Shown here piece by piece: positions 1-64,000 of a stretch of DNA of 64,000 bases. Within the stretch, counting starts at the first letter, position 1; every line of letters begins with the position of its first letter. Source of the DNA: a virus; the IMG/VR virus record IMGVR_UViG_3300008448_000064, positions 1 through 64,000 of that record. The stretch is one strand, 5' to 3'. Position numbers and translations under genes: made by a program. Under the pieces are notes generated by a model, which worked only from the letters and a program-made list of their open reading frames with translations, was not told the origin of the DNA and made no database searches.

Positions 1-69
1 GTAATTGTCACCTGCTACGGTAGCAGGTGCAGGTTGCGCTGTTGGATTGGGAAAGTAATAAATGGTCAC
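1..69 (-). CDS. hypothetical protein, N-terminal fragment
   Basis: An open frame enters from the left edge and would start at a GTG at 69, downstream of the fibre gene in the same direction. Only 23 codons are visible, rich in Pro and Ala, beginning V-T-I-Y-Y-F-P-N-P. No family can be assigned. The start is uncertain because no clear ribosome-binding site precedes it. A 10-bp perfect inverted repeat (9-29) falls inside the frame. Confidence 0.4.
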   Translation of the reverse strand, partial: MTIYYFPNPTAQPAPATVAGDNY

Positions 70-93
70 AGTGTTATATTTACCCTATTAAAT

Positions 94-1893
94 TTATGAA
101 GATCTTACAGTCAAATCTAGAATATCAAAGTATCCAAGGCCAGTGTCATAGCAAATGTATATGGCAGCGTTGACATCGTCATAATAATAGTCGCCAGGTT
201 TAAGATCACTTAAACTCAATCCGTTAGCAGCATCTGCATTGGTATACATCTTAGGAGCGGAAGTTGTTTGTAAAGAACCATCTGGAAACACAAGGCCAGT
301 GATTCCAGTTCCATCTGTATAGGCAGGCATGCCCACACTTCCTATATAGAAATTCTTTGCTCTAACAGGTATCGCATCTCCTGCAGAATCTGTTATATCT
401 AAACTGCCGTCGGCGTTTATTGAAATTACATTGCCGCCGAGATAGATGCTGTTGCCGCTTATATAAATTTCACCCCATGCAGCAGTGGGAGAACCCAAAC
501 TCTGTAGTCCATCGGTTGCAGGCACAATGCTATAGCCTGTTTCGATGGTGATAGTGCCGCTGCCATCACTTACCATCCCCGGAACAGCACTGCCGGTATA
601 GCCAATACTGCCAGTGTAGCCAGTGTCACCAAATGATCCAGTATAACCAACTGATCCATCAACACCGGCTGATCCAGTGTAACCAACACTGCCAGTATAG
701 CCAATATCACCTTGGCTACCAACAAAACCCGCACTACCAACAAAACCCGCACTACCAACAAAACCCGCACTACCGGTATAACCTATATCACCTTGGCTAC
801 CTGTGTAACCTTGACTTCCGCTGTATCCTATACTACCTGTATAGCCTTGGCTACCTGTGAAACCTAAATCGCCCTTACTACCTGAGAATCCGATCTCTCC
901 TTGTTCTCCTTGGCTACCTGTATAGCCTTGGCTACCTGTATAGCCTTGGTCACCTCGACTACCGGTGAAGCCTTGGTCACCGGCTGGACCTGTGATGTTT
1001 CCTACATCAACCCAAATAGTCCCATTCCATATCCAAAGATGACCGGTATCTTCCGTAATGTATCCATCACCGATATCCCCAGTATATGGTGCCGGAAGAG
1101 ATACATTATCTGCAACCGTTCCTAATAAAGTAACACTTGTTCCATCGGCCCCTCGGCTACCTACATAACCTACATCACCTTGACTACCTACATAACCAAT
1201 ATCACCTCGACTACCGGTATAGCCTATATCGCCCCGACTACCTACATAACCTACATCACCTTGACTACCTACATAACCAATATCACCTCGACTACCGGTA
1301 TAACCCTCACTACCAGTGTAACCAATATCTCCTTGGCTACCGCTGTAACCAACATCGCCTTGTGAGCCAGTATAACCAACATCACCCTGACTGCCTACAA
1401 ATCCAATATCGCCTTGACTACCAACGAATCCAACATCGCCTTGTGAGCCAGTGTAACCTAAATCACCTTGGCTTCCTACAAATCCAACATCACCTTGAGA
1501 TCCAGTAAATCCTGCACCTTGTGACCCGGTATAACCAACATTGCCTTGACTACCTGTGTAACCTTGAGGCGCTTGAACTACTCCTATATCGACCCATTGA
1601 TCGCCGTCCCAAAGCCAAAAATTTCCAGTATTCTGAACAACTAGCGTGTCTCCAACAGCACCTTGGTACGCAACATCTAGATCAGATTGTAATGGCACAC
1701 TGCCAATTACATTTAAACTAACTCCATTTCCACCCGTGCCTTGCGCATATATAGGAAGGCCGCCAGGAGTAATCCCGTCGCTTAATCTCAATTCTCCCGT
1801 GTCGACATTGAAGAAGATACTACCTTCGTCGCCGATGTATTCTGCAATTTCGCTCTTGACTAAACCTGCTTTTATCTTTCGAAAGAATGCCAT
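94..1893 (-). CDS. collagen-like tail fibre / virion appendage protein
   Basis: 599 residues. The N-terminus (about residues 22-45) carries the I-F-F-N-V-D-T-G-E-L-R-L-S-D-G module often seen at the start of phage fibre proteins. Two long blocks of collagen-type Gly-X-Y triplets follow (roughly 108-250 and 300-430), dominated by G-Y-T-G-S-Q-G and G-D-I-G units. Between and after them are short globular stretches with a repeated W-x-W-D/N-G motif and a C-terminal domain of about 140 residues. It probably forms a trimeric fibre that contacts the host surface. The ribosome-binding site is AGGAGCGAAA just before the ATG. The next genes upstream are also probable virion genes, and the DNA repeats make length variation by recombination likely. 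Confidence 0.85.
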   Translation of the reverse strand: MAFFRKIKAGLVKSEIAEYIGDEGSIFFNVDTGELRLSDGITPGGLPIYAQGTGGNGVSLNVIGSVPLQSDLDVAYQGAVGDTLVVQNTGNFWLWDGDQWVDIGVVQAPQGYTGSQGNVGYTGSQGAGFTGSQGDVGFVGSQGDLGYTGSQGDVGFVGSQGDIGFVGSQGDVGYTGSQGDVGYSGSQGDIGYTGSEGYTGSRGDIGYVGSQGDVGYVGSRGDIGYTGSRGDIGYVGSQGDVGYVGSRGADGTSVTLLGTVADNVSLPAPYTGDIGDGYITEDTGHLWIWNGTIWVDVGNITGPAGDQGFTGSRGDQGYTGSQGYTGSQGEQGEIGFSGSKGDLGFTGSQGYTGSIGYSGSQGYTGSQGDIGYTGSAGFVGSAGFVGSAGFVGSQGDIGYTGSVGYTGSAGVDGSVGYTGSFGDTGYTGSIGYTGSAVPGMVSDGSGTITIETGYSIVPATDGLQSLGSPTAAWGEIYISGNSIYLGGNVISINADGSLDITDSAGDAIPVRAKNFYIGSVGMPAYTDGTGITGLVFPDGSLQTTSAPKMYTNADAANGLSLSDLKPGDYYYDDVNAAIYICYDTGLGYFDILDLTVRSS

Positions 1894-1911
1894 TTTCGCT
1901 CCTGGCTATTC

Positions 1912-2181
1912 TTATCTAGTAAAAGGGCTTCTTCTTGGACTTAATGGAGGTGCCGGTTCTGATTCGTCTTGTGTTAAGTCGTTTATTACCGGACTTGATT
2001 TACCTACGGCAGCTTTTTTCAGTTCTATATCTTGTTGCAATGGAGGAACCATAGTTGGATTAAGATCTAGCTCTTGAGGATCTTTGGCATCCTCATCACC
2101 TGCCATGTCGATTTCAGGATCACCGTCACCGTTGATCTTGATAGTAATTGGCACGTTAATTACAAATTCTCTTGCTCTCAT
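1912..2181 (-). CDS. conserved small acidic phage protein, function unknown
   Basis: 89 residues with an N-terminal M-R-A-R-E-F-V-I-N-V-P-I-T-I-K-I strand and then an acidic, Pro-rich, probably disordered tail. I do not recognise a domain. It lies between the fibre gene and another small gene, all leftward, so it is probably expressed late with the virion genes. The ATG is preceded by ATAAATA and five bases, with no Shine-Dalgarno sequence, so the mRNA may be leaderless. Confidence 0.75.
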   Translation of the reverse strand: MRAREFVINVPITIKINGDGDPEIDMAGDEDAKDPQELDLNPTMVPPLQQDIELKKAAVGKSSPVINDLTQDESEPAPPLSPRRSPFTR

Positions 2182-2185
2182 AATA

Positions 2186-2479
2186 TTATTTATCGTTAAT
2201 TGGAGGCCAATTTTCGGCGCTTTCTACTTCACTAAAATCTAACAGAATCCATTGATTTCTTTTTAAGTTCCAGCACCACATATGATACTCGTCCTCGTAT
2301 TCGTAGGGTTTAGTGTTAATGTCGCAAAACTCTGGATTTAAAGTAAGCAACATTACAGATTTTATGCTTTCATTGCTGGTATTATTTTTCAACTCAACCA
2401 GCAATATTTCTTCTTCTAAAACACTTGGCATAACTTTTGCCAGCATTTCATAACTGTCGGGTAAATTAATTTCTTCCAT
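2186..2479 (-). CDS. hypothetical protein
   Basis: 97 residues, acidic, with a Trp-rich C-terminal half (M-W-C-W-N-L-K and E-N-W-P-P). No family is recognised. It lies downstream of the terminator of the large virion gene and four bases before the next ORF. The start ATG follows a TTAAATA element by four bases without a ribosome-binding site, as in other late genes here. Confidence 0.7.
   Translation of the reverse strand: MEEINLPDSYEMLAKVMPSVLEEEILLVELKNNTSNESIKSVMLLTLNPEFCDINTKPYEYEDEYHMWCWNLKRNQWILLDFSEVESAENWPPINDK
2187..2193 (-). promoter_or_regulatory. late promoter element ATAAATA
   Basis: ATAAATA on the minus strand, five bases from the ATG of the 2181 gene. It matches the T4 late -10-like core TATAAATA in seven of eight positions. 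Confidence 0.6.
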
Positions 2480-2483
2480 ACAG

Positions 2484-2490
2484 TATTTAA
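2484..2490 (-). promoter_or_regulatory. late promoter element TTAAATA
   Basis: TTAAATA on the minus strand, four bases from the ATG at 2479. It is one mismatch from the ATAAATA core used at neighbouring genes. Confidence 0.45.
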
Positions 2491-2510
2491 CGCAGGAAAT
2501 TGTTCAGGAT

Positions 2511-2536
2511 AAAAAAGCGGGTTTCCCCGCTTTTTT
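2511..2536. terminator. bidirectional Rho-independent terminator
   Basis: Hairpin AAAAAAGCGGG-tttc-CCCGCTTTTTT with an A-run on one side and a T-run on the other, so it works in both directions. It overlaps the stop codon of the 1146-residue virion gene. Confidence 0.85.
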
Positions 2537-5500
2537 AAGCTTGTGCTTCTGTCCAAGAAATTCTGCTGGCAATAGCATAGTTTTCTGAACCAATATTCCT
2601 AGCACTGATCAACAAAACATCAGGTCCGTTTGGAAAACACCAGTTGGGATTAGATCCGTCACCGCTAATTATACTAGTTCCCAGATCTCTAACATCAGTA
2701 AGTTCGATGTTGGTATTGTTAAACTGTCTAGTTCCGCCGCCGAATTCAGTATAAGTGCCAAAAATTCTATCTCCGCCGGTAAAGGCTCCAGTAGCAGCAG
2801 TATTAGAGCCTGTACTGCCAGAACCGTTAAAATAGTACACTTGTGCAAGACTTCCTGAACCTACTGTACTTGTTTGCCAGTTCGATGCAGATGTCCAACC
2901 TCCGCCCGTGATAGTAGCAGGATTTAAAATACCTTCAATCAAGAATGTACCTTGACTGTAAATGCTCAGTTCTTTTAGGGTTAGTTGCATACGATTAACC
3001 AGTTCACGAATGCCATAATTACGTCCAGTGCCTGAATCTACGCTTGGTGAAATTCTAATCATTAGCAATGGACGTTGTTCGCCTTGTGCTACAGTTAAGT
3101 ATCGTAACATACCAGCAGTAAATCTAATTTCTTTGTCAACATCATATCTACCATCCATGATAACTGACACACCCCAATGGCTTACCACAGGAGCACAATC
3201 ATTATAGGCATATTGTACGCTGACCTGTTCAACTCCTAGACCACCAACACCTACATCTGGTGTAAAGGTATATGTACCTACACCTCCTCTTGTTGGAATA
3301 CCAGTGGCAGTAAATGTTCCAGTAAAATCAACACCTGCTGTTGTATAACTGGTTCTTCTGGTTAAACCAGTTAGCGGATAACCTCTAGCTGTAGAGTTGT
3401 ACGCTCCTTTGCCAGTATATCTAACAAGTTCAGCATTAGTTGTATCTTGAACAAATACATAACCTTCGCTTGGCCAAAATTCTGCATCTTCTACATACAA
3501 TGTTGTATCACCGGATTGCAATGCACTACCTCTTGTGCCTACGGCACCCGCAACTAGTCTACTGTTGTATCCATAGTTTGCAACTTCAAATCTTGCAGGT
3601 AAGTTACCGCTGCGCATGTAAGCTGAAGTATTGATGTTGTTGTTGGCAACTTTATGACAGTAAACAATGTCCCCCATAGGGCCACGGAATCCATAACGTA
3701 TAAATCCAGCACCGTACCATGTGTAGTCGATGTAGGCCATTTGCATTTTACCAACATCAAGAGTATATCCGCTAGGTCCTGTTCCGTCCATCTTATCTAA
3801 ATTCCATTTGCTCTGCGGGAAATAGAAATTTTGTGTTTTTAGATACTTTGCTTGAGTTGCCTGTGCTGTAGGTCCTCGATAAACAGGTTGGATTCTTAAA
3901 TCAGTATCAGAAGTGATTTGAACAATTTCGTAACTTTGTCCTTTGATAACAATTTTATCACCTACGATTAACTGTTCTCTAAACCTGGTATTAGTTCCTG
4001 TAACAAGACCTGAGTTTTGTGTGCAAGTTACTTTTCCAAACATTTCTTTAATACTTTGACGTCTTGCAGCAAACAGTGTTTGACCGTCATATTCAAAGTA
4101 GAAACCGTTTTGTTCATCGTACATGCCAGAACGAACAGTAGAACCCTTCCATGCTACGCAAGTAGCATAAAGTTCTACACCGCCTGGTGCAATATCTACG
4201 AACCCGCTGTCGGCAGTCATTGACACTGTAAATTCTTTTGTGCTGACAATTCCAGTTACAGGAAAAGTTCCGTTGTAAGGGTTTGATCCCGATCCTACTC
4301 TGATACCTTCTAATCTTACACTTGCACCAACTTGCATTATGTGATCCTGGAAAGTTTTAACGTTTACAGTTTTAGTTCCAGCACCTGAACTGCTGGCAAC
4401 TAAGCTGTCTATATCAAAAGTAGGTGTAAACTTAACACCAGTTGAGAACTGCATAGACTTACCAGACTGATAGCGGAAGTATCTACGAGTTTGACGAATA
4501 ATCTGTACACCAATTAAGTTAGTGCCTGTAGTAATGGATACACCACCGTCTGTAGCTCTATGTTGAACGTAACCTTCGGGTCTTGTGTAAAGTCTAGCAC
4601 TGCCCGGAATACTAACTGCACCTACAGTGTAAAACGGACTCGAAAATACCATAGTAGTTGGCGTTTCTAAAGTATGAACAGTCCAATTTCCGTTTGGGGG
4701 GTTAGTTGTCGAAGTCAATCCTAAAGTTGTGATTGCAGTTGCTGGCAATAGTCCATGAGGGTTAACAGTTGTAATTGTTACATCACTACCGTTGATAGTG
4801 ACTGCACCAGATGTTGCACCTGTAAGGGTTGAGTTTAAGAAAATATCAGTACCGTTAATTTCAACAATGAGGGAGTTAGCTGGCACGTTGGCTGCAACAA
4901 GGTTAGTGTTGACATACACTTCTGTAACACTGTCTAACCTTACATGTCTACCACCGCTGGCATTACCTGCAAAAGAAACGTTACCACTTACGTTACCTGA
5001 GTTAGTGTTAGACAATGTAATTGTTGTACCGCTGATATCGGTGACATAAGCAGCGGCGTTAATACCTGTTCCTGAAACTTTTAAACCTTTGACAATACCT
5101 GCATTACTACCAACCGTAATTGTACTTTGTCCAATAATACCTGATCCTGTGGTTACTATGGTAGTAAACGGAGAAACGGTCGGTGTTGCTAATGCAACAG
5201 GTGCAGTAGTAACACTCTGCATAGGAATACCAGAAAAGTCGTATATGCCGCCGCCTGTTAAAGTTGTTAGACCAATATCAAAAATGCTACCGTTAACTTG
5301 TCCTTTTGCAAGATAAGTTAATGTTGTTCCGCTGGCAGTTTGTACAAAAAATGTTCCTTCTGCAAGTTGATTTGTAGTTTCATTAATTGAAATAACATCT
5401 CCAGCAACTAATCCGTGAGCAGTGCTGGTTGTTACAGTCATAGTAGAATAAGGACTAGCATTATTACCAACAACATCTGCAATATCAAAGGTGTTAGCTC

Positions 5501-5975
5501 CAGATCCTTTAGGGAATAAACTATGATAGTTCTGCACCATTGAAAGATTTTCCCATTTGCTGGGCTGTACAGAATATTCAAAATCCGTATCAATCATACT
5601 TTGCGGAGTAGACACACGCATCTTATCAACAGGATCTACCAGCACTTCAGAAGCACGAATTTTAACACTATCACGCATGTCTTCAACGTATACAAGTAAT
5701 TTGTCTGAGCTTGAATGACTTGTAGTATCTAACTTTAGTGTTATTGTAGTAACACCTTCATAATTGTTTCCAATGTTAGTTAATTCTTCAGTTAGAGAAT
5801 GTGTTACAGACACCGCGCCTCTAGTAGCATCTGCAAAGTTATAGATAATTTCGTTTCTAGTTGTATTTGTAATTAGTAAAATTCTATCAATATCTATTTT
5901 ACCCATTAACTTTACTACACCTGTATTTGCTGCACCAGGAGTGTATGTATAGTTTGTAATTCTTGTTTTTGCCAC
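2535..5975 (-). CDS. large virion structural protein (marine T4-type baseplate/fibre-associated family)
   Basis: 1146 residues starting at GTG (M-A-K-T-R-I-T-N-Y), with AAAGGA upstream. Residues about 105-150 contain the D-K-M-R-V-S-T-P and I-D-T-D-F-E-Y-S-V-Q-P-S-K-W-E signature that I associate with large structural proteins of T4-type cyanophages and related marine phages. The middle is built of Thr/Gly/Ser-rich beta repeats containing motifs such as T-A-H-G-L and N-P-H-G-L, and the C-terminus is Gly/Ser/Thr-rich. A bidirectional terminator follows directly. It is probably a baseplate- or fibre-associated protein; the exact place in the particle cannot be told from sequence. Confidence 0.8.
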   Translation of the reverse strand: MAKTRITNYTYTPGAANTGVVKLMGKIDIDRILLITNTTRNEIIYNFADATRGAVSVTHSLTEELTNIGNNYEGVTTITLKLDTTSHSSSDKLLVYVEDMRDSVKIRASEVLVDPVDKMRVSTPQSMIDTDFEYSVQPSKWENLSMVQNYHSLFPKGSGANTFDIADVVGNNASPYSTMTVTTSTAHGLVAGDVISINETTNQLAEGTFFVQTASGTTLTYLAKGQVNGSIFDIGLTTLTGGGIYDFSGIPMQSVTTAPVALATPTVSPFTTIVTTGSGIIGQSTITVGSNAGIVKGLKVSGTGINAAAYVTDISGTTITLSNTNSGNVSGNVSFAGNASGGRHVRLDSVTEVYVNTNLVAANVPANSLIVEINGTDIFLNSTLTGATSGAVTINGSDVTITTVNPHGLLPATAITTLGLTSTTNPPNGNWTVHTLETPTTMVFSSPFYTVGAVSIPGSARLYTRPEGYVQHRATDGGVSITTGTNLIGVQIIRQTRRYFRYQSGKSMQFSTGVKFTPTFDIDSLVASSSGAGTKTVNVKTFQDHIMQVGASVRLEGIRVGSGSNPYNGTFPVTGIVSTKEFTVSMTADSGFVDIAPGGVELYATCVAWKGSTVRSGMYDEQNGFYFEYDGQTLFAARRQSIKEMFGKVTCTQNSGLVTGTNTRFREQLIVGDKIVIKGQSYEIVQITSDTDLRIQPVYRGPTAQATQAKYLKTQNFYFPQSKWNLDKMDGTGPSGYTLDVGKMQMAYIDYTWYGAGFIRYGFRGPMGDIVYCHKVANNNINTSAYMRSGNLPARFEVANYGYNSRLVAGAVGTRGSALQSGDTTLYVEDAEFWPSEGYVFVQDTTNAELVRYTGKGAYNSTARGYPLTGLTRRTSYTTAGVDFTGTFTATGIPTRGGVGTYTFTPDVGVGGLGVEQVSVQYAYNDCAPVVSHWGVSVIMDGRYDVDKEIRFTAGMLRYLTVAQGEQRPLLMIRISPSVDSGTGRNYGIRELVNRMQLTLKELSIYSQGTFLIEGILNPATITGGGWTSASNWQTSTVGSGSLAQVYYFNGSGSTGSNTAATGAFTGGDRIFGTYTEFGGGTRQFNNTNIELTDVRDLGTSIISGDGSNPNWCFPNGPDVLLISARNIGSENYAIASRISWTEAQA

Positions 5976-5990
5976 TTTGTTTTTCCTTTA

Positions 5991-6620
5991 TTAGACACCA
6001 AATACGATTCCAGCAACTAAAGACTGGATATCAACATATTGTTTTGTTGTGATTGAGTTTGCACTTGTTCCTTGAGCGCTGACAGTTGCGCCGCTGGCTG
6101 CAACAATGTTTACAACACCTGTGCCGTTGGTTGTAATGTCAATGTTTCCGTTTACACCGTCGTAAATTCTTACGCTGCCTGAGTTTGTTCCGGAGTTTGT
6201 ATTTAAAATCAAATCTCCAGTTCCATTTGTTGTTAATGTTGCATTGGCATTTGAGTCACCAATTCTAACAGTATCCGAAGTTAGATAAACATCTCCTGTT
6301 CCGTTAGGAGCAAGTTCTATGTTTCCGTTGACTCCTTGTACAATCCTTACTGTTCCGCTGTTGGTACCTGAATTAGTTGTTAACAATAAGTCTTGAGTGC
6401 TGTTTGAAGTTAATTGCCCAGCAGCACTACCGCTACCTATAAATAGTGTTCCGCCTACACTTAGAGTAGAAAGAGATCCTAGTGCAGAAAAAACAATGGC
6501 TGCAGGTGTTAATTTTTTAGTTTCAGAAGAACTAACATCTGCGATTGGTAAAAAGTCGGCATTTGCGTCTACATCTATTTGGGCTAGTAAGTCTAACTCA
6601 CTTATCTTACGATCTGGCAT
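5991..6620 (-). CDS. tail-fibre-like structural protein with duplicated beta module
   Basis: 209 residues. The N-terminus K-I-S-E-L-D-L-L ... A-D-F-L-P-I-A-D-V-S ... E-T-K-K-L-T is the short module typical of fibre and head-decoration proteins of T4-type phages. Two copies of a repeat follow (around residues 83-117 and 133-167), each with T-N-S-G-T-N-S-G and V-N-G-N-I motifs. A C-terminal segment T-T-K-Q-Y-V-D resembles the end of fibre modules that precede a trimerisation or chaperone domain. The ribosome-binding site is CGGAGA. It is 15 bp upstream of the large virion gene and probably co-transcribed with it. Confidence 0.8.
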   Translation of the reverse strand: MPDRKISELDLLAQIDVDANADFLPIADVSSSETKKLTPAAIVFSALGSLSTLSVGGTLFIGSGSAAGQLTSNSTQDLLLTTNSGTNSGTVRIVQGVNGNIELAPNGTGDVYLTSDTVRIGDSNANATLTTNGTGDLILNTNSGTNSGSVRIYDGVNGNIDITTNGTGVVNIVAASGATVSAQGTSANSITTKQYVDIQSLVAGIVFGV

Positions 6621-6729
6621 TGGAAATCTCCGGGTAAATCATATAGTATAATATTTAGCAATACTGCATTTAGTTTTTTAGGTTATATATAGATTGACTT
6701 TGATTACAAGAAAGTATACAATATAAATT

Positions 6730-7005
6730 ATGCGTATAAAACCAGGAGAATCTTTTGAAAGTTGGGCAGCTCGTGTCCAACAGTATGAATACGGATATGC
6801 ACTTCAAAGTATTGCAGAAGGGCATAATATTGACGAAGTATTTGAATCGATGGCTAAAAGAATACAACAAAAACTTATGCATCCTGTTATTGTTGCTCTT
6901 AAAAACAAACCTGTTGAGTTTGATTCTGAAGCCAGCAAAAAGGCCTACAAAGAGGCCTATTTGAATAAAAATGGTCCTAAATCAGACCATGTTAGTGAAG
7001 ATTAA
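6730..7005 (+). CDS. conserved small phage protein, function unknown
   Basis: 91 residues on the opposite strand to its neighbours, starting M-R-I-K-P-G-E-S-F-E-S-W. The central part (M-A-K-R-I-Q-Q-K-L-M-H-P) looks helical and the C-terminus is Lys-rich. Similar short proteins occur in other T4-type aquatic phages as far as I recall, without known function. It converges on the nuclease gene, overlapping its end by four bases. The start lies directly after an AT-rich TATAAATT sequence and lacks a ribosome-binding site. Confidence 0.7.
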   Translation: MRIKPGESFESWAARVQQYEYGYALQSIAEGHNIDEVFESMAKRIQQKLMHPVIVALKNKPVEFDSEASKKAYKEAYLNKNGPKSDHVSED

Positions 7006-7436
7006 TTACACCAGCTTTGTTTAGCATCACCGTAATATTCACGTGCCAGACCATTTTGAATTAGTCCTGCACGAACGCTTTGTCCGTTAACAATAATGTC
7101 GCCTAGTACACGACCTCCAAACTTGTCCCATGCATATAAGGTAACTTGAATCTTGCCGCCTTGTGAAATAAGCTGTGTAGTAAACTTGCTGGCCAACTGT
7201 GCTCGTTGGTTTTCTTGCGGGCACTGTGCTCTGTGGCCTTTCTCTGGAGTGTCGACTCCAAAGATGCGAACTGCTAACTCAGGCTTCAGCGGCGCTGGAA
7301 GAAAAGGTGCAGAGATAACAATAGTGTCACCGTCACTTACACGTAGAATCTGTGCATCGTAAGTTGCGCCTTTTGGTGTTTTCTGCGCTATAGCCAACAT
7401 TGGCACAGCCAACAATAATAATAAAAGCTTTTTCAT
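7002..7436 (-). CDS. secreted staphylococcal-nuclease-like thermonuclease
   Basis: 144 residues. A signal peptide (K-K followed by a Leu-rich stretch, cut near residue 18 after A-I-A-Q) precedes an SNase domain. Visible catalytic motifs are D-G-D-T (35-38), R-I-F-G-V-D-T-P-E (57-65) and D-K-F-G-G-R (104-109), which supply the usual Asp/Arg/Glu and second Arg. Two Cys residues, 72 and 143, could form a disulfide in the periplasm. The enzyme would cleave DNA or RNA outside the cytoplasm, for example host debris or competing phage DNA. An ATAAATA element lies about 20 bp upstream and an AAGGA ribosome-binding site precedes the ATG. Confidence 0.9.
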   Translation of the reverse strand: MKKLLLLLLAVPMLAIAQKTPKGATYDAQILRVSDGDTIVISAPFLPAPLKPELAVRIFGVDTPEKGHRAQCPQENQRAQLASKFTTQLISQGGKIQVTLYAWDKFGGRVLGDIIVNGQSVRAGLIQNGLAREYYGDAKQSWCN

Positions 7437-7465
7437 AATAGTCCTTAATAAGCTACTATTATTTA

Positions 7466-7885
7466 TTAAAAACTATTGTTAACCCAACCTACTTTTTTGC
7501 CTTCAGCAATCCGACGATCATGTTCAGAAACAGAGCTAGGATAACGCCAAGCCCAACAAGCGACAAGTCCCATAAAAATTGCGGTACTGATAACTCCAAT
7601 TGGTTTTACTCCTGTAAAGAACATGATGATTAAACTGGTAGTCATCATAGCAACCATGAAATATTTCATCTTTAACGGAAACACACGTTTCTCGCCCCAG
7701 TTAGTTAGGAATGGTCCAAACAGTTTGTGATTGTACAACCAATCGTGCATACGTTTATTGCCTTTGGCAAAGCAGTAAGCAGAAAACACAACAAAAGGAC
7801 TATAGGGGATGCCTGGTGTGACAACCCCTATATAGGCTAATCCTAAACTGAAAAATCCCAATATGTTCCAAAACAATTTTTTCAT
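7466..7885 (-). CDS. DUF454 (YbaN-type) inner-membrane protein
   Basis: 139 residues with the YbaN pattern. An N-terminal hydrophobic segment contains G-V-V-T-P-G-I-P-Y-S-P-F, followed by C-F-A-K-G-N-K-R-M-H-D-W-L and W-G-E-K-R-V-F-P-L-K-M-K. Two more hydrophobic segments (about 75-115) end in W-A-W-R-Y-P. The function of the cellular family is unknown. The start codon overlaps the stop of the HNH gene (ATGA), so the two are translationally coupled. A host-type membrane gene like this in a phage is probably acquired. Confidence 0.8.
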   Translation of the reverse strand: MKKLFWNILGFFSLGLAYIGVVTPGIPYSPFVVFSAYCFAKGNKRMHDWLYNHKLFGPFLTNWGEKRVFPLKMKYFMVAMMTTSLIIMFFTGVKPIGVISTAIFMGLVACWAWRYPSSVSEHDRRIAEGKKVGWVNNSF

Positions 7886-8397
7886 AGATTCATGTATTCC
7901 AACCAGTTATTGTGCCGCACATGTATAGGCTGCTTCTTACGCTTGTTGACCAGTTCCCAAAAGTCAGGCTTATGAGGCTTAAACTTTGGTACGATCTTCT
8001 TGTTGTTACCTTTGTTGGCGTTACATGGGCCACAGGCGCAGACTGTGTTTTCAAACGTAGTCTTACCGCCGTGACTTGTTGGTACAACGTGATCAAGTGT
8101 ACACTTGCTCTTTTCCAAATGATCACCGCAATAGGCACATTTGTAATTGTCGCGTAAAAACACATTAGATTTTGAATATCTAACAGTGGTCTTTGGCTTC
8201 ATGTATTCAGTTAGCATCATAACGCTAGGCACAGGGGTTTCCCATGAGGCGCTATGAACTATCCAACCGTCGTGCCATTCCAGTACACGGGCCTTTTCCA
8301 AGACCATGTACTTGATAGCATCTTGCCAAGTTAGTGTGCTCAAAGGCAAGAAACTAACTGGCTGTGCATCGCTGTTTAATAGTAAAGTGTCGCTCAT
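7882..8397 (-). CDS. HNH endonuclease
   Basis: 171 residues. The C-terminal half holds a zinc-type HNH nuclease: C-A-Y-C (87-90), L-D-H-V-V-P (101-106), F-E-N-T-V and C-x-C-x-x-C followed by N-x-x-K-G-N-N (120-131). The N-terminal 75 residues resemble the leader region of stand-alone phage HNH proteins (W-Q-D-A-I-K-Y and W-I-V-H-S). It could be a homing endonuclease or a packaging or host-DNA nicking enzyme. The start has no ribosome-binding site, and GTATAATC lies immediately before the ATG. It overlaps the DUF454 gene by four bases. Confidence 0.9.
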   Translation of the reverse strand: MSDTLLLNSDAQPVSFLPLSTLTWQDAIKYMVLEKARVLEWHDGWIVHSASWETPVPSVMMLTEYMKPKTTVRYSKSNVFLRDNYKCAYCGDHLEKSKCTLDHVVPTSHGGKTTFENTVCACGPCNANKGNNKKIVPKFKPHKPDFWELVNKRKKQPIHVRHNNWLEYMNL

Positions 8398-8450
8398 GAT
8401 TATACTTCTGAGTTTCGTTTATAATATGCTATTATAAACTCAAAAAGTAT

Positions 8451-9002
8451 TTATGCCAAGAGGTTTTGAGCGAATTCTGATCCGGCTAACTCAATAGACT
8501 CAGTCCATTGTGCCTGTGTTTGATAACCAAATACTATCTCGGGATTAGATGTAGCAGTTAACCAACTTTGATTGCGATCATAAGGAGGGTGGCCTTCTAG
8601 TTCGCCAGCTAACTGTCCTTTAGTCCAACCGCATAGTCCTACAAATATTCTCCATTTTAAAGGAGTGTAACCCATAGCCATTTTAGTTAATATTTCTTGG
8701 CTGGAACTAATACTAAAGTGTTTATTAATACACATCGTATTATCGCATACCCAATCATTAGTATGCAACATTGTTAATGCTTTTGCATTAACTGGTCCTC
8801 CAATATGTACCATACCTGGTAAATCTAAAATAGCATTGTTTTGTCTAGCAAATTCTTTAATTGACACTTGGCTTGGCTTGTTTAAAACAAGTCCAACACT
8901 TCCGTTGTTGTGATGTTCTGTTAACAGAACAACTGTCTTTTGAAAAAAGTTTCCCTTTACGCTGGGAGGAGCAATTAATAAGTTTCCTACTAAGTTTTTC
9001 AT
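8451..9002 (-). CDS. AlgH/YqgE family protein (UPF0301)
   Basis: 183 residues that match the AlgH/YqgE pattern throughout: N-L-L-I-A-P-P near the start, F-x-K-T-V-V-L-L-T-E-H, S-V-G-L-V-L-N-K-P, H-I-G-G-P-V, then Y-T-P-L-K-W-R-I-F-V-G-L-C-G-W and Q-L-A-G-E-L-E. The length is normal for the family. Cellular members are poorly understood; AlgH was linked to alginate regulation in Pseudomonas. The gene overlaps the upstream hydrolase gene by four bases and is the last gene of the epimerase-hydrolase string. Confidence 0.88.
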   Translation of the reverse strand: MKNLVGNLLIAPPSVKGNFFQKTVVLLTEHHNNGSVGLVLNKPSQVSIKEFARQNNAILDLPGMVHIGGPVNAKALTMLHTNDWVCDNTMCINKHFSISSSQEILTKMAMGYTPLKWRIFVGLCGWTKGQLAGELEGHPPYDRNQSWLTATSNPEIVFGYQTQAQWTESIELAGSEFAQNLLA

Positions 9003-10408
9003 GCAAAGATTGTGCCGCCGATTTGTGTTCCGCCGTCTGCTTTAAGTTTATGTAAATATCCAATTGTTGTTCCAGGGCCGTATGCTCTTGGATCTGCCGC
9101 AGTAAATCTATATATATCCTTAGGAGCACTAGGTAGTATATTAATGGCTCCGTCTACAATCATACCAAGCTTTGCCTTTGATGGTCCCTGTACATACCAC
9201 TTGCTGGGATTTCGGTCTTTTGGTGTACCAGTAACTGCTTGGAATTGATTTTCTTGGTTCAGTATATGGTTAACTGTCCTGCCGCCGCCGTAACCTTTAC
9301 GTGTTCTATTTAAAATAACAGCCATGACATAAGCACATTCTTTAGTATTATTACTTGCTTCTGCACCAGTTGCCTTAACAAGATCAGTCCATTCGTCATC
9401 AGACATATTACGCCCTAAGAACTTTTCTGCTGACTGTCTTGCTTCACCTATCTTTTCGTTATCAAGTTTTACATTTGATGTGCTAGAAGCAGCGTCTACT
9501 TCTTTATTACCTTTTCCAGGTTTAACATCTGCTTCAGTGCTTTTTGTAAGTTTAGCAACTATATCAGGTTTTGTTTTTAAAACATTATTAAGAGCTAAAA
9601 TAGTTTCGGGTCCTGGATCACCGTCAACTGCAATACCTGCAGCCTTTTGAAAATCTCTAATTGCTTTACTAGTTTCAGGGCCTCTAATTCCATCTACCCC
9701 GAATCTAGGTAAAGGGTAGCCTAGTGCAACTAAAGCCTTTTGCATGTCTGCTACTGCTGGCCCTCTGTTCTTATTAGGAAGAACAACCGCAAACTGAGTA
9801 TCTGTTGGCTTGCCGCCGACAGGAGGAGTTTCAGGTCTTGTTGTTGAAGATCCGAATATTCTTCGAGTTTCGTCAGCAGCTTTCCTATAAACACCAAATT
9901 GATAATGTATACCATCGTTCTGCATTGGACTTCCGTCGTAGTCAATGACTTTAACACCTACTGCACTTTTAAGTGCATCTCGAACTTCTTTTTGGAAATC
10001 CCCAGCATAGTATTTTGTTTTCTTGTTATCGCCGCTAGGAAACAACATAAACACAATGTTAGCCACGCCTTGCGCTTTGACAGCGTTAACAACATTCATT
10101 ACATCACCTACAATTTTACTTGCAGGAGGTAATTTTATTTTACCTTGACTAGTAAGGTTTTGCTTTACTACATCAGCTGTATCGTTAGCACCAACAGAAA
10201 TTAACACGTTGGCACCTTTAGGGATTTTAACAATGTTTGCCAACATTTCACGGCCTACACCTCTGCCATGTGCGGCTGCTCCGTTGACTGCTAAATTGCG
10301 AGCACCATCTAACCCTGCTGTTGTTCCTACACCTCTTGCATGACTATCACCTACTGTGTAGAAATCATCAGTTTTGGCTTCTGTTAGTTTGAATTCGTTA
10401 AATCTCAT
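8999..10408 (-). CDS. three-domain SGNH hydrolase / peptidoglycan-binding / SleB-like cell wall hydrolase
   Basis: 469 residues in three parts. Residues 15-185 are an SGNH/GDSL hydrolase: G-D-S-H-A-R-G (20-26, nucleophile Ser), S-V-G-A-N-D (71-76) and D-G-I-H (164-167, Asp/His). Residues about 212-275 are a PGBD-1 peptidoglycan-binding domain (V-A-D-M-Q-K-A-L-V-A-L-G-Y ... F-G-V-D-G ... F-Q-K-A). Residues about 335-465 look like a SleB-type hydrolase domain (E-A, V-M-A-V-I-L-N-R, N-H-I-L-N-Q-E-N-Q-F). It may de-acetylate and cut the host wall, as an endolysin or virion enzyme. No signal peptide or membrane segment is seen. Four-base overlaps link it to both neighbours. Confidence 0.85.
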   Translation of the reverse strand: MRFNEFKLTEAKTDDFYTVGDSHARGVGTTAGLDGARNLAVNGAAAHGRGVGREMLANIVKIPKGANVLISVGANDTADVVKQNLTSQGKIKLPPASKIVGDVMNVVNAVKAQGVANIVFMLFPSGDNKKTKYYAGDFQKEVRDALKSAVGVKVIDYDGSPMQNDGIHYQFGVYRKAADETRRIFGSSTTRPETPPVGGKPTDTQFAVVLPNKNRGPAVADMQKALVALGYPLPRFGVDGIRGPETSKAIRDFQKAAGIAVDGDPGPETILALNNVLKTKPDIVAKLTKSTEADVKPGKGNKEVDAASSTSNVKLDNEKIGEARQSAEKFLGRNMSDDEWTDLVKATGAEASNNTKECAYVMAVILNRTRKGYGGGRTVNHILNQENQFQAVTGTPKDRNPSKWYVQGPSKAKLGMIVDGAINILPSAPKDIYRFTAADPRAYGPGTTIGYLHKLKADGGTQIGGTIFA

Positions 10409-10671
10409 TTACGTGTGCCCCAATCAGGAATCTTACCGCCGTATTTCTTTCCCTTGACTTTATGTCCGCCCATAGTCATGCGACTCTCTGGGTCTTTGCC
10501 CATCAAATGACTTTTATTACCTTCTCTAGCACGTAGTCCCTGGCTTTTGCAGCTGGCAAGGTTACTAGCACCTAGTTCTTTATTAGATTTAGCACTATTA
10601 CACAATGCTCTGCTGGCTTTTTCGTCAATAGCACTTAGTTCTTCTTGGGTTACGAATTCGTCGATTTTCAT
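10405..10671 (-). CDS. conserved small phage protein with C-K-S-Q-G-L-R-A-R-E motif
   Basis: 88 residues, basic, with L-A-S-C-K-S-Q-G-L-R-A-R-E-G-N-K-S-H in the centre and a Gly/Lys-rich C-terminus ending P-D-W-G. I have seen this pattern in other aquatic T4-type phages but know of no function. The ATG at 10671 is preceded by ATAAATA plus five bases and no ribosome-binding site. A TTG start at 10686, overlapping the epimerase stop, would add five residues and is the alternative. Confidence 0.75.
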   Translation of the reverse strand: MKIDEFVTQEELSAIDEKASRALCNSAKSNKELGASNLASCKSQGLRAREGNKSHLMGKDPESRMTMGGHKVKGKKYGGKIPDWGTRK

Positions 10672-10676
10672 AAGAG

Positions 10677-10683
10677 TATTTAT
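10677..10683 (-). promoter_or_regulatory. late promoter element ATAAATA
   Basis: ATAAATA on the minus strand, five bases from the ATG at 10671. It sits across the stop codon of the upstream epimerase gene. Confidence 0.55.
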
Positions 10684-11504
10684 CAAGCTTCTAAGTCAAT
10701 CCATTCGTAAACGTTAAGCCACTGACGTTTGCCCACAGTTTCTTTTAAGTGTTTTAGATTAGCACAGGTGTTTTGGCGCCAGCGTTGTTTTTCGCTATCA
10801 GGCACTTCTATAGTGCGTATTTCTACACCTTCTTGTTCTGCAATATATTCAGCAATGTCTAAAAAGCTGTGCGGTAATCCTGAACCGCAGTTCCAAATGC
10901 CGCTGCCTACTACGGTATTCATAAAATCTGTATGCAAACGGCAAACATCACCTACCCATGTCCAGTCACGTTTAACATGCTCTGCATTTTCCCATACTTC
11001 TATGTAGCCCTCTTTGCGGGCTTGTTGGCGCCATTTGTAAATAGCATTAGCACGCCTGCCGCGAATGTGCATCCATTTACCGTATACATTAAAGTAACGG
11101 AATCCCTGTACTAGTATTGCAGGTTTCTGTTGGAACACCCAGCGATCGAATAGATACTTGCTCCATGCATAGGCTGTCTGCGGATGGCAAGGTGCATACT
11201 CACTAAAGTCTTTAGTATTGCCATAGACACTGCTAGAACTTGCATACTGTAGATGTACACCGTTTTCATTACATTCTTTAAACAATCGTTGACTAAATTC
11301 AAAGTTTTGATGCAGTACTTTATCTACATCTGTTTCAGTCATGTCGGCAATCGCACCCAAATGTATTACCCATTTATAACTTCTTACATCTGGAAAATCA
11401 CTATCTCCCCATTCCCAACCGTCTACATGATAACCTTGTTGGTGTAACCAACTCATCATGTTTCTGCCGATAAAACCTTCATGACCTGTTACTAGCACTC
11501 TCAT
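10683..11504 (-). CDS. NAD-dependent sugar epimerase/dehydratase (extended SDR, HldD-like)
   Basis: 273 residues from the ATG at 11504, which has GAGG at good spacing; an upstream GTG at 11510 is less likely. The Rossmann motif G-H-E-G-F-I-G (near residue 7) binds NAD. S-S-S-S-V-Y-G supplies the catalytic Ser region, Y-A-W-S-K is the Tyr-x-x-x-Lys pair, and F-R-Y-F-N-V-Y-G is the hallmark of nucleotide-sugar epimerases. The pattern is nearest to ADP-heptose 6-epimerase (HldD), although the exact substrate cannot be read. Together with the nucleotidyltransferase-cupin gene at 62 kb it suggests the phage edits a surface sugar pathway. Confidence 0.85.
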   Translation of the reverse strand: MRVLVTGHEGFIGRNMMSWLHQQGYHVDGWEWGDSDFPDVRSYKWVIHLGAIADMTETDVDKVLHQNFEFSQRLFKECNENGVHLQYASSSSVYGNTKDFSEYAPCHPQTAYAWSKYLFDRWVFQQKPAILVQGFRYFNVYGKWMHIRGRRANAIYKWRQQARKEGYIEVWENAEHVKRDWTWVGDVCRLHTDFMNTVVGSGIWNCGSGLPHSFLDIAEYIAEQEGVEIRTIEVPDSEKQRWRQNTCANLKHLKETVGKRQWLNVYEWIDLEA

Positions 11505-11547
11505 AATCACCTCGCTTAGGTATTTACGCTTTTATTTTTAAGGCAAT

Positions 11548-11571
11548 AAAAAAGCCCCTTGCGGGGCTTTG
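11548..11571 (-). terminator. Rho-independent terminator
   Basis: Leftward hairpin AAAGCCCCGCAAGGGGCTTTTTT followed by more T, placed directly after the small wHTH-like gene at 11589. Confidence 0.85.
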
Positions 11572-11588
11572 ACTTGAACTAGCTATTA

Positions 11589-11861
11589 TTAAACAGCCAT
11601 GCCCAATGCTTTTGCCATGTAGCCTAATGCTACGATTTCACGGCTTGGCTTGCCAAGTTCGTATTCTGTAACAGTAACACCGTTACCTGCGGTACGTGTG
11701 TTAGAGTAAACAGCATAACCATGCTGACGAATGCGGCTTGCTTCTGCGCTGATGTTTTTAATACCAAAACGCTTTTCTGCCTGTGCTGGAGTGATCTTCT
11801 CACCTTCGCAAAGTGCGTTAAAAAGCTTAAATGTTTTAGTGTCTTTGTTAATACGTTTCAT
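11589..11861 (-). CDS. small winged-helix/HTH-like DNA-binding protein
   Basis: 90 residues, basic at the N-terminus. Residues about 22-60 (I-T-P-A-Q-A-E-K-R-F-G-I ... A-S-R-I-R-Q-H-G-Y-A-V) look like a helix-turn-helix, with a beta-wing T-V-T-E-Y-E-L-G after it. Similar small proteins are common in T4-type cyanophages. It is a single-gene unit with its own sigma-70-like promoter (11910-11938) and terminator (11548-11571). The leader has the ribosome-binding site AAAAGGAAAC. It may be an early or middle transcription regulator. Confidence 0.8.
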   Translation of the reverse strand: MKRINKDTKTFKLFNALCEGEKITPAQAEKRFGIKNISAEASRIRQHGYAVYSNTRTAGNGVTVTEYELGKPSREIVALGYMAKALGMAV

Positions 11862-11909
11862 AGTAGTTTCCTTTTAATAAAACTAGCTTACCAGTGCTAG
11901 TAAGTTTCT

Positions 11910-11938
11910 ATTATATAATGTTTAAGATAAAAGGTCAA
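11910..11938 (-). promoter_or_regulatory. sigma-70-like promoter
   Basis: Minus strand TTGACC, 17 bp, TATAAT; drives the 11861 gene after a leader of about 40 nt. Confidence 0.75.
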
Positions 11939-11956
11939 ACAGAACGGTTAAGTTGT

Positions 11957-12325
11957 TTAGTTTTGTTTGCTCAAACCCATAGCTTCTGCTTGATCAGCAG
12001 GAATGTGTCCTGCAAAGTTTTGGCCGGGGAAACGTTGTCTTACCACTTCCAGTGCTTGATCCAATGTAGTGCCTTGTCCAAGGAACTCACCGTTGTCCTT
12101 GGCATACAAATAGAAAGATCCTTTTTCATTTTGAACTTCGATTTCTCTTACATCAGTCAAAGTCTCTGTATCGTTGTCAGCTTCTTTAGCTGTTTGATAT
12201 TTTTTGAGAAGCTCTACCATTGTTTCTGGCTTTTCTAACATGCGATCTAGTATGTGCTTACTAGCACGAAACCAACCGGCCATGTAACCAAAAACAAATA
12301 TCAAAAAGATGAGAAAAATATCCAT
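11957..12325 (-). CDS. small membrane-anchored phage protein
   Basis: 122 residues. One N-terminal transmembrane helix (residues 2-17, F-L-I-F-L-I-F-V-F-G-Y) anchors a soluble domain. The C-terminal part has the pattern G-E-F-L-G-Q-G-T-T-L-D-Q-A-L-E-V-V-R-Q-R-F-P-G, which I recall from other aquatic phages. No known function. The gene has its own promoter 30 bp upstream. Confidence 0.75.
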   Translation of the reverse strand: MDIFLIFLIFVFGYMAGWFRASKHILDRMLEKPETMVELLKKYQTAKEADNDTETLTDVREIEVQNEKGSFYLYAKDNGEFLGQGTTLDQALEVVRQRFPGQNFAGHIPADQAEAMGLSKQN

Positions 12326-12354
12326 TGCGGCTTTCTATATAGATTTAAAAGTTA

Positions 12355-12383
12355 ATTATAATGTCAAATGGCAAAAATGTCAA
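12355..12383 (-). promoter_or_regulatory. sigma-70-like promoter
   Basis: Minus strand TTGACA, 17 bp, TATAAT, overlapping the 3' end of the upstream gene; drives the 12325 gene. Confidence 0.8.
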
Positions 12384-12697
12384 CTGCCTGTATTCCATTT
12401 TAGGGCCCAATAGGTATAGTCTCGGGCTTGCAGTCTAGCAGTGATCTTATATTTATAACCATATGATACTTGATCAACCATTCTATGCCAAATAGGTTGA
12501 TCCACTGCATGTTGCATGATCCACTGTCCTTGTTCGCTCTCTTGCCATTTCCATAAGGGCTCGGCAGCATATAGATCAGGATCTTCTACATCACCCAATG
12601 TAAAAGTGTGAACTATAACTTCTTTTATTTCAACGATCTTGTCATCCACAATGTTAAACTGATTCTTCAGATTGGATAAGTTTGAGGAATATTTCAT
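12380..12697 (-). CDS. small protein of the C-terminal L-K-W family
   Basis: 105 residues if started at the ATG at 12697, which has GGGAC upstream and overlaps the preceding gene by 44 bases; an ATG at 12745 would add 16 residues. The C-terminus Y-T-Y-W-A-L-K-W-N matches the F-x-L-K-W ending shared by several neighbours. Unknown function. Confidence 0.65.
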   Translation of the reverse strand: MKYSSNLSNLKNQFNIVDDKIVEIKEVIVHTFTLGDVEDPDLYAAEPLWKWQESEQGQWIMQHAVDQPIWHRMVDQVSYGYKYKITARLQARDYTYWALKWNTGS

Positions 12698-12995
12698 AGT
12701 TGTCCCGAGCCTTCCTGAGTCCCGGATATTTTTCGCATAGCTCATCTATTTTATCCTCTTCTGCTTTTTTCTTTTTGGCCCAATCTAAAATGGAAACAGC
12801 TTCTCCAGTCAGTTCAATATTGGCATAGCTCATATCCAATTGTTTCCACATGTTACCATCATTGACTTCCATACAGTTCATGTTGCTGTTGTAGCGCACC
12901 ATGCCGGCACCTACTGCACCTGGACTGATGTAGGGATTGCTTGGGTGCCCGCCACTTACAGTGATATACTGGCCTCCGGTTAAACCTCTGATCAT
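12654..12995 (-). CDS. probable virion-associated small protein
   Basis: 113 residues. The N-terminal half (G-G-Q-Y-I-T-V-S-G-G, then G-M-V-R-Y-N-S-N-M-N-C-M-E-V-N-D-G-N-M-W) resembles the display module of phage fibre and whisker proteins. The C-terminal half is a charged helix (A-K-K-K-K-A-E-E-D-K-I-D-E-L). A related layout is found in structural proteins of marine T4-type phages. It starts one codon after the previous stop, with GGAG upstream. Confidence 0.65.
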   Translation of the reverse strand: MIRGLTGGQYITVSGGHPSNPYISPGAVGAGMVRYNSNMNCMEVNDGNMWKQLDMSYANIELTGEAVSILDWAKKKKAEEDKIDELCEKYPGLRKARDNYEIFLKLIQSEESV

Positions 12996-12996
12996 A

Positions 12997-13176
12997 TTAA
13001 CTCCATTGTAATAAAAAGAGATCAGCGTCTCTATCTTTTCTAAAATCCACGTAGGCCAAATCTCTCAGTACCCATCTGTCTCCTGCAGGTCCGTAATGTT
13101 TCTCTAGCCATTTAACTGGTGCATATGTAGGTCCTTTGGCACGTTGCTTTAGGTCGCCTAAGTATATTGTTCTCAT
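12997..13176 (-). CDS. small protein of the C-terminal L-Q-W family
   Basis: 59 residues from the ATG at 13176, whose TGA-overlapping ATGA couples it to the upstream gene; an upstream in-frame start at 13209 lies within that gene. It ends D-A-D-L-F-L-L-Q-W-S, the shared ending of this cluster. Unknown function. Confidence 0.65.
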   Translation of the reverse strand: MRTIYLGDLKQRAKGPTYAPVKWLEKHYGPAGDRWVLRDLAYVDFRKDRDADLFLLQWS

Positions 13177-13385
13177 CCTTCGTCTCCGCTCCATTTTAAA
13201 ATAAACCAATCACGCTGGCTTTCTTTTCTGAAACTCCATAACACTTCAGTCATGCGTTGACCTACCCCTTGAGGACTTTGAGCCCATTCATCCATCTCTT
13301 TAATCTTTTCGGAAGTAGCTTCCTCTTTGTCTAATACTACGCCCGGCAGTCTAAACAAACCTACATCGCAGGTTTTCATTTTCAT
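13173..13385 (-). CDS. small protein of the C-terminal L-K-W family
   Basis: 70 residues, start M-K-M-K-T-C-D-V-G. It ends R-D-W-F-I-L-K-W-S-G. It is coupled by ATGA to the 13176 gene. Unknown function; one of at least seven neighbours with this ending. Confidence 0.7.
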   Translation of the reverse strand: MKMKTCDVGLFRLPGVVLDKEEATSEKIKEMDEWAQSPQGVGQRMTEVLWSFRKESQRDWFILKWSGDEG

Positions 13386-13395
13386 TGAGGTTTCC

Positions 13396-14349
13396 TTAAC
13401 ACTGATCTTTTCCTATAATAGATAATTTAACGTCCGAGATAGATCGCACATCTACATTATATAGAGGAACTGTAACAGATATCAAGTCCTTTTGAAAAGT
13501 CTTTACTCTAAGATCATCGATACTGGCTTGTCCATAGAATCTATCCAATGGTAATCTTACACAGGCAGAATGTATGTTTTGACCTGATCGATTAAACGAT
13601 ACAACTAACATTGGCGACTTACGTTCAAAAGTTTTTTGCAGTAGTTGTAACGAAGACTGATCGTTAAAGTAATAACTTTTTCTAGCATTTGGTTTAAAGA
13701 TGTTGTCATCGTTAGGCGCGGAGGCAATCATCACTGTAGATGATGCTGTACTTTTATCTCCGTCCTGTGTTCTAGCTAGAACCTCGTGCAATGATTTGAT
13801 AAACCCTTCGCTCCAAGTCACAGAAACTTGTGCAATAAAATAAGGTTGCCTATTTGAATCTATTTTAAAATCAGAGTTCTTAAGCTGTACATCAAAAGAT
13901 CTAGATGGATAGTATTCCACAGCCTTTGCCACAAGGCGGTCTCCTTGTTGTTTAGTCTGCTGATAGGATTCAATTCGCTCGCCAAGTGCAACACCATCTA
14001 CTGCACTGTCAGTACGATTTTTGGTTATGATTCTATTTTTGAGCTTGCTGTCAGCGACCCATACATCTGCTTCTACGATATATTGTCTGCCTCGTTGTTC
14101 TACAGAAATTACTTTGAACTTGTCAACATAGCCTGAACTAAAGTCAAAGATCTCGTCCTTGACTAGACTGTCGTTGCGTACTACAGTTTCACTTAGTATC
14201 AGTGTACCTACTTTAGCTTCTATTGCACGTTGAAAAGCATGACGCCTTGCGGCATCTTCTGTTGAGCCTACTCCTACAGATCTTACAGGATTAGACAAAA
14301 CATTCGATGACAGCAAGGCTAAAGTGCAAGTTACAATGAACTTGAACAT
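13396..14349 (-). CDS. exported protein with FlgT-N/LPP20-like domain
   Basis: 317 residues with a signal peptide (cut near residue 19, V-L-S-N). Residues 24-105 show the pattern V-G-S-T-E-D-A-A-R-R-H-A-F-Q-R-A-I-E ... F-K-V-I-S-V-E-Q-R-G-R-Q-Y-I-V-E-A-D-V-W-V, typical of the FlgT N-terminal / LPP20-like fold of outer-membrane-associated proteins. The rest is not recognised. It lies five bases after a lipoprotein gene of similar character, with AGGTAAG before the ATG. The pair probably acts in the host periplasm, perhaps in envelope modification or superinfection exclusion; this is inference. Confidence 0.65.
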   Translation of the reverse strand: MFKFIVTCTLALLSSNVLSNPVRSVGVGSTEDAARRHAFQRAIEAKVGTLILSETVVRNDSLVKDEIFDFSSGYVDKFKVISVEQRGRQYIVEADVWVADSKLKNRIITKNRTDSAVDGVALGERIESYQQTKQQGDRLVAKAVEYYPSRSFDVQLKNSDFKIDSNRQPYFIAQVSVTWSEGFIKSLHEVLARTQDGDKSTASSTVMIASAPNDDNIFKPNARKSYYFNDQSSLQLLQKTFERKSPMLVVSFNRSGQNIHSACVRLPLDRFYGQASIDDLRVKTFQKDLISVTVPLYNVDVRSISDVKLSIIGKDQC

Positions 14350-14354
14350 AGTAC

Positions 14355-15005
14355 TTACCTAAACTTACTTTTGAGATAGTTACCTGCTCGTTCGCTGTCT
14401 TTATCCCAACGGATAGTAACTGCTACAGTTTGTCTATCTACAACCTTTTCTTCTGCTACATAGATACCTTTAAGGATACCAGAAGCATTAACTCGAATAG
14501 TTTCTGTAACATTTCTAGCAATGTCGTTAGAGTTTTCTCTCACAGCCCAATTAGTTTCTTTGGCTGCATCCTCGTCGGACAGTTCTACTTCCTCGCCAGA
14601 GATACGTTGTTTAACACGATCATTGGCTTTTTCAATGTTCTTGCTCAATGTGTTAACAGTCGTTGAGCTAGTAACATCTTCGTGTATGAAGTGACGCAGT
14701 TTGGCTTTGGCTTTGGCTGCACCTACTCGGAAAGCCAGTTCTCTATTAACTTCGCTGTTACCGTTTGATGTTGCGTAGGCTGTGACTTCAATAGCTTTGA
14801 AGTCGCCTTTAACACAGGTACGCTCACTCCAGCCAGTACCCCAAAAGCAGTCCCATTCAATCTTAACACCTTGTCGTTTAAAACTAGAAGTTAGCTTCTG
14901 ACTGCCAATTGCTGATACTGATGCAGGATCTACAGACTTGGTACCAGCACAGCCTGCAATCATTGAACAAACTATAATAGCCGTAAAAACTAGCGGTACT
15001 TTCAT
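14355..15005 (-). CDS. outer-membrane lipoprotein, LPP20-like
   Basis: 216 residues. The signal peptide ends in the lipobox I-A-G-C (Cys19), with Ala at +2, predicting an outer-membrane lipoprotein. A long alpha/beta domain includes F-R-V-G-A-A-K-A-K-A-K-L-R-H-F-I and, near the end, I-Y-V-A-E-E-K-V-V-D-R-Q-T-V-A-V-T-I-R-W. This is like LPP20-type proteins. It overlaps the upstream 42-residue gene by ATGA and the next gene starts five bases after its stop. Confidence 0.7.
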   Translation of the reverse strand: MKVPLVFTAIIVCSMIAGCAGTKSVDPASVSAIGSQKLTSSFKRQGVKIEWDCFWGTGWSERTCVKGDFKAIEVTAYATSNGNSEVNRELAFRVGAAKAKAKLRHFIHEDVTSSTTVNTLSKNIEKANDRVKQRISGEEVELSDEDAAKETNWAVRENSNDIARNVTETIRVNASGILKGIYVAEEKVVDRQTVAVTIRWDKDSERAGNYLKSKFR

Positions 15006-15130
15006 TTTGCCATCTCCTGTGATTGAGTTTTAACTGTGTCAATGCCTTTGTCTAACATACGAGCAATGCCGGAGAATCCAACGGTTGCCAGTACCAAACC
15101 AAAAACTGTGCCTAAAATAAATGCCTTCAT
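15002..15130 (-). CDS. 42-residue single-span membrane protein
   Basis: ATG at 15130 with AGAGG upstream gives M-K-A-F-I-L-G-T-V-F-G-L-V-L-A-T-V-G-F-S-G and a charged C-terminus ending S-Q-E-M-A-K. It is a one-helix membrane protein and the first gene after a good promoter, coupled to the lipoprotein gene by ATGA. Similar micro-proteins occur in other aquatic T4-type phages as far as I recall. Confidence 0.8.
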   Translation of the reverse strand: MKAFILGTVFGLVLATVGFSGIARMLDKGIDTVKTQSQEMAK

Positions 15131-15159
15131 TGAGAGCCTCTTTGTTACAAACATAAGTT

Positions 15160-15188
15160 ATTATACAATCAAAAAGACATTTTGTCTA
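15160..15188 (-). promoter_or_regulatory. sigma-70-like promoter
   Basis: Minus strand TAGACA, 17 bp, TATAAT, about 25 bp before the 15130 gene; first promoter of the 15130 to 13396 operon. Confidence 0.7.
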
Positions 15189-15197
15189 TTCTTTTGG

Positions 15198-15611
15198 TTA
15201 TCTGGATAGTTCCAAAAGCATTTTATATTTCTCGTAGGCTTTTTGAACTGCGGGATTTTTATTACGAACACCCATTTCGTTAAATGTTTCGTTTTCTATT
15301 TTTTTGAATCTGAAGTTTTCCCGTTCAAGTTCTTCTATTTCCTGTTCACGCTTAACTAGACGTTCATAGTGTTCTTCACTGACATAGACTTTAAGTAGAG
15401 GTTCTTTTTCAATCTCTTGCTGATACGGAATGTTAGCTTCGCTCCAGGATCGGTAACTAATCGGAGCCGACCTGTGTCTGTAATGCCGTTTACTTTTTTC
15501 TACATGCATTTGAAAACGCTTGCGAAAGCGTTCTTCTACAACTTCCCAAGTCTCTAATGGATTGTGGTCTTTGGAGTAGTAGTAAAAATCTTTTGGAAAG
15601 TTTATAGCCAT
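15198..15611 (-). CDS. hypothetical coiled-coil protein
   Basis: 137 residues, rich in Tyr, Arg and Glu. Residues about 88-110 (R-L-V-K-R-E-Q-E-I-E-E-L-E-R-E) predict a coiled coil. Its start overlaps the end of the 15602 gene by ten bases. Unknown function. Confidence 0.7.
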   Translation of the reverse strand: MAINFPKDFYYYSKDHNPLETWEVVEERFRKRFQMHVEKSKRHYRHRSAPISYRSWSEANIPYQQEIEKEPLLKVYVSEEHYERLVKREQEIEELERENFRFKKIENETFNEMGVRNKNPAVQKAYEKYKMLLELSR

Positions 15612-15856
15612 TTTAGTTTAAACCAGTTAGCATGTTTTTCTTCTTTGAACACAAACTCTTTCTCACCTTGCCAATTTCGGTATCGGCTAACCCATGCGTC
15701 TTTAGGAAAAGATTGTTCGCACCATAAGTTTAGTGCTTTGAAGTGAGCATCATTGCCAAACTCTTGATTGTCTTTTTCCCAATTCCAAACATTGGCACGA
15801 TCAACATTAACTACGTGCCAGCCCTGTCGAAAGTAATATCTAAATCTCTTAGCCAT
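15602..15856 (-). CDS. small protein of the C-terminal L-K-W family
   Basis: 84 residues with many aromatic residues. It ends H-A-N-W-F-K-L-K-W-L, the shared signature. It overlaps both neighbours by eight to ten bases. Unknown function. Confidence 0.7.
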   Translation of the reverse strand: MAKRFRYYFRQGWHVVNVDRANVWNWEKDNQEFGNDAHFKALNLWCEQSFPKDAWVSRYRNWQGEKEFVFKEEKHANWFKLKWL

Positions 15857-16091
15857 TAATGTAGTCCTTTAGAACAAGATCATTCCCATATTTTAATTTT
15901 AGCATAGTCTCTTGTTTTTCACAAGTGGTAATGACATCTATCTTATAGCCTGTTACAACTTTACTAACCATCTGTCCTTGTGTATAGACTTTATTAGTCA
16001 GTGCTTCTACTTTAATATCTACTTCTAATCCTTTAAGCCAAATAATATCATGATCTTCTAGTTTTGGAATTGCCAGTGCCCATGTATTCAT
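15849..16091 (-). CDS. small protein related to the L-K-W cluster
   Basis: 80 residues. Near the C-terminus it has Q-E-T-M-L-K-L-K-Y-G, a variant of the F-x-L-K-W ending with an extra tail. It is coupled to the upstream gene by TAATG. Unknown function. Confidence 0.65.
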   Translation of the reverse strand: MNTWALAIPKLEDHDIIWLKGLEVDIKVEALTNKVYTQGQMVSKVVTGYKIDVITTCEKQETMLKLKYGNDLVLKDYING

Positions 16092-16471
16092 TAACTACTC
16101 CAACGCATGATAAACAGGGTTCGATCACGTTCGTTGCGGAACCAAAACTTACGGTTGTTCATGTACCAACGCTTTAATGGTTCGGGTGTTAGATCTTTAG
16201 TTTCGTTCCATATGCTACCAGTTTCGCCAAAAGTATCTGAGCACCAAATTTCCATTTCCAACCAACTGCCGCCAATAGGCTCTACACAATGATATCGGGC
16301 ACCGTAGACAGTGCCTTCGCTTAACATTAGATCTTCAACTGGTTTTTTCAATAAGTCTTTCATTAATCGATCAATAGCCTTTGCTGTCCAATAGCTTTTA
16401 CCTGTGTTTCTTCCGGACATCATTATCTTAAATTCATCACCAGACTTTAACTCCATTTTAGTTTGGCCCAT
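16091..16471 (-). CDS. small protein with terminase-like P-loop and C-terminal M-R-W
   Basis: 126 residues from the ATG at 16471, which has AGAGG at good spacing. Residues 17-26 read M-M-S-G-R-N-T-G-K-S, similar to the Walker A of phage large terminases. There is no visible Walker B, and the protein is far too short to be one. It ends T-L-F-I-M-R-W-S-S, so it also belongs to the L-K-W cluster. Nucleotide binding is possible but unproven. Confidence 0.65.
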   Translation of the reverse strand: MGQTKMELKSGDEFKIMMSGRNTGKSYWTAKAIDRLMKDLLKKPVEDLMLSEGTVYGARYHCVEPIGGSWLEMEIWCSDTFGETGSIWNETKDLTPEPLKRWYMNNRKFWFRNERDRTLFIMRWSS

Positions 16472-16752
16472 GTTACCTCTTTGTCCGTAGCTAGATAAAT
16501 CTTTAGTTCATTAAACTCTGTGTGCCAACACCAATGGGGATTGACCGGAAATCTGTCTTGATGACTCATTGTGAGCCAATGTTCTCTATCACAACTGGCA
16601 CCCCAGGTAGACCAACACCATTGCCTTAGTTGATCAAATTCCGCCATCCTCGCTGCTCTATCAAACTTTCCAGGATTACTTTTAACTTCTATTAGATAAG
16701 CAAATCGTTCACTGCCCGTATGTCGCTTGTCTGTTTTTCTTATTTGAATCAT
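16447..16752 (-). CDS. small protein of the C-terminal L-K-W family
   Basis: 101 residues, Trp/His-rich (Q-W-C-W-S-T-W-G and H-W-C-W-H). It ends E-V-T-W-A-K-L-K-W-S. It overlaps the next gene by 25 bases and the previous by four. Unknown function. Confidence 0.7.
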   Translation of the reverse strand: MIQIRKTDKRHTGSERFAYLIEVKSNPGKFDRAARMAEFDQLRQWCWSTWGASCDREHWLTMSHQDRFPVNPHWCWHTEFNELKIYLATDKEVTWAKLKWS

Positions 16753-16964
16753 GAATACTTTAGTGCAAACAATGTCGCATGTTTTTCTGTGTAAAAAGTA
16801 AAGATAGTCTGTTTGGGTACTTCACCGATCATTTCATCCCATCGGCTTTGATTAAAAGCAAAGTCAAAGTCTTTACCCTGAGTCAATCCTTGCGCTTTTA
16901 GTTCCTTCACAATAGACAATACTTCATCGGGCCTCTTGTGAAAGATAGCAACTTCAATTGTCAA
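16749..16964 (-). CDS. small protein of the C-terminal L-K-Y family
   Basis: 71 residues, probably starting at TTG at 16964, which overlaps the upstream stop by 11 bases. It ends H-A-T-L-F-A-L-K-Y-S. Unknown function. Confidence 0.6.
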   Translation of the reverse strand: MTIEVAIFHKRPDEVLSIVKELKAQGLTQGKDFDFAFNQSRWDEMIGEVPKQTIFTFYTEKHATLFALKYS

Positions 16965-17418
16965 CTGTATGATCCCGTGTTAAAGCACACACAGTTACAA
17001 ATCTTTCAAAGGCTTTCTTAGCTGAAGGATGTTGCATCAACTTGTCTGCTTCCTCTTGCATAGCCTTGACTGCTTCTTCAGCAGCCTCTCGGGCGCTTGG
17101 CCATTCTAAACAACGAGCTTCTTCACCAAACTCTTTAACTAGATTTTCCCAAGCCTTGCGTTGTCCTTCTGTTAAAGGTGCCGACTTTGGGCGTAGGTCG
17201 CTAGCTCGCATCAGGGCCTTGCTGACAGCATCTTCGGCAACACGCCCTGCGGCAATCATAGCGGCATAGTTAGGATCAATATTGTAACGACGACTCTGTC
17301 CGCCAGGATAGCACATAACAATGTGTGTTCCCTTAGGGAAAGCATCCATTAGAACTTGATCGTATTCGTACACTGGCTTGTACTTACGGCCTACCTTTTC
17401 ATAGAAGATTTTTTTCAT
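16954..17418 (-). CDS. conserved phage protein, function unknown
   Basis: 154 residues from the ATG at 17418, which overlaps the upstream stop (ATGA). The middle has F-P-K-G-T-H-I-V-M-C-Y-P-G-G and Y-N-I-D-P-N-Y-A-A-M-I-A-A-G-R-V-A-E-D-A. The C-terminal half is an Ala/Glu-rich helix. The same core recurs in other aquatic phages as far as I recall, without known function. Confidence 0.75.
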   Translation of the reverse strand: MKKIFYEKVGRKYKPVYEYDQVLMDAFPKGTHIVMCYPGGQSRRYNIDPNYAAMIAAGRVAEDAVSKALMRASDLRPKSAPLTEGQRKAWENLVKEFGEEARCLEWPSAREAAEEAVKAMQEEADKLMQHPSAKKAFERFVTVCALTRDHTVDN

Positions 17419-17945
17419 CGAGCTTTCCACGCTTCTGCACGAGCCTTCATACCTTCTGGATCACGCTTATAATCTTCGATAGCTTCAGTCAATGCGTCAG
17501 TGATCAACTGATTGAAAGTGATGTCACGTTCGTGTGCGATCTTCATGTATTTGAGCAGTTCTTCATCTGAGAACTCTACAGGAACGCTGACTCGAGTGTC
17601 GTAGTCCTCGCCTTCACGAATAGCTAGACATTTTTGAATAAAGTCATCATCTACTTCTAAGGTAACATAGTCAGTATCATCCCAAGCAGTATCATCTGCA
17701 CCAACAGGCAGAGCATACCCCTCTGCAAACATGCGATAGGCTCTGTTATTTCGATAGTCATGAGCCTGTACTTCAAAGACTTTTTGAGTGTCAGTATCAA
17801 AGATTACAGTAAAGCTGAATCCTTCCTGCTCACCATTCCAGCTGTCTAGGCTATAGACTGACTCACCATAACGATTATTATAGTAGTTACTGCCTTCAGT
17901 AATACGATAGTCGACAATTTCCATCCATTCTTTTAGAGTGATCAT
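17415..17945 (-). CDS. conserved phage protein, function unknown
   Basis: 176 residues. It starts M-I-T-L-K-E-W-M-E-I-V-D-Y-R-I-T-E-G. The middle has H-D-Y-R-N-N-R-A-Y-R and W-D-D-T-D-Y-V, and the C-terminus Y-D-T-R-V-S-V-P-V-E-F-S-D-E-E-L resembles a ribbon-helix-helix-like tail. It is recognised as a widespread aquatic-phage family without function. It is coupled by ATGA to both neighbours. Confidence 0.75.
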   Translation of the reverse strand: MITLKEWMEIVDYRITEGSNYYNNRYGESVYSLDSWNGEQEGFSFTVIFDTDTQKVFEVQAHDYRNNRAYRMFAEGYALPVGADDTAWDDTDYVTLEVDDDFIQKCLAIREGEDYDTRVSVPVEFSDEELLKYMKIAHERDITFNQLITDALTEAIEDYKRDPEGMKARAEAWKAR

Positions 17946-18262
17946 TTGATTAGTTCCTTTTCTCTTTGGGTTACAAAAACTTTAGTGCCAACGTTGCGAA
18001 TACCATCTGCCAACTCTTGCGGCATATCATTTGCATACTCCGCTAATTGCTTTTGAGTTACGCTGGACCAAAAGGTCCATATCTCAGGAAAACGTTGCGG
18101 ATTAGCTTTGGCCCTCATAATTAAATGATGTGCGGGCATATGATAGCTTTCGCCTTTAAGCGAAGCCCACATTTTCTTTTTGTCAATGTCGCTTAGATTA
18201 ATGATACACTCAAACCCAAGCGAATCAAAGTATGCTAAGTAGAGTTGGCTTTTATCTTCCAT
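17942..18262 (-). CDS. hypothetical protein, possibly leaderless
   Basis: 106 residues from the ATG at 18262. A TATAAT box ends six bases upstream, so transcription should begin at or next to the A of ATG; an in-frame GTG at 18275-18277 overlaps the -10 box and is not credible. Residues include S-D-I-D-K-K-K-M-W-A-S-L-K-G. First gene of the operon that runs to about 15.2 kb. Unknown function. Confidence 0.7.
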   Translation of the reverse strand: MEDKSQLYLAYFDSLGFECIINLSDIDKKKMWASLKGESYHMPAHHLIMRAKANPQRFPEIWTFWSSVTQKQLAEYANDMPQELADGIRNVGTKVFVTQREKELIK

Positions 18263-18268
18263 ACTGAT

Positions 18269-18297
18269 ATTATACACTAATTCAGCAGGTAAGTCAA
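18269..18297 (-). promoter_or_regulatory. sigma-70-like promoter
   Basis: Minus strand TTGACT, 17 bp, TATAAT, six bases before the ATG at 18262. Confidence 0.8.
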
Positions 18298-18317
18298 TGT
18301 ATTATGGACTCAAAAAT

Positions 18318-19412
18318 TTACTCAAAACTGTTTGGTTGAATAAACCTAAAATAGTCTTCGTCTTTCTTACTTCTGTTTAAGTCAGTATCTATTAACTTGT
18401 AAGCTGGTCGTAGTCCATGTAGTCTAGGAAAACTTAACATTTTGCTTTTAGAAGCATATTCTGGTATATCAAGTATATCGATAACCATTTCTTTTATGTG
18501 AGGTTTAAATTTATCAACACCCATAAAACTTGTTGGAAAGTCATAGTGAAGTTTAAAACTCCATTGTTGGAATTCTTTTGTATTGTAAAACTGTACCAAT
18601 CCTGATTCTAGTACATCTTTAGGGAGATCTTTTGCTAAGTTCAAAACTCTAAGCATTAACGCATCCCAGGTAAAAACTATTTCATACCACCATACTAGAA
18701 GCGCCATATTGGTAATTGGCATGGGCGCCTGTTCTCCTACTTTAATAAGTAGCTCTGACACTTTAACAAGATCTGAACCTTTGGGGTTTTTGTAATGTAA
18801 ATATGAACTTACTTCTTTTAGATTAATTTCTGAGTAGGGATCTTGTGAACCTTTATACTTTAAGTATTCTGTTTTTCCAAAAAGTTGATCAGCGCCTTCT
18901 CCCATAACTGTTATTCTATTGTCATTCCAATAGTAACTATGATCATATGAGGAAATAATGTCAAAGTTTTCTTTTCTAATAAAGTTATCCCATAACCAAG
19001 GGTTTTCGTCTATGCTTTCTTTTGAACAGCATATTTCCAGGATTTCACTTGCTTTACTGGCACCATAATAATCTATAAATGCGGCAAAAATTCCAGAACT
19101 ATCTACACCTCCGCTGTAAAAAAGTCTAAACTTTTTTCCAGTTGCTTGATGCAACTTATCTAAAGTTTTCATTTGTTCAGCGGCACATTCCCTAAAGCTT
19201 AGATTAAAATTAGGATTAAACTCTGGTAAAGGATTGTAGCTTTTTACTGCAAACGGAAACTCTATTACTCCGCTTCTATCATGAAGAAATAAATTAGAAT
19301 CAAAAGAACCAGCTAATGTTTTAAAATTGTCAATGCCTGGTATATCATTAAACAATGGATTTTTACTATGCAAAATAGGAAAAATTGAATAATATAATAA
19401 TTGGTCAGTCAT
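18318..19412 (-). CDS. asparagine-synthase-like PP-loop protein without glutaminase domain
   Basis: 364 residues. The PP-loop S-G-G-V-D-S-S (100-106) and the later V-M-G-E-G-A-D-Q-L-F-G (about 170-180) match the synthetase domain of AsnB-type enzymes, which bind ATP and adenylate a carboxylate. The N-terminal class II glutaminase domain and its Cys2 are absent, so ammonia or another amine donor would be needed. It overlaps the upstream unknown gene by eight bases and probably works with it. It might modify a surface sugar or a small molecule; substrate unknown. Confidence 0.8.
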   Translation of the reverse strand: MTDQLLYYSIFPILHSKNPLFNDIPGIDNFKTLAGSFDSNLFLHDRSGVIEFPFAVKSYNPLPEFNPNFNLSFRECAAEQMKTLDKLHQATGKKFRLFYSGGVDSSGIFAAFIDYYGASKASEILEICCSKESIDENPWLWDNFIRKENFDIISSYDHSYYWNDNRITVMGEGADQLFGKTEYLKYKGSQDPYSEINLKEVSSYLHYKNPKGSDLVKVSELLIKVGEQAPMPITNMALLVWWYEIVFTWDALMLRVLNLAKDLPKDVLESGLVQFYNTKEFQQWSFKLHYDFPTSFMGVDKFKPHIKEMVIDILDIPEYASKSKMLSFPRLHGLRPAYKLIDTDLNRSKKDEDYFRFIQPNSFE

Positions 19413-19998
19413 AGATACCAGCTGATAAAAATGTTCTTCTTATGTTTTCAATCATTTCAGATGATTCTTCAATTGTTGTTATTTTGTTTATCTTGTTCTT
19501 AAACATAGATGCAATAGTAAATGCTCTAAAATTATCTCTAAAAACAGATTCGCTTAATAAGGTTAATTCTTTCCTAGCAAATTCTTCAGTCATTTCAGTT
19601 AACTCGGCATATTCTTCTAATGCTCTACTATTAGATAATGCGTGTTGAATATAAATCTCGTCTCCGTGATTAAATCCAATTTTATTACTTAACAAATACG
19701 TTCTTTGTTGTTTGAGCAGTTCTTCATAGCAGGGTTTACGGACTCTGACTAATTTCATTTTTTCTTTTAGAACACTAAAGTTTTTTAAGCTTACGACTTT
19801 AGGCTTTCCTAGATCTAAAAATATTCCCATTTCTACGCCATTGTCTAGTTGTTCTTTTATAAAAGCAGCTACACCATTATTTTCAAACGTTTTTATATAT
19901 CCGTCTATAAAACCAGACCGGAGGTTGTTTAACAAATAAACATCCTCCGATACAGCTACAATACATTTAGAAATGTGATCTTGTAGATAGTACAACAT
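19405..19998 (-). CDS. hypothetical partner of the PP-loop protein
   Basis: 197 residues, mainly helical, with no recognisable motif. It is coupled by TAATG to the TctC gene and overlaps the asparagine-synthase-like gene, so the three form one operon. A carrier or scaffolding role for the PP-loop enzyme is conceivable but is only context-based. Confidence 0.65.
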   Translation of the reverse strand: MLYYLQDHISKCIVAVSEDVYLLNNLRSGFIDGYIKTFENNGVAAFIKEQLDNGVEMGIFLDLGKPKVVSLKNFSVLKEKMKLVRVRKPCYEELLKQQRTYLLSNKIGFNHGDEIYIQHALSNSRALEEYAELTEMTEEFARKELTLLSESVFRDNFRAFTIASMFKNKINKITTIEESSEMIENIRRTFLSAGIYD

Positions 19999-20906
19999 TA
20001 TTTTTTATTAGATAATTTTTCTGGCCAATATTTCACCCAACGATCAAAAGTCTCGTTAGTTTCTTTTAGACTTAGATTGGCAGCAGGACAAAAATCTCTG
20101 TCGTATAAATTTTGTAGTTTAGGACCAGCTGCCGCTGAAGCTTTGGTAAAAATTTCATGTAATTCTTTAACTATGTTAGGATCTACATCTTTTCTAACAT
20201 ACATAGCGTAAGTTCCGATCATTCCTGCAGATCCTTTAAATCCTTGACTGTTGAACGATTTCATGTTTTTATAATCTTTAGTACCAGAGCTACCAATTAC
20301 ATTTAGTTTTCCTACTTCAACATGTTGCATTGCTTCGGCAGGTAGTTCAACATTGAGATCTAATCTACCAGCTAGTACTTCTAATGTTCCGGGAACAGTT
20401 CCTGCTGGAAAAGGAACAATGTCAACTTGAACACCGGGCAACATTATTTGTAATTCTCTAGCCATTGCTTCAGTTATACTACCTAAGTTGGCTCCAATAG
20501 TCAAACGTTCCTGTTTTCTAAGTTCGTCTAGAGTTTTGTATTTAGAACTTACTATTAGATAAGGCTGTCCTGAACATTCAATGAACGCAGGCTTAAAATC
20601 TTCTACTCTATGACTCTCATTTGGATAGTATACAGGTCTAGAGAAAAAGCTACTAGAGCTTGTTAAGATAGCCAAGCTGTTATGCTCTTGCACATGTCTT
20701 GCAGCCACGAAGCCGCCGGCTCCTGGTTTATTTTCCAATATGAATTTGTATTTTGTCTGTTGTTGGTTAGCTTCAGCTATGATCACTCTTACAAAGTTAG
20801 CTTGATTAGACCCAACTGAGAATGGCCAAACGATTGGAACTACCTGACTAGATGCAAATGCTGTTGATGCAAATAGCATCATAAAAATACTTAAAAGTTT
20901 TTTCAA
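19998..20906 (-). CDS. periplasmic substrate-binding protein of the tripartite tricarboxylate transporter (TctC/Bug) family
   Basis: 302 residues with TTG start and AAGGAGAG ribosome-binding site. The signal peptide is cut near residue 18 (A-F-A-S). Family signatures are V-P-I-V-W-P-F, E-N-K-P-G-A-G-G-F-V-A-A and P-G-T-L-E-V-L-A-G-R-L-D-L. The P-G-A-G-G loop coordinates the carboxylate ligand in this family. TctC/Bug proteins are very expanded in betaproteobacteria. A phage-borne copy without the TctA/B membrane parts could feed or hijack the host transporter. First gene of a three-gene operon. Confidence 0.85.
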   Translation of the reverse strand: MKKLLSIFMMLFASTAFASSQVVPIVWPFSVGSNQANFVRVIIAEANQQQTKYKFILENKPGAGGFVAARHVQEHNSLAILTSSSSFFSRPVYYPNESHRVEDFKPAFIECSGQPYLIVSSKYKTLDELRKQERLTIGANLGSITEAMARELQIMLPGVQVDIVPFPAGTVPGTLEVLAGRLDLNVELPAEAMQHVEVGKLNVIGSSGTKDYKNMKSFNSQGFKGSAGMIGTYAMYVRKDVDPNIVKELHEIFTKASAAAGPKLQNLYDRDFCPAANLSLKETNETFDRWVKYWPEKLSNKK

Positions 20907-20969
20907 TTTAAACTCTCCTTTACGTTAATTATCAAAAATTTTTATATGGATCATTAATTGTGAACAAAA

Positions 20970-20990
20970 GAAAGCCTCCTTAATGGAGGC
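20970..20990 (-). terminator. Rho-independent terminator
   Basis: Hairpin GCCTCC-attaa-GGAGGC followed leftward by TTTCTTTTG. It closes the 23139 to 21019 operon. Confidence 0.8.
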
Positions 20991-21018
20991 TTGAATTATA
21001 GTATAGCGTTTCTAAATA

Positions 21019-21237
21019 TTAGAAAGGAAGTAAACTCTTTTTTGGATTTATAAATGTAGCGGCAGCTTCTGCGCCTTTGGCTCTTACATGGGGATCCGGA
21101 CTGTTGAGCATTTCGTTTATCAATGCAGTCTTAGCCATGTTGCTCATAGTTTGATCACGGCTAATGCTTTTTTCTACTTCTGGATTTGTAGCGCAACCTG
21201 CTAAAATCAACACAGATGCTAATAACAATGTTTTCAT
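21019..21237 (-). CDS. small lipoprotein
   Basis: 72 residues. Signal peptide with lipobox L-A-G-C (Cys15), then a short helical domain with H-V-R-A-K-G-A-E-A-A-A-T-F. Last gene before a terminator. Envelope location is predicted; function unknown. Confidence 0.8.
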   Translation of the reverse strand: MKTLLLASVLILAGCATNPEVEKSISRDQTMSNMAKTALINEMLNSPDPHVRAKGAEAAATFINPKKSLLPF

Positions 21238-21238
21238 A

Positions 21239-21487
21239 TTATGTTTCTTTTAATTTAAATTTAATGTCTTTGTGTTTAACTATGATAAACAACAATACTT
21301 TACCGTCCACTTGCATAGGCAAGTCCAAATGAATTGTTACTTCAGGACCGTCGATATCGTTGATCTTACGGTCATTACCTACAGTACCTACAAAAGGTAT
21401 TTTCTTGTAGTAACCAAACACTCGATCACCCATATCCCAAACAGGTTTATGTCTATTATTATTAAAATAATCTGCTAATGAAGGCAT
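21239..21487 (-). CDS. conserved small phage protein
   Basis: 82 residues from the ATG at 21487 (M-P-S-L-A-D-Y-F-N-N-N-R). The core G-D-R-V-F-G-Y-Y ... I-P-F-V-G-T-V-G-N-D and H-L-D-L-P is a pattern I recall from many aquatic phages. An earlier in-frame start at 21514 overlaps the upstream gene. CTAAATA sits five bases before the ATG with no ribosome-binding site, so a separate late leaderless mRNA is likely. Confidence 0.78.
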   Translation of the reverse strand: MPSLADYFNNNRHKPVWDMGDRVFGYYKKIPFVGTVGNDRKINDIDGPEVTIHLDLPMQVDGKVLLFIIVKHKDIKFKLKET

Positions 21488-21491
21488 AATA

Positions 21492-22346
21492 TTATTTAGT
21501 AACGTTGAACTCATTTACAGTAAATGTTCCCTTGCCAGAAAATGCCTCCATACCAAGTTGCATGGAGTGCAGATAATAAGTCGAAGGGAGTAAGTTTCTT
21601 GTAATGATGTAATCGAAAAACGGCTTTAAAGGAATAGATCCTTTGAAATATCTATTTTGAGATACAAAAGCCAAACTAACCAGTCGTTGTCCGTTTACAC
21701 TTGATTCCCAAAACTCTACCCAATAGGTATTACCGTTAACTACGATTGTATCGTATAAGTTTTGTGGGCTGTTGCTCAACGGATGCAAGTTAATACCCAT
21801 TTCAACTAACGGAGCACGATCCATAAACTTAGTTGAACTAGGATCTACTGCAAAGCTATAGAATGTTTGAGTGTATCCAGAATAGTTAACTTCTACATCA
21901 TGATGGACTGTGGCATTACCAATCTGTGCAATGTTAATAGGATCAAGGGATTTAGTGCCCATCCAGGAATGGGGATTGCTAAATCCTGCATCTGGAGTAT
22001 AGGTAACATTGGTGTAGGATCTTACAGCATCGCTACCTGGAGTAGTAGGCCATTCAATATCAAAGACAGCTTTAATACCTGTAGTTGTTAGACTGGCAGA
22101 CTTAATGCACGTAGTCCAATCTAACAAAGATTGTTTATTCCAAGTATTAGTTGAAGCAGTATAGTTACCTAGAGTTTTAGTGTAGTCGTTACCGCTCCAT
22201 GGATTAGGAACGTTTTTTGTTGCACATCCGCTAACTACTTCAGGCAATACGACTACTGGCGCACTTTCTGCAACTGGCGCACCTCCGCCTCCTCCGCCGC
22301 ATCCTGCTAACAGCAGAACAGATAATAAAATGCCAGTGTACTTCAT
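21492..22346 (-). CDS. lipoprotein with a GH12/jelly-roll-like domain
   Basis: 284 residues. Signal peptide with lipobox L-A-G-C followed by six Gly, a style common in betaproteobacterial lipoproteins. From residue about 47 a beta-jelly-roll is predicted. The segments L-V-E-M-G-I-N-L, Y-W-V-E-F-W-E-S-S, F-F-D-Y-I-I-T and M-Q-L-G-M-E-A-F-S-G-K-G-T-F-T-V-N resemble the GH12 endoglucanase pattern, including a candidate acid/base Glu near the C-terminus. A carbohydrate-active or lectin role at the cell surface is plausible, not proven. It is coupled by ATGA to the upstream gene. Confidence 0.65.
   Translation of the reverse strand: MKYTGILLSVLLLAGCGGGGGGAPVAESAPVVVLPEVVSGCATKNVPNPWSGNDYTKTLGNYTASTNTWNKQSLLDWTTCIKSASLTTTGIKAVFDIEWPTTPGSDAVRSYTNVTYTPDAGFSNPHSWMGTKSLDPINIAQIGNATVHHDVEVNYSGYTQTFYSFAVDPSSTKFMDRAPLVEMGINLHPLSNSPQNLYDTIVVNGNTYWVEFWESSVNGQRLVSLAFVSQNRYFKGSIPLKPFFDYIITRNLLPSTYYLHSMQLGMEAFSGKGTFTVNEFNVTK
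21493..21499 (-). promoter_or_regulatory. late promoter element CTAAATA
   Basis: CTAAATA on the minus strand, five bases from the ATG at 21487; it overlaps the stop codon of the lipoprotein gene. Confidence 0.5.
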
Positions 22347-22483
22347 TTAGGGTTTCTCCATTCTTCTTTAGCTAACTTGGCTTCATGCCAGATCTTTTTA
22401 AGTATTTGCCAAACGGGATTCCAAAAGAAACCTAAAGCAAACCCATAGGCAAACGGGCCAATCCAGTTTATAACGTCTGTCAC
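22343..22483 (-). CDS. 46-residue membrane protein, GTG start
   Basis: GTG at 22483 gives M-T-D-V-I-N-W-I-G-P-F-A-Y-G-F-A-L-G-F-F-W, one hydrophobic helix, and a charged tail ending K-E-E-W-R-N-P-K. It overlaps the upstream stop (GTGA) and the downstream start (ATGA). I recall near-identical micro-proteins in other aquatic phages. Confidence 0.78.
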   Translation of the reverse strand: MTDVINWIGPFAYGFALGFFWNPVWQILKKIWHEAKLAKEEWRNPK

Positions 22484-22653
22484 AGTCGTACTTTTCTTAA
22501 TGTGTAGTTAAGCCAGATCAATGCGGCAGTGATTATGGCCCAGAACCAATCTCCTGAGGCAAGATTAATTAGTAGCGTCTGTACTAAGAATCCAATAACG
22601 AACCATGTGATAGCATCCTGGTTGCTAACATACCAATTTTTAATATAGCTCAT
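22480..22653 (-). CDS. 57-residue two-span membrane protein
   Basis: ATG at 22653 with GGAG upstream. Two hydrophobic segments (about residues 15-31 and 36-49) are joined by a short S-G-D loop, with a basic C-terminus L-R-K-V-R-L. It is coupled to both neighbours by overlapping stop/start codons. Unknown function. Confidence 0.75.
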   Translation of the reverse strand: MSYIKNWYVSNQDAITWFVIGFLVQTLLINLASGDWFWAIITAALIWLNYTLRKVRL

Positions 22654-22940
22654 TCACTATCTCCTTTTTCGTTGTAAATTTCATATCTATGTTCTGCATA
22701 GTTCCAATGTCTAGTATCATAGAACTGTGCTCTAAGGGCATAACTAAACAGACCTAGTCCTACTGTTAGTCCTGCGTGATCTGTGCGTACTGAAAATCTA
22801 GTTTCTAGTTCAACAATAGTTTCACAACGATAGACTTCAATTTCCCATGCTTTGTGTTTGAATAACTTTCCGCCCCATGATCGAAGAGGTTCAAATCGAT
22901 CACTCCATGGATTGTTGATTACAAAGTTTAGAACTAACAT
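22650..22940 (-). CDS. hypothetical protein
   Basis: 96 residues, aromatic-rich: N-P-W-S-D-R-F-E-P near the start, A-G-L-T-V-G-L-G-L-F-S-Y in the middle and R-H-W-N-Y-A-E-H-R-Y late. GGAGATTAAA precedes the ATG. Looks like a conserved aquatic-phage protein; no function known to me. Confidence 0.75.
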   Translation of the reverse strand: MLVLNFVINNPWSDRFEPLRSWGGKLFKHKAWEIEVYRCETIVELETRFSVRTDHAGLTVGLGLFSYALRAQFYDTRHWNYAEHRYEIYNEKGDSE

Positions 22941-22941
22941 T

Positions 22942-23139
22942 TTAATCTCCGCAGTCTATGCGCCATGGGCATCGGACTAACATCATTGTTGAACAATCAT
23001 CTTCGCCCCAACATGCCGGAGCTTCATTGCCACGGCGGGCTTTAATCTCTTCAAGTATTATAACACGAAACTCGTGCTTTGCAAGTCCTTCGTTGCTCAT
23101 TCGGGCTTCTTTATCTAACAGTTCTTGCATTGTTGTCAT
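22942..23139 (-). CDS. small Cys-containing conserved phage protein
   Basis: 65 residues from the ATG at 23139. The C-terminal C-W-G-E-D-D-C-S-T-M-M-L-V-R-C-P-W-R-I-D-C-G has four Cys and may bind metal. The promoter -10 box ends five bases before this ATG, so the mRNA would be leaderless or start at the second ATG (23130). First gene of the 23139 to 21019 operon. Confidence 0.72.
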   Translation of the reverse strand: MTTMQELLDKEARMSNEGLAKHEFRVIILEEIKARRGNEAPACWGEDDCSTMMLVRCPWRIDCGD

Positions 23140-23144
23140 ACACA

Positions 23145-23180
23145 ATTATAACACAAAAGAAAAGGGCCGTCAAGGCCCTT
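23145..23180 (-). promoter_or_regulatory. sigma-70-like promoter overlapping a terminator hairpin
   Basis: Minus strand TTGACG, 17 bp, TATAAT (23145-23173). The TTGAC forms the loop of hairpin AAGGGCC-ttgac-GGCCCTT followed by TTCTTTTG (23162-23180), which terminates the SPFH/rII operon. One small element thus ends one unit and starts the next. Confidence 0.8.
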
Positions 23181-23195
23181 GTTCTTCTTTTTAGT

Positions 23196-24008
23196 TTACT
23201 TACCAACGTTTACATTAGTGCCTGCACCAATCACCAAAGTGTTACCCTTGAATGTTGCAATAGCCTTAGCTGTCTCAAGAGCCGCATCGGCTTGCTTCAT
23301 ACGAGCCTGTGCATCCATGTACTGAATAGCGCCTGCGTTTTGTGCAAGAGCCGCAATTCGTCGGGCTTCTGCTTCGGCAGTCTTAACTTCAATTTCTTTC
23401 TGCTTGAGTTCATTCTTTGAACGAACCAATTCGTTAGCACTTGCTACAACTGAATCAGCAGGGACTACGTTACGAATCAACACTTGGCTGATAGTGATAC
23501 TACCGTCCAACTTTTCTTCAGCAAGATTTCGAATAACTTCTTCTTTGATAAAGTTCTCCATATCGCTACGATTGTCAGCCATATCCAATGCCTCGTACTT
23601 ACGAGCTGCCTTGTAGATAGCGTTACGAGAATTTTGAACAATGTAGTTATACATTACGTAGGTATCGCCTTTGAACTCAGCGTGGAAACTCTTGTTCTTA
23701 GTTGAATACAATTCGGACACTTGTTGTGGATTAATGTTATAAACAACTACAGCATCAAAGTCCTTCATTGTGCTGTTATCTTTGGCAACCGGAGTCATAT
23801 TCTCCAATGTTACATTGACATCCTTGATCGGAAAAGTCAATACATCGCCGATCAATACTTGATTGAACGAGCCAGGCAGCAACTCACCTGATTGAACTTG
23901 TTTGTCAAAGCCAACTCGAACTCCAACCTCACCAGTCTCAATTCGAGTACAAGCAGAAGTCAATGCAACTGCGCCAATAATCAAACTCAATTTAACAATA
24001 CGATTCAT
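23196..24008 (-). CDS. SPFH/prohibitin-family lipoprotein
   Basis: 270 residues from the ATG at 24008 (GAGG upstream). The signal sequence ends in a lipobox-like L-T-S-A-C. An SPFH domain follows: T-G-E-V-G-V-R-V-G-F, then Y-N-I-N-P-Q-Q-V, and A-R-K-Y-E-A-L-D-M-A. A long Ala/Glu-rich coiled coil (about 200-250) ends in G-T-N-V-N-V-G-K. Prohibitin-like genes occur in several T4-type aquatic phages. The protein probably forms rings at the host membrane. Last gene of the rII operon, so a role in membrane integrity or exclusion together with rIIA/rIIB is plausible. Confidence 0.88.
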   Translation of the reverse strand: MNRIVKLSLIIGAVALTSACTRIETGEVGVRVGFDKQVQSGELLPGSFNQVLIGDVLTFPIKDVNVTLENMTPVAKDNSTMKDFDAVVVYNINPQQVSELYSTKNKSFHAEFKGDTYVMYNYIVQNSRNAIYKAARKYEALDMADNRSDMENFIKEEVIRNLAEEKLDGSITISQVLIRNVVPADSVVASANELVRSKNELKQKEIEVKTAEAEARRIAALAQNAGAIQYMDAQARMKQADAALETAKAIATFKGNTLVIGAGTNVNVGK

Positions 24009-24016
24009 GTGTAACC

Positions 24017-24193
24017 TCAAAATAACATTACCAAAATAAACATTAGCACAATTGCTACTGTTGAACTAATTATAGCATACAAACCGGCTTTTGTAAAGTC
24101 CAACGCCTGTTTTCCTGACATCTTTTGAACTGCTAGGATTGCCAACCATGTCAATCCTGTTAGCATCAAAAACAGAAAAATAACTCTAATCAT
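24017..24193 (-). CDS. 58-residue two-span membrane protein
   Basis: ATG at 24193 right after the rIIB stop gives M-I-R-V-I-F-L-F-L-M-L-T-G-L and a second hydrophobic segment I-S-S-T-V-A-I-V-L-M-F-I-L-V. It is small, membrane-bound, and sits between rIIB and the SPFH lipoprotein, suggesting a shared membrane function. Confidence 0.75.
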   Translation of the reverse strand: MIRVIFLFLMLTGLTWLAILAVQKMSGKQALDFTKAGLYAIISSTVAIVLMFILVMLF

Positions 24194-24196
24194 TGT

Positions 24197-25213
24197 TTAG
24201 CCTTTAGTTGGAAAGGGCCATGCCGCTGAGTGAGCCGATGCTACAAAGGTTGGTCTAACGGGCTTTGGCTCATAACGATAGCGTTCTGGAGTACCGTCTT
24301 CTCGATCTTGTGTACCAGCATCAAATCCATCTTCATACGCAGTAGTTTCACGGTAGCCAAAATATTCGCTGTCGTTAAATCCTTTGTCATAGAAGCCATC
24401 ACTGTAGCCTTTGCTGAACGGACCGTGATTAACCTTGGGTTCTGGAGCAGGTGCTCGAACAGTTTCAGTACCATTGGCGTTGCCCTGAACTGAACGATCA
24501 AAAGCCTTACTCGGTTCTACACCCAACTCACCGATAACTTCATAGCGGCAAGCACGGCCTTTAGCACCACTGTAGTCACTTGGGATTGAAACAACATCGG
24601 CCGGATCAATCTTGACAATAACAGTTCGACTGTCACTGCTACCAAAGTGATCCAAATAGCTCATACCGCAGAAGTGCAGACCAGTTGAGCAAGTTTGATC
24701 CTTGTTGTCATCAACTTTGTAGCGTTCCATTTCCACAACAGTACCTGGAGCATTGTTCATAGTACCTGAATGGATATCCAAAAAGTCTTTGCGGACTTTC
24801 TTGTAGGCCAAGAAGTGACCATCTGGAGTGATTGGTAAGTTGTTCTTTTCCAAGAAGCCATAGAGTTCGTCCACTGAACGCTTACTAGGGTTCTTCAACA
24901 GGTTGTGCATGAACAACGCCATTGGCTCAATGCTGAAGCCTTCTTCCAACATGGAGATCATACGTGTAGCCATAACGCCTGCAAAGGGTTCACCTTTCCA
25001 GTAGAGCGTATCACCTTTGATACTGATATTGCCCTGACCGTAGTTTAGAACAACCTTAACTGGATCGATAATGTTTTTAACAGTATCCCAATCGTTGTCT
25101 ATAATGGCGTCAACTACCTTTTGATAACTGACATGTGTTTTGGCCACAGTGTGCGGTTTGCTGTCAATGACCACTGTGACATTGCTGCCTTGAATAATAT
25201 ACGGATAACTCAT
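24197..25213 (-). CDS. rIIB: rIIB-like protein
   Basis: 338 residues. The middle follows the RIIB pattern: I-D-N-D-W-D-T-V, L-Y-W-K-G-E-P, F-M-H-N-L-L-K-N-P-S, Y-G-F-L-E-K-N-N-L-P-I-T-P-D-G-H-F-L-A-Y-K-K-V, and C-S-T-G-L-H-F-C-G-M. The C-terminal 90 residues are Gly/Tyr/Asp-rich and specific to this phage. In T4 RIIA and RIIB act together at the membrane against RexAB-type exclusion. Here the gene directly follows rIIA, as expected. Confidence 0.9.
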   Translation of the reverse strand: MSYPYIIQGSNVTVVIDSKPHTVAKTHVSYQKVVDAIIDNDWDTVKNIIDPVKVVLNYGQGNISIKGDTLYWKGEPFAGVMATRMISMLEEGFSIEPMALFMHNLLKNPSKRSVDELYGFLEKNNLPITPDGHFLAYKKVRKDFLDIHSGTMNNAPGTVVEMERYKVDDNKDQTCSTGLHFCGMSYLDHFGSSDSRTVIVKIDPADVVSIPSDYSGAKGRACRYEVIGELGVEPSKAFDRSVQGNANGTETVRAPAPEPKVNHGPFSKGYSDGFYDKGFNDSEYFGYRETTAYEDGFDAGTQDREDGTPERYRYEPKPVRPTFVASAHSAAWPFPTKG

Positions 25214-25214
25214 T

Positions 25215-27392
25215 TTAGATTCCCTTTTTTGAATCGATAAGATTTACATACTCAGCGATATCGCTCGCTTCAACGCGGTAAGTGCTCAGGTTGTTCAACA
25301 AAGGATACCTACGGACCACTTCGTTAAGTTGTTGTTGATATTTTACAGTCAGCGCATCTGGGCTAAGGTTAGCGTTTGGTGCAAACTTGCGGAATAAGTT
25401 TTTCATATTATACTGGTTACCAGTAAACTTGTCAACACCTTTAAACTCCAAAATCATCTTAGTGTATGGGCTGTTGGCATCAATTTTATCCACTACACCT
25501 TTTGGCAAGTCAAAGATATCTCTATTGTCCAAATTAGCTTTAACCAAACTCATCAACAGTTTACTTACGTCCTTGCCATTCAGCTTGGCTGCAATGTGAT
25601 CCTCAAAGTTAATCCAATTCTTCATCTTCTTAACTTCTTCAATGTCAGCTTTACGAACACCGTAGATAGTGCCATTGAACAGGCCCGGCATGCTGTTTAC
25701 ATCATCGTAGAGTTCTTTGCCGCTAGTATAACCTTTGGCACTGAGCATTTGGAATCCGCTCAATGGCACATAGTAATGGGTTACGGCAGGATCAAAAGCA
25801 CCTGCTTTACCGGCATCACGCCAAACCATATCTTCATCTGTGCGACGATAGTTGTAACCACCTTGACTACGCTTCTCCAACTTGAGAATACTCACGTTGC
25901 GACCCAAAGTTTCACGTTCACGTTGCTTCAATGTACTTGCGGCAAAGCGTCGAGCAGTAGGAGGTTCTTGGATACCGGCAAAGAATGCCTTAGTATCCAT
26001 GTCTTTGGTCTTGTCAGCCTTTTCCAGAATCCAAATAACACGACTGTAAACATCGCAACCAGTTTCCTTGTAGTGATAACGAGCACGTTCACTTGCACCG
26101 GTCTTCAAGTCGTTAATAACAAAATGACTGTCGGCATCGACGCCTACATGCCATTCTTGCCAAGTGATATAATGTCCGTTGGCATCTTTAGCATGATTCG
26201 GAGCATACTCAGTATGACTCTTGTTGTTACTGACAACTTTACTACCACGGCTCTGTCGCAGTTGTTTGATTACAATGTTGTAAGTAGAGGCCAAGTCTTC
26301 AACTTTGAAATCAAAGCGAGCCAAACGGTTGTACTGTTTGTCATTGTAAGTAGGCAGGGCAGTGTCTGTAGCATACTTGGCCACAGCCGCAGTCCAAAGG
26401 CGATGCTCTTTCTTCTTGTACAAGAACACAGCACGATCCCAAAGGTTCTCAATAGCATCTGCTTCCTTAGCAAGGACCAATGTCAGTGCGGCATTGACCT
26501 GCTCCAACTTTCGGTTAATGGCTGCAACGGTTGACGGAATGTAGCTAAGACCTTCGCGGCTTGCTTGGAAGTCCAATTCGCCAATATCAAAGTGCATTTC
26601 CAAACCACAACTCAACAATGCTCTCAACTCAGGATTGATAGATTGATCAGCGGCTGGTACATCAATCGGGTAAGCAATATTGCCCATAACGGCTGCACTA
26701 CTACTGCTAGTCTTGAAACTATGCACACCGGGAACAATGTCTCGGCTTTCATATTCAGCATCAACAAAACTAAAGTCTCCGTTGCCCGAAACAACTGGAC
26801 GGAGTGCAAAGTGTTTGTACACAATGCGGGCCTCTTGACGGAACTTGTCAAAGTCGTAGCGACTGGTAACTGCAAACTTAACTTCAACACCTGCTGGTTC
26901 GTCAGTAGCTTCTTCCATCATCTGTGCAATGCTGGGCACACCGGCTTCGTTAATGAAAGCAGTGTAGATACCTTTGCGGCCGTTTTGGATAGCAGTTACA
27001 GTGAAGTTATCAGTGTAGCTAAAAGGAGACTTAGAACCAAGACCAAGAGCGCCGATGAAGGCGTTGCTATTAGTCTTAGTACTTTCAAAGTAGGTTGTAT
27101 AAATGTTGGTAACTTGTTCATGTGAAAGTCCAGTGCCATAGTCACGAATACTGAAGTGCGGTTCCAATGTGTTAGGCAAATGCACATCAAACGGTGTAGT
27201 GGCATTGCCAGCTGCCGCATGACTGTCCACAGCGTTGCAACTGAGTTCTCGGATCACTGCTCGGATCTTGTTGGCATACAAGCCCGATGAAAGAATGGAA
27301 AATGCTTTGGCTGAGTTGCGAATACGGAACTCGCCAATCTTGCCGACGTTAGAAACAATAGCTTCGTTAGCAGGAGCATTGTTGAGGATCAT
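25215..27392 (-). CDS. rIIA: rIIA-like GHKL ATPase
   Basis: 725 residues. The N-terminal GHKL (Hsp90/MutL type) ATPase has the N-box E-L-S-C-N-A-V-D-S-H (49-58), D-Y-G-T-G-L (84-89) and G-A-L-G-L-G-S-K-S (114-122). The rest follows the RIIA layout, including a long central region that handles substrate or partner binding. First gene of the operon rIIA, rIIB, membrane protein, SPFH lipoprotein, under the promoter at 27432-27460. It has an AAGG ribosome-binding site. RIIA of T4 counters exclusion by resident prophages. Confidence 0.92.
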   Translation of the reverse strand: MILNNAPANEAIVSNVGKIGEFRIRNSAKAFSILSSGLYANKIRAVIRELSCNAVDSHAAAGNATTPFDVHLPNTLEPHFSIRDYGTGLSHEQVTNIYTTYFESTKTNSNAFIGALGLGSKSPFSYTDNFTVTAIQNGRKGIYTAFINEAGVPSIAQMMEEATDEPAGVEVKFAVTSRYDFDKFRQEARIVYKHFALRPVVSGNGDFSFVDAEYESRDIVPGVHSFKTSSSSAAVMGNIAYPIDVPAADQSINPELRALLSCGLEMHFDIGELDFQASREGLSYIPSTVAAINRKLEQVNAALTLVLAKEADAIENLWDRAVFLYKKKEHRLWTAAVAKYATDTALPTYNDKQYNRLARFDFKVEDLASTYNIVIKQLRQSRGSKVVSNNKSHTEYAPNHAKDANGHYITWQEWHVGVDADSHFVINDLKTGASERARYHYKETGCDVYSRVIWILEKADKTKDMDTKAFFAGIQEPPTARRFAASTLKQRERETLGRNVSILKLEKRSQGGYNYRRTDEDMVWRDAGKAGAFDPAVTHYYVPLSGFQMLSAKGYTSGKELYDDVNSMPGLFNGTIYGVRKADIEEVKKMKNWINFEDHIAAKLNGKDVSKLLMSLVKANLDNRDIFDLPKGVVDKIDANSPYTKMILEFKGVDKFTGNQYNMKNLFRKFAPNANLSPDALTVKYQQQLNEVVRRYPLLNNLSTYRVEASDIAEYVNLIDSKKGI

Positions 27393-27431
27393 TTGGAACC
27401 TTTCTGTGTGTGTTTGTTACGCTATGTATCT

Positions 27432-27460
27432 ATTATAGCGTCATTCACAGAAATAGTCAA
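27432..27460 (-). promoter_or_regulatory. sigma-70-like promoter of the rII operon
   Basis: Minus strand TTGACT, 17 bp, TATAAT, about 40 bp before rIIA. Confidence 0.85.
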
Positions 27461-27467
27461 CTAAAGA

Positions 27468-27914
27468 TTAACCAAAACTGAACATTCCGTTGCCAAATGT
27501 TTCCACTTCTTTAAATGTATAATCATATGTTAATGCATTATGTTGTACAATGTTTTTTTCAACAATTGGCCTAAGATGCTCTTGTCCGCACAACAATCTT
27601 TCACGGCATAGATCCACGTTATCCTGCATCATATCAACACCAAAGATGGAGCTCAGGGCTTGCTCAAATGTTGAACCATTTTCAATCTTTCTAATCAATA
27701 CTTCGCTAAGAAACTGTCCGTCACCGCAACTGTTATCTATAAAAGATTTATTTGGATCTGTAAACACTTCTTGCGGGAACTCGTCCAATATAACCATAAC
27801 CAATTTAGTAGGAGTAAACACTTCTTGAGTAGCTTTCACTCGAAGTTTGTTACGATCTACTCCGCTCATATACTCACGGTTACGACAGTGTGCAATTACT
27901 TGTTCTAAAGTCAT
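27468..27914 (-). CDS. N6-adenine methyltransferase-like protein, short
   Basis: 148 residues. T-Q-E-V-F-T-P (29-35) resembles motif X of N6-adenine methyltransferases. F-I-D-N-S-C-G-D-G-Q-F-L (58-69) is a clear motif I, and I-F-G-V-D-M-M-Q is a motif II strand. The catalytic NPPY motif is missing, so alone it is an SAM-binding half enzyme. It overlaps the full methyltransferase gene by ATGA and may be its partner, or a truncated paralogue. Last gene of the four-gene operon 31360 to 27468. Confidence 0.8.
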   Translation of the reverse strand: MTLEQVIAHCRNREYMSGVDRNKLRVKATQEVFTPTKLVMVILDEFPQEVFTDPNKSFIDNSCGDGQFLSEVLIRKIENGSTFEQALSSIFGVDMMQDNVDLCRERLLCGQEHLRPIVEKNIVQHNALTYDYTFKEVETFGNGMFSFG

Positions 27915-29002
27915 TTGAATGAGTCCTCAATTGTTTTGATTTGTTTCTTTGTCAAGTTAAAGATTTTGTAAAGATCCTGATCTGTAAAAGTCTTGTCAAT
28001 AACAATCTTTGGAACCCAAGTAATTTGCGGATTGTCAAGAGTTGTGCTAGTTCTAGTTCTCTGTAAAATCCAAGAGACTAGTTTACTATGCCAAAAGCTT
28101 TTATACCAAATTAGTGCTTGCTCTGCTTCTGCTTGTGTAGCAAACTCAGCAAAGACTCTATAACCTGTTTGACTTTTATAGTTAGGCTCCATAACTTTGA
28201 GTTGATTCAAAGGAATGATTTCAAAGTTTTCTTTACGATACGAAGTCATAATTCGCCAAGCATTTGTATTGCCTTTGCCGCCTCCGTGAGTTTTCCAAGG
28301 AGTAGTTGGCTTGAGCTTGTGCAGAATACTCAACTCGTCAGGATTGACAGTATACAAAATTGTTTTGTCAAAATCTAAAATATCAGTTTTATAGCCTGTG
28401 TCGCTGTCAATTAGTTCAATTTTACCGACATGACCTTTTCTACAAAAAACTGTGCAGGTTTTAACTTTGGCAGTTTCAAATGTATCATAGGGATTAATTA
28501 CAATTTTGTAAACACCTAGTTTCTTTAAACTGGCTCGCACACTCTTACCTAACTTGTTGTCAGGTTGTGTAAACCAATTTGCTTGAATAACAAAGAATGT
28601 AAATTCGGGAGGATTCGTTGCAAACTGCTCTAAGAATAATTGATAGATTGGATTTCGGCCGGCTGACCCATCATTGTAAGGAGGGTTACCAACTGCAATG
28701 TTTACATTCATAGTAAGTTGATCTGCCAAGGCTTGTACTTGATACTTGCCTTTTAATTTTCTTTTATTTATTGCATAATCTACTGCTATAGAATCTTCTT
28801 CAAATCCTCTTACTCGTTTGGCAATGTCTTTGTCCTTCACACCAAGTTTAGACATACGTTGTTCAATTGCACTGACAATTTGACCTCCAGCAATAGCAGG
28901 ATCATGAATAGTAACTGTTGGATCTATTAGCATGTTAACTGGAATCTCATTGGTTATTAGTTCTGTAATAAAGTGCATACCAAACTTCAATCGATCTCTC
29001 AT
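27911..29002 (-). CDS. N6-adenine DNA methyltransferase
   Basis: 363 residues. V-G-N-P-P-Y-N (104-110) is motif IV, the catalytic N-P-P-Y of N6-adenine DNA methyltransferases. D-P-A-I-A-G-G-Q (34-41) is a degenerate motif I and F-E-E-D (67-70) is motif II. The C-terminal 200 residues probably read the DNA target. It overlaps the helicase gene upstream and the short methyltransferase-like gene downstream by four bases each. It could modify phage DNA to escape host restriction, or be part of a phage-encoded restriction-like system. Confidence 0.85.
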   Translation of the reverse strand: MRDRLKFGMHFITELITNEIPVNMLIDPTVTIHDPAIAGGQIVSAIEQRMSKLGVKDKDIAKRVRGFEEDSIAVDYAINKRKLKGKYQVQALADQLTMNVNIAVGNPPYNDGSAGRNPIYQLFLEQFATNPPEFTFFVIQANWFTQPDNKLGKSVRASLKKLGVYKIVINPYDTFETAKVKTCTVFCRKGHVGKIELIDSDTGYKTDILDFDKTILYTVNPDELSILHKLKPTTPWKTHGGGKGNTNAWRIMTSYRKENFEIIPLNQLKVMEPNYKSQTGYRVFAEFATQAEAEQALIWYKSFWHSKLVSWILQRTRTSTTLDNPQITWVPKIVIDKTFTDQDLYKIFNLTKKQIKTIEDSFK

Positions 29003-31209
29003 GACTTGTCTTTCTCTAAGAGACGTACCATATTTGTGTTGATAATGTTGCGCTCAAAAAGATCATTGATAATCTCAAAGTCAATTCCAAAGTGCTTTCT
29101 CACTTCTTGTTGTTTGATTTTGTCTTTGCTGATCTTCTCAATTGCTTCTTGTATTGTAACAGAATTCGAGCCGTATGTCAAGATGTCAAGATTCTCAACC
29201 AAAGTGGTAATCATCTTTTTGGCTTCGGCTAGCGTTTTGATAGGTGCAGTTGCCTTTGATGTTGATCCATTAGAGGAAGCTTGTCCATTTCTAGTTTTAC
29301 CAACTGCGGCCGCGGCTGTTTTGGCAGCTTTGTAGACATCAGCATTGCCAGCAGCCAGTGCTTGGATTTCGGCTGCTGTCAATTTGGATAGGTCACTGAT
29401 CTTACCAATTACACGACTTAACCGTCCGTTTTCGATTAGTTGTTCAAGATACTCATCTCTAAAGATTTTGACAGAGCCATCCGCAGTGCATCGGAAGATG
29501 TCCAAAGTTTTAAGAACTTCTGCAAGAGCTTGCCTAATATCTTTGTCATGTCGCTTTTGATAGTTCTCAGCTGTGATTAATACTAGGTCGTCAAACTTGT
29601 CATCCCTGTTAGGGTCAAAGCTAAGACTAACAATGCGTCCAATTTTGCTTTCGGTATGCGGAGTAAGTGCTCTGCTGATCTTTTGGATAGTAGCTCCTGC
29701 ATCACCTGCATCATAAGCCAAATACAATTCTGTAATCTCTCCAACTGAGAAACTACGTTGTGCCATACCTGCACTTAGAATAAGAACATTTTGATTGTTG
29801 CGTTTGGCTTTATCAATTTCTTCTTTGACTTTAGATTCTGCTGTACGATTTTCCATTTCATCGCCAGACACTGTGACAATGCTGTAACCTTTTAGCGCAT
29901 CTTTAGCCATTTTACTAACTGTAGCAAGATCACCGTTGGCAATGCCCATGCTTCCAGGAAGGAACATCATAGCAACACGTTGATCAGGTACTTCATTAGT
30001 CTGTAGATCAATATTCAAATTGTCTAGTCCGTGCTTCCCTTCAAAGACTGACTGTAAGATGTTAACCCAAAGACCTTTAGCTTTAATAGGCTTGGCTGCA
30101 AATTTACTCCAGCTGGCCAGCTCTTCTCTGTTGAGGTTTGGATTTTGTTCTAGTGTTAGATCAACAGCGGATTTCAAATCCATCTGATACAATTCAATAT
30201 CAACAACTAAGTTATGTCGCTTAGGGTCTACTTTAAAATGCTTTAGTCTAGTAGCAGTGTCTTTGCTTTTAAGTTTCTTTTCAATAACTAGTTCTGGATA
30301 CGTTACGCTCAAGAAGTGATCAGGCACCCAAGTGCTGACTGCCTTGTCACTGTTAGTGCCAGTCATAAGAAACAGTACATCGTCCAGATCTATTGCATTT
30401 TGCAAAGGCAATACTTGTCCTTGTTGATGAACTCCATAGTCTGCTTCATCAACAATGATCAATCGTTGTTGTGTCTGTGCAAACAAAAAGTCGATCTTTT
30501 CCTGGCGGCGGCCGCCGGCACACATACTTAAAAAGGCAACCACTTGTTTGTTTTGAGCAAGTGCCGAAGACACTACTTCTTGATAGTCTGGATCAGCAGT
30601 ATCGATAAGCACGTAGTCTTTAAACTGTTCAAATCCACTTAGGTCTTTTTCAAAGCTTGTAAAGCTAGTTAGCACATAGCTGACAACCACTGTGAGTTTG
30701 ATTTCAGTTTCTTTGATCAAGACCCCTGAAAAGATTGTCTTTCCAAAACGAGCGCACAGTTCAGCTAAGAATATGCGGTCTCCCAATTTAATTTTATCTA
30801 AGGTCTCTTCAGCTGCCGATGCTTGATTCCGTGTCAAGCCAACAAGAGGCAAAGGTTGATCAGACTTCTTTAGAAAACTGTCAACTCGTAGCTTAACTTC
30901 ACTAGCCGACAGTTCATGGATTTCTCCAGTGCTGCCTTTTCTAAAACCAATGTATGGTCTAATATAGTCATCCATACGACTACGTTGGTAATATCGATTT
31001 ACCTTCTTAGCTAGTTCTGTTACATCCCAAATAGTTACTAATTGGATAGTACCGTCTGAGATCAAATCTTTCCTAACGCCTAAAGAACTTTTAATGCGTT
31101 TCCAAACTTCTTTCTCAGGATCTTGGTCGCTAAAGACCCAACGCTCTCCAAACTTGCACTCGTCAGGCTTGTCTTTTTCATACCAAAGGTAGCAGTACAT
31201 GCGATCCAT
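28999..31209 (-). CDS. SF2 helicase / restriction-type ATPase
   Basis: 736 residues from the ATG at 31209 (GGAG upstream). Helicase motif I is C-A-R-F-G-K-T (about 152-158), motif II I-V-D-E-A-D (252-257) and motif III M-T-G-T. The motif VI region reads Q-K-I-S-R-A-L-T-P. The N-terminal 50 residues (C-Y-L-W-Y-E-K-D ... C-K-F-G-E-R-W-V) might be a GIY-YIG-like nuclease module, but this is weak. The C-terminus is Ala/Ser-rich. It resembles the motor subunit of type I/III restriction enzymes and is encoded with two methyltransferase-type genes. Confidence 0.82.
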   Translation of the reverse strand: MDRMYCYLWYEKDKPDECKFGERWVFSDQDPEKEVWKRIKSSLGVRKDLISDGTIQLVTIWDVTELAKKVNRYYQRSRMDDYIRPYIGFRKGSTGEIHELSASEVKLRVDSFLKKSDQPLPLVGLTRNQASAAEETLDKIKLGDRIFLAELCARFGKTIFSGVLIKETEIKLTVVVSYVLTSFTSFEKDLSGFEQFKDYVLIDTADPDYQEVVSSALAQNKQVVAFLSMCAGGRRQEKIDFLFAQTQQRLIIVDEADYGVHQQGQVLPLQNAIDLDDVLFLMTGTNSDKAVSTWVPDHFLSVTYPELVIEKKLKSKDTATRLKHFKVDPKRHNLVVDIELYQMDLKSAVDLTLEQNPNLNREELASWSKFAAKPIKAKGLWVNILQSVFEGKHGLDNLNIDLQTNEVPDQRVAMMFLPGSMGIANGDLATVSKMAKDALKGYSIVTVSGDEMENRTAESKVKEEIDKAKRNNQNVLILSAGMAQRSFSVGEITELYLAYDAGDAGATIQKISRALTPHTESKIGRIVSLSFDPNRDDKFDDLVLITAENYQKRHDKDIRQALAEVLKTLDIFRCTADGSVKIFRDEYLEQLIENGRLSRVIGKISDLSKLTAAEIQALAAGNADVYKAAKTAAAAVGKTRNGQASSNGSTSKATAPIKTLAEAKKMITTLVENLDILTYGSNSVTIQEAIEKISKDKIKQQEVRKHFGIDFEIINDLFERNIINTNMVRLLEKDKS

Positions 31210-31210
31210 T

Positions 31211-31360
31211 TTATTCTCCTGACTCTTCTTGTTCAAGTTTAAAGCATTCAGCTTCAGTTATTGTGTCAAAAGGATCCGATTGATAAGCACAATTTCCAAA
31301 CGGATCATTGAAGTAAACGTAATACTTGCCGTTGTCTTCTCGAATTTTAAGCTCATCCAT
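31211..31360 (-). CDS. 49-residue acidic protein at head of the methyltransferase operon
   Basis: ATG at 31360 gives M-D-E-L-K-I-R-E-D-N-G-K-Y-Y-V-Y-F-N-D-P-F-G-N and an acidic end E-E-S-G-E. It stops two bases before the helicase start, and its last codons supply that gene's GGAG. First gene after the promoter at 31387-31415. Unknown function; a regulator or small subunit is possible. Confidence 0.75.
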   Translation of the reverse strand: MDELKIREDNGKYYVYFNDPFGNCAYQSDPFDTITEAECFKLEQEESGE

Positions 31361-31386
31361 ACAGTGTCCTTTTCTGTGTATATGCT

Positions 31387-31415
31387 ATTATACAAGAAAA
31401 AACAATATATGTCAA
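31387..31415 (-). promoter_or_regulatory. sigma-70-like promoter
   Basis: Minus strand TTGACA, 17 bp, TATAAT. Drives the four-gene methyltransferase/helicase operon. Confidence 0.85.
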
Positions 31416-31424
31416 GTATTGATG

Positions 31425-32189
31425 TTAGAAACCCAAATGCACTTTTTCGTTTATGTTTGGATCAAAATCTTTAACAATACGTTTTATTATATCGTATTGT
31501 TCTCCAGGATTTTGTTTTTGATTTAAGTTTTGGGCGATCTTATCGTTGAGCCCTAGCAACCTCTGCTCCATATCGCCTAGTTCAAAGCCAAACTTAGATT
31601 TAAGATCGGAGTTGAATAAATGCAGATGTGCTTTAATATCTCCATGTCCATCATGACATGTATGATTAAAGTTTGTGTTGACGTTAAATGGAAATTTTCC
31701 AATTACTGGAAGATTGTTCCTGTAAAGGTTTTCAAATTCTGGTAGTTGGTCTGATGCTTCATAACCAAAGTCTGGACTAGCTTGGTAGTCATAGAATGTA
31801 AACTGATAACCAATATTAAACATTCTATTAGCTGATATAATAGCTGTAGAATTTTTAACAATGTCGTTATTCCAGTGCCAGTGTTTGTTAATAAAAGATT
31901 TATCGAATCTAGGATTATTAAAAACACTGCCTCCATCGCCCCATGCTGTAGTGAATCTATCTTCTCTAGTCCAAGTGCTCCATTGCACTAGAATCAAATC
32001 TCGATCCGTAAATTTGTTCTTTAAATCGCACTCTAGCATTTTGTGCATTATAGCAACATTGCCAATGCCTTCTTTGCCCCAGTTGTAAACAGGAGGAGCA
32101 TTCTTACAGTAACCTACTATGTCAGCCCATGTAGGCCATTTGTATTTTGTAAAACTGCAACCAAAAATAAAGATTCTATCGTAATTCAT
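31425..32189 (-). CDS. SGNH-hydrolase-like protein
   Basis: 254 residues. F-I-F-G-C-S-F-T (7-14) is a block I-like motif in which Cys-Ser replaces the usual Asp-Ser. N-W-G-K-E-G-I-G-N is block II-like and V-Q-W-S-T-W block III-like. A candidate Asp-x-x-His (D-G-H-G-D ... H) lies near residue 180-190. An esterase acting on surface sugars is possible. Leaderless start: ATAAATA plus five bases before the ATG. Confidence 0.65.
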   Translation of the reverse strand: MNYDRIFIFGCSFTKYKWPTWADIVGYCKNAPPVYNWGKEGIGNVAIMHKMLECDLKNKFTDRDLILVQWSTWTREDRFTTAWGDGGSVFNNPRFDKSFINKHWHWNNDIVKNSTAIISANRMFNIGYQFTFYDYQASPDFGYEASDQLPEFENLYRNNLPVIGKFPFNVNTNFNHTCHDGHGDIKAHLHLFNSDLKSKFGFELGDMEQRLLGLNDKIAQNLNQKQNPGEQYDIIKRIVKDFDPNINEKVHLGF

Positions 32190-32194
32190 AAAAA

Positions 32195-32201
32195 TATTTA
32201 T
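32195..32201 (-). promoter_or_regulatory. late promoter element ATAAATA
   Basis: ATAAATA on the minus strand inside TAAATAAATA, five bases from the ATG at 32189. Confidence 0.6.
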
Positions 32202-32207
32202 TTAGGT

Positions 32208-32237
32208 CAAAAGAAAGCCCGGACTAATCCGGGCTTT
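32208..32237 (-). terminator. Rho-independent terminator
   Basis: Hairpin AAAGCCCGGA-ttag-TCCGGGCTTT followed leftward by CTTTTG, just after the AAA+ ATPase gene. Confidence 0.85.
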
Positions 32238-32239
32238 GT

Positions 32240-33346
32240 TCAAAATGCATCGTAGTAGTGAAAAGTCTTTTCTTTGACTCGATCAAGTACCACACGATCA
32301 CCATCGGCATTGACAAATACAAACTTACCAGCTTGCGGATCAATTTGTTTTAGATCCTCTTGAGTAAACCTTGCACCTTCCCAATTCCAGTCTGCTTCAA
32401 ACGGATCGTCTGCATCAGTAACAGTGTTGTTAGACTTTACATCTTCATAGACTTTATAGTCAATGTTGATGCGATTGGTCAGAGGGTTACCTACCCAAAC
32501 ATCCGATTCAATCAAGTCATTTGGAATATCCAATCCTTTGACTTGCAGTCCAACCTTGTATCTGCTTTCGCCGCTGAACTCCGGCTTGGCATTCAGCATA
32601 CGCATTGCTTGGCTAGCAGTTTCATTGTATCGATTCATTTCTTCAACCAATGCTTTCAGCATGTCAAAGTTGAACTGATCAAACATAGCAGCCACACGGC
32701 ATACGCTTTCAGTTTGAGAAAGGTTCTTCAAATTGTCTTGGCAGTATTCAATAATGAAATCCTGCTCCAAACCTTTGAAGTCCAACGAGTAGAAGATACG
32801 ACCAGGACGGTTACGCATATGGCTATCAATGCGCCACTTGTCATTACAGGTCAGAATAAACAATTTCTTGCTTGGGTAGACACCGTCCAACAGCGTCAGC
32901 ATCTTTTCCTGATCATCCTTGTCATAGACTTTTTCGAATTCGTCAAACAAGATCACAGTAGGTTGTTCAATCATCTGCATGAAAGCATTGAAGCCTTCAC
33001 CGCACCATGGCTCGTTGATAACGATAGTTGGCACTCCTGCATCGGCAGCTCTGACTGCCAGCATCTTAGCCAACAGAGTCTTGCCAGAACCTTTTTCACC
33101 TGTAAGCAGTACACCAGTAGATGCAGTGCGGTCATTGAATGTGTTGAGGATACGGTCAGTGTTGCGAACTGTGTCACCGTAGATTTTGCCTCGCACTTCA
33201 AAATTTTCAATTGCTTCCAAATAGAAGCAACCTGCCATCTTGTCGAACTTGACAGTGTAAGTTCCTGCTGGCAAGGATTCGTGTAGGTCCATAGCCTCTT
33301 TGGTAGAGACGTTGAATCGTGTGCCAGATTTCAAAAAGTAAGTCAT
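32240..33346 (-). CDS. AAA+ ATPase
   Basis: 368 residues. The AAA+ core has Walker A G-E-K-G-S-G-K-T (83-90), Walker B V-I-L-F-D-E-F-E (131-138), sensor 1 I-L-T-C-N-D and an Arg-finger region M-R-N-R-P-G-R. The N-terminal 60 residues are a beta-rich substrate domain, and the acidic C-terminal 100 residues are not recognised. The fold is like Vps4/katanin-type remodellers. It is a single-gene unit with its own promoter and terminator. Role unknown, perhaps protein-complex remodelling during infection. Confidence 0.82.
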   Translation of the reverse strand: MTYFLKSGTRFNVSTKEAMDLHESLPAGTYTVKFDKMAGCFYLEAIENFEVRGKIYGDTVRNTDRILNTFNDRTASTGVLLTGEKGSGKTLLAKMLAVRAADAGVPTIVINEPWCGEGFNAFMQMIEQPTVILFDEFEKVYDKDDQEKMLTLLDGVYPSKKLFILTCNDKWRIDSHMRNRPGRIFYSLDFKGLEQDFIIEYCQDNLKNLSQTESVCRVAAMFDQFNFDMLKALVEEMNRYNETASQAMRMLNAKPEFSGESRYKVGLQVKGLDIPNDLIESDVWVGNPLTNRINIDYKVYEDVKSNNTVTDADDPFEADWNWEGARFTQEDLKQIDPQAGKFVFVNADGDRVVLDRVKEKTFHYYDAF

Positions 33347-33380
33347 TTAACTAAGCCTAAATGTTTGTTGCTATGCGAGT

Positions 33381-33419
33381 ATTATACAATAAAAACAAGG
33401 GCCTGTATAGACCCTTGTT
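33381..33419 (-). promoter_or_regulatory. sigma-70-like promoter overlapping a terminator
   Basis: Minus strand TATACA, 17 bp, TATAAT (33381-33409). The -35 lies in the loop of hairpin AACAAGGG-tctatacagg-CCCTTGTT plus TTT (33394-33419). It ends the NAMPT remnant unit and starts the AAA+ gene. Confidence 0.7.
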
Positions 33420-33424
33420 ACATC

Positions 33425-33652
33425 TTATTTGCGAGAGTTAGCTCGAACTTCATCAAAGGTTATTTCTTTGACAAGTTTACCATCGCAGTAGACAGTTTCC
33501 AACATGTTGGTGTAAGGACCAAAGCCACGATCACTCCAACCTTTTGGTTGATCAACTGCACTGACCCATTCGCCTCCACTCTTCCAAAGAGTAACGCAAC
33601 CTGCTTTGGATTTCTTACCTGGGTCGGTAATAGGATCCTTTTGATATTTTAT
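33425..33652 (-). pseudogene. nadV: C-terminal remnant of nicotinamide phosphoribosyltransferase (NAMPT/NadV)
   Basis: An open stretch of 75 codons bounded upstream by an in-frame stop and lacking a credible start codon. It begins K-D-P-I-T-D-P-G-K-K-S-K-A-G and ends L-E-T-V-Y-C-D-G-K-L-V-K-E-I-T-F-D-E-V-R. This aligns by eye with the NAMPT C-terminus (human K-D-P-V-A-D-P-N-K-R-S-K-K-G-R and S-F-D-E-I-R). The catalytic domain, about 400 residues, is missing. NAMPT starts NAD salvage from nicotinamide and is encoded by many large phages, so this is probably a decayed or recombined copy. Confidence 0.72.
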
Positions 33653-33658
33653 TTACAC

Positions 33659-33687
33659 AAAAAAGCCCAGGGCTTAACCATGGGCTT
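33659..33687 (-). terminator. Rho-independent terminator
   Basis: Leftward hairpin AAGCCCA ... TGGGCTT followed by TTTT; it overlaps the stop codon of the 33674 ORF. Confidence 0.7.
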
Positions 33688-33865
33688 CTCTGTATTTTAC
33701 TAATGCTAATTGCCTAGCTAAAAATAGTTTCCAACGAATATGTTCGGGCAGTTCTTCATCGTTATCAACGATTTTACTATCCTGAACTAATTCTGGACGG
33801 CGATATGAAACGTGAAGGGCTAATTCTTCACAGAAACAATCTTCGCCGTCTTCAAGATCACTTCT
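33674..33865 (-). CDS. conserved phage protein fragment without obvious start
   Basis: The last 64 codons of a longer frame look like a real protein: D-L-E-D-G-E-D-C-F-C-E-E-L-A-L-H-V and L-P-E-H-I-R-W-K-L-F-L-A-R-Q-L-A-L-V-K-Y-R. I recall the same ending in other aquatic phages. No ATG, GTG or TTG precedes it in this frame except an ATG at 34066 that would read across the exported-protein gene in another frame. Either the start is unusual, there is a frameshift near 33865, or the gene lost its 5' end. Confidence 0.45.
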   Translation of the reverse strand, partial: RSDLEDGEDCFCEELALHVSYRRPELVQDSKIVDNDEELPEHIRWKLFLARQLALVKYREAHG

Positions 33866-34100
33866 TAGCTGGAGCTGCGTCAGCAGGCTTTTTGTCGTCC
33901 TTTTTAGCGGGAGCGGCTTTGGCTTCGCTTTTAGTGTCTGCTTTGGCAGCAGGTGCGCTGGGTGCAGGAGTACTAGCAGCTGGAGCCGGTGCAGTAACAG
34001 CAGGCTTAGCTTCCACTTTCTTTTCTTCTTTCTTAGCTGGTGCTTGAGCAAAAGCAGTAGCGGCAAACATAGTAGCGATTAAAGTTGCGATCAATTTCAT
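33858..34100 (-). CDS. exported Ala/Pro/Lys-rich protein
   Basis: 80 residues. The signal peptide is M-K-L-I-A-T-L-I-A-T-M-F-A-A-T-A-F-A, followed by low-complexity sequence of Ala, Pro and Lys with repeated A-P-A-K-K. Similar exported proteins are common in betaproteobacteria. AAGGAAA ribosome-binding site. Probably periplasmic and unstructured; function unknown. Confidence 0.7.
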   Translation of the reverse strand: MKLIATLIATMFAATAFAQAPAKKEEKKVEAKPAVTAPAPAASTPAPSAPAAKADTKSEAKAAPAKKDDKKPADAAPAKK

Positions 34101-34183
34101 GATAAGTTTCCTTTTTGGTTAATGTAGAAATTTATATCCTACATATATATAACGCGGTAGCCCCTTTAATCGTTTACACAATA

Positions 34184-35188
34184 TTATTTAATTTGTGTCC
34201 AAACACGTTCACGTATTTGCTTTGTTAGTGCATCCGGTAATGGAACATAGTCTAAATCTATGGCATCCTTTTTACCATTCTTAAATGCCCAATCAAAGAA
34301 CTTTAATACTTCATCGCTAGTGGCTTTGTTTTTTGGCTCTTTGTACATAATGATAAAACTTGCTGAACTGACAGGCCAGGCATTAGGATTCTTTTGATCC
34401 ACAATACTCAATCCCATACCCGGAATACTGAACCAATCAGCACCATCGGCTGCGGCAGCAAATGTTAAATCATCTGGACTTACATACTTGCCTGCTTTGT
34501 TTTGTAGCTGTAGAAACACCATGTTGTTCTTTTTAACATAGGCATACTCTACATAGCCAATTGATCCTTTGATACGGTTCACGTTGGCTGCAACACCCTC
34601 ATTGCCCTTGCCACCTACTGAATTGGCAGCTGGCCATTTGACTGCGGCACCGCGACCCACACGGGCCAACCATTCAGGGCTTACTGTGCTTAGATAGTCT
34701 GTCCAGTTGAATGTAGTGCCACTTCCATCAGCACGATGCACAATGGTGATTTCAGTGTTGGGCAAGGCCTTGCCCGGGTTTAATGCTGTTAATTTTGGGT
34801 CATTCCAACGGGAAATCGTGCCCATAAACACTTCAGCCATTACAGGCCCTGTGATGCGTAGTTCTCCGGGCTTGATGCCGTCTAGATTGATCACGGGCAC
34901 TGTGCCGCCTATGATTGCGGGGAACTGCACTTGGCCTTGCTTATCTAAGTTCTCGCCACTTACGGGTGCATCTGTAGCGCCAAAGTCCACTGTGCGAGCA
35001 TTGATTTGACGTATGCCGCCCGATGATCCAATTGATTGATAGTTTAGTGTTCGGCCAGTAGCGTTCTTGTATCCTTCGGCCCATTTAGAATAAACGGGGA
35101 ATGGAAAGGTAGCACCCGCACCCACCATGTCCGTAGCACCAGCTGTGATGGCCACAGAGGCCAGTAACATTGACAGTAATCGTTTCAT
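34184..35188 (-). CDS. pstS: phosphate-binding periplasmic protein PstS
   Basis: 334 residues. The signal peptide is cut near residue 18 (A-G-A-T). PstS signatures: G-A-G-A-T-F-P-F-P-V-Y, Y-Q-S-I-G-S-S-G-G, V-D-F-G-A-T-D-A-P, and H-R-A-D-G-S-G-T-T-F, which bind phosphate. The DNA is more GC-rich than the genes around it, suggesting recent gain from a host. Phage PstS can raise phosphate uptake during infection, as proposed for marine cyanophages. A possible PHO box lies 50 bp upstream. Confidence 0.95.
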   Translation of the reverse strand: MKRLLSMLLASVAITAGATDMVGAGATFPFPVYSKWAEGYKNATGRTLNYQSIGSSGGIRQINARTVDFGATDAPVSGENLDKQGQVQFPAIIGGTVPVINLDGIKPGELRITGPVMAEVFMGTISRWNDPKLTALNPGKALPNTEITIVHRADGSGTTFNWTDYLSTVSPEWLARVGRGAAVKWPAANSVGGKGNEGVAANVNRIKGSIGYVEYAYVKKNNMVFLQLQNKAGKYVSPDDLTFAAAADGADWFSIPGMGLSIVDQKNPNAWPVSSASFIIMYKEPKNKATSDEVLKFFDWAFKNGKKDAIDLDYVPLPDALTKQIRERVWTQIK

Positions 35189-35237
35189 GTAAGTCTCCTT
35201 GTGTGTTTGTTCTTACACAATATTTAAACTCAATATG

Positions 35238-35255
35238 ATTACAGTTGTGTTACAA
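35238..35255 (-). promoter_or_regulatory. possible PHO box upstream of pstS
   Basis: Minus strand TTGTAAC-acaa-CTGTAAT: two 7-bp half sites 11 bp apart, as in the PhoB consensus CTGTCAT-N4-CTGTCAT. A -10-like TTAAAT follows 10 bp later, the spacing expected of a PhoB-dependent promoter. Confidence 0.45.
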
Positions 35256-35281
35256 ACAGTGCGTTTTGGCTCTTTTGAGCA

Positions 35282-35620
35282 TCACAGTATGTGCTTACAG
35301 CTCTTTCTAAACTGAAAACCAGTACAGGTACAGCTGGGTCTAGCGCCCATAGTAACAGTATAAATCTCACCCTTTGAACCCTTGACGGTCTTAGTTTGAT
35401 TGGTGTCAGTGTGCGTGTATGCTTGCCCATTGATTGAAATGATCCATGCACGAGGTATGACCCGCACGGGCCAGTCTGCAATGCCCGTGCTGAGTGCAAT
35501 AGCGTCCTCGCCAACATGCTTTAAATGCACAACCTCGCCCTGATATTCAACAGTTTCGGGAACGGCAAACTGCCATAACTCTTTACGTGCCCATTGGGGA
35601 TTACGAACAACAACCTGCAT
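35282..35620 (-). CDS. SWIM-type zinc-finger protein
   Basis: 112 residues from the ATG at 35620 (AGAGG upstream). Its C-terminus S-C-T-C-T-G-F-Q-F-R-K-S-C-K-H-I fits the SWIM pattern C-x-C-x(n)-C-x-H, a zinc-binding fold used for DNA or protein contacts. The N-terminus V-V-V-R-N-P-Q-W-A-R resembles short phage proteins of this type. Own promoter at 35655-35683. Confidence 0.8.
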   Translation of the reverse strand: MQVVVRNPQWARKELWQFAVPETVEYQGEVVHLKHVGEDAIALSTGIADWPVRVIPRAWIISINGQAYTHTDTNQTKTVKGSKGEIYTVTMGARPSCTCTGFQFRKSCKHIL

Positions 35621-35654
35621 AAGAGATCCTCTGTAATAACAATAACGATAGCCT

Positions 35655-35683
35655 ATTATAGCAGAGAATAAACTGTGTGTCAA
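35655..35683 (-). promoter_or_regulatory. sigma-70-like promoter
   Basis: Minus strand TTGACA, 17 bp, TATAAT, about 35 bp before the SWIM gene. Confidence 0.85.
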
Positions 35684-35685
35684 CC

Positions 35686-35693
35686 TATAAATA
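35686..35693 (+). promoter_or_regulatory. late promoter element TATAAATA
   Basis: Exact T4 late core TATAAATA, five bases from the ATG at 35699 and back-to-back with the leftward sigma-70-like promoter. Confidence 0.65.
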
Positions 35694-35698
35694 TCTGT

Positions 35699-35866
35699 AT
35701 GCAATTGAGCAAACAACAACAAGAAACTTATAACGATCTAATGACGATATTAAAAACACAGGGCAAGCCCTATTTGTTTGGTTGGTTGTTGGGCGTAATT
35801 ATAAGTTTATCAACACACGATCCAAACTTACGCAGACGGATCAAAAAGAAAGCAACAGAACAGTAA
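35699..35866 (+). CDS. 55-residue membrane-associated protein
   Basis: M-Q-L-S-K-Q-Q-Q-E-T-Y, then one hydrophobic segment (F-G-W-L-L-G-V-I-I-S-L) and a basic tail L-R-R-R-I-K-K-K. No ribosome-binding site; the late element TATAAATA lies five bases upstream. Its stop codon begins a 16-bp repeat found again at 36153. Confidence 0.7.
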   Translation: MQLSKQQQETYNDLMTILKTQGKPYLFGWLLGVIISLSTHDPNLRRRIKKKATEQ

Positions 35867-36168
35867 AGGCCCCGCTGCGCTATACTATATGATCTTGCTC
35901 AGGTATTCTACGTAGTGTAGGATCAATCATCAAAGCCCAAAACTCCATTGACTCGTGTATATAGAACCTAATGACTCCTGGAACAGCAGAAGAGCTCATC
36001 CAACCTAAAGGAGCAACAGCAGTCCATAACTGCTCTTGTGTAATAGAGTCAGCAGTAGATTCATAACAGCGTATATACATGCACGTATATATCAATTTTG
36101 GCTGTGTTAACGTATAGGCCCCGCTGTGCTCTAGTGTATATACTGGTATAGCTAAAGGCCCCGCTGCG
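35864..36168. repeat. dispersed 16-bp repeat TAAAGGCCCCGCTGCG
   Basis: Exact copies at 35864-35879 and 36153-36168, and a variant TATAGGCCCCGCTGTG at 36113-36128. All lie in the mostly non-coding region before the DnaA-box cluster. Confidence 0.8.
35880..36080 (-). CDS. doubtful small ORF
   Basis: 66 codons from an ATG at 36080 with a protein-like centre (Q-E-Q-L-W-T-A-V-A-P-L-G-W). No ribosome-binding site, and it lies in a repeat-rich intergenic region. Reported because it is the only coding-like stretch in the gap 35867-36638. Confidence 0.35.
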   Translation of the reverse strand: MYIRCYESTADSITQEQLWTAVAPLGWMSSSAVPGVIRFYIHESMEFWALMIDPTLRRIPEQDHIV

Positions 36169-36234
36169 GATATGTATACGTGTATTGACTGTATATAGAT
36201 AGATGCGCTAGGGTGAGGCACAGTAAAGAGGCTG

Positions 36235-36339
36235 TGTGGATAACCCCTGAGAGGCCTGTGGATAACTGTAGAATAATTGTCGAGGCCTGTGTAAAGACTG
36301 TTGATAACTGTAGAAAAACTGTGTATAGACTGTGGATAA
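36235..36339. other. DnaA-box cluster, part of a candidate origin
   Basis: TGTGGATAA, the complement of the DnaA consensus TTATCCACA, occurs exactly at 36235-36243, 36257-36265 and 36331-36339, with TGTTGATAA at 36299-36307. A longer unit GATAACTGTAGAA recurs at 36261 and 36303. AT-rich DNA follows to about 36420. No gene is convincing from 36100 to 36638; several TGTATATAC palindromes lie in 36500-36620. Confidence 0.6.
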
Positions 36340-36638
36340 CTTTGAAAATTATTGATTTTTATTCAGAGTATTTTAACTATGCCTGTCTGCCCCTCACTGT
36401 AAAAAAAATTTTCTACTGTATAGCGGCCGCAGACCTGCCTGAAAATGGCGCATAATCCTGATTCTGTTGCACTTTTTTGCACTTTATCACACTGTGACCT
36501 TACTGTATATACTGTGTGACTCTACTGGTCTGATATATACTGTATATACACTGTGTACGTCTTAGCTCTATACACTAGCAGTACGGTGTCAGAGTGTGTT
36601 AGACTCTTGTATATACACTGCACTACCGGGAGATCACT

Positions 36639-36854
36639 ATGCATGACTTTAATCTACTAGCACACTTTCGATATCCTACACACTTTGCCTATGTATTTCA
36701 GCATGAACTATCAGGTCAAATACACTGTTTAAAATACAATCAGCGATCAATAGACTGGACCTACTATGCATATGAGCAGTGGGATCAATGTAAAGAATAT
36801 ATGATCGAGGCATTACCCCAGGGAGTTTGGGGATTTACTCCTGATTCAGAATAA
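36639..36854 (+). CDS. hypothetical protein inside the candidate origin region
   Basis: 71 residues, rich in aromatic residues (F-R-Y-P-T-H-F-A-Y-V-F-Q-H, W-T-Y-Y-A-Y-E-Q-W). GGGAG precedes the ATG. It is flanked by DnaA-box-like clusters on both sides. Unknown function. Confidence 0.7.
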   Translation: MHDFNLLAHFRYPTHFAYVFQHELSGQIHCLKYNQRSIDWTYYAYEQWDQCKEYMIEALPQGVWGFTPDSE

Positions 36855-36858
36855 AAAG

Positions 36859-36904
36859 TTATTCACAAAGTTATACACAATAGCTGTTGATAACCTGTGG
36901 ATAA
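36859..36904. other. second DnaA-box cluster
   Basis: Four sites in 46 bp: TTATTCACA (36859), TTATACACA (36871), TGTTGATAA (36885) and the exact TGTGGATAA (36896). The three others each differ from the consensus at one base. Confidence 0.6.
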
Positions 36905-36916
36905 CTTTCTGAGATT

Positions 36917-37051
36917 TCAGCAGGGGTCAGCCAGCCATTGTGGTAATACTTTTGTGTTAAGGTAAAACCTTTCGCGCACCCTCGCCGTCCATCCCGCTTT
37001 ATAGTGCTTCGAACCTTTCTTGTTCAGCTGTGCTGTTTTCTTATTATGCAT
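36917..37051 (-). CDS. doubtful 44-residue basic ORF
   Basis: ATG at 37051 gives M-H-N-K-K-T-A-Q-L-N-K-K-G and W-T-A-R-V-R-E-R-F-Y. The ATG lies only two bases after the -10 of the leftward promoter, so the transcript would probably begin inside the ORF. The RNA may be non-coding instead. Confidence 0.3.
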   Translation of the reverse strand: MHNKKTAQLNKKGSKHYKAGWTARVRERFYLNTKVLPQWLADPC

Positions 37052-37053
37052 TA

Positions 37054-37082
37054 ATTATAGCACCGTTTGGCTCAACCGTCAA
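37054..37082 (-). promoter_or_regulatory. sigma-70-like promoter reading into the candidate origin
   Basis: Minus strand TTGACG, 17 bp with GAGCCAAA, TATAAT. It is the only leftward copy of the early-type promoter and reads toward the DnaA boxes. Confidence 0.7.
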
Positions 37083-37121
37083 CCGGTAACCCTATAACCC
37101 TTAAGGGCTTTGGGTCTTTGA

Positions 37122-37150
37122 TTGCGCTGTGAGCCAAAAGACAGTACAAT
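37122..37150 (+). promoter_or_regulatory. early promoter, weak variant
   Basis: TTGCGC, 17 bp with GAGCCAAAAG, TACAAT; first rightward early promoter, preceded by the palindrome CCCTTAAGGG. Confidence 0.6.
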
Positions 37151-37178
37151 ATACACTTAAACAGCAAAAAGGAACACA

Positions 37179-37430
37179 ATGCAAAACGTATACACTGCAA
37201 ACACTGCAAAAGCTAAACTTGTGTTTAACAAACAAAAAGAAACGTATACTATTGTTATAGCTTTTAACGTTACAGAAACTAACGCAAACGGCAAACTAAA
37301 GTTTCCGCCTCGTGCTAAATGCGACTTTGTTAGCGGAGAATTTGTATACGAAAGTTTGCAAGCAGACAAAGAACGTATACTTTCAGTTGCACACAAGCAA
37401 CTGCGTACAGATTTAATAGAATTTGTTTAA
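37179..37430 (+). CDS. hypothetical early protein
   Basis: 83 residues, Lys/Asn/Val-rich, with K-L-K-F-P-P-R-A-K-C. AAAAAGGA ribosome-binding site. First gene of the rightward early region. A terminator hairpin (CCCTACAG/CTGTAAGGG plus T-run) follows at about 37437-37460. Confidence 0.75.
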   Translation: MQNVYTANTAKAKLVFNKQKETYTIVIAFNVTETNANGKLKFPPRAKCDFVSGEFVYESLQADKERILSVAHKQLRTDLIEFV

Positions 37431-37468
37431 TTTAACCCTACAGCCTGTAAGGGCTTTTTATAGCGCAT

Positions 37469-37497
37469 TTGACACTGTAGCCAAAATGCGTTATAAT
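37469..37497 (+). promoter_or_regulatory. early promoter
   Basis: TTGACA, 17 bp with GCCAAAATGCG, TATAAT, after a terminator. Confidence 0.85.
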
Positions 37498-37520
37498 AAG
37501 TTTTTAACAAGGAGCACAGT

Positions 37521-37673
37521 ATGCAAGACGCTATTAGCACAAAAGATAAACTAACTAGTTTAATGTTGCAAATGCAAGACATTATTATGCAAGATTATGA
37601 GGATAATGTGGATATACAAGATGCATTTAATGCATTAGCAAGTGCTTTTGATTATTATATAGATGAAGAATAA
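37521..37673 (+). CDS. 50-residue acidic early protein
   Basis: ATG with AAGGAGC. M-Q-D-A-I-S-T-K-D-K and L-Q-M-Q-D-I-I-M-Q-D; acidic helix ending Y-I-D-E-E. Single-gene cassette between promoter 37469 and terminator 37690-37713. Unknown function. Confidence 0.75.
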   Translation: MQDAISTKDKLTSLMLQMQDIIMQDYEDNVDIQDAFNALASAFDYYIDEE

Positions 37674-37716
37674 TATTATATAATAACAAAGACCCTGCGA
37701 TGTGTAGGGTCTTTAG

Positions 37717-37745
37717 TTGACAAGCTAGCCAAAAGGCGCTATAAT
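37717..37745 (+). promoter_or_regulatory. early promoter
   Basis: TTGACA, 17 bp with AGCCAAAAGGCG, TATAAT, directly after hairpin AAGACCCT ... AGGGTCTT. Confidence 0.85.
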
Positions 37746-37775
37746 AGAAGCTTAAACAGTAACAAGGAGCTGATC

Positions 37776-38036
37776 ATGGCAAAAGGACTTTTTCAATTCA
37801 TCGGTGTGTCGCGTCATCCCAATGGTGAAGTGGCGGTTCGTTACGCTAACGATGCAGGTCGTGTGCGTGTGCTGGCTCGCAATGGTCACACTGACATTGA
37901 GTTTATCGAGCTTGAGCGAGCAGAACATGTTGAAGAAGCAATGTCTGCACTGATGGACTTTGTTGAAGACAACGAGCGTATCGATCTGTTGGATGTAGTG
38001 TTCAACGAAGCAGAACGTGTTGGCTTTACTTTTTAA
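37776..38036 (+). CDS. early protein, paralogue of the 44133 gene
   Basis: 86 residues. G-V-S-R-H-P-N-G-E-V-A-V-R-Y-A-N-D-A and V-R-V-L-A-R-N-G-H-T-D-I-E-F-I-E-L match the N-terminal half of the gene at 44133, so the two are duplicates. The C-terminus is acidic. AAGGAGC ribosome-binding site. Unknown function. Confidence 0.8.
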   Translation: MAKGLFQFIGVSRHPNGEVAVRYANDAGRVRVLARNGHTDIEFIELERAEHVEEAMSALMDFVEDNERIDLLDVVFNEAERVGFTF

Positions 38037-38045
38037 GGAGACTGT

Positions 38046-38396
38046 ATGCGATACTATGACGAGATTGGCTCTTTTGAGCGGGACGGGTTCTTTATCATCG
38101 TAGACAAGAGCTATGAGGACATTGATCCCTGGGACCAGCTTTCAGAGTGTTTTGATGACAGAAAGCAACTGTACGCAGACATTGAGCGTGGCAAGTACGA
38201 TTGGTTCATGTTGCGTGTTCGTGCTATGCTAGACGGGCACGAGCTGGGCTGCTCTTACTTGGGCGGTTGCTTGTACGAAGACGCTCGCGAAGTGCTGACA
38301 GATGGCACTGTTGAAGATCAGCTGATCGAAGTGTTGTTCGAAGCTCGCCAAGAAGTTAAACGATTACGGGAGAAGTTTGATGCGATTGCCCTTTAA
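38046..38396 (+). CDS. hypothetical early protein
   Basis: 116 residues with G-F-F-I-I-V-D-K-S-Y-E-D-I-D-P-W and H-E-L-G-C-S-Y-L-G-G-C-L-Y-E-D. Looks like a conserved phage family of compact alpha/beta proteins; function unknown. It follows the previous gene by nine bases and overlaps the next by 17. Confidence 0.78.
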   Translation: MRYYDEIGSFERDGFFIIVDKSYEDIDPWDQLSECFDDRKQLYADIERGKYDWFMLRVRAMLDGHELGCSYLGGCLYEDAREVLTDGTVEDQLIEVLFEARQEVKRLREKFDAIAL

Positions 38397-38613
38397 TGAA
38401 GTACTACAGTGGGCAGGCACTGCCTGCTTCATGGTTATGTATACAACTATGAGCTTCTTCAAAGAACTGCATACACTGCAATTAATTGCCGGATGCATGG
38501 GCGGAGCACTGTTTTTGGTGTGGTCGTTGCGTGTTGCAAATAAACAACAGACCATTGTTAACGTTACCGGAGTAACCATTACGCTCATAGGGTTATATAA
38601 AGCACTTGGTTGA
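38380..38613 (+). CDS. three-span membrane protein
   Basis: 77 residues from the ATG at 38380 (GGGAG upstream). Three hydrophobic segments: about 11-24, 33-50 and 58-74. Last gene of the 37776-38613 cassette; the next promoter overlaps its end. Confidence 0.75.
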   Translation: MRLPFNEVLQWAGTACFMVMYTTMSFFKELHTLQLIAGCMGGALFLVWSLRVANKQQTIVNVTGVTITLIGLYKALG

Positions 38614-38638
38614 CACCCTAGCCAAAAGGTCGTATAAT
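38610..38638 (+). promoter_or_regulatory. early promoter
   Basis: TTGACA, 17 bp with AGCCAAAAGG, TATAAT. The -35 lies between hairpin arms TAGGGT and ACCCTA. Confidence 0.85.
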
Positions 38639-38665
38639 ACATACATAGACAACAAAGGAGCTGAT

Positions 38666-38899
38666 ATGCGCGATTACACTGTGAAGCTGTTGGAAATGAT
38701 GGACGAGGGCTTGATCTCTGCAGAAGCTGTGGCAGAGATGGCTTTGGCCTACATGAGCGAAGATGACGTCAAAGACATGGTGCGAAGCAACGATCTTATG
38801 CCTTGGATGGAAAACGACGAAGAGGATGAAGACGAAGAGGAAGAGTGGACTCCGGACAATGCGGACTTCAACGATCCAGGTTCACGCCATCACTATTAA
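38666..38899 (+). CDS. conserved small acidic early protein
   Basis: 77 residues, start chosen after promoter and AAAGGAGC. L-L-E-M-M-D-E-G-L-I-S and Y-M-S-E-D-D-V-K-D-M, then an Asp/Glu-rich tail. Related proteins occur in many T4-type phages as far as I recall. Unknown function. Confidence 0.82.
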   Translation: MRDYTVKLLEMMDEGLISAEAVAEMALAYMSEDDVKDMVRSNDLMPWMENDEEDEDEEEEWTPDNADFNDPGSRHHY

Positions 38900-38908
38900 G
38901 GAGCGACT

Positions 38909-39190
38909 ATGAAACAAGACTACACACTGTATATCTACAAGGCAGACAAGCGGTGTAAGGCAGGTGAGCGCCTGTTCTCTACAACTGTTTGGACTGGCAC
39001 TGACGACAACGGTATGCGCCGAACTGTGGCAGAGCTGTTTGATCTCTATCCGCCCAGCAAGGGTTGGCGCTTTGATTGGACTCCCAGCATGAAGACTGTT
39101 CGCAACTTAATGTCGGGCAAAGAGATCCAGATCCCGCATGACACACCTCGTTCATGCGATCCTTCAAGCGAACTCTATTGGACCATGTGA
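38909..39190 (+). CDS. hypothetical early protein
   Basis: 93 residues with W-T-G-T-D-D-N-G-M-R-R-T-V-A and G-W-R-F-D-W-T-P-S. Its ribosome-binding site AAGGAGCGAC is one of the set complementary to the loop sequence at 48.9 kb. It overlaps the next start by one base (TGATG). Confidence 0.75.
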   Translation: MKQDYTLYIYKADKRCKAGERLFSTTVWTGTDDNGMRRTVAELFDLYPPSKGWRFDWTPSMKTVRNLMSGKEIQIPHDTPRSCDPSSELYWTM

Positions 39191-39354
39191 TGAAGAACGA
39201 GATTGAAAGATTGAACTTTGTCATCTGGGCTAAGGATCGTTTCCCGGGCTTTACTACAGATTCTAAGCAATACGCCAAAGCCAATCGGGCCTGGCGGGCT
39301 GTGGCTCGTAAAGACCCTATGGTTGACAAGGTTATCAAAACCTGCTATAATTAA
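39190..39354 (+). CDS. 54-residue basic early protein
   Basis: M-K-N-E-I-E-R-L-N-F-V-I-W-A-K-D-R-F-P-G-F. Basic and probably helical. The next promoter is embedded in its last ten codons. Unknown function. Confidence 0.75.
   Translation: MKNEIERLNFVIWAKDRFPGFTTDSKQYAKANRAWRAVARKDPMVDKVIKTCYN
39323..39351 (+). promoter_or_regulatory. early promoter inside a gene end
   Basis: TTGACA, 17 bp, TATAAT, within the 3' end of the 39190 gene. Confidence 0.8.
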
Positions 39355-39381
39355 GGCTTAAACAGTAACAAGGAGCGATAG

Positions 39382-39648
39382 ATGAAAGCACTACAAGAGT
39401 TCATTGCACAGAAGAATCACTGGAACAGCTTCTTCAACGGCGAGCAGTATGAGATTCGCACTGCCAAAGGTCGTCAGCGTGTCGCAGACATGATTGATGC
39501 GGCCCTTAGTCCTGAGAACTTGACCTGCGATGGGGAACTTCCTCGCGCAGAGGTCAATCGGAGATATAAGGAGCTGATGACTGCGGCCAAGCAGTTGAAG
39601 AAGCTGGACCCTGCCGTTACATTCTACGAATACGAAACGGAGATCTAA
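39382..39648 (+). CDS. hypothetical early protein
   Basis: 88 residues, start after AAGGAGCGAT. N-H-W-N-S-F-F-N-G-E-Q-Y-E-I-R, then R-R-Y-K-E-L-M-T-A-A-K-Q-L-K-K. Helical; looks like a conserved phage protein of unknown role. First of four genes in one cassette. Confidence 0.78.
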   Translation: MKALQEFIAQKNHWNSFFNGEQYEIRTAKGRQRVADMIDAALSPENLTCDGELPRAEVNRRYKELMTAAKQLKKLDPAVTFYEYETEI

Positions 39649-39649
39649 G

Positions 39650-39856
39650 ATGAAAGCCTATGTAACAACTATCCTCCGTCAGGAGTTGGAGGTGCCCGAA
39701 GGCACTACACGAGAAGAGATCTATGACTTCTTTGGCGAGTTCCAATCGTTTAGAACTGCGTTCCAAGGTGTTAGCGGCAATGGTATTACCATTGTTGACT
39801 TGATGGTCTTAGAGGAAGAAGTAACAGAACTTGGAGAGGAGAGCTTCGATGTCTAG
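39650..39856 (+). CDS. hypothetical early protein
   Basis: 68 residues, start one base after the previous stop. V-T-T-I-L-R-Q-E-L-E-V-P-E-G-T-T-R-E-E is a beta-hairpin-like start; acidic C-terminus. Overlaps the next gene by eight bases. Confidence 0.75.
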   Translation: MKAYVTTILRQELEVPEGTTREEIYDFFGEFQSFRTAFQGVSGNGITIVDLMVLEEEVTELGEESFDV

Positions 39857-39992
39857 ACAAGAGCTTGTTGATCTTGTCTTGGAGCAGATTGCTCAAGACG
39901 TAAAGAACGCAGACTTTACAGCTATTGAAGAGCTGTTACACTTTGTGCCAGAGTCTAACCTTAAATCATACTTGTCAGAAGGACCATACTAA
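39849..39992 (+). CDS. 47-residue conserved early protein
   Basis: M-S-R-Q-E-L-V-D-L-V-L-E-Q-I-A-Q-D-V and A-I-E-E-L-L-H-F-V-P-E-S-N-L-K-S-Y-L. Two helices; the same core is seen in other T4-type aquatic phages as far as I recall. Overlaps the previous gene by eight bases. Confidence 0.78.
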   Translation: MSRQELVDLVLEQIAQDVKNADFTAIEELLHFVPESNLKSYLSEGPY

Positions 39993-39993
39993 T

Positions 39994-40560
39994 ATGCCAA
40001 ACTGGTGTAACAACAGCGTAGAGATCTACCACGATGACCCTAAGATGATTGAGCGGGTGCGAACTGCGTTCAATGGTGAAGGCCTGCTACAAGAGTTCAT
40101 TCCTGTACCAGAAGACCTGCGTAATATCGTAGCAGGATCAGTTCCTGTTGCAGAAGAAGCAGAACACAAACTCAAAGAAGAGTTCAACCGTATCACATAT
40201 GGTTACACTAACTGGTATGACTTCTGTGTCAACGAGTGGGGCACTAAGTGGGAGATTGGTGCTGATGGTAACCCTGCACAGGACATCCCAGGCGGATTGC
40301 TATTGGGCTTTGAATCAGCTTGGGCTCCTCCTTGTGCAGCCTATGAGAAGCTGACAGCTATGGGTTTCCGTATTAAGGCTATGTATTTTGAGCCAGGTAT
40401 GGCATTTGCAGGCATTTGGGAAGACGGTTTCGATGACTACTACGAGTATGGTGGCATGGACTCTACTCAGATTGCCGAGGCGTTGCCTCCAGAGTTAGAC
40501 GAAGCATTTGGTATCTCAGAAGATGTAGCACAGTGGGAAGAAGAGAACAAGGAAGACTAA
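39994..40560 (+). CDS. Api92/YubB-like ferredoxin-fold phage protein
   Basis: 188 residues from the ATG at 39994. M-P-N-W-C-N-N-S-V-E-I at the start, F-I-P-V-P in the first third and W-Y-D-F-C-V-N-E-W-G-T-K-W in the middle are the signature of Api92-like / YubB ferredoxin-domain proteins found in phages and plasmids. The C-terminus is acidic. Function of the family is unknown. Last gene of its cassette, followed by a terminator. Confidence 0.88.
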   Translation: MPNWCNNSVEIYHDDPKMIERVRTAFNGEGLLQEFIPVPEDLRNIVAGSVPVAEEAEHKLKEEFNRITYGYTNWYDFCVNEWGTKWEIGADGNPAQDIPGGLLLGFESAWAPPCAAYEKLTAMGFRIKAMYFEPGMAFAGIWEDGFDDYYEYGGMDSTQIAEALPPELDEAFGISEDVAQWEEENKED

Positions 40561-40576
40561 TACTTTTTGCTTACAA

Positions 40577-40616
40577 AAACCCGCCGATTGTGCGGGTTTC
40601 TCATTTGTGCTATAAT
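40577..40616 (+). promoter_or_regulatory. overlapping terminator and early promoter
   Basis: Hairpin AAACCCGC-cgattgt-GCGGGTTT (40577-40599). TTGTGC begins in the loop and is followed 17 bp later by TATAAT (promoter 40588-40616). Confidence 0.75.
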
Positions 40617-40646
40617 ACATGCTTACACAACGCAATAGGAGCAAAC

Positions 40647-40994
40647 ATGCAAGCAGTCATTTTTAACACAGCAGGGGACGGCTACTGGAGCCGCACTGCA
40701 AAAGCAGTAGAGATAGTTGACATGCGGATGGGCTATGTTAGCGACGACAAAGAGTTTGGAGAGCTGTGCGTGTATTTTAACACAGCAGATTGGGACGTTA
40801 ATGTAGACGGTCTCATTTATACAGACAGTGAGTTTTTACACGAGCTGAACGCATTTTTAGTTGAGCAGGGCTTGTGTGCTGTAACATATAGCGAGCAGGG
40901 TATGCAGGGCGACAACTATGTGTCGCTAGACGTTGAAGACGAGTTTATTGCACTGTGGGAAGCTAAGTTTAACACAGTACTGGAGGCAATGTAA
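40647..40994 (+). CDS. hypothetical early protein
   Basis: 115 residues, start after AGGAGC. M-Q-A-V-I-F-N-T-A-G-D-G-Y-W-S-R and Y-F-N-T-A-D-W-D-V. Acidic alpha/beta protein of unknown role. Overlaps the next start (ATGTAATG). Confidence 0.78.
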   Translation: MQAVIFNTAGDGYWSRTAKAVEIVDMRMGYVSDDKEFGELCVYFNTADWDVNVDGLIYTDSEFLHELNAFLVEQGLCAVTYSEQGMQGDNYVSLDVEDEFIALWEAKFNTVLEAM

Positions 40995-41230
40995 TGATTA
41001 CAGCAGACAAGCTAGCCCTACTGACTAACATGCCTGCGGTGATGTTGACAACAGGCATACAGGCTGCAGGCTACAAGAAGGACAAGTTCACAAAGAGCAA
41101 GTTCCTGGGCATAACCAATGCCGGCCTGTTCTGCTACACTGCTACCTACATTGAAGACAATGCAGAGCAGGAGTGCAAAGTCTTTGTCAAGTATGACCCT
41201 ACAGCGGATAGGGTTTCGGTTGACTACTGA
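40994..41230 (+). CDS. hypothetical early protein
   Basis: 78 residues, with L-T-N-M-P-A-V-M-L-T-T-G-I-Q-A-A-G-Y and a beta-rich C-terminus. The next promoter begins within its last codons. Unknown function. Confidence 0.75.
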   Translation: MITADKLALLTNMPAVMLTTGIQAAGYKKDKFTKSKFLGITNAGLFCYTATYIEDNAEQECKVFVKYDPTADRVSVDY

Positions 41231-41248
41231 GCCAAAAGGCCTTATAAT
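41220..41248 (+). promoter_or_regulatory. early promoter
   Basis: TTGACT, 17 bp with GAGCCAAAAGGCC, TATAAT, after hairpin ACCCTA ... TAGGGT. Confidence 0.85.
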
Positions 41249-41281
41249 ACATACATCGACAACGCAATTAGGAGCGAAACT

Positions 41282-41551
41282 ATGCTAACAACTAAACAAG
41301 TCCGTGCTATTATCGCACAACATTCCACCAGCACCTACGGAGTGTACACAAACAAAACTAAATCCGACGCTTCAAATATTCGTCGTGTCAAGTGTTATTT
41401 CCGGGGTAATACTAAACTGCTAATCGCACTGCAAAAAGCAGCCGGCAAACAAAACGTTACACTTACAGAAGGTGGAGACAGTTACTACAGCGGCGGGCCG
41501 GGCATTATTGTTAAGTGCGTTTTAGAAGACGCTACAACTGCTCCTTTTTAA
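41282..41551 (+). CDS. hypothetical early protein
   Basis: 89 residues, basic, AGGAGCGAAA before the ATG. S-T-Y-G-V-Y-T-N-K-T-K and a Gly-rich S-Y-Y-S-G-G-P-G. It might bind nucleic acid, but no family is clear. Confidence 0.75.
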   Translation: MLTTKQVRAIIAQHSTSTYGVYTNKTKSDASNIRRVKCYFRGNTKLLIALQKAAGKQNVTLTEGGDSYYSGGPGIIVKCVLEDATTAPF

Positions 41552-41562
41552 TAACCCTTCGG

Positions 41563-41591
41563 TTGACAGGGTTACCAAAAGACGCTATAAT
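41563..41591 (+). promoter_or_regulatory. early promoter in terminator loop
   Basis: TTGACA, 17 bp with ACCAAAAGACG, TATAAT; TTGAC is in the loop of AACCCT ... AGGGTT. Confidence 0.88.
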
Positions 41592-41622
41592 ACATACATC
41601 AACAACGCACTAAGGAGCAAAG

Positions 41623-41889
41623 ATGAGCAACTATCCTAACATGAGTTACTGCATGAACGAGAACACACTGCTGGCGCTGAAGCAGGTGCTGGACGCTATG
41701 CAAGAGGAAGGCCCGCAGTTCCTGCGTGAGCTGTCGCGTGATGAGCGCCGTAGCTTTGAGGCACTGTTTAACATGTGCGAAGACTTTATGTCGCTGAGCG
41801 AGGAACTGCAAGCAGAGTACGAGCAAGAAGAGCGTGATGGCCAGCCCGACGAAGCGCAAGAGTGGGCAGACTTTGATCCGGAGTGCTAA
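41623..41889 (+). CDS. acidic helical early protein
   Basis: 88 residues. L-L-A-L-K-Q-V-L-D-A-M and F-L-R-E-L-S-R-D-E-R-R-S-F-E-A-L; strongly acidic C-terminus. Single-gene cassette. Unknown function; a DNA-mimic role is possible for such acidic early proteins but is only a guess. Confidence 0.75.
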   Translation: MSNYPNMSYCMNENTLLALKQVLDAMQEEGPQFLRELSRDERRSFEALFNMCEDFMSLSEELQAEYEQEERDGQPDEAQEWADFDPEC

Positions 41890-41900
41890 AGGGTTTTTGG

Positions 41901-41929
41901 TTGACGCATTAGCCAAAATGCGTTATAAT
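41901..41929 (+). promoter_or_regulatory. early promoter in hairpin loop
   Basis: TTGACG, 17 bp with AGCCAAAATGCG, TATAAT; between arms GCTAA and TTAGC. Confidence 0.85.
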
Positions 41930-41954
41930 TAACACTTAACAACAAAGGAACAAA

Positions 41955-42140
41955 ATGAATAACGTGTACATTGTACAAGGTCTGGGCTTCGGAGACTACG
42001 AGAACTGTTTTTACAACTTGCAAGCATTTGCTACTAAAGCAGCCGCACTGAGCCACATTGCTGTTTTGCAAGCAGAGGACGAATCTAACGACAGCGGCCC
42101 GCAAGAGTACACTGTAGAGGAAGTGTTATTCACCCTGTAA
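41955..42140 (+). CDS. hypothetical early protein
   Basis: 61 residues, AAAGGAAC upstream. V-Q-G-L-G-F-G-D-Y-E-N-C-F-Y-N and an acidic C-terminus. A terminator (ACCCT ... AGGGT plus CTTT) follows at about 42132. Unknown function. Confidence 0.72.
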   Translation: MNNVYIVQGLGFGDYENCFYNLQAFATKAAALSHIAVLQAEDESNDSGPQEYTVEEVLFTL

Positions 42141-42156
42141 GCTGTAGGGTCTTTGG

Positions 42157-42185
42157 TTGACATAAGCGCCAAAAGGCCTTATAAT
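42157..42185 (+). promoter_or_regulatory. early promoter
   Basis: TTGACA, 17 bp with GCGCCAAAAGGCC, TATAAT. Confidence 0.88.
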
Positions 42186-42216
42186 ACATACATACTGAAA
42201 CACAAAGGAGCTTGAA

Positions 42217-42642
42217 ATGGGAACACGAAGCACTATCGCACTTGAATTTGCAGACGGCACAGTAGAGCAAGTCTACTGTCACTGGGACGGTTACTTGAGC
42301 AACAATGGACAGATCCTTGCTCGTTACTACATGGACCCGTTCAAAGTCAAAGAACTGCTGGCGCTGGGAGCGTTCTCTAGCTTAGAGGATACTGTTGAGG
42401 GAACTAAGACAGGCGCTTATCATCACTGGCGCGGTGAAGAGATTGTAATCAACAAATACAAGAACGCAGACGAATACTTTGACTGCTCACAGCAAGAAGA
42501 GTACGACTACATCCTGCGCAATGTCAACGGCAAAGCCGTTTGGTTCGTTCGTTATTACGAGTCAGAGAACACTTGGATGCCGTTGGAAGAGGCGTTTATC
42601 GACGAGCAAGATCGTATTGCACAAGAGGAGACAGAAGAATGA
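42217..42642 (+). CDS. conserved phage protein (M-G-T-R-S-T family)
   Basis: 141 residues. M-G-T-R-S-T-I-A-L-E-F-A-D-G-T and Y-C-H-W-D-G-Y-L form the signature of a protein family widespread in phages. Function unknown. AAAGGAGC ribosome-binding site; ATGA overlap with the next gene. Confidence 0.85.
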   Translation: MGTRSTIALEFADGTVEQVYCHWDGYLSNNGQILARYYMDPFKVKELLALGAFSSLEDTVEGTKTGAYHHWRGEEIVINKYKNADEYFDCSQQEEYDYILRNVNGKAVWFVRYYESENTWMPLEEAFIDEQDRIAQEETEE

Positions 42643-42824
42643 GCGCGATTAAAGATTTGAGTTATGATATCCAAGAGATGTTCATTGACGGTGCGGATGC
42701 TACACATATCGCATTCATGTTGAAGGTTCCGTTGGATGAAGTTCAGAAGGTGTTGAATAGCTTTGGGGTTAGTGACGAGGATATTGTTGCAGACGAACCT
42801 TATAGTCCCTACAACGGAGCATAA
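42639..42824 (+). CDS. small HTH-like early protein
   Basis: 61 residues. A-D-A-T-H-I-A-F-M-L-K-V-P-L-D-E-V-Q-K-V looks like a helix-turn-helix of the kind that reads A-x-x-I-A-x-x-L-x-V. Could be a DNA-binding regulator. Coupled to the previous gene by ATGA. Confidence 0.75.
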   Translation: MSAIKDLSYDIQEMFIDGADATHIAFMLKVPLDEVQKVLNSFGVSDEDIVADEPYSPYNGA

Positions 42825-42834
42825 ACCCTACAGG

Positions 42835-42863
42835 TTGACGGGTTTCTCCTTTGGTGTTATAAT
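42835..42863 (+). promoter_or_regulatory. early promoter in terminator loop
   Basis: TTGACG, 17 bp, TATAAT; TTGAC lies in the loop of AAACCC ... GGGTTT. Confidence 0.85.
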
Positions 42864-42887
42864 TGATACATGAAAAGGAGAAAAGCA

Positions 42888-43010
42888 ATGCAACTGACAA
42901 TACCCGTGCGTCGCCCAGTGTGTCGCACTCCTATTAAACCCAAACAGGCGCACAAGATAGCAACTCGTTATCAACGCAAGCCAAAGCATAAAGGACGCAC
43001 ACATGATTGA
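42888..43010 (+). CDS. 40-residue very basic protein
   Basis: ATG at 42888 after AAAAGGAGAAAAG. M-Q-L-T-I-P-V-R-R-P-V-C-R-T and Q-R-K-P-K-H-K-G-R. Strong positive charge suggests nucleic-acid binding. Overlaps the next start by eight bases. Confidence 0.65.
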   Translation: MQLTIPVRRPVCRTPIKPKQAHKIATRYQRKPKHKGRTHD

Positions 43011-43242
43011 GATTACAATCGAAGGACTGAATGCACGTCAACGTGCCCTGGCTGACATCATCTGGGCATGTGACAATCAAAAGCAGGTCAACGAGTTTAT
43101 TCGCAGCCTGCCTACGATTCGACTGCAAGACGAAGCAAAGACCATCGTAAGCCTTATGATTATGGCAACTGTAGAACAATGCTACGATGGCATAGGCGAT
43201 ATGCCCGAAGCACAACAACTGATCGATAAGGTCCTAAAATGA
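43003..43242 (+). CDS. conserved small phage protein
   Basis: 79 residues: I-E-G-L-N-A-R-Q-R-A-L-A-D-I-I-W-A-C and F-I-R-S-L-P-T, then a long helix. I recall the same core in many aquatic phages. Unknown function. Confidence 0.82.
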   Translation: MIEITIEGLNARQRALADIIWACDNQKQVNEFIRSLPTIRLQDEAKTIVSLMIMATVEQCYDGIGDMPEAQQLIDKVLK

Positions 43243-43364
43243 AATCAACTATCTATTACAGCAAACGAAACTTCACTACAGATACTCTGCCCGAAGTTAC
43301 TAAGAGCAAACTGGTCTATGACTTTATTGCACTCTTAGCCGTTATGAAGGTTTGGGCACGGTGA
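43239..43364 (+). CDS. 41-residue basic protein
   Basis: Starts at the ATGA overlap (43239): M-K-S-T-I-Y-Y-S-K-R-N-F. One mildly hydrophobic helix F-I-A-L-L-A-V-M. Its TGA overlaps a GTG start of the next gene. Confidence 0.6.
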   Translation: MKSTIYYSKRNFTTDTLPEVTKSKLVYDFIALLAVMKVWAR

Positions 43365-43618
43365 GCCGCCTTGCAATGTACGGCAGGCCCTATGTGATCT
43401 TTAATCCTGCTAATCAAGATCATAGGAAATGGTTTGCCAACTTTAATAAGACAGGTGCATGGGGTTCGTGTCCAGTTCGATTCGTAGTCAACGACGATCA
43501 CGGCGATTTGATCACTATGATCCAGCGCGAATTGATCCAATATTACGTGGACAAAGAGTTCTCTAAACCCAGTACTGTTGCAAAAAAACAACGGCAAAAA
43601 AGCCTAGTTTTTGGTTGA
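43361..43618 (+). CDS. hypothetical early protein
   Basis: 85 residues from GTG at 43361 (GTGA overlap). R-P-Y-V-I-F-N-P-A-N-Q-D-H-R-K-W and F-V-V-N-D-D-H-G-D-L. Its stop codon lies in the -35 of the next promoter. Unknown function. Confidence 0.72.
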   Translation: MSRLAMYGRPYVIFNPANQDHRKWFANFNKTGAWGSCPVRFVVNDDHGDLITMIQRELIQYYVDKEFSKPSTVAKKQRQKSLVFG

Positions 43619-43643
43619 CACTGGCGCCAAAAGGCGTTATAAT
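43615..43643 (+). promoter_or_regulatory. early promoter
   Basis: TTGACA, 17 bp with GCGCCAAAAGGCG, TATAAT. Confidence 0.88.
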
Positions 43644-43675
43644 TGATACATCAACAACGCACTAAGGAGCACTAA

Positions 43676-44026
43676 ATGACAGCAGTAGCATTTGACGTAG
43701 AGGCAGTTCAGAACGCAACTAACGAAGCCGCAATGGCCGCTCGTACCGCAGTGAAACAAGCCTATGCCGCACTAGGTGGCGATCGTGGCCCTTGTGGCTT
43801 TGCTTGGGTTAACGTTTGGGGCGTCCGCTCTAACAGCAAGCTCGGCAACGCACTCAAGGCCGCAGGCTTCCGCAAGGACTACACGGGTGCATTGAGTCTG
43901 TGGAATCCAGGCAAAGCGGCTGCTCAAAGCATTGACATTCTGGAAGCAGGTGCCTATGCTTACGCAGAGGTTTTGAAAGAGAAGTTGGGTTTGGAGAAGG
44001 TCTACGCAGGTTCGCGTATGGATTGA
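43676..44026 (+). CDS. conserved phage protein
   Basis: 116 residues, Ala-rich. G-P-C-G-F-A-W-V-N-V-W-G-V-R-S-N-S-K and L-S-L-W-N-P are a motif set seen in several large phages as far as I recall. Function unknown. AAGGAGC upstream. Confidence 0.8.
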   Translation: MTAVAFDVEAVQNATNEAAMAARTAVKQAYAALGGDRGPCGFAWVNVWGVRSNSKLGNALKAAGFRKDYTGALSLWNPGKAAAQSIDILEAGAYAYAEVLKEKLGLEKVYAGSRMD

Positions 44027-44041
44027 TTTTGCCAAAAGGGG

Positions 44042-44070
44042 TTGACCGCAACCCCGATTGGTGTTACAAT
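44042..44070 (+). promoter_or_regulatory. early promoter in hairpin
   Basis: TTGACC, 17 bp, TACAAT; overlaps hairpin GGGGTT-gaccgc-AACCCC. Confidence 0.75.
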
Positions 44071-44132
44071 AGAAACATGTCCAAAAGGACATAAGGCAAT
44101 TAACTTAAATTAACTTGAAAAGGCAAAATAAA

Positions 44133-44507
44133 ATGGCAACAGATAAACTGTTTACGGTAGTTGGTACTTCTAAGCTCAATGGTGAGATGAAGGTTCGCTT
44201 TGCGAACGATGTGATGCGTGTTAAGGTGCTGGCAAAGCACGGACACACTGACATTAACCTTATTGAGTTGGATACTCCAATGACCAAGCTTGAGGCTGTA
44301 AAAGTTCTCAAGACTGCGGACGAGTTCCAAGGCGCCGCAGAGCAAAGCGCAATCGCTGACTATCTCGATCGCAAGGACGAGACACCCGCCAAAGCTACAA
44401 AGGCTGTGGCACCTGCTAAGACTGCAACGGTCAAGGCTCCCAAAGTCAAAGCTGCTATCAAAGCATCTAAGATTGACACTAGCGAGATGGAAGACGCTCC
44501 ATTCTAA
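44133..44507 (+). CDS. early protein, paralogue of the 37776 gene with Lys/Ala-rich tail
   Basis: 124 residues. G-T-S-K-L-N-G-E-M-K-V-R-F-A-N-D-V and V-K-V-L-A-K-H-G-H-T-D-I-N-L-I-E-L match the 37776 gene. After about residue 80 it adds an Ala/Lys/Pro-rich linker and the acidic end E-M-E-D-A-P-F, like the C-termini of SSB proteins that bind partners. Start at 44133 (M-A-T-D-K). Unknown function; nucleic-acid binding is possible. Confidence 0.78.
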   Translation: MATDKLFTVVGTSKLNGEMKVRFANDVMRVKVLAKHGHTDINLIELDTPMTKLEAVKVLKTADEFQGAAEQSAIADYLDRKDETPAKATKAVAPAKTATVKAPKVKAAIKASKIDTSEMEDAPF

Positions 44508-44533
44508 TCTACAGCACCGTATCGCTGAGCATC

Positions 44534-44540
44534 ATAAATA
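44534..44540 (+). promoter_or_regulatory. late promoter element ATAAATA
   Basis: ATAAATA six bases before the ATG at 44547. Confidence 0.5.
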
Positions 44541-44546
44541 CACTCT

Positions 44547-44741
44547 ATGCGATACGGTGTTTCCCAATCAAACGATTATCAACAAGTTGGCGCAGTGGTC
44601 ATCAGAGACTTCCTTAGTGAACCTAAGGGCCGAGTCCTTTGCGTGATCGCTCGCGACAACCTCTACGAAGCAGAGCAGACAGCACAATACCTCTGCGATT
44701 TATTAAACAAAGAAGAAAAACATGCCCTGGGTTCAGTATGA
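44547..44741 (+). CDS. hypothetical protein, late-type start
   Basis: 64 residues: M-R-Y-G-V-S-Q-S-N-D-Y and A-E-Q-T-A-Q-Y-L-C-D-L-L-N-K. No ribosome-binding site, with ATAAATA six bases upstream. Overlaps the next gene by 20 bases. Confidence 0.7.
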   Translation: MRYGVSQSNDYQQVGAVVIRDFLSEPKGRVLCVIARDNLYEAEQTAQYLCDLLNKEEKHALGSV

Positions 44742-44922
44742 AGTTTGGAGTGTCGACGAACTTGGACACGAAGAAATCATTGACACAACTAACAGTCTAA
44801 AAGAAGCAAATCAATTGGCGGATGTAACGCTAAATGATGTTGACAACGGCATTGTAGAGTGTATAATATACAAAGAGACAGAAGGCGAGCTTGAAGAAGT
44901 CGCTGTGGTAGTTAGGGATTGA
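44722..44922 (+). CDS. hypothetical protein before the tRNA genes
   Basis: 66 residues: M-P-W-V-Q-Y-E-V-W-S-V-D-E-L-G-H-E-E and L-K-E-A-N-Q-L-A. Strongly acidic. It ends five bases before tRNA-Leu. Unknown function. Confidence 0.72.
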   Translation: MPWVQYEVWSVDELGHEEIIDTTNSLKEANQLADVTLNDVDNGIVECIIYKETEGELEEVAVVVRD

Positions 44923-44927
44923 TCAAT

Positions 44928-45012
44928 GCTCGGATGGTGAAATAGGTAGACACAAGAGACTTAAAATCTCTCGCTGAAAGGCGTGCCGGTTCGATTCCGG
45001 CTCCGAGCACCA
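44928..45012 (+). tRNA. tRNA-Leu (anticodon TAA)
   Basis: Acceptor stem GCTCGGA/TCCGAGC, anticodon stem AGAGA/TCTCT with loop CTTAAAA, a long variable arm typical of Leu, T-loop GGTTCGATTCC, and an encoded CCA end. Cloverleaf complete. Confidence 0.96.
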
Positions 45013-45013
45013 A

Positions 45014-45055
45014 GAATACCAAAGTAAATTTACAGGGAATACCAAAGTAAATTTA
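45014..45055 (+). repeat. 19-bp direct repeat between tRNA genes
   Basis: GAATACCAAAGTAAATTTA occurs exactly at 45014-45032 and 45037-45055, separated by four bases, between tRNA-Leu and tRNA-Arg. Confidence 0.95.
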
Positions 45056-45056
45056 T

Positions 45057-45133
45057 CTGACTGTAGCTCAACTGGATAGAGCAACAGCCTTCTAAGCTGT
45101 AGGTCGGGGGTTCGAGTCCCTCCAGTCAGGCCA
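45057..45133 (+). tRNA. tRNA-Arg (anticodon TCT)
   Basis: Acceptor stem CTGACTG/CAGTCAG, anticodon stem ACAGC/GCTGT with loop CTTCTAA, T-arm GGGGG/CCCTC with TTCGAGT loop, encoded CCA. Confidence 0.96.
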
Positions 45134-45138
45134 GTTTA

Positions 45139-45216
45139 GGGCCTCTAGCTCATGTTGGTTAGAGCAGTGGACTCATAATCCATTGGTGCGGAGTTCGACT
45201 CTCCGGGGGCCCACCA
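45139..45216 (+). tRNA. tRNA-Ile2 or tRNA-Met (anticodon CAT)
   Basis: Acceptor stem GGGCCTC/GGGGCCC, anticodon stem GTGGA/TCCAT with loop CTCATAA, T-arm CGGAG/CTCCG, encoded CCA. The GACTCATAATC context is like bacterial tRNA-Ile2, where C34 is changed to lysidine; initiator features are absent. Elongator Met is the alternative. Confidence 0.93.
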
Positions 45217-45236
45217 TTCATCTAAAGGAGCACATT

Positions 45237-45410
45237 ATGGCAGGCAAAGCGAAATCAATATACCTTACAATCTTGCCCAAAGGCAAGCATATGAGCGTTT
45301 TTAAGAAGGTATTCTTCGAAGCCAAATCCTATAACGAATACGTCAAGACCGACGAATTCAAAGCCAAATGGCCCAAAGAAGAGTTCGACATTGTAAAAGA
45401 AACCTATTAA
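45237..45410 (+). CDS. small basic protein after the tRNA genes
   Basis: 57 residues from the ATG at 45237 (AAAGGAGC). Lys-rich: M-A-G-K-A-K-S-I-Y-L-T-I-L-P-K-G-K. No own promoter; probably co-transcribed with the tRNAs. Unknown function. Confidence 0.75.
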   Translation: MAGKAKSIYLTILPKGKHMSVFKKVFFEAKSYNEYVKTDEFKAKWPKEEFDIVKETY

Positions 45411-45418
45411 CCCTTTGG

Positions 45419-45447
45419 TTGACAGGGTCTTTGTTTGGTGCTATAAT
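45419..45447 (+). promoter_or_regulatory. early promoter in terminator loop
   Basis: TTGACA, 17 bp, TATAAT; TTGAC in the loop of ACCCT ... AGGGT, followed by CTTTGTTT. Confidence 0.88.
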
Positions 45448-45474
45448 ACATACATAGACAAGCAAGGAGCTGAT

Positions 45475-45690
45475 ATGGGATACAAGGTTGTAGCAGATCG
45501 AGAGCAGATGGACATGATGCGTGTCAAATACGGTCCACGCAAGGGCTTAGAAGGCCCCTTCAACTTCTCCGGCAGAGTGTTGTATTATGACAACAAAGAG
45601 GGTCAGTACTACGATCCTACTACAGACTTCTACGTAGAGGAAGACGAAATGTCCATGATCCGTGAAGGGTTTTTGACACAGTTCGCTTGA
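45475..45690 (+). CDS. hypothetical early protein
   Basis: 71 residues after AAGGAGC: M-G-Y-K-V-V-A-D-R-E-Q-M and V-L-Y-Y-D-N-K-E-G-Q-Y-Y-D-P. Tyr-rich and acidic. Unknown function. Confidence 0.75.
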   Translation: MGYKVVADREQMDMMRVKYGPRKGLEGPFNFSGRVLYYDNKEGQYYDPTTDFYVEEDEMSMIREGFLTQFA

Positions 45691-45715
45691 CAGCCTGACT
45701 GTTTGGCGTTATAAT
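45687..45715 (+). promoter_or_regulatory. early promoter
   Basis: TTGACA, 17 bp, TATAAT; starts in the stop codon of the 45475 gene. Confidence 0.85.
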
Positions 45716-45747
45716 AGATACATAGACAGCAACAAGGAGCGAACCAA

Positions 45748-46041
45748 ATGGCTAAACTATTGATCCAAACCCAAGTGTACGAGAACTACGGTACGGCTGA
45801 TGAGCCTTACTGGAAACCCAAAGGCGGTGCAGACTACGTGGTCAAGAAGTTCAAAGACTTCAACAAGGTCACTGAAACTGTGATGGCCCTGCGCTCACAG
45901 ATCGAGCAGGACAACGAATACTACCGCGAGCACATCATCAACTTCGAAGTTGTGGCCAACGACTACATGACAGACTTTGAGAAGGATCAGTGGGAATACG
46001 AAGGCAAAATCACTTATCCCGCAAAGGAGTTGGCATGGTAA
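45748..46041 (+). CDS. conserved early protein
   Basis: 97 residues after AAGGAGCGAA. M-A-K-L-L-I-Q-T-Q-V-Y-E-N-Y-G and Y-W-K-P-K-G-G-A-D-Y resemble a widespread phage family. Unknown function. Overlaps the next start. Confidence 0.8.
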   Translation: MAKLLIQTQVYENYGTADEPYWKPKGGADYVVKKFKDFNKVTETVMALRSQIEQDNEYYREHIINFEVVANDYMTDFEKDQWEYEGKITYPAKELAW

Positions 46042-46130
46042 TCAATCAAGCAATCATCAATCTGCTGATCGTGCTGGCGCCGATCTGGATCATGGGAATA
46101 GCCCTACTGGTTGACTGGTTATTCAATTGA
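46035..46130 (+). CDS. 31-residue membrane peptide
   Basis: ATG at 46035 after AAAGGAG. M-V-I-N-Q-A-I-I-N-L-L-I-V-L-A-P-I-W-I-M-G: a single hydrophobic helix. The next promoter is embedded in its end. Too short to place in a family. Confidence 0.6.
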   Translation: MVINQAIINLLIVLAPIWIMGIALLVDWLFN

Positions 46131-46139
46131 GTATATAAT
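46111..46139 (+). promoter_or_regulatory. early promoter
   Basis: TTGACT, 17 bp, TATAAT. Confidence 0.8.
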
Positions 46140-46166
46140 ACATACATAGACAAGCAAGGAGCGAAG

Positions 46167-46388
46167 ATGATTAGAGAGCACATTGAGATGGATACACGAC
46201 ATGGTGGTCCATACGATCGCGGTACAGCCGACAGCTACTACCGCAGAAGCTATAACCCTCACTATTACAAGGGCGACACTGGTAACTCACCTCGTGTAAC
46301 GCTCAAAGACATGACACCCGACGAGATCGTGGCCTACACCGCAGGCTATCGCGACAACGAAGATGAAGGCAACTTCAAAGAGTATTAA
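46167..46388 (+). CDS. conserved phage protein (H-G-G-P-Y-D-R-G family)
   Basis: 73 residues after AAGGAGCGAA. H-G-G-P-Y-D-R-G-T-A-D-S-Y-Y-R-R and Y-N-P-H-Y-Y-K-G are the signature of a small protein family found in many phages. Function unknown. Confidence 0.85.
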   Translation: MIREHIEMDTRHGGPYDRGTADSYYRRSYNPHYYKGDTGNSPRVTLKDMTPDEIVAYTAGYRDNEDEGNFKEY

Positions 46389-46399
46389 TAACCCTTTGG

Positions 46400-46428
46400 T
46401 TGACAGGGTTACCAAAAGACGTTATAAT
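46400..46428 (+). promoter_or_regulatory. early promoter in terminator loop
   Basis: TTGACA, 17 bp with ACCAAAAGACG, TATAAT; TTGAC in the loop of AACCCT ... AGGGTT. Confidence 0.88.
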
Positions 46429-46453
46429 TAACACATAGCAACAAGGAACTAAG

Positions 46454-46687
46454 ATGAACAAATATCAGAAACAAGCATTGGTAGATATGGGCAAGGTCGC
46501 CCTGGCAGTTGTAGCAGGTATTGCCGCAATTAACGCCGTGATCATGCTGGGCATGTCAGCAGGTGATGTAGCCGGCGCGATCAGTTTGGTGGCCATGGGT
46601 TACTGTGTCTATCAACTCTACTTGATCCGTGTGGGTCAGCTGGAGAGCCAGGATCGTTTGAACGACATTGAGAAGAAGTACAAATAA
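46454..46687 (+). CDS. two-span membrane protein
   Basis: 77 residues. Hydrophobic segments at about 11-31 and 35-53, then a charged helix with L-N-D-I-E-K-K-Y-K. AAGGAAC upstream. Unknown function. Confidence 0.75.
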   Translation: MNKYQKQALVDMGKVALAVVAGIAAINAVIMLGMSAGDVAGAISLVAMGYCVYQLYLIRVGQLESQDRLNDIEKKYK

Positions 46688-46696
46688 CCCTAGTGG

Positions 46697-46725
46697 TTGA
46701 CAGGTTATCGTTTTGGCAGTATAAT
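46697..46725 (+). promoter_or_regulatory. early promoter
   Basis: TTGACA, 17 bp, TATAAT; hairpin arms AACC and GGTT around the -35. Confidence 0.85.
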
Positions 46726-46758
46726 ACATACATATTAACACAAAAGGGAGCGACCCAA

Positions 46759-47142
46759 ATGGCTAAAGTAAATTATGACAAGTTTGCCTCGTTTGACATT
46801 AACGAGTGCTGTGATCACTTTGACAGTGAGAAGCAGAGCAACTGGAAGAAGATTGGCAAGTTCATCGTAGCAGATGGACAGGACTATGCCCATATTATGG
46901 AAACAGAGTTTGACTTTGAAGATGTAGGCAATGGCGAGTATGCGGCCTTTGAGGCAGGTGTTAAGTATGCACTGACCAAGATGAACATTGCTTTTGAAGC
47001 GGCTGCTGTAGACTTGCAGATCTGCGAGGTAGACTTGGTAGAGAGCATGGGCTTTATGATGGTACGTTGCGATGACGAGCCAGAGGACTTTGTCAAGCGG
47101 GTTATGAAGAAGCCTGTTATGATGGTAGACAGCTGGTGCTAA
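46759..47142 (+). CDS. hypothetical acidic early protein
   Basis: 127 residues from the ATG at 46759 after GGGAGCGA. F-D-I-N-E-C-C-D-H-F-D-S-E-K and F-M-M-V-R-C-D-D-E-P-E-D-F. Unknown function. Confidence 0.77.
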   Translation: MAKVNYDKFASFDINECCDHFDSEKQSNWKKIGKFIVADGQDYAHIMETEFDFEDVGNGEYAAFEAGVKYALTKMNIAFEAAAVDLQICEVDLVESMGFMMVRCDDEPEDFVKRVMKKPVMMVDSWC

Positions 47143-47202
47143 CAGTTTGCCAATGTGTCAGCCTATCACTAGACCCTGCAACACGCCCGGGCACTTCGTA
47201 GG

Positions 47203-47231
47203 TTGACACAAAGGCTTTTTGACAGTATAAT
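47203..47231 (+). promoter_or_regulatory. early promoter
   Basis: TTGACA, 17 bp, TATAAT. The transcript has an unusually long leader of about 120 nt. Confidence 0.85.
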
Positions 47232-47237
47232 AGAGAC

Positions 47238-47360
47238 ATAGTAAGAAGCAAGGCGATCCTCAAATGTAAGAACCCAGCAGAGATGCAAAAAGGGTTGTAA
47301 CCAAGGGATACGAAGCGAGTTTGGAGACTCGGCCTAAGCCAACATGCACAGGAGCGAACC
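47238..47360 (+). ncRNA. structured leader RNA, type unknown
   Basis: Non-coding 5' region with possible stems AACCC/GGGTT (47271/47290), CGAGT-ttggag-ACTCG and GGC-ctaa-GCC close to the ribosome-binding site AGGAGCGAAC. No known riboswitch class was recognised. It could be a cis-regulator or a separate small RNA. Confidence 0.35.
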
Positions 47361-47555
47361 ATGCAAGTACACTTTATCAACACAGGAACCAAAGAAGACT
47401 TTGGCTTTAGAGAAGTCAACGTAGAAGCCTTCAAGTTGGATCACGACAATGCTCCTTATTGCATCGTTAGCAATCCATTTTTCCCGGGCGAAAGTCTACG
47501 TGCAGAGTACAACTTCTATAACGATTGCCTGCAATGGGTGGTTGACATAGATTGA
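47361..47555 (+). CDS. hypothetical early protein
   Basis: 64 residues: M-Q-V-H-F-I-N-T-G-T-K-E-D-F-G-F and P-F-F-P-G-E-S-L-R-A-E-Y-N. AGGAGCGAA ribosome-binding site. The next promoter lies in its last codons. Unknown function. Confidence 0.75.
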   Translation: MQVHFINTGTKEDFGFREVNVEAFKLDHDNAPYCIVSNPFFPGESLRAEYNFYNDCLQWVVDID

Positions 47556-47570
47556 TTTTGACAGTATAAT
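47542..47570 (+). promoter_or_regulatory. early promoter
   Basis: TTGACA, 17 bp, TATAAT. Confidence 0.85.
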
Positions 47571-47602
47571 AGACACATCAACAACGCAAATAGGAGCGAA
47601 CT

Positions 47603-47881
47603 ATGAACGTACAGCAGATCAATACAGCCCTGGTAACAGGTTCTTTCACCAACGATCAACTGGCAAGTGTGATCGATGCAGTCAAGTTTGCTCGTAGCCG
47701 TTTGGCACAGACTACAAAGAGCACTCTGCGAGTAGGCGACAATGTCAACTTTACCTCTAGCAAAACCGGACAGAACATGACAGGTTTTGTTACAAAGATT
47801 GCCATTAAATATGTAACAGTCAAAACAATGAACGGCTTGTGGCGTGTGCCAGCTAACATGCTGAACAAGGTTGAAGCCTAA
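47603..47881 (+). CDS. conserved early protein with KOW/SH3-like C-terminus
   Basis: 92 residues. An N-terminal helix pair (I-N-T-A-L-V-T-G, L-A-S-V-I-D-A-V-K-F-A) leads to a beta-barrel-like segment L-R-V-G-D-N-V-N-F-T-S ... M-T-G-F-V-T-K-I-A-I-K, similar to a KOW fold. I recall this in other aquatic phages. AGGAGCGAA upstream. Confidence 0.78.
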   Translation: MNVQQINTALVTGSFTNDQLASVIDAVKFARSRLAQTTKSTLRVGDNVNFTSSKTGQNMTGFVTKIAIKYVTVKTMNGLWRVPANMLNKVEA

Positions 47882-47899
47882 TTACAGAACTAATAGAGC

Positions 47900-47928
47900 T
47901 TGACAACAGGCTCTATTGATGCTATAAT
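47900..47928 (+). promoter_or_regulatory. early promoter in terminator loop
   Basis: TTGACA, 17 bp, TATAAT; -35 in the loop of AATAGAGC ... GCTCTATT. Confidence 0.88.
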
Positions 47929-47958
47929 TACTTTTTTAAACAACATTGGAGCGAAACA

Positions 47959-48816
47959 ATGCCAGGATATCGTGTAGTAAAATTGGACGAGCAGAGCAAC
48001 AAGACTATCCCTCAGCGTAGTACTGTAGAGCCTATTAGCAAAGAATCAGATGCAGAGATCATGGAGCGTATGCGTGAACGCTTTGAGATCCTTGACGACA
48101 TGACCCGTGCGGTTAAAAAGGGTGCAGTACGTGCTATGATTGTAAGCGGTGCACCGGGTGTGGGCAAGAGCTTTGGTGTTGAGAAAGTACTGAGCAAGCA
48201 TCAACTCCTCGCAGACGTAGCCAACGATCAAAAGCTCAAGAAGTTTGAGATTGTCAAAGGCGCTATGTCAGCTATTGGACTGTACAAGAAGCTGTACGAG
48301 TACAGTGACTCTAAGTGTATCCTTGTGTTCGATGACTGCGATTCAGTACTGTTGGACGACATTGCACTCAACATCCTTAAGGCTGCATTGGATACAAGCA
48401 AGAAGCGTACCATCAGCTGGAACACAGACAGCCGTAGTTTGATTGCAGAAGGTGTGCCCAATAGCTTTGAGTACAAGGGCGGTGCTATCTTTATTACTAA
48501 TATTAACTTCCAGAACATCAAGAGCAAGAAGCTTCAGGATCACTTGGCAGCATTGGAAAGCCGTTGCCACTACATTGATCTTACGATCCATACAGAGCGT
48601 GACAAGATGTTGCGTATCCGACAGATCGTAGCTGATGGCATGCTGGCAGAGTACGAGTTCACAACAGAGCAACAAGCAGAGCTGGTAGAGTTTGTAGATG
48701 CTAACAAGAAGCGCCTGCGTGAACTGAGCTTGCGTACAGTACTTAAGACTGCTGACTTGATCAAGAGCTTCCCAGCTAAATGGCAACGTGTAGCAGAGGT
48801 TAGCCTTATGCGCTAA
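47959..48816 (+). CDS. AAA+ ATPase, last early gene
   Basis: 285 residues. Walker A G-A-P-G-V-G-K-S (64-71), Walker B I-L-V-F-D-D-C-D (121-128), sensor region I-F-I-T-N-I-N-F. The C-terminal lid is helical with L-R-E-L-S-L-R-T-V. Similar small AAA+ proteins occur in aquatic T4-type phages. GGAGCGAAA ribosome-binding site. The 3' region carries four hairpins. Function unknown. Confidence 0.85.
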   Translation: MPGYRVVKLDEQSNKTIPQRSTVEPISKESDAEIMERMRERFEILDDMTRAVKKGAVRAMIVSGAPGVGKSFGVEKVLSKHQLLADVANDQKLKKFEIVKGAMSAIGLYKKLYEYSDSKCILVFDDCDSVLLDDIALNILKAALDTSKKRTISWNTDSRSLIAEGVPNSFEYKGGAIFITNINFQNIKSKKLQDHLAALESRCHYIDLTIHTERDKMLRIRQIVADGMLAEYEFTTEQQAELVEFVDANKKRLRELSLRTVLKTADLIKSFPAKWQRVAEVSLMR

Positions 48817-49000
48817 TGCATACAGCTAGCAGGGCAGCTTGAGCCCTGCACACTGTACTAGAGCACAGCATACACAAAGCTCTAGACAGTGCAGTTAGAT
48901 CCAGTTCGATTCGCTCCCGACAGTGATCTAACAGGGACTGCTGTGAAGCAGACCTTTGAACCCCATGATCCGATTCGCTCCCGGTCATGGGGTTTCTTTT
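48817..49000 (+). ncRNA. four-hairpin 3' region with two identical loops complementary to early ribosome-binding sites
   Basis: Hairpins: GCAGGGC/GCCCTGC (48829-48849); CACTGT-a-CTAGAGC/GCTCTAG-ACAGTG (48851-48891); GTTAGATC/GATCTAAC (48894-48932); AACCCCATGA/TCATGGGGTT (48959-48994) followed by TTCTTTTC, a strong terminator. The last two carry the same 13-mer CGATTCGCTCCCG (48907-48919 and 48971-48983), with loop ATTCGCTCC closed by C-G pairs. The loop is complementary to GGAGCGAA. Possible 3'-derived regulatory RNA. Confidence 0.45.
48959..49000 (+). terminator. Rho-independent terminator of the early region
   Basis: 10-bp perfect stem AACCCCATGA/TCATGGGGTT followed by TTCTTTTC; last rightward terminator. 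Confidence 0.85.
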
Positions 49001-49007
49001 CATCGAT

Positions 49008-49057
49008 GAGGTCAGGGGGTCGGGGCGACCATCGGGGTGAGGTGAGGGGGTCGGGGC
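49008..49057 (+). repeat. G-rich direct repeat, quadruplex-like
   Basis: GAGGTCAGGGGGTCGGGGC (49008-49026) and GAGGTGAGGGGGTCGGGGC (49039-49057), 18 of 19 identical, with another GGGG between. Five G-runs of four or more bases in 50 bp. Confidence 0.85.
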
Positions 49058-49120
49058 TTAATAATGATATTTGTAATACTAAATTATTACGGCTTAGTGG
49101 TGCTAAATCACCAGGCAGAA

Positions 49121-49300
49121 TCTGTAAGTACTTCTCTTATATTTTTTGCGCGGCAGATTTTTAACCCTGCAGGACCCATTTCAGGGAAGAGACTCGCAGG
49201 CGATTCTTTACTGTAAAACTACCTTGAAGAAACTCTAAGTACTTCCCTAAAAATTTTTGCGCTAAATTTTTTTTTGGTCTGCAGACCCCATTTGGGCTCA
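49121..49300. repeat. diverged tandem repeat in the strand-switch gap
   Basis: Two copies (about 49121-49186 and 49232-49300) share TAAGTACTTC, TTTTTGCGC, CTGCAG and GACCC(C)ATTT in the same order. They lie between the rightward early block and the leftward 49298 gene. No gene is seen in 48817-49297. Confidence 0.65.
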
Positions 49301-49723
49301 GTCCCACATCGTGCGGAATTCACCGTAACTGCGTATTGCTGTATATGTTGCTTCAGCTAGAAATTCAAAGTGTTTATACAGTGCTCTCACAGCAGGAAAA
49401 TCCCCCTGCTTTAAAACCATTTCGTAACAGCCCTGCCCCATGTCTACATAGTAACTGGCAGCAATTCCTCTACGTTCTCCCAACTCTGGAAACACTGCAC
49501 GAGTGAACCAACAGGTATTGCCCAATGCCAATGCTTCTGCGGGTGTACGCAAAGTCATATAGCGTTCAGCGTAGCTAGGCTCGGGTTGCCATGGGTTTTT
49601 ATCCATCTTTTCAGCTAACAGTTTAGCTTCATACACTGTAACAAAGTCTGGTATTGCCCAGCCTTGACGCTGATATGTAGTTTCCAATATATTTTTTATA
49701 CCCTTTTCTGCTGTATAGTTCAT
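49298..49723 (-). CDS. hypothetical protein
   Basis: 141 residues from the ATG at 49723, with GGAG at good spacing; a GTG at 49729 is the alternative. Contains Y-A-E-R-Y-M-T-L-R-T-P-A-E-A-L-A-L-G-N and A-A-S-Y-Y-V-D-M-G-Q-G-C-Y. Unknown function. It diverges from the SGNH gene at 49759 across an AT-rich promoter region. Confidence 0.75.
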   Translation of the reverse strand: MNYTAEKGIKNILETTYQRQGWAIPDFVTVYEAKLLAEKMDKNPWQPEPSYAERYMTLRTPAEALALGNTCWFTRAVFPELGERRGIAASYYVDMGQGCYEMVLKQGDFPAVRALYKHFEFLAEATYTAIRSYGEFRTMWD

Positions 49724-49746
49724 AGCCACTCCATATTGTATATTTA

Positions 49747-49753
49747 ATAAATA
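49747..49753 (+). promoter_or_regulatory. late promoter element ATAAATA
   Basis: ATAAATA then TTTTT before the ATG at 49759. Confidence 0.6.
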
Positions 49754-49758
49754 TTTTT

Positions 49759-50412
49759 ATGAAATTTGCCGTATACGGTGACAGCTTTGTTGATGGTGTT
49801 GACCGCAATTCACAAACCTGGGCAGCACAGCTAGCTGTCAAAATGGGTGCCGTCAGTATAGACTATTACGGTTGTGCTGGCAGCAGCTTTTATTGGACTT
49901 ATCAACAGATACTGGCCACAGCTCAACCATACGATCATATCATAGTAGCTGTTACTGAACCTGTACGCTTTCCTATCAAGGTAGAAAACCATTTTGTCAC
50001 TGGTCCACCCGGTGTAGACTCAATTACCAGTTTTAAGAAAAAAACTTACCTGTTGGGTTGGTTTATGATCAGTGATTTTGACTATCTAGTCACTGTGCAA
50101 AATCTCATGATCAATGACATTAAACTGCGCTTTCCACGCAGCCGATTCATAGCCTGTTTTCCCAACAGCTTTGCCAGTGATTTTAATCTACTGCACATTA
50201 ACTCTATAGCTAAAAAAGCTTTGGGTGTTGATCGTGTAGATCCCGCAATACTAGAAGAAAAGTCCGCTACACTGTGCCATATTCCTCAACCTTGGCACAG
50301 TGCCCTAGCTGACTATTTGTACAACACTGCTGAGCCTAACGTTGCTGACTGTACTGCTGATCTGTTTCCCCCTTTGGGTTCCAGCAGTCTTTATTATAAT
50401 ATACGTAGATAA
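49759..50412 (+). CDS. SGNH-hydrolase-like protein
   Basis: 217 residues. V-Y-G-D-S-F-V (4-10) is block I with the nucleophile Ser; Y-G-C-A-G-S-S is block II-like, and W-H-S-A near residue 175 may supply the His. Probably an esterase or deacetylase on host or virion glycans. Leaderless-type start: ATAAATA plus five bases. Confidence 0.75.
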   Translation: MKFAVYGDSFVDGVDRNSQTWAAQLAVKMGAVSIDYYGCAGSSFYWTYQQILATAQPYDHIIVAVTEPVRFPIKVENHFVTGPPGVDSITSFKKKTYLLGWFMISDFDYLVTVQNLMINDIKLRFPRSRFIACFPNSFASDFNLLHINSIAKKALGVDRVDPAILEEKSATLCHIPQPWHSALADYLYNTAEPNVADCTADLFPPLGSSSLYYNIRR

Positions 50413-50481
50413 TAGCCTTAAAAAATCGCTTTTGGCGCTGGCGCTTCGCGCCGCTTCGCAGCAGGCCTGGGCCGCAACCCG
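50413..50481 (+). other. GC-rich hairpin spacer between SGNH genes
   Basis: GC-rich 60 bp with GGCGC-ttc-GCGCC and repeats of GCGCTTCGC/GCCGCTTCGC, unlike the AT-rich flanks. It could be an intergenic terminator or a host-derived repetitive element. Confidence 0.5.
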
Positions 50482-50488
50482 CTAAATA
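50482..50488 (+). promoter_or_regulatory. late promoter element CTAAATA
   Basis: CTAAATA four bases before the ATG at 50493. Confidence 0.55.
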
Positions 50489-50492
50489 TTTC

Positions 50493-51398
50493 ATGAAAAA
50501 GAACATCTACCGACCCCAGGTCTACAATCAAGAAAATGACATCAAGTATTTGTCCAGCACAGCCTTTCCCTATAAATTTGCCGCTACTAACATTGAACAG
50601 TTGCTCACAGGATTTGGTCAACGCTATGGACTAGTAGAACTCAATGACTATGGAGATCGGGGTGCAGAAGGTCTGGCCAATTGGACACGCAACAGCTACA
50701 ATCAACAGTTTGCACATGATCCTAACTTTGAATATAAAAACAATTCTTGGGGATTTAGATGCGATCATTCGGGGCAAGCTGTGGACGTTTGGGCCTTTGG
50801 CTGCTCTGTTACCTATGGTGTAGGAGTTCCGCGGGAATATCGCTGGACTGATTGGCTCACCAAGCTTACTGGGCTCACTTGTGCCAACTATGCTGTCACG
50901 GGACTCAGTACCAATGAAATGGCACGTATGTTCATTCAACTTGCTAGATTTCAACAGCCAAAACATGCTGTGTTTCTATTGCCCGACTACAGTAGAATCA
51001 TGCTGAGTGCAGTGACCAATGGACAGTTGGATCACTTCAATGCCTTTGGCAACTACCAATATTCACATCCCATGCGTCTAGTGCCCGATAGGTTCCAAGC
51101 TTGCGAAACTTACTACAGCTTGCCCTTGACCAATCATGTTGAGCTGTTTATCATGGATCTGCACGCCATTGCCACTGCGGCTGAAGCTCGAGGCATCGAC
51201 GTGACGTTTGCTTCATGGGACAGCAGAGCCAACAGGTTTATACATCAACAGGACTTCAGTCACTATGGAATCAACTGTGCCAAACTGGCTTATGTTGAAC
51301 GGGATGTGCTGGGTCGAGATCAAAGTCACCCGGGGCTCTATTACCATAAAACACTGGCGGAAACTATAGCCCCCGTGATCAAAGATCATCAGTGTTGA
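50493..51398 (+). CDS. SGNH-hydrolase-like protein
   Basis: 301 residues. W-A-F-G-C-S-V-T-Y-G-V-G (about 94-105) is block I with Cys before the Ser, as in the 31425 gene. Y-A-V-T-G-L-S-T-N-E is block II, and D-Q-S-H-P-G near the C-terminus may supply Asp and His (S-H-P-G). The N-terminal 90 residues are extra. Converges on the gp41 gene, overlapping it by 20 bases. Confidence 0.75.
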   Translation: MKKNIYRPQVYNQENDIKYLSSTAFPYKFAATNIEQLLTGFGQRYGLVELNDYGDRGAEGLANWTRNSYNQQFAHDPNFEYKNNSWGFRCDHSGQAVDVWAFGCSVTYGVGVPREYRWTDWLTKLTGLTCANYAVTGLSTNEMARMFIQLARFQQPKHAVFLLPDYSRIMLSAVTNGQLDHFNAFGNYQYSHPMRLVPDRFQACETYYSLPLTNHVELFIMDLHAIATAAEARGIDVTFASWDSRANRFIHQQDFSHYGINCAKLAYVERDVLGRDQSHPGLYYHKTLAETIAPVIKDHQC

Positions 51399-52827
51399 GA
51401 TTGTTCAACAAGCTACGCAGTTTTGAACTGCCCACTTCTGCTCGAGGTTTAGCTAGATCAAATCCTTCTTTGGGACTGGCACGTTCCCAACTGGCTGTTG
51501 GTTCTGTAGTCACTGTTGAGCTACGCTGTAAACTGTTCAGTATGGCTGAACTCTTTTGCGTTACCATTGGTGTGCTGTCATCGCTTTGTTCTTCACTGTT
51601 GGTAATACGCAGTGTGTCAATGTCAAAGTCCAGATCAATTTTCTGTCCAACACCGCTTGAACTACGAGTTTTCATCAGCTGTATTTGATACTTGCCTCGC
51701 TCACGCATAGCACGGCTGGTAAAGATACCAAATACGTTGTCAGCAGTTTGAATCTTACTAAGTCCGCCACTAATGTGACTGTGATCAAATTCAACTTCTT
51801 CTACAGCACCCCTGTTAAGCTGTGCCGCTGTGACAAATACACACTGCTTTTCCATTGCTAGATTACGCAGTTCTTCACTCACATACTTGTCTTTAATAAA
51901 CAAGTTTTCTGCTGAAATTTTCTGTCCTGCGGGCATGAGCAAGTCCAAATAGTCGACTAATAATACGTCACAACGCTTGCCCGTTTTAACTTCATACTCT
52001 TTCAAGTAAGCACGAACATCGTTGGCAGTTTTACCCGAGGGCATATATTTGATTTGAAATGATCCTGACTTCTTGCCAATGATGCGAACCTTCATTTCAA
52101 CTTCATCAATTTGTTTAAACACTTCTCTAGTTGAAATACCAGTGACCATTGAGTCTACACGCATTGAAACTAACTCTTCCGAAAGTTCCAGTGTTAGATA
52201 GATAACATTCATACCTGCTAGTGCATAGTTAACACCTAGGTTGGCCAGGAACAAGCTTTTACCTGCACCCGATCCGCCAGCAAAGATGTTAAGTTCACCT
52301 CTGTTGAATCCGCCAAACAGTTTCTGATCTAGGGCGGCCCAGCCAGTGCTCATCTGTCCGTTTTTGTCTTTGATCTTCATCAGTCGAGCACGGGGATCAG
52401 CAAAGTAATCAGTGCCCATGTCTTTTTGCAGGCCCACTTGCACAGCCTTTTTAACTAGATCTTCTACTGAACCGTATTCGCCCTTTTCCAACATGTCAGC
52501 GGCTTTGAGAATGGCTTTCTCTAGGCCTTTGTGACGGATAAATGTTTCAAAGTCTGTGAGCAGCCAATCATAATGTGCTTCAGTTAGTCCCGGAGGAATT
52601 TCAAATGCATTACTAGTGGCTGCATTGATAATTTCTACTGTGGGTATAACTGAATGCTCGTCAACATAGTCTTTTAAAAACTTGGCTGCTGGTTGTAGTT
52701 TACGATCAAATAGTGCGTCATCCCAAATGCCTTGGCAGCGAACAAATGTTTCTGCATCTCCCAGCATCATCTCCAAATAGAGTTTTTGTATTTCGAATCC
52801 GTAGTCTGCGTTTTGTCTTGTGGTCAT
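51379..52827 (-). CDS. 41: replicative DNA helicase, T4 gp41-like (DnaB type)
   Basis: 482 residues. The RecA-like core follows G-W-A-A-L-D-Q-K-L-F-G-G-F with Walker A G-G-S-G-A-G-K-S (184-191), Y-L-T-L-E-L-S-E (motif 1a) and D-V-L-L-V-D-Y-L-D-L-L (Walker B). The N-terminal 140 residues contact primase. It unwinds DNA at the fork as a hexamer. The Ser/Thr-rich C-terminus (about 420-482) is longer than the core needs. Upstream lies the carbamoyltransferase and then primase. Confidence 0.93.
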   Translation of the reverse strand: MTTRQNADYGFEIQKLYLEMMLGDAETFVRCQGIWDDALFDRKLQPAAKFLKDYVDEHSVIPTVEIINAATSNAFEIPPGLTEAHYDWLLTDFETFIRHKGLEKAILKAADMLEKGEYGSVEDLVKKAVQVGLQKDMGTDYFADPRARLMKIKDKNGQMSTGWAALDQKLFGGFNRGELNIFAGGSGAGKSLFLANLGVNYALAGMNVIYLTLELSEELVSMRVDSMVTGISTREVFKQIDEVEMKVRIIGKKSGSFQIKYMPSGKTANDVRAYLKEYEVKTGKRCDVLLVDYLDLLMPAGQKISAENLFIKDKYVSEELRNLAMEKQCVFVTAAQLNRGAVEEVEFDHSHISGGLSKIQTADNVFGIFTSRAMRERGKYQIQLMKTRSSSGVGQKIDLDFDIDTLRITNSEEQSDDSTPMVTQKSSAILNSLQRSSTVTTEPTASWERASPKEGFDLAKPRAEVGSSKLRSLLNNLNTDDL

Positions 52828-52842
52828 TGTTTATTATACACT

Positions 52843-54312
52843 TTATGTAAACACTTTAACACCGTAATGGCTCTCAAAGTTTCGAGCATCCGAAACATCA
52901 TTAACCATGGGCTTGCCCTTGATATTTAGGCTAGTGTTCAACAATATAGGACAACCCGATGCTGCATACCATTGTTCTAACAACTGTCTTATTCTACTGC
53001 CGTCTGCCGGTACAGTCTGTACACGACTAGTGTTGTCCCTATGCACGATAGCAGGAAATAACTGAGGATGAATACAACGACTGATGAACTGCATATGCCT
53101 ATTGTCACTGCTAGCACCAGGGAGATCAAAGTATTGATCAGCCAACTCCTCCAAAACCATTGGCGCAAAAGGTCTGAATTCTTGTCTACGTTTGATTGCA
53201 TTTACTGTGTCCTTAATATCAGGTCCTCGGGGATCTGCTAGTAAACTACGATTGCCCAGGGCACGAGGACCAAATTCTGCGCGGCCTTGAGCAACTCCGC
53301 ACATCTTATCTTTGAGCAAATGTTCTAAAATTGCTTCAGTTGATTGAGTTGGTTCTATATTGTAACCTAGGCTACAAGTTTCCCAGCCGATGTGTTCTTT
53401 GTTTCTTGCTAGAACTGCACCTATAGCTGAACCTGCATCTCCGGGATTAGGCATAATCCAAACGTTTTTAAAGTATTTGTAAGCAATAGGGTTAGCTAGG
53501 CAATTAAGAGCACAGCCTCCCATTAGCACTAGATTATCACTAGGAACAAAACTTTTTGCTGACTGTAATATCTTTTCAAACTGTGTTTCGTAGATAGCCT
53601 GAGTAGCTGCTGCAATATCAAACGTGTCATTAACAGTAAGATCAGGCGCCCAATCTAAGCAACCGCGGTGTAGATTCTTTTTAAAACTAACTAAAGTTTC
53701 TCCATCTTTTTCAAAGAAATCTTCCAGTATTCTGTTGTACAGTCGTTTAGGATTTCCGTAAGCAGCCATACCCATAAGAATGTATTCTTCTTCGTTAGGT
53801 TTTAAATTGCATCTTTGTGTCATTGCTGAATACCAAAGACCTAGGCTATCCGGATATGTTTGCTTATATACTTGCTTTAGTCCTTTTTCACCGCCATGCC
53901 ACATTGTTAGAGTTTCAAACTCACCAATTGCATCTATGACTACTACCGCAGCTTCTTTGAACGGGCCTGTATAAAAACCTGCGGCTGCATGACTTTCATG
54001 ATGCCATTGAGTATAGATAGGAGCACTAATACCATAATTGTTCAAATATCGTTTGATATTATTGCTTTTATGATTTAGACCTTGTCCAGCAGTAAATTGC
54101 CTTAGAGTTTTTGCCCAAGGCTTTTCATACCATACAACTTCTTTAGGATAGCCGTAATGGCTGGCAGCATACTGAACTAGACTGTCGCAAAGATCTGCAT
54201 CGTTCTTTTTTCCGCTGAATCGCTCACTGTGACTAGCGAACAATAACTTGTTGTCATCAAATACAGCCAATGCTGCATCATGACTATTTGCTGATATTCC
54301 CCAGGTAATCAT
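52843..54312 (-). CDS. NodU/CmcH-type carbamoyltransferase
   Basis: 489 residues in two domains. The N-terminal Kae1/ASKHA-like domain has W-G-I-S-A-N-S-H-D-A-A and H-H-E-S-H-A-A-A-G (104-112), the His motif that binds metal and carbamoyl-adenylate. The C-terminal domain has G-R-A-E-F-G-P-R-A-L-G-N-R-S and R-P-F-A-P-M-V. It would transfer a carbamoyl group to a hydroxyl of a sugar or nucleotide. T4-type cyanophages carry similar genes. Its place between gp41 and primase suggests DNA or envelope modification, undecided. Confidence 0.92.
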   Translation of the reverse strand: MITWGISANSHDAALAVFDDNKLLFASHSERFSGKKNDADLCDSLVQYAASHYGYPKEVVWYEKPWAKTLRQFTAGQGLNHKSNNIKRYLNNYGISAPIYTQWHHESHAAAGFYTGPFKEAAVVVIDAIGEFETLTMWHGGEKGLKQVYKQTYPDSLGLWYSAMTQRCNLKPNEEEYILMGMAAYGNPKRLYNRILEDFFEKDGETLVSFKKNLHRGCLDWAPDLTVNDTFDIAAATQAIYETQFEKILQSAKSFVPSDNLVLMGGCALNCLANPIAYKYFKNVWIMPNPGDAGSAIGAVLARNKEHIGWETCSLGYNIEPTQSTEAILEHLLKDKMCGVAQGRAEFGPRALGNRSLLADPRGPDIKDTVNAIKRRQEFRPFAPMVLEELADQYFDLPGASSDNRHMQFISRCIHPQLFPAIVHRDNTSRVQTVPADGSRIRQLLEQWYAASGCPILLNTSLNIKGKPMVNDVSDARNFESHYGVKVFT

Positions 54313-54431
54313 TTGTAAATAAAAGGATCTCGTTTACGTAGTTCTGCTATACGTTTTTTAAATGCTTGATGTTCTTTGTAAGAACGAATAGGGTGCATAA
54401 CCCATCTTAATAAACTTCTTAATGTATCCAT
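54309..54431 (-). CDS. 40-residue basic protein
   Basis: ATG at 54431 with GAGGATG upstream: M-D-T-L-R-S-L-L-R-W-V-M-H-P-I-R-S-Y-K and an end R-K-R-D-P-F-I-Y-K. It overlaps the primase 3' end by 13 bases and the carbamoyltransferase start by four. I recall near relatives in other aquatic phages. Unknown function. Confidence 0.72.
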   Translation of the reverse strand: MDTLRSLLRWVMHPIRSYKEHQAFKKRIAELRKRDPFIYK

Positions 54432-55399
54432 TTTTTCATCCTCAGTTGTATTTTTAAAGGCATTGATTCTTTTGCCTTTAGCACTGACCATAGCGCATAG
54501 AGTTTTCCATATCGCTTGGTTGCGTCATTTAAGTCTTTAATATCGTCATCCCAATCGGGCATACTAACTGACCAACCCCATTCTAATGCCTGCTCAATCA
54601 TTTTAATTCCAGGTTGATCTTTGTCCGGGATTACAATAACTTCTTTCTGCAATCTACTTATCAAATGTTTTTGTTGAGGTCCAATTTCATTGCTCATAAC
54701 TGCTACACCGTCAACGCATATAGCATCTAGAGGACCTTCTGTTACCAACACAAAGTTTCTATCCCATGTTTGATTGTCTAGATTAAACACATAACCTGGC
54801 TGTTGTTCGCTAATGTATTTGATTGTCTTGCGATTTCTAATCAAACGTGCAGTGTATCCTACTAGTCTCTTTTGATAGTAAAATGGCACAATTAATCTAT
54901 CATTAAATCCAACTTCATCAGTCCAATGCCAATCGTAATCGTCAACTGTATATCCGCGGCCAATAAGATATTCTAATACTGGAATAAGTTCTTCAGGCGG
55001 ATCAACAAGCCATTCTTTAATGGGTTTAGTGCCCATTGGCAATGCTTTGTCAAAGAACACTGGAGTTAATAATTGGTGTTCTGCAGGATTAACTTCGTCT
55101 TTTAATCTAAGTGCTTCAAATGAACATTTAGTAATTAAGTCATCCGGAACACTCATCCAGTTTAATAGTTTTTTAAACTTGACTGTAAGCGGCCTACCAG
55201 GTTGCCAACTGGCTTTGAATCCGCAGTTGAAACAGTGATAGGTAACACCTTCAGTAAACATAACGCCGCCGCGTTGACGTCTGTCTTGTTTGTCGCCATT
55301 ATGATGACAGCAAACGGCATTGAAGCTTATCCAACTGCTAGGAGTAGCTTTTCTTTTAGGAGGTAGATATGCCTGTACTGTTTCTATAATAACACTCAT
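54419..55399 (-). CDS. 61: DNA primase, T4 gp61-like
   Basis: 326 residues. An N-terminal zinc ribbon: C-C-H-H-N (30-34) and Y-H-C-F-N-C-G-F (54-61). The TOPRIM fold has L-V-T-E-G-P-L-D-A-I (218-227, Glu221) and V-I-P-D-K-D-Q-P-G (256-264, Asp259/Asp261). It makes RNA primers on the lagging strand together with gp41. Confidence 0.9.
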   Translation of the reverse strand: MSVIIETVQAYLPPKRKATPSSWISFNAVCCHHNGDKQDRRQRGGVMFTEGVTYHCFNCGFKASWQPGRPLTVKFKKLLNWMSVPDDLITKCSFEALRLKDEVNPAEHQLLTPVFFDKALPMGTKPIKEWLVDPPEELIPVLEYLIGRGYTVDDYDWHWTDEVGFNDRLIVPFYYQKRLVGYTARLIRNRKTIKYISEQQPGYVFNLDNQTWDRNFVLVTEGPLDAICVDGVAVMSNEIGPQQKHLISRLQKEVIVIPDKDQPGIKMIEQALEWGWSVSMPDWDDDIKDLNDATKRYGKLYALWSVLKAKESMPLKIQLRMKKWIH

Positions 55400-55408
55400 A
55401 AAAACATT

Positions 55409-56233
55409 TTACAGTGTTATAGCTACTCTGTCAATCTTTCCGGTGTTATTGCTTATTGGAGTAAAGTAAACTCTAGCCCATGTTAGTTCTCTATTATATC
55501 CATTTATTGGAGTATAAGTTTTAGTTAGATTTGATGTGCTAGTTGTCACACTAAAAGTCTCAATGGTGGTCCAGTTAGTAGCCGAATTGATAACAGGATC
55601 TTTGGTAAACTGTACAACAACTTCTCCTGCTAGCCCAGTAAGACTAAAGTTAAAAGTAACAGAATCGTTGGCTGATTCTGTTATAAAATTTGGTTGATTA
55701 ATTTCTACAGCGTCACTATAGTGTCTAATGATGTATGGAGGTAATCCTATTACTGTAGGATCAGTAACTGCAATAAAGTTTGTTATATATCTAGTTGGTG
55801 TTGGAACATCCATAATAGTGCCAACTAGTTCCATATTACCTTTTGCACCAAAGTGTGCGTCTGCGTATAATATAGTTTTAGTCTCATCTTCGTTTAGTCT
55901 ATAGATACTAAACTGCAAGAACTGAGGAGTTAGTTCTGTTAGGTCTGCTTCGGCAATAGTTGCTGTAGCCAGTCCTGTTGTAGCAGATGGAGTTACTGCA
56001 ACATCAGAAATTAACAAACCGTTAGTGTCAGTAACGATCATATGTAAATCCATTTCACTAATGTCAATACGTTTTTGATCTGAATTTTTAACATCAATAG
56101 TTAGAACGTTATCAACGCCCTGATAAATTTTTACTCGATTTTGATACACAATGTTCCACCTTGTAGAGAATAAAGCCAAATCAGCAACTACATTAATTCG
56201 ATTTGGATATAAATAACTTGAAATTTTTTGCAT
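55409..56233 (-). CDS. virion structural protein with BppU-like N-terminal domain
   Basis: 274 residues. The N-terminus I-Y-Q-G-V-D-N-V-L-T-I-D-V-K-N-S-D-Q-K-R-I-D resembles the BppU/baseplate upper protein fold. The C-terminal half is beta-rich with V-V-Q-F-T-K-D-P and W-T-T-I-E-T-F. Known in marine T4-type phages as a structural protein; its exact location is unknown. It is an isolated virion gene within the replication block. Confidence 0.78.
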   Translation of the reverse strand: MQKISSYLYPNRINVVADLALFSTRWNIVYQNRVKIYQGVDNVLTIDVKNSDQKRIDISEMDLHMIVTDTNGLLISDVAVTPSATTGLATATIAEADLTELTPQFLQFSIYRLNEDETKTILYADAHFGAKGNMELVGTIMDVPTPTRYITNFIAVTDPTVIGLPPYIIRHYSDAVEINQPNFITESANDSVTFNFSLTGLAGEVVVQFTKDPVINSATNWTTIETFSVTTSTSNLTKTYTPINGYNRELTWARVYFTPISNNTGKIDRVAITL

Positions 56234-56261
56234 TTGAATTGGAGCCCTTGTATATATTTAT

Positions 56262-56639
56262 ATGGTAAAACTAAGAGACAACATAGAAGAACAGTTCCCC
56301 TTTATTAGTGTTTTAAACTATGGAGAGGATGAATATGTAGGTATAATAATAAATCAAGACCAGTATGTTACTAGCTTCTATGATTTAGAGTTAATAAAGA
56401 CCCAAGACCAGAAAACTAGTTTATTAGAACTTGGGGAAGTCTGGTGGTGGGAAAGTAACCGCCAAATACCTATTAATATATTCTTACGTAAAGAGGTTGA
56501 ACCCTTTAAATATTGCATCAAAACCTTTAACAGCAAAGATGTGCGTATTATTCTAGGGCCAGTAGTAAACCTAATGAATCTTACTCTCAAACGTATTAAA
56601 CGTAAGAGTGTACAGTTAGTTAGGCGCCCCCCACGCTAA
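56262..56639 (+). CDS. conserved T4-type phage protein, rightward
   Basis: 125 residues: V-K-L-R-D-N-I-E-E-Q-F-P-F-I-S-V-L-N-Y-G, V-G-I-I-I-N-Q-D and L-G-E-V-W-W-W-E-S-N-R, then I-L-G-P-V-V-N-L. I recall this pattern strongly from T4-type cyanophages and marine relatives. Function unknown. It is the only rightward gene in this stretch and converges on the polymerase III-like gene with a 20-base overlap. Confidence 0.8.
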   Translation: MVKLRDNIEEQFPFISVLNYGEDEYVGIIINQDQYVTSFYDLELIKTQDQKTSLLELGEVWWWESNRQIPINIFLRKEVEPFKYCIKTFNSKDVRIILGPVVNLMNLTLKRIKRKSVQLVRRPPR

Positions 56640-57195
56640 TCTGTTCACAAATTAAATTTATCTGTACTACTACTGCCATTGCATAGGCTACTGCATGAGC
56701 CTTCTTAAAGTAGTACTCACCGTCCTCGGGCTTTGTCCATATCTCCGTCATCACCGTAGTCCAATCTTTCCCAATCAGATAACGTTTCGCGGGTCTTATC
56801 ATAGCTAGTACTGCCGCCAACTGTTCTACACTCTGAGGTTTCATTTCTCTGAGAATAGAACCATGTCCGTTGACGTGAAAGAGCAAGCTGTTGAAATTGT
56901 CGTCTAAAAGTAGATCCCATAACGGCTCCTGATTCATAAGATATTGTAAATGTTCTTCATTTCTAATATCTTTATAAATGTTAACATTTAAGAAATCAAT
57001 TTTAAAATAGCCTCTTTTTTCGGCTTCTTTATATTCTATACCAGCAAGGTTATTAATAGGATCGTAAGGAATACTTTGCAAGTAAATTCCTGTATTATGA
57101 GAAATAAACTTGTCTTCTTCAATCCTACTGGCTTTTATGTGCTTAATAATACCAAGCACATGTGTTCTGTCTGGAAAGTCGATATCAATATCCAT
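56620..57195 (-). CDS. DNA polymerase III alpha-like fragment
   Basis: 191 residues. The start D-I-D-I-D-F-P-D-R-T resembles the catalytic palm motif of C-family polymerases (D-I-D-x-D-F). Later K-R-G-Y-F-K-I-D-F-L-N and H-A-V-A-Y-A also match DnaE segments. Most of DnaE is missing (normally over 1000 residues), so it cannot be a full polymerase. Known in other T4-type phages as a DnaE-like gene of unknown role. Coupled to the zinc-finger gene by TAATG. Confidence 0.72.
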   Translation of the reverse strand: MDIDIDFPDRTHVLGIIKHIKASRIEEDKFISHNTGIYLQSIPYDPINNLAGIEYKEAEKRGYFKIDFLNVNIYKDIRNEEHLQYLMNQEPLWDLLLDDNFNSLLFHVNGHGSILREMKPQSVEQLAAVLAMIRPAKRYLIGKDWTTVMTEIWTKPEDGEYYFKKAHAVAYAMAVVVQINLICEQISVGGA

Positions 57196-57902
57196 TATAA
57201 CCCTATTTCTGCAACAATGAATTTTATTAGTGAAATATCTTCTTTATTTTTCTTAAACTTTTTAATCCATACTTCCGGATTGATTGCACTTGCAATAGCA
57301 TTAAGTTGTGTATCATCCATATTGTCTAACAGGATTCTTCCAGACTTACAATTTAATAATAGCCATGGACTAATTTTTCCGTCTTTAATATCAAACATTG
57401 CTCTGCTTGTGCTTACTTTTAAAAAGTATTCACTCCATATAGTTTCAACAGCTTGTTCTTTAGACCATGCAACCATATGTTTAATACTTCTATCTAGTGC
57501 AACATCGGCAGGTTCTGTGTGAATTAATTCTAATGCATATTTTTCATACAGGGCATCTCTGCACCAATGATCTAATTTGACACCACTTCGAATTACCCAG
57601 TCAATATAGTGATCTGGATATAAAGGATTTACATTACTTACATAACTGCCAAACTTAACAAAGGCGTTATAGTAGGGACTTTTAGCAAACTCTGCATACG
57701 TCTTATCACCCTTTGACTGTTGACTCATCTTAAAGAATCGGTTAAAGGCATCATATCCTATACGCACTGCCTTGTCGTCTTTTTGTAAATGTCTACGCTT
57801 TTGTTCGCACACGTGAGTAACTAAGGTACTTTCTTTTGTGTACCCGTGTCCACAATATTGACAGATATACGGCTTAGTTTTATTCACTTTTAATTGTAAC
57901 AT
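57195..57902 (-). CDS. C2H2-like zinc-finger phage protein
   Basis: 235 residues. Y-I-C-Q-Y-C-G-H-G-Y ... T-L-V-T-H-V-C (residues 12-32) forms a C-x2-C-x12-H-x1-C zinc ribbon. The rest is helical and begins R-I-G-Y-D-A-F-N-R-F-F. I recall this as a conserved T4-type aquatic-phage gene. Possibly DNA-binding. Directly downstream of the 57903 gene. Confidence 0.75.
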   Translation of the reverse strand: MLQLKVNKTKPYICQYCGHGYTKESTLVTHVCEQKRRHLQKDDKAVRIGYDAFNRFFKMSQQSKGDKTYAEFAKSPYYNAFVKFGSYVSNVNPLYPDHYIDWVIRSGVKLDHWCRDALYEKYALELIHTEPADVALDRSIKHMVAWSKEQAVETIWSEYFLKVSTSRAMFDIKDGKISPWLLLNCKSGRILLDNMDDTQLNAIASAINPEVWIKKFKKNKEDISLIKFIVAEIGL

Positions 57903-58376
57903 TTAAAATAACTTGTCAATTTCTTTATCAGAATATCCATGTTGTTCGGCTAACGACTTGAGTTCTTTAAGAGTCATTATCTGGCTCAGCATCTCAAGTT
58001 CATCTTGTTTTCTATTAGGATAAACTGCTAACAAAAACTTTAGGCGTTTGGTATCGCCTTTCTTTTGTTTGAAACCTATCCATTGATGAAAGAAGATTTT
58101 CTTACTGTCATGACTACACATACACAGTAGTTGCCATAACAGCTTAGGATGTTTTTGCAGTGTGTTCCAGTGTTTGTTAAAGTACTCGTTCACAGCTAAA
58201 ACAAAGTGTTCTTGAACTTCTCTTTTTTGATTAGCCGCATTACTAACATAGCGATTAAGAATGAACAGTTCACTCTTTAGAGACTTTTGTTGATCAGCAT
58301 CTAACTCATTCCAGAGACTTTTTGCTCCTAGATCAACTGCTGCCAATTTGTCTTTTAATTCAATCTTCTCGCTCAT
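57903..58376 (-). CDS. conserved T4-type phage protein
   Basis: 157 residues: L-A-A-V-D-L-G-A-K-S-L-W-N-E-L, N-K-H-W-N-T-L-Q-K-H-P-K-L-L-W-Q-L-L-C-M and H-Q-W-I-G-F-K. Helical. The same core is in cyanophages as far as I recall. Function unknown; the location in the replication block suggests DNA metabolism. Confidence 0.78.
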   Translation of the reverse strand: MSEKIELKDKLAAVDLGAKSLWNELDADQQKSLKSELFILNRYVSNAANQKREVQEHFVLAVNEYFNKHWNTLQKHPKLLWQLLCMCSHDSKKIFFHQWIGFKQKKGDTKRLKFLLAVYPNRKQDELEMLSQIMTLKELKSLAEQHGYSDKEIDKLF

Positions 58377-58665
58377 CTTCGATCTCTGTTGGTGGTAATA
58401 TACCGTTACTACGTTTGTCTCTATGTGCCTCTACATCTTGAAACAGTCTTTGTTCTTGCACTGTTTCTTCGCCAAAAAACTTACGTGGGTTGCCGCACAT
58501 AACACAGTTAGAGTCGCCGCAAGTAGTTGCATGTACTTTGGCTAATCTGTGTTCTGGACCAGTTGGAAAGCCGTGAGCTTTAGCAATCTTGCTTTGTTTC
58601 TTTACAGCATTTTCGTCTTTGAGCAAACGCTTTGAATGCTTGAATCGATCTTCTTCTGTACTCAT
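58360..58665 (-). CDS. small Cys-motif phage protein
   Basis: 101 residues with A-T-T-C-G-D-S-N-C-V-M-C-G-N-P-R-K, a likely zinc-binding knuckle. Conserved in many phages. Overlaps neighbours by four and 17 bases. Unknown function. Confidence 0.8.
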   Translation of the reverse strand: MSTEEDRFKHSKRLLKDENAVKKQSKIAKAHGFPTGPEHRLAKVHATTCGDSNCVMCGNPRKFFGEETVQEQRLFQDVEAHRDKRSNGILPPTEIEDERED

Positions 58666-58928
58666 TCTGGATTATCCTTTGATAGTCTGTATATCATTAT
58701 AGCACGATCTAATGCCTTTTGTAAAGCAGGATTGGTAGGAGCAGCACGGTGAATTTCACCCCATAGCTTACTGTCCATTAGATGATCATGTAACGGGCGT
58801 CCATCGCTTGTGCGAGGGTCAAACTCCCAGCCAACTGGGTGCCGATCAGTTTTGCCAAACTCTCTAGCATACGTCACACCATCGGCACGTTCGTATATGT
58901 AAGTAGCTCCAGGTTTTAATGATCCCAT
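58662..58928 (-). CDS. conserved small phage protein
   Basis: 88 residues: L-K-P-G-A-T-Y-I-Y-E-R-A-D-G-V-T-Y-A-R-E and L-W-G-E-I-H-R-A-A. A family seen in many phages. Unknown function. ATGA overlap with the next gene. Confidence 0.8.
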   Translation of the reverse strand: MGSLKPGATYIYERADGVTYAREFGKTDRHPVGWEFDPRTSDGRPLHDHLMDSKLWGEIHRAAPTNPALQKALDRAIMIYRLSKDNPE

Positions 58929-59434
58929 TATAATAATTTATCTAATTGAATGACTTCTTGCTGACGTGAAATTTCTTTGACAAAATAACAACACAATGCT
59001 TTAGGTTCAGTTCCTAATGGCACTGCGAGTAATTGTCCGTTTTTCATTTTAGGAAAGTACCATTTGACATCGTTATAAAAATTAACAATTTCAATTTTCT
59101 TAAATTCTAATCTAAAACTGCTTAATGGATTAAAACAAAATGCATCGAATCCTCTATCATTTAAACTGGTCAACGGAAGTATTTCAATATCACAGTTGCT
59201 TTGATTGTCTCCGATGGCAATGCTCCAATCTAACGGCATAGCAATTTCTTGATCTCCTATTTTTAATACCATTGCTGGGCTATTAAAGCTTTCAAGAAAA
59301 ATTAAAGGCTGAAAGAAAAAGTCAGGTTCTTGAGGGTTGCTGTTGTCTAATACAGCGAATCTCATACTGTCATCTACCTCTTCGGGTAAATTATTTAAAT
59401 CAAAGGGTATGTTGTCTAGGGTTAATATTTGCAT
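58928..59434 (-). CDS. conserved phage protein, possibly leaderless
   Basis: 168 residues, beta-rich, with F-D-L-N-N-L-P-E-E-V and P-L-D-W-S-I-A-I-G-D. The ATG lies seven bases after the -10 TATTAT, so transcription should begin next to it. Overlaps the next gene by one base. Head of the 59434 to 56620 operon. Unknown function. Confidence 0.78.
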   Translation of the reverse strand: MQILTLDNIPFDLNNLPEEVDDSMRFAVLDNSNPQEPDFFFQPLIFLESFNSPAMVLKIGDQEIAMPLDWSIAIGDNQSNCDIEILPLTSLNDRGFDAFCFNPLSSFRLEFKKIEIVNFYNDVKWYFPKMKNGQLLAVPLGTEPKALCCYFVKEISRQQEVIQLDKLL

Positions 59435-59441
59435 AGTTGTT

Positions 59442-59470
59442 ATAATACAACACTTTTAAGGAAGTGTCAA
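59442..59470 (-). promoter_or_regulatory. sigma-70-like promoter
   Basis: Minus strand TTGACA, 17 bp, TATTAT, just after the uvsW stop. Confidence 0.75.
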
Positions 59471-59475
59471 CCTTT

Positions 59476-60933
59476 TTACCATTTAATCTTTTCAAGAGTA
59501 AACGGATACTTTGCATCTTTATAGAATTTTTTACGTTCTGTCAAATGTCTTTTTGCATACTTGCAAGTTGATGTGATATCCCATACTTGCACGAAATCTT
59601 TATCGTCTGCCTTTCTTATGCCGCGGCCAATGCTTTGGATAACTCTAACAAACGACTTGCCAGGTTCCAACAGAACCAAGTTAAAGATCCTAGGAATATT
59701 AATACCAACAGCCGCGACACCATAGGTCGCGATAATAATTTTGTTCGTACTTGTTCTAACTTCGTCATATTCTTCCTTGCGGTCTTTTGTCTTAACTTCA
59801 CCAGATATAAAAACACTGTCAGGCAATTCATTAACAAAAAATTTACCTGAGTCAATTCTATTAACAAGAACTAATGTGTTTCCTGTTTGTGAAATAGTTT
59901 TGACTAAGTTACTTAGATATCTCATACGGTCTTCGTCTGTAACTAGATATTTGTTTTCGTCTGCATAGCTTTTAAATTCAGGTATATCTACTAACTGTAA
60001 AACATTAACGTGACAGCTAGCAAGCACTCCTGCTTCTTGTAGTTCATGTGCCTTGACGCTGCCTAGCACTGGTCCTATGCTGGCAAAAATACTTTCAAAT
60101 TCTGCAGGGTCTTTAGGCACAGTGCCAGTTAATCCCCATCGAATACAAGAATTATGTACGTTCTGTGTAAGTAAGTTTTTAAGCACATCAGCCTTGGCCA
60201 TGTGTACTTCATCTACCATTACAGTTCTTACATCTTCTAAGAATTCTGCTAAACTTAAAATATCTTGTTGATGATTTTTACTTTTCTTGTCAAGTATGTT
60301 TAAGCTTTGCCAAGTGCAAATTGTATGAGTTTTGTTAAGATCTTTTCGGTCACCATAATAAACTCCGACATCAAGTCCTACGTTGATAAAGTCTTCTTCT
60401 GTTTGTTCAACAAGACTTTTATTTGGAACAATAGTGATGGTTCTTCCGTAAGGCTCGCATAGTTTTGCCAATGTAGCAGTGGTAATAGTTTTACCAAAAC
60501 CAGTGGCAATTTCTTGAATACATTGCGGATTTTCTAAGAATGTGTTTATTACTGCTACTTGGTCTTCTCGCAGTCTAATTGGTTGACCTGCAAATCTATG
60601 TCCGCTAGGCCAACATTTATCTCCCCAAAAATCAACTTCAATTTTAGGAAATTGAATTTTTACAGGATGCCGATTATCTTCTATTTCTTCAATGTCAACA
60701 TTGCTATTTTCTAGAATTTCCAGTATACGAGGTAACTGACTTAGGTAACCGTTTCCGCCTAATCCAAATAAACTGACAGTGCCGTCCCATCTACCTAATC
60801 TATATGCAGGATGATACTTTGCATAGCCAACTTCATATTTGAACTCGTTAGCTAACTTCCTACGAATTTCTACAGGAAGGCCTTCAATTTTAATGTTTAC
60901 TTCATCTCTAATAATTAACTTACACGATTGCAT
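59476..60933 (-). CDS. uvsW: UvsW-like SF2 helicase
   Basis: 485 residues. Motif I E-I-A-T-G-F-G-K-T (141-149), motif II V-D-E-V-H (240-244), motif III L-T-G-T-V-P, and motif VI Q-S-I-G-R-G-I-R-K. The N-terminal domain F-K-Y-E-V-G-Y and G-R-W-D-G-T-V is typical of UvsW. In T4 it unwinds branched DNA and R-loops and helps shift from origin- to recombination-dependent replication. Overlaps the upstream gene by 14 bases. Confidence 0.92.
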   Translation of the reverse strand: MQSCKLIIRDEVNIKIEGLPVEIRRKLANEFKYEVGYAKYHPAYRLGRWDGTVSLFGLGGNGYLSQLPRILEILENSNVDIEEIEDNRHPVKIQFPKIEVDFWGDKCWPSGHRFAGQPIRLREDQVAVINTFLENPQCIQEIATGFGKTITTATLAKLCEPYGRTITIVPNKSLVEQTEEDFINVGLDVGVYYGDRKDLNKTHTICTWQSLNILDKKSKNHQQDILSLAEFLEDVRTVMVDEVHMAKADVLKNLLTQNVHNSCIRWGLTGTVPKDPAEFESIFASIGPVLGSVKAHELQEAGVLASCHVNVLQLVDIPEFKSYADENKYLVTDEDRMRYLSNLVKTISQTGNTLVLVNRIDSGKFFVNELPDSVFISGEVKTKDRKEEYDEVRTSTNKIIIATYGVAAVGINIPRIFNLVLLEPGKSFVRVIQSIGRGIRKADDKDFVQVWDITSTCKYAKRHLTERKKFYKDAKYPFTLEKIKW

Positions 60934-62089
60934 GGACTTCCTTATCTAAGGGTTGAGTAACTCCGTAGTATACTATCAAATCAACATCAGAGCAATATAC
61001 ATAACTTTTGTTTGATTTAAAACTTGAAGTGAAACTAATTACTGTTTGCGGTTTCCATTGTGATTTTATCATAAATTTTGGTATTTTATTGTTACTAATA
61101 CCTACCACAGTAGTTGTTCCTGTCAAGTCTTTATTGTAAGCTAGTGCATTTATTTCTTGATTGAATTTTTCTGAATCACTTTCTTTATTGTATCTAAAGT
61201 AAATACCAATGTCGTCGCCTAGGTTAAGTTCTTTAACTGCATTTTCAACAAATTTTAGATTTTTTTTATCTTTTAAAGATTGATGACCATCAAAAATTAG
61301 CATCACTGGAAATCTTTTTAAATTTTTAAGAGAAGACATTAGTTCAGTAAATCCAATGTCAGCACCTACAAAAATTTTTCTAGACTCTCTATTTGCAATT
61401 TTGTTTTCTAGGGAATTTTCTTGGATTTTTTGGGTATTTTTGTACTGATACCGAATTTTTCGGTCTTGCAATAATTGCAAGTTTGTTAAGTAATCTTCCC
61501 CTAAACTAGATTTTACTGCATTTTTTGTTTTTTCATTTTTTAAATCAAAAATGTCAAATGGGTCTTTTGTGTTTTTTTGTATTTCTTGAATTTCTTGGAA
61601 AAAATTGGTGATTTTTTCGTCTATTTCGAAATTGTCATTCTTAAAGGCATCGACTACTAACGTTAAATTTTCTTCAGTAAGGTTAATTATATATTTTGAC
61701 CCTGAAGTAACAATGTTACCTTTTAACAAGATGTTAAGTGCTGAAATTTTTTCTCGAAATTTTGTGTTATAACTAAATTCAACCACAAAAGAGTCAGCAG
61801 ATTCGGCTGGGATGTATATTTTTTTGATTTTTTTGATTTCTCTAAAAGACTTCGACCACATTTTTTCTTCTATGACATTTTGCACGTCTGGGATGATGGA
61901 AGTCATTGGTGCTATATTTTCTTTTATGATTTTTATCAAAAGATTTCCTTGATTTTCCGTCAAGAAAACTCCGAAAGTCAGCTGTTTTTCCAAACTTAAC
62001 AAAATACGTTTGTCTTTGTTCGGTATAGCTTGCTGTACTGTCTTAATATTAGCGGCGATAAGGGGTAATAGTGAATCAACTGTAGACAT
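60920..62089 (-). CDS. conserved phage protein next to uvsW
   Basis: 389 residues, Lys/Asn/Ile-rich and unusually AT-rich DNA with many TTTTT runs. No catalytic motif recognised. The centre has a long charged stretch (E-I-Q-E-I-Q-K-N-T-K), and the end is F-T-S-S-F-K-S-N-K-S-Y-V-Y-C-S-D-V-D. The operon position with uvsW, uvsY-like and uvsX suggests a recombination role. Confidence 0.7.
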   Translation of the reverse strand: MSTVDSLLPLIAANIKTVQQAIPNKDKRILLSLEKQLTFGVFLTENQGNLLIKIIKENIAPMTSIIPDVQNVIEEKMWSKSFREIKKIKKIYIPAESADSFVVEFSYNTKFREKISALNILLKGNIVTSGSKYIINLTEENLTLVVDAFKNDNFEIDEKITNFFQEIQEIQKNTKDPFDIFDLKNEKTKNAVKSSLGEDYLTNLQLLQDRKIRYQYKNTQKIQENSLENKIANRESRKIFVGADIGFTELMSSLKNLKRFPVMLIFDGHQSLKDKKNLKFVENAVKELNLGDDIGIYFRYNKESDSEKFNQEINALAYNKDLTGTTTVVGISNNKIPKFMIKSQWKPQTVISFTSSFKSNKSYVYCSDVDLIVYYGVTQPLDKEVHAIV

Positions 62090-62098
62090 TGTGCTATT

Positions 62099-62854
62099 TT
62101 ACATTCTTTCAATGTCTTCTTCAACACATATTTCGCCATGTTGAACTTCTAAAATGTGACAAGGTTCAGAAAAATGGTTAAATCCTCGATGCCATACTGA
62201 CTGTCCTATAACGTAGCTATGATTTTGTTTAATAGTATCAATGATAGATTCGTCATGTCTTAATATTTCTACTTGACAGTTGCCTTTTAACACATACCAA
62301 TGTTCAGCTCGGTTAAAATGGCGTTGCATACTCAAGCTTTTTCCAGGTTCTATTACTAATTCCTTAACTTTACATCCTTTTAGGTCATGTAACGTCTTAT
62401 AGTAGCCCCAAGGTCGAATTGTAGTCGGGGCTTGCCATTCTTTTAAGATCCAACTGCTTGAATTTTTCTTATCTTCGCCGCCTACGCCAAACGCAAAACT
62501 TAAACGAGGATCTTGTACCTGCATTTCTGGAATATTTCCTTCAGTTCTATCTCCGCCGTTGGCAAAAATAATCTCATCGTTAGGAAATAACTCTAAAGTT
62601 TCTTTGATAAATGTTCCGCAGCCGTTATCTGGGTCATCAGCTACCATTACGGTCATGTCGACCATTTTTAAATTTCTAATAATTGCATCACGTTCCCAAA
62701 TAGGCAAAAAAGGCCTGCCTTTTTTACGGGCAAGCCATGAGTCTGAGTTAAGGCCTACAATTAGTTTGTCACCTAACTTTTTTGCTGATTCAAAATATGC
62801 AATATGGCCAGAATGTATGGGATCAAACCCTCCGGTGACTAATACTATCTTCAT
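62099..62854 (-). CDS. nucleotidyltransferase-cupin fusion
   Basis: 251 residues. The N-terminal cytidylyltransferase-like domain has G-G-F-D-P-I-H-S-G-H (8-17), the H-x-G-H nucleotide-binding motif, as in RfaE2 and TagD. The C-terminal cupin (about 140-251) has R-P-W-G-Y-Y, S-L-S-M-Q-R-H and H-W-Y-V-L-K-G, like the mannose-6-phosphate isomerase cupin. It probably activates a sugar phosphate and isomerises or binds it. Together with the epimerase gene at 10.7 kb it points to surface-sugar metabolism. Confidence 0.85.
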   Translation of the reverse strand: MKIVLVTGGFDPIHSGHIAYFESAKKLGDKLIVGLNSDSWLARKKGRPFLPIWERDAIIRNLKMVDMTVMVADDPDNGCGTFIKETLELFPNDEIIFANGGDRTEGNIPEMQVQDPRLSFAFGVGGEDKKNSSSWILKEWQAPTTIRPWGYYKTLHDLKGCKVKELVIEPGKSLSMQRHFNRAEHWYVLKGNCQVEILRHDESIIDTIKQNHSYVIGQSVWHRGFNHFSEPCHILEVQHGEICVEEDIERM

Positions 62855-63306
62855 AAACTTGCATCTTCCATACCAGCAACTCGCAATTTAATAATGTTAG
62901 ACAGTTGCCATTGTTTAATATCAAGACCCTTGGTTATACCTAGCCATTTATTACGAAGTAGAGCAAATTCATTTATAATTTTCTCCATATCGATGACATC
63001 TGCTTCACCATCTACATACTTTTCCACATCTCGGGATGTCAATGCACGTTGATAAGTCTCAAGATATTTACGAAACAAAGAACTGCGAAGCCTTCGCAGT
63101 TCAATATTCAAGTATTCTAAAATTGCTTCAATTTCTTGAAGCTGACTAAATCTTTGTTCCACAACACCGGGCATACCGGCAGCTGCCTTTTCTATATTTC
63201 CCGTTATACGAGTATCACTTCTTGCTGCCTGTAATTCGGCTTCGAAGTATGCAACGGCGTCTGGAATATTAGAGATATCCTTAGATACTTTTGTGTACCA
63301 AGACAT
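62851..63306 (-). CDS. UvsY-like recombination mediator
   Basis: 151 residues, mainly helical. R-K-Y-L-E-T-Y-Q-R-A-L-T-S-R-D-V-E-K-Y-V-D-G-E and F-A-L-L-R-N-K-W-L-G-I fit the pattern of UvsY-type proteins in marine T4-type phages. UvsY loads UvsX onto single-stranded DNA. Encoded two genes from uvsX, as expected for a mediator. The assignment rests on pattern memory. Confidence 0.65.
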   Translation of the reverse strand: MSWYTKVSKDISNIPDAVAYFEAELQAARSDTRITGNIEKAAAGMPGVVEQRFSQLQEIEAILEYLNIELRRLRSSLFRKYLETYQRALTSRDVEKYVDGEADVIDMEKIINEFALLRNKWLGITKGLDIKQWQLSNIIKLRVAGMEDASL

Positions 63307-63560
63307 TAGTCTTCGTCCTCATCAAAGTCCCAATTGTCTTCTGCTTCTGCTTCTTCATCATCTAGACTATCTTGTCCTAGATAATATTCGATTGCATCAT
63401 CTAGTGATTCATCATATCCGATTGAATCCTTTAATGTTTTATCACTAATGCCATGATCTGCCAACAAGTCAACATATCGTTCAGCAAGTGATTCTAGTGT
63501 TTTTTTATCTGCGTATTCTTTAAATAACAGCCAGATATCTGCGATTTGATTCTCATTCAT
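63306..63560 (-). CDS. small acidic protein between uvsX and uvsY-like genes
   Basis: 84 residues: I-W-L-L-F-K-E-Y-A-D-K-K-T-L and A-E-R-Y-V-D-L-L-A-D-H-G-I-S-D, ending in a long Asp/Glu tail. A conserved gene of aquatic T4-type phages; unknown role. Overlaps the uvsX end by eight bases. Confidence 0.78.
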   Translation of the reverse strand: MNENQIADIWLLFKEYADKKTLESLAERYVDLLADHGISDKTLKDSIGYDESLDDAIEYYLGQDSLDDEEAEAEDNWDFDEDED

Positions 63561-64000
63561 GATTTACAATTTCTCCGGTTTCAGGATCTACATTAGATTG
63601 TACTACGGCCGAGTCGTCGAATTCAAGCATGATTTTGTCCAATCCGCCTTCTTCATTGCGATCCCATTCCTTGCGATACATCTTTAACTCTGTACCATCC
63701 TTAGAAACGTATTTAAGTCTGTTGCCATCTTTTGTGAGGATACCTTTTGCTTCACACAGGTCAACTAATCCGCTGTACGGACTCATACCTGTAGCATAAG
63801 GAATTTCAACTTGAACTGATTCAAAAGGTTTAGCATAACGTGTCTTCATGATCTTACATGCGGCACGAATACCATTTACAGTTGTAGTCTTGTTGCCATC
63901 TGCGTCGGTTTTCAATTTCAATTTACGCATAGCAATAACAATACTAGACGCATAAATGAAACCTTGTCCGCCTGAAATCTTGTCATCTGGATCAAACATA
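63553..64000 (-). CDS. uvsX: UvsX RecA-like recombinase, C-terminal part
   Basis: At least 148 codons, open to the right edge. S-G-G-Q-G-F-I-Y-A-S-S-I-V and Y-A-T-G-M-S-P-Y-S-G-L-V-D-L match the C-terminal part of UvsX. The Walker motifs lie outside the window. The acidic end is E-T-G-E-I-V-N-H-E. UvsX drives strand exchange and recombination-dependent replication. Confidence 0.88.
   Translation of the reverse strand, partial: MFDPDDKISGGQGFIYASSIVIAMRKLKLKTDADGNKTTTVNGIRAACKIMKTRYAKPFESVQVEIPYATGMSPYSGLVDLCEAKGILTKDGNRLKYVSKDGTELKMYRKEWDRNEEGGLDKIMLEFDDSAVVQSNVDPETGEIVNHE

Follow-up and report, generated by a model that had tools for sequence, protein, structure and literature searches.

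Organization of the early-arm locus

The window, that is, the whole stretch of 64,000 nt analysed here, is part of a 69-kb virus fragment and probably represents a piece of a T4-like myovirus, because the record encodes rIIA, rIIB, a DnaB-type helicase, a primase and a DNA helicase. Auxiliary genes are present as well, encoding a phosphate-transporter subunit-like protein and a Nol-like carbamoyltransferase (34184-35188 and 52843-54312). The early arm carries 13 perfect TTGACA-N16/17-TATAAT promoters on the plus strand (38610-47928), many more than chance would give, and the majority immediately precede an early gene. Because most early genes have a strong promoter of their own, the predicted targets described below should largely be separate transcripts with short leaders, and any common effect on them would need to act in trans. 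The last early gene (47959-48816, plus strand; in the following called the carrier gene) encodes an AAA+ ATPase (phrog_1250, NrdC.10-like) and follows a perfect sigma-70-type promoter (TTGACA-17-TATAAT; 47900-47928, plus strand).

The 3'UTR of the carrier gene is highly structured. The minimum free energy (MFE) of positions 48817-49000 is -76.3 kcal/mol, compared with -49.8 ± 4.1 kcal/mol for shuffled sequences (z = -6.5). A previous sequence-only reading of this DNA had counted four hairpins after the last early gene; hairpins are present there, but the MFE fold gives five, because a small hairpin (48933-48956) lies between the two hairpins with the loops of interest. All five are on the plus strand. 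The first (48829-48849) and second (48851-48891) lack an anti-RBS loop, that is, a loop complementary to ribosome-binding sites (RBSs). Next comes the first anti-RBS hairpin (48894-48932), which relatives keep with covarying stems and which displays the 9-nt loop ATTCGCTCC at 48909-48917. The last hairpin (48958-48995) displays the same loop at 48973-48981 and forms the intrinsic terminator, with a T-rich tail reaching to about 49000. Both loops are unpaired in the MFE fold, each on a closed stem, and the 13-mer CGATTCGCTCCCG that had been noticed in both hairpins occurs just twice in the window, at 48907 and 48971. As in known 3'UTR-derived sRNAs, the terminator is shared with the mRNA and no strong separate promoter is apparent: the terminator hairpin lies behind the AAA+ gene, and the best promoter-like plus-strand site inside the carrier gene reaches only 9/12.

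Beyond the terminator (49020-49300) follows a G-rich stretch with GGTCGGGG repeats and then a TGGTG/CACCA hairpin region with TAAGTACTTC motifs, possibly an origin or a late promoter region. Relatives have such a region at the same position, and under a loose test 9 of the 71 type A loci showed a similar pattern.

Complementary ribosome-binding sites in the early arm

The sequence-only reading had named nine early-arm genes whose RBSs match the loops. GGAGCGA indeed lies closely upstream of all nine and is extended to exactly GGAGCGAA in six. On the plus strand, the shorter form precedes the genes at 38909 (38900-38906), 39382 (39372-39378) and 46759 (46747-46753). The full GGAGCGAA precedes those at 41282 (41271-41278), 45748 (45736-45743), 46167 (46158-46165), 47361 (47351-47358) and 47603 (47593-47600), as well as the carrier gene itself (47948-47955), which makes the latter a possible self-target. 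The only clear match beyond the early arm, also anticipated, is GGAGCGAA at 1895-1902 on the minus strand, before the tail fibre gene at 1893. Altogether, GGAGCGA accounts for 9 of the 34 plus-strand GGAG RBS calls (P of about 2e-9 under a random choice of the three positions that follow GGAG). The predicted pairing between RBS and loop amounts to about -13 kcal/mol, compared with -6 to -8 kcal/mol for the RBS with the standard 16S anti-Shine-Dalgarno (anti-SD) sequence and about -5 to -6 kcal/mol with the wrong loop type (see below).

Distribution of the element among viral contigs

We scanned IMG/VR viral contigs for two copies of GATTCGCTCCC spaced 14-44 or 45-75 bases apart, with the RBS not being part of the pattern. 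The scans yielded 49 and 104 stretches, respectively, and 146 viral loci were analysed, many of them on partial or near-duplicate contigs (partly removed) and with open reading frames and RBSs called by simple rules. In these loci, exact GGAGCGAA made up 393 of 1413 GGAG RBSs on the same strand (28%) vs 15 of 288 on the opposite strand. As a control, the shorter-spacing pattern was searched in cellular genomes totalling 257 billion bases, which gave 44 repeat-like loci, none of them with a same-strand GGAGCGAA RBS. These matches could serve as a control because they are REP-like or coding repeats lacking matching same-strand RBSs. Among them were REP-like repeats with GATTCGCTCCCACA in Thalassolituus, Oleibacter and Oceanospirillaceae (L322, L327, L336, L353, L354, L357) and in Natronospirales loci (e.g., L318, L328, L340, L350), which are unrelated to the phage element.

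The gene upstream of the element is the AAA+ ATPase gene of the window in 126 of 136 readable loci, the window included, and a 91-aa winged-HTH-like gene in 7 of 136. All carriers are metagenome contigs, of sizes up to 400 kb, and come from T4-like and giant phages that form a large group. Rfam covariance models returned nothing at the gathering score for the element of the window and only tRNAs for three relatives.

Covarying stems around a constant loop

The sequence-only reading had proposed looking for covariation in related phages, and the stems do covary. In the 36 first hairpins that could be aligned without gaps, all 288 of 288 pair cells are standard pairs, including 77 double changes, and the covariation score is 0.736 vs 0.19 when shuffled and ≤0.16 when slid. 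Exchanging arms between elements costs about 6 kcal/mol in the first hairpin and 9 kcal/mol in the last, as well as 9 kcal/mol in the sister clade described below. The loop is constant in these scan-derived sets, in part owing to selection by the exact motif. Relatives picked by the AAA+ protein alone have the same loop, with the minor variants AATCGCTCC and ACTCGCTCC. Of the motif copies, 75% and 68% fall within hairpin loops, vs 9-11% for control windows; copies near the stop codon are often outside hairpin loops.

RBS usage with and without the element

Larger element-plus loci have 2-12 GGAGCGAA RBSs each, and none of the RBSs of the element-free loci L017-L036, with up to 25 GGAG RBSs per locus, is GGAGCGAA. 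All these phages, whether or not they have the element, frequently use GGAGC in their RBSs; in element-free relatives the form is GGAGCA, and GGAGCGAA hardly ever occurs. In some carriers (e.g., L223, L238) GGAGCG is followed by other bases, leaving a match of 6-7 bases. Counted per whole record, element-plus records have as many as 18 copies of GGAGCGAA-ATG, mostly clustered beside the element, and six element-free relatives have none (backward control 0-1). An exception is the element-plus record G011, which has the element at its very end and no GGAGCGAA-ATG. The carrier gene's own RBS, where it is of the GGAG type, reads GGAGCG in 110 of 115 element-plus vs 0 of 32 element-free cases. Alternative NNNNCTCC loops in the element-free L017-L039 were neither repeated nor matched to RBSs, and no matching terminator loop was found downstream.

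Joint change of loop and RBS in a sister clade

In the phylogeny of the AAA+ relatives, clade B (SH-aLRT 100) is nested in a clade A+B supported at 98. At the same position as in clade A, the clade B loci display the loop (T)GCCCTC on 2-5 hairpins, of which the final one is again the terminator in many loci, and their early RBSs read GAGGGC(A). Among loci selected by the protein, clade A (71 loci, 1023 genes) has GGAGCGA in 28.4% and GAGGGC in 0% of genes, with 137 and 1 of the respective UTR motifs; for clade B (33 loci, 502 genes) the values are 0.4% and 40%, with 0 and 93 UTR motifs. Loci belonging to neither group (69 loci, 882 genes) have 2.3% and 1.5%. The code is present in only 28-40% of early genes.

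Exceptions in the neither group include L519, L528, L539 and six related loci, in which the loop hairpin is found some 0.8 kb further downstream (0.4 kb for L446) and, where readable, behind the HTH gene. L490 has both GCCCTC and GCCCTT loops, and L535 is an incomplete locus. Two sub-variants appear, by their sequences, to obey the same matching rule: L506 combines GAGGGCT RBSs with AGCCCTC in the UTR, and L483 combines AAGGGCA RBSs with a TGCCCTT loop.

The sequence-only reading had named relatives with a changed RBS sequence as the place where pairing could fail. The sister lineage changed both partners, judged by comparison of the loci: GGAGCGAA with TTCGCTCC is replaced by GAGGGCA with TGCCCTC. 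Because the AAA+ tree implies a single origin of the A+B element and places the code switch on a single branch, the independent evolutionary events are few.

A candidate RNA regulator of early translation

Loop hairpins, stem covariation, the match to RBSs and the fact that loop and RBS changed together are apparent from sequence comparison, and together they strongly support a predicted pairing between the 3'UTR RNA and early RBSs, in agreement with the proposal that this RNA addresses many phage RBSs. We consider it likely, at a probability of about three in four, that the 3'UTR of the AAA+ gene works as a regulatory RNA and that its redundant loops occlude early RBSs, that of its own gene included. 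Two redundant loops here, and one to five in relatives, would complement an extended RBS common to many early genes, GGAGCGAA in the window and GAGGGC(A) in the sister clade. Once this transcript accumulates, either as a free RNA or after processing of the mRNA, the loops would pair with these RBSs, including the one of the carrier gene, and keep them from the 30S ribosome, so that early translation would be shut off in a self-limited manner. Repression by pairing, the time of action and the cutting of the RNA from its mRNA are what we infer. The two roles suggested earlier as alternatives, shut-off of the early set and control of the own mRNA, may both be true, because the carrier's own RBS nearly always matches and several other early genes per locus match as well.

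Four other explanations were weighed against occlusion. The best surviving one, although unlikely, accepts the pairing and assigns it a different effect: the RNA might protect or activate early mRNAs, it might join mRNA ends, or the early mRNAs might act as a sponge for the 3'UTR RNA. Either sign of the effect would be compatible with the results here; however, the SD core itself lies within the paired stretch, and known RNAs of such architecture act as repressors.

Less probable again is a phage DNA-binding protein that reads GGAGCGAA/TTCGCTCC as double-stranded DNA after early promoters and, reversed, at the early terminator, RNA complementarity being a by-product and the specificity of the protein having changed in the sister clade. 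RBS and loop sites are reverse complements and hence one site in DNA, they are located some 20 bases downstream of the -10 box, and an altered protein could shift all sites together. Yet the 3'UTR motif lies in hairpin loops far above the control windows, on stems that covary, and always in anti-RBS orientation relative to the early genes. Moreover, the RBS copy keeps its distance to the start codon more tightly (standard deviations 1.2 and 1.7) than that to the -10 box (2.5 and 6.2), as is typical of an SD sequence.

We regard as slightly more improbable still that the loops act only in cis, pairing with the RBS on the mRNA to which they belong, so that the AAA+ gene alone is tuned. The frequent match of the carrier's own RBS mentioned above fits this explanation, but several other early genes per locus, mostly with own promoters, share the RBS and were switched with the loops in the sister clade, and in nine loci the loop hairpin lies behind a different gene. 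Finally, we give hardly any credence to ordinary terminators and ordinary SD sequences matching by chance or through duplicated promoter-leader cassettes: GGAGC is common throughout these phages and neighbouring early genes have similar leaders, but the GGAGCA usage of element-free relatives argues against it and the joint switch in the sister clade leaves it no room.

Relation to known regulators

That C-rich anti-SD loops are known from bacterial small RNAs, as the sequence-only reading had stated, is borne out by two systems. In rhizobia, the alpha-r14 family (NfeR1) and the related "cuckoo" RNAs present an identical anti-SD motif unpaired in several hairpins with differing stems; the motifs are functionally redundant, and many mRNAs are silenced at the initiation region (PMC10746234). 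Similarly, the phage 3'UTR has an identical anti-RBS motif unpaired in at least two hairpins with dissimilar stems, complementary to the RBSs of several mRNAs; by analogy, it may repress these targets through redundant motifs. In contrast, alpha-r14/NfeR1 is bacterial and standalone, and its motif CCUCCUCCC targets general SDs, whereas the phage element is a 3'UTR with an extended, phage-specific RBS complement, includes the terminator and has co-switched loop and RBS between clades. With a loop reading AUUCGCUCC or (U)GCCCUC, it does not belong to the alpha-r14/cuckoo family proper. Staphylococcus aureus RNAIII uses the C-rich loops of hairpins 7 and 13 against several targets; by occupying the RBS of coa mRNA, hairpin 13 prevents translation from initiating (PMC2837412). 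RNAIII differs in being a 514-nt bacterial quorum-sensing effector whose targets have no shared RBS code.

The phage T4 protein RegB cleaves SDs of the GGAG type, that of its own mRNA among them (PMC3014915). The presumed task of the phage RNA would resemble early shut-off by RegB and RegA, in which many early mRNAs are inactivated or repressed at their initiation regions with self-control, the T4 regulators being proteins, unlike the RNA element. RegA (PF01818) was found in none of 20 records of this group (14 with and 6 without the element; some may be fragments), with the Straboviridae controls S13 and Acj9 positive; its absence is common to element-plus and element-free relatives and does not separate them. 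The controls of the RegB search gave no match.

In line with the earlier statement that no description was known for this phage type, we found none of a phage anti-RBS RNA of this kind in the open-licence literature, only analogues. By analogy, the architecture is already known from alpha-r14/NfeR1 and the mode of action from RNAIII; as far as we found, there is no description yet of the phage context, of an extended RBS specific to a lineage or of co-switching between loop and RBS. We lean slightly towards a broader interpretation as a regulon-wide, switchable translation code, in which a lineage-specific early RBS and complementary 3'UTR loops effect shut-off by RNA instead of RegA/RegB-type proteins, and which changed as a whole on one or more occasions (from GGAGCGAA to GAGGGCA or in the opposite direction). 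If this is true, a widespread group of large phages runs its early programme with an RNA that mimics the ribosome's anti-SD and is fitted to phage messages. It would provide a natural RBS/anti-RBS pair with specificity switched as a unit over many genes, an RNA counterpart of the T4 early shut-off proteins and an explanation for the conserved terminator, and it yields testable predictions derived from sequence alone.

Additional elements and repeats

Among named phages, the nearest homologues of the AAA+ protein are PA5oct-like (45-49%), but PA5oct was rejected as a carrier, with its next gene starting within 44 bases. A second element with the same loop in one to three copies lies behind the small winged-HTH-like gene in L003 (5030-5120), L006 (5690-5750), L013 (5820-5880), L016 (2790-2850) and L519 (6940-6970). 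It had no DNA match in named phages, and no such loop follows the homologue of this gene in the window (11589-11861, minus strand, 72% identical). In L366 (617-3295), we observed a tandem array of about eleven small genes spaced 200 bases apart, with CAGTGAG near the stop/start at each joint, which looks like a series of repeated small paralogues.
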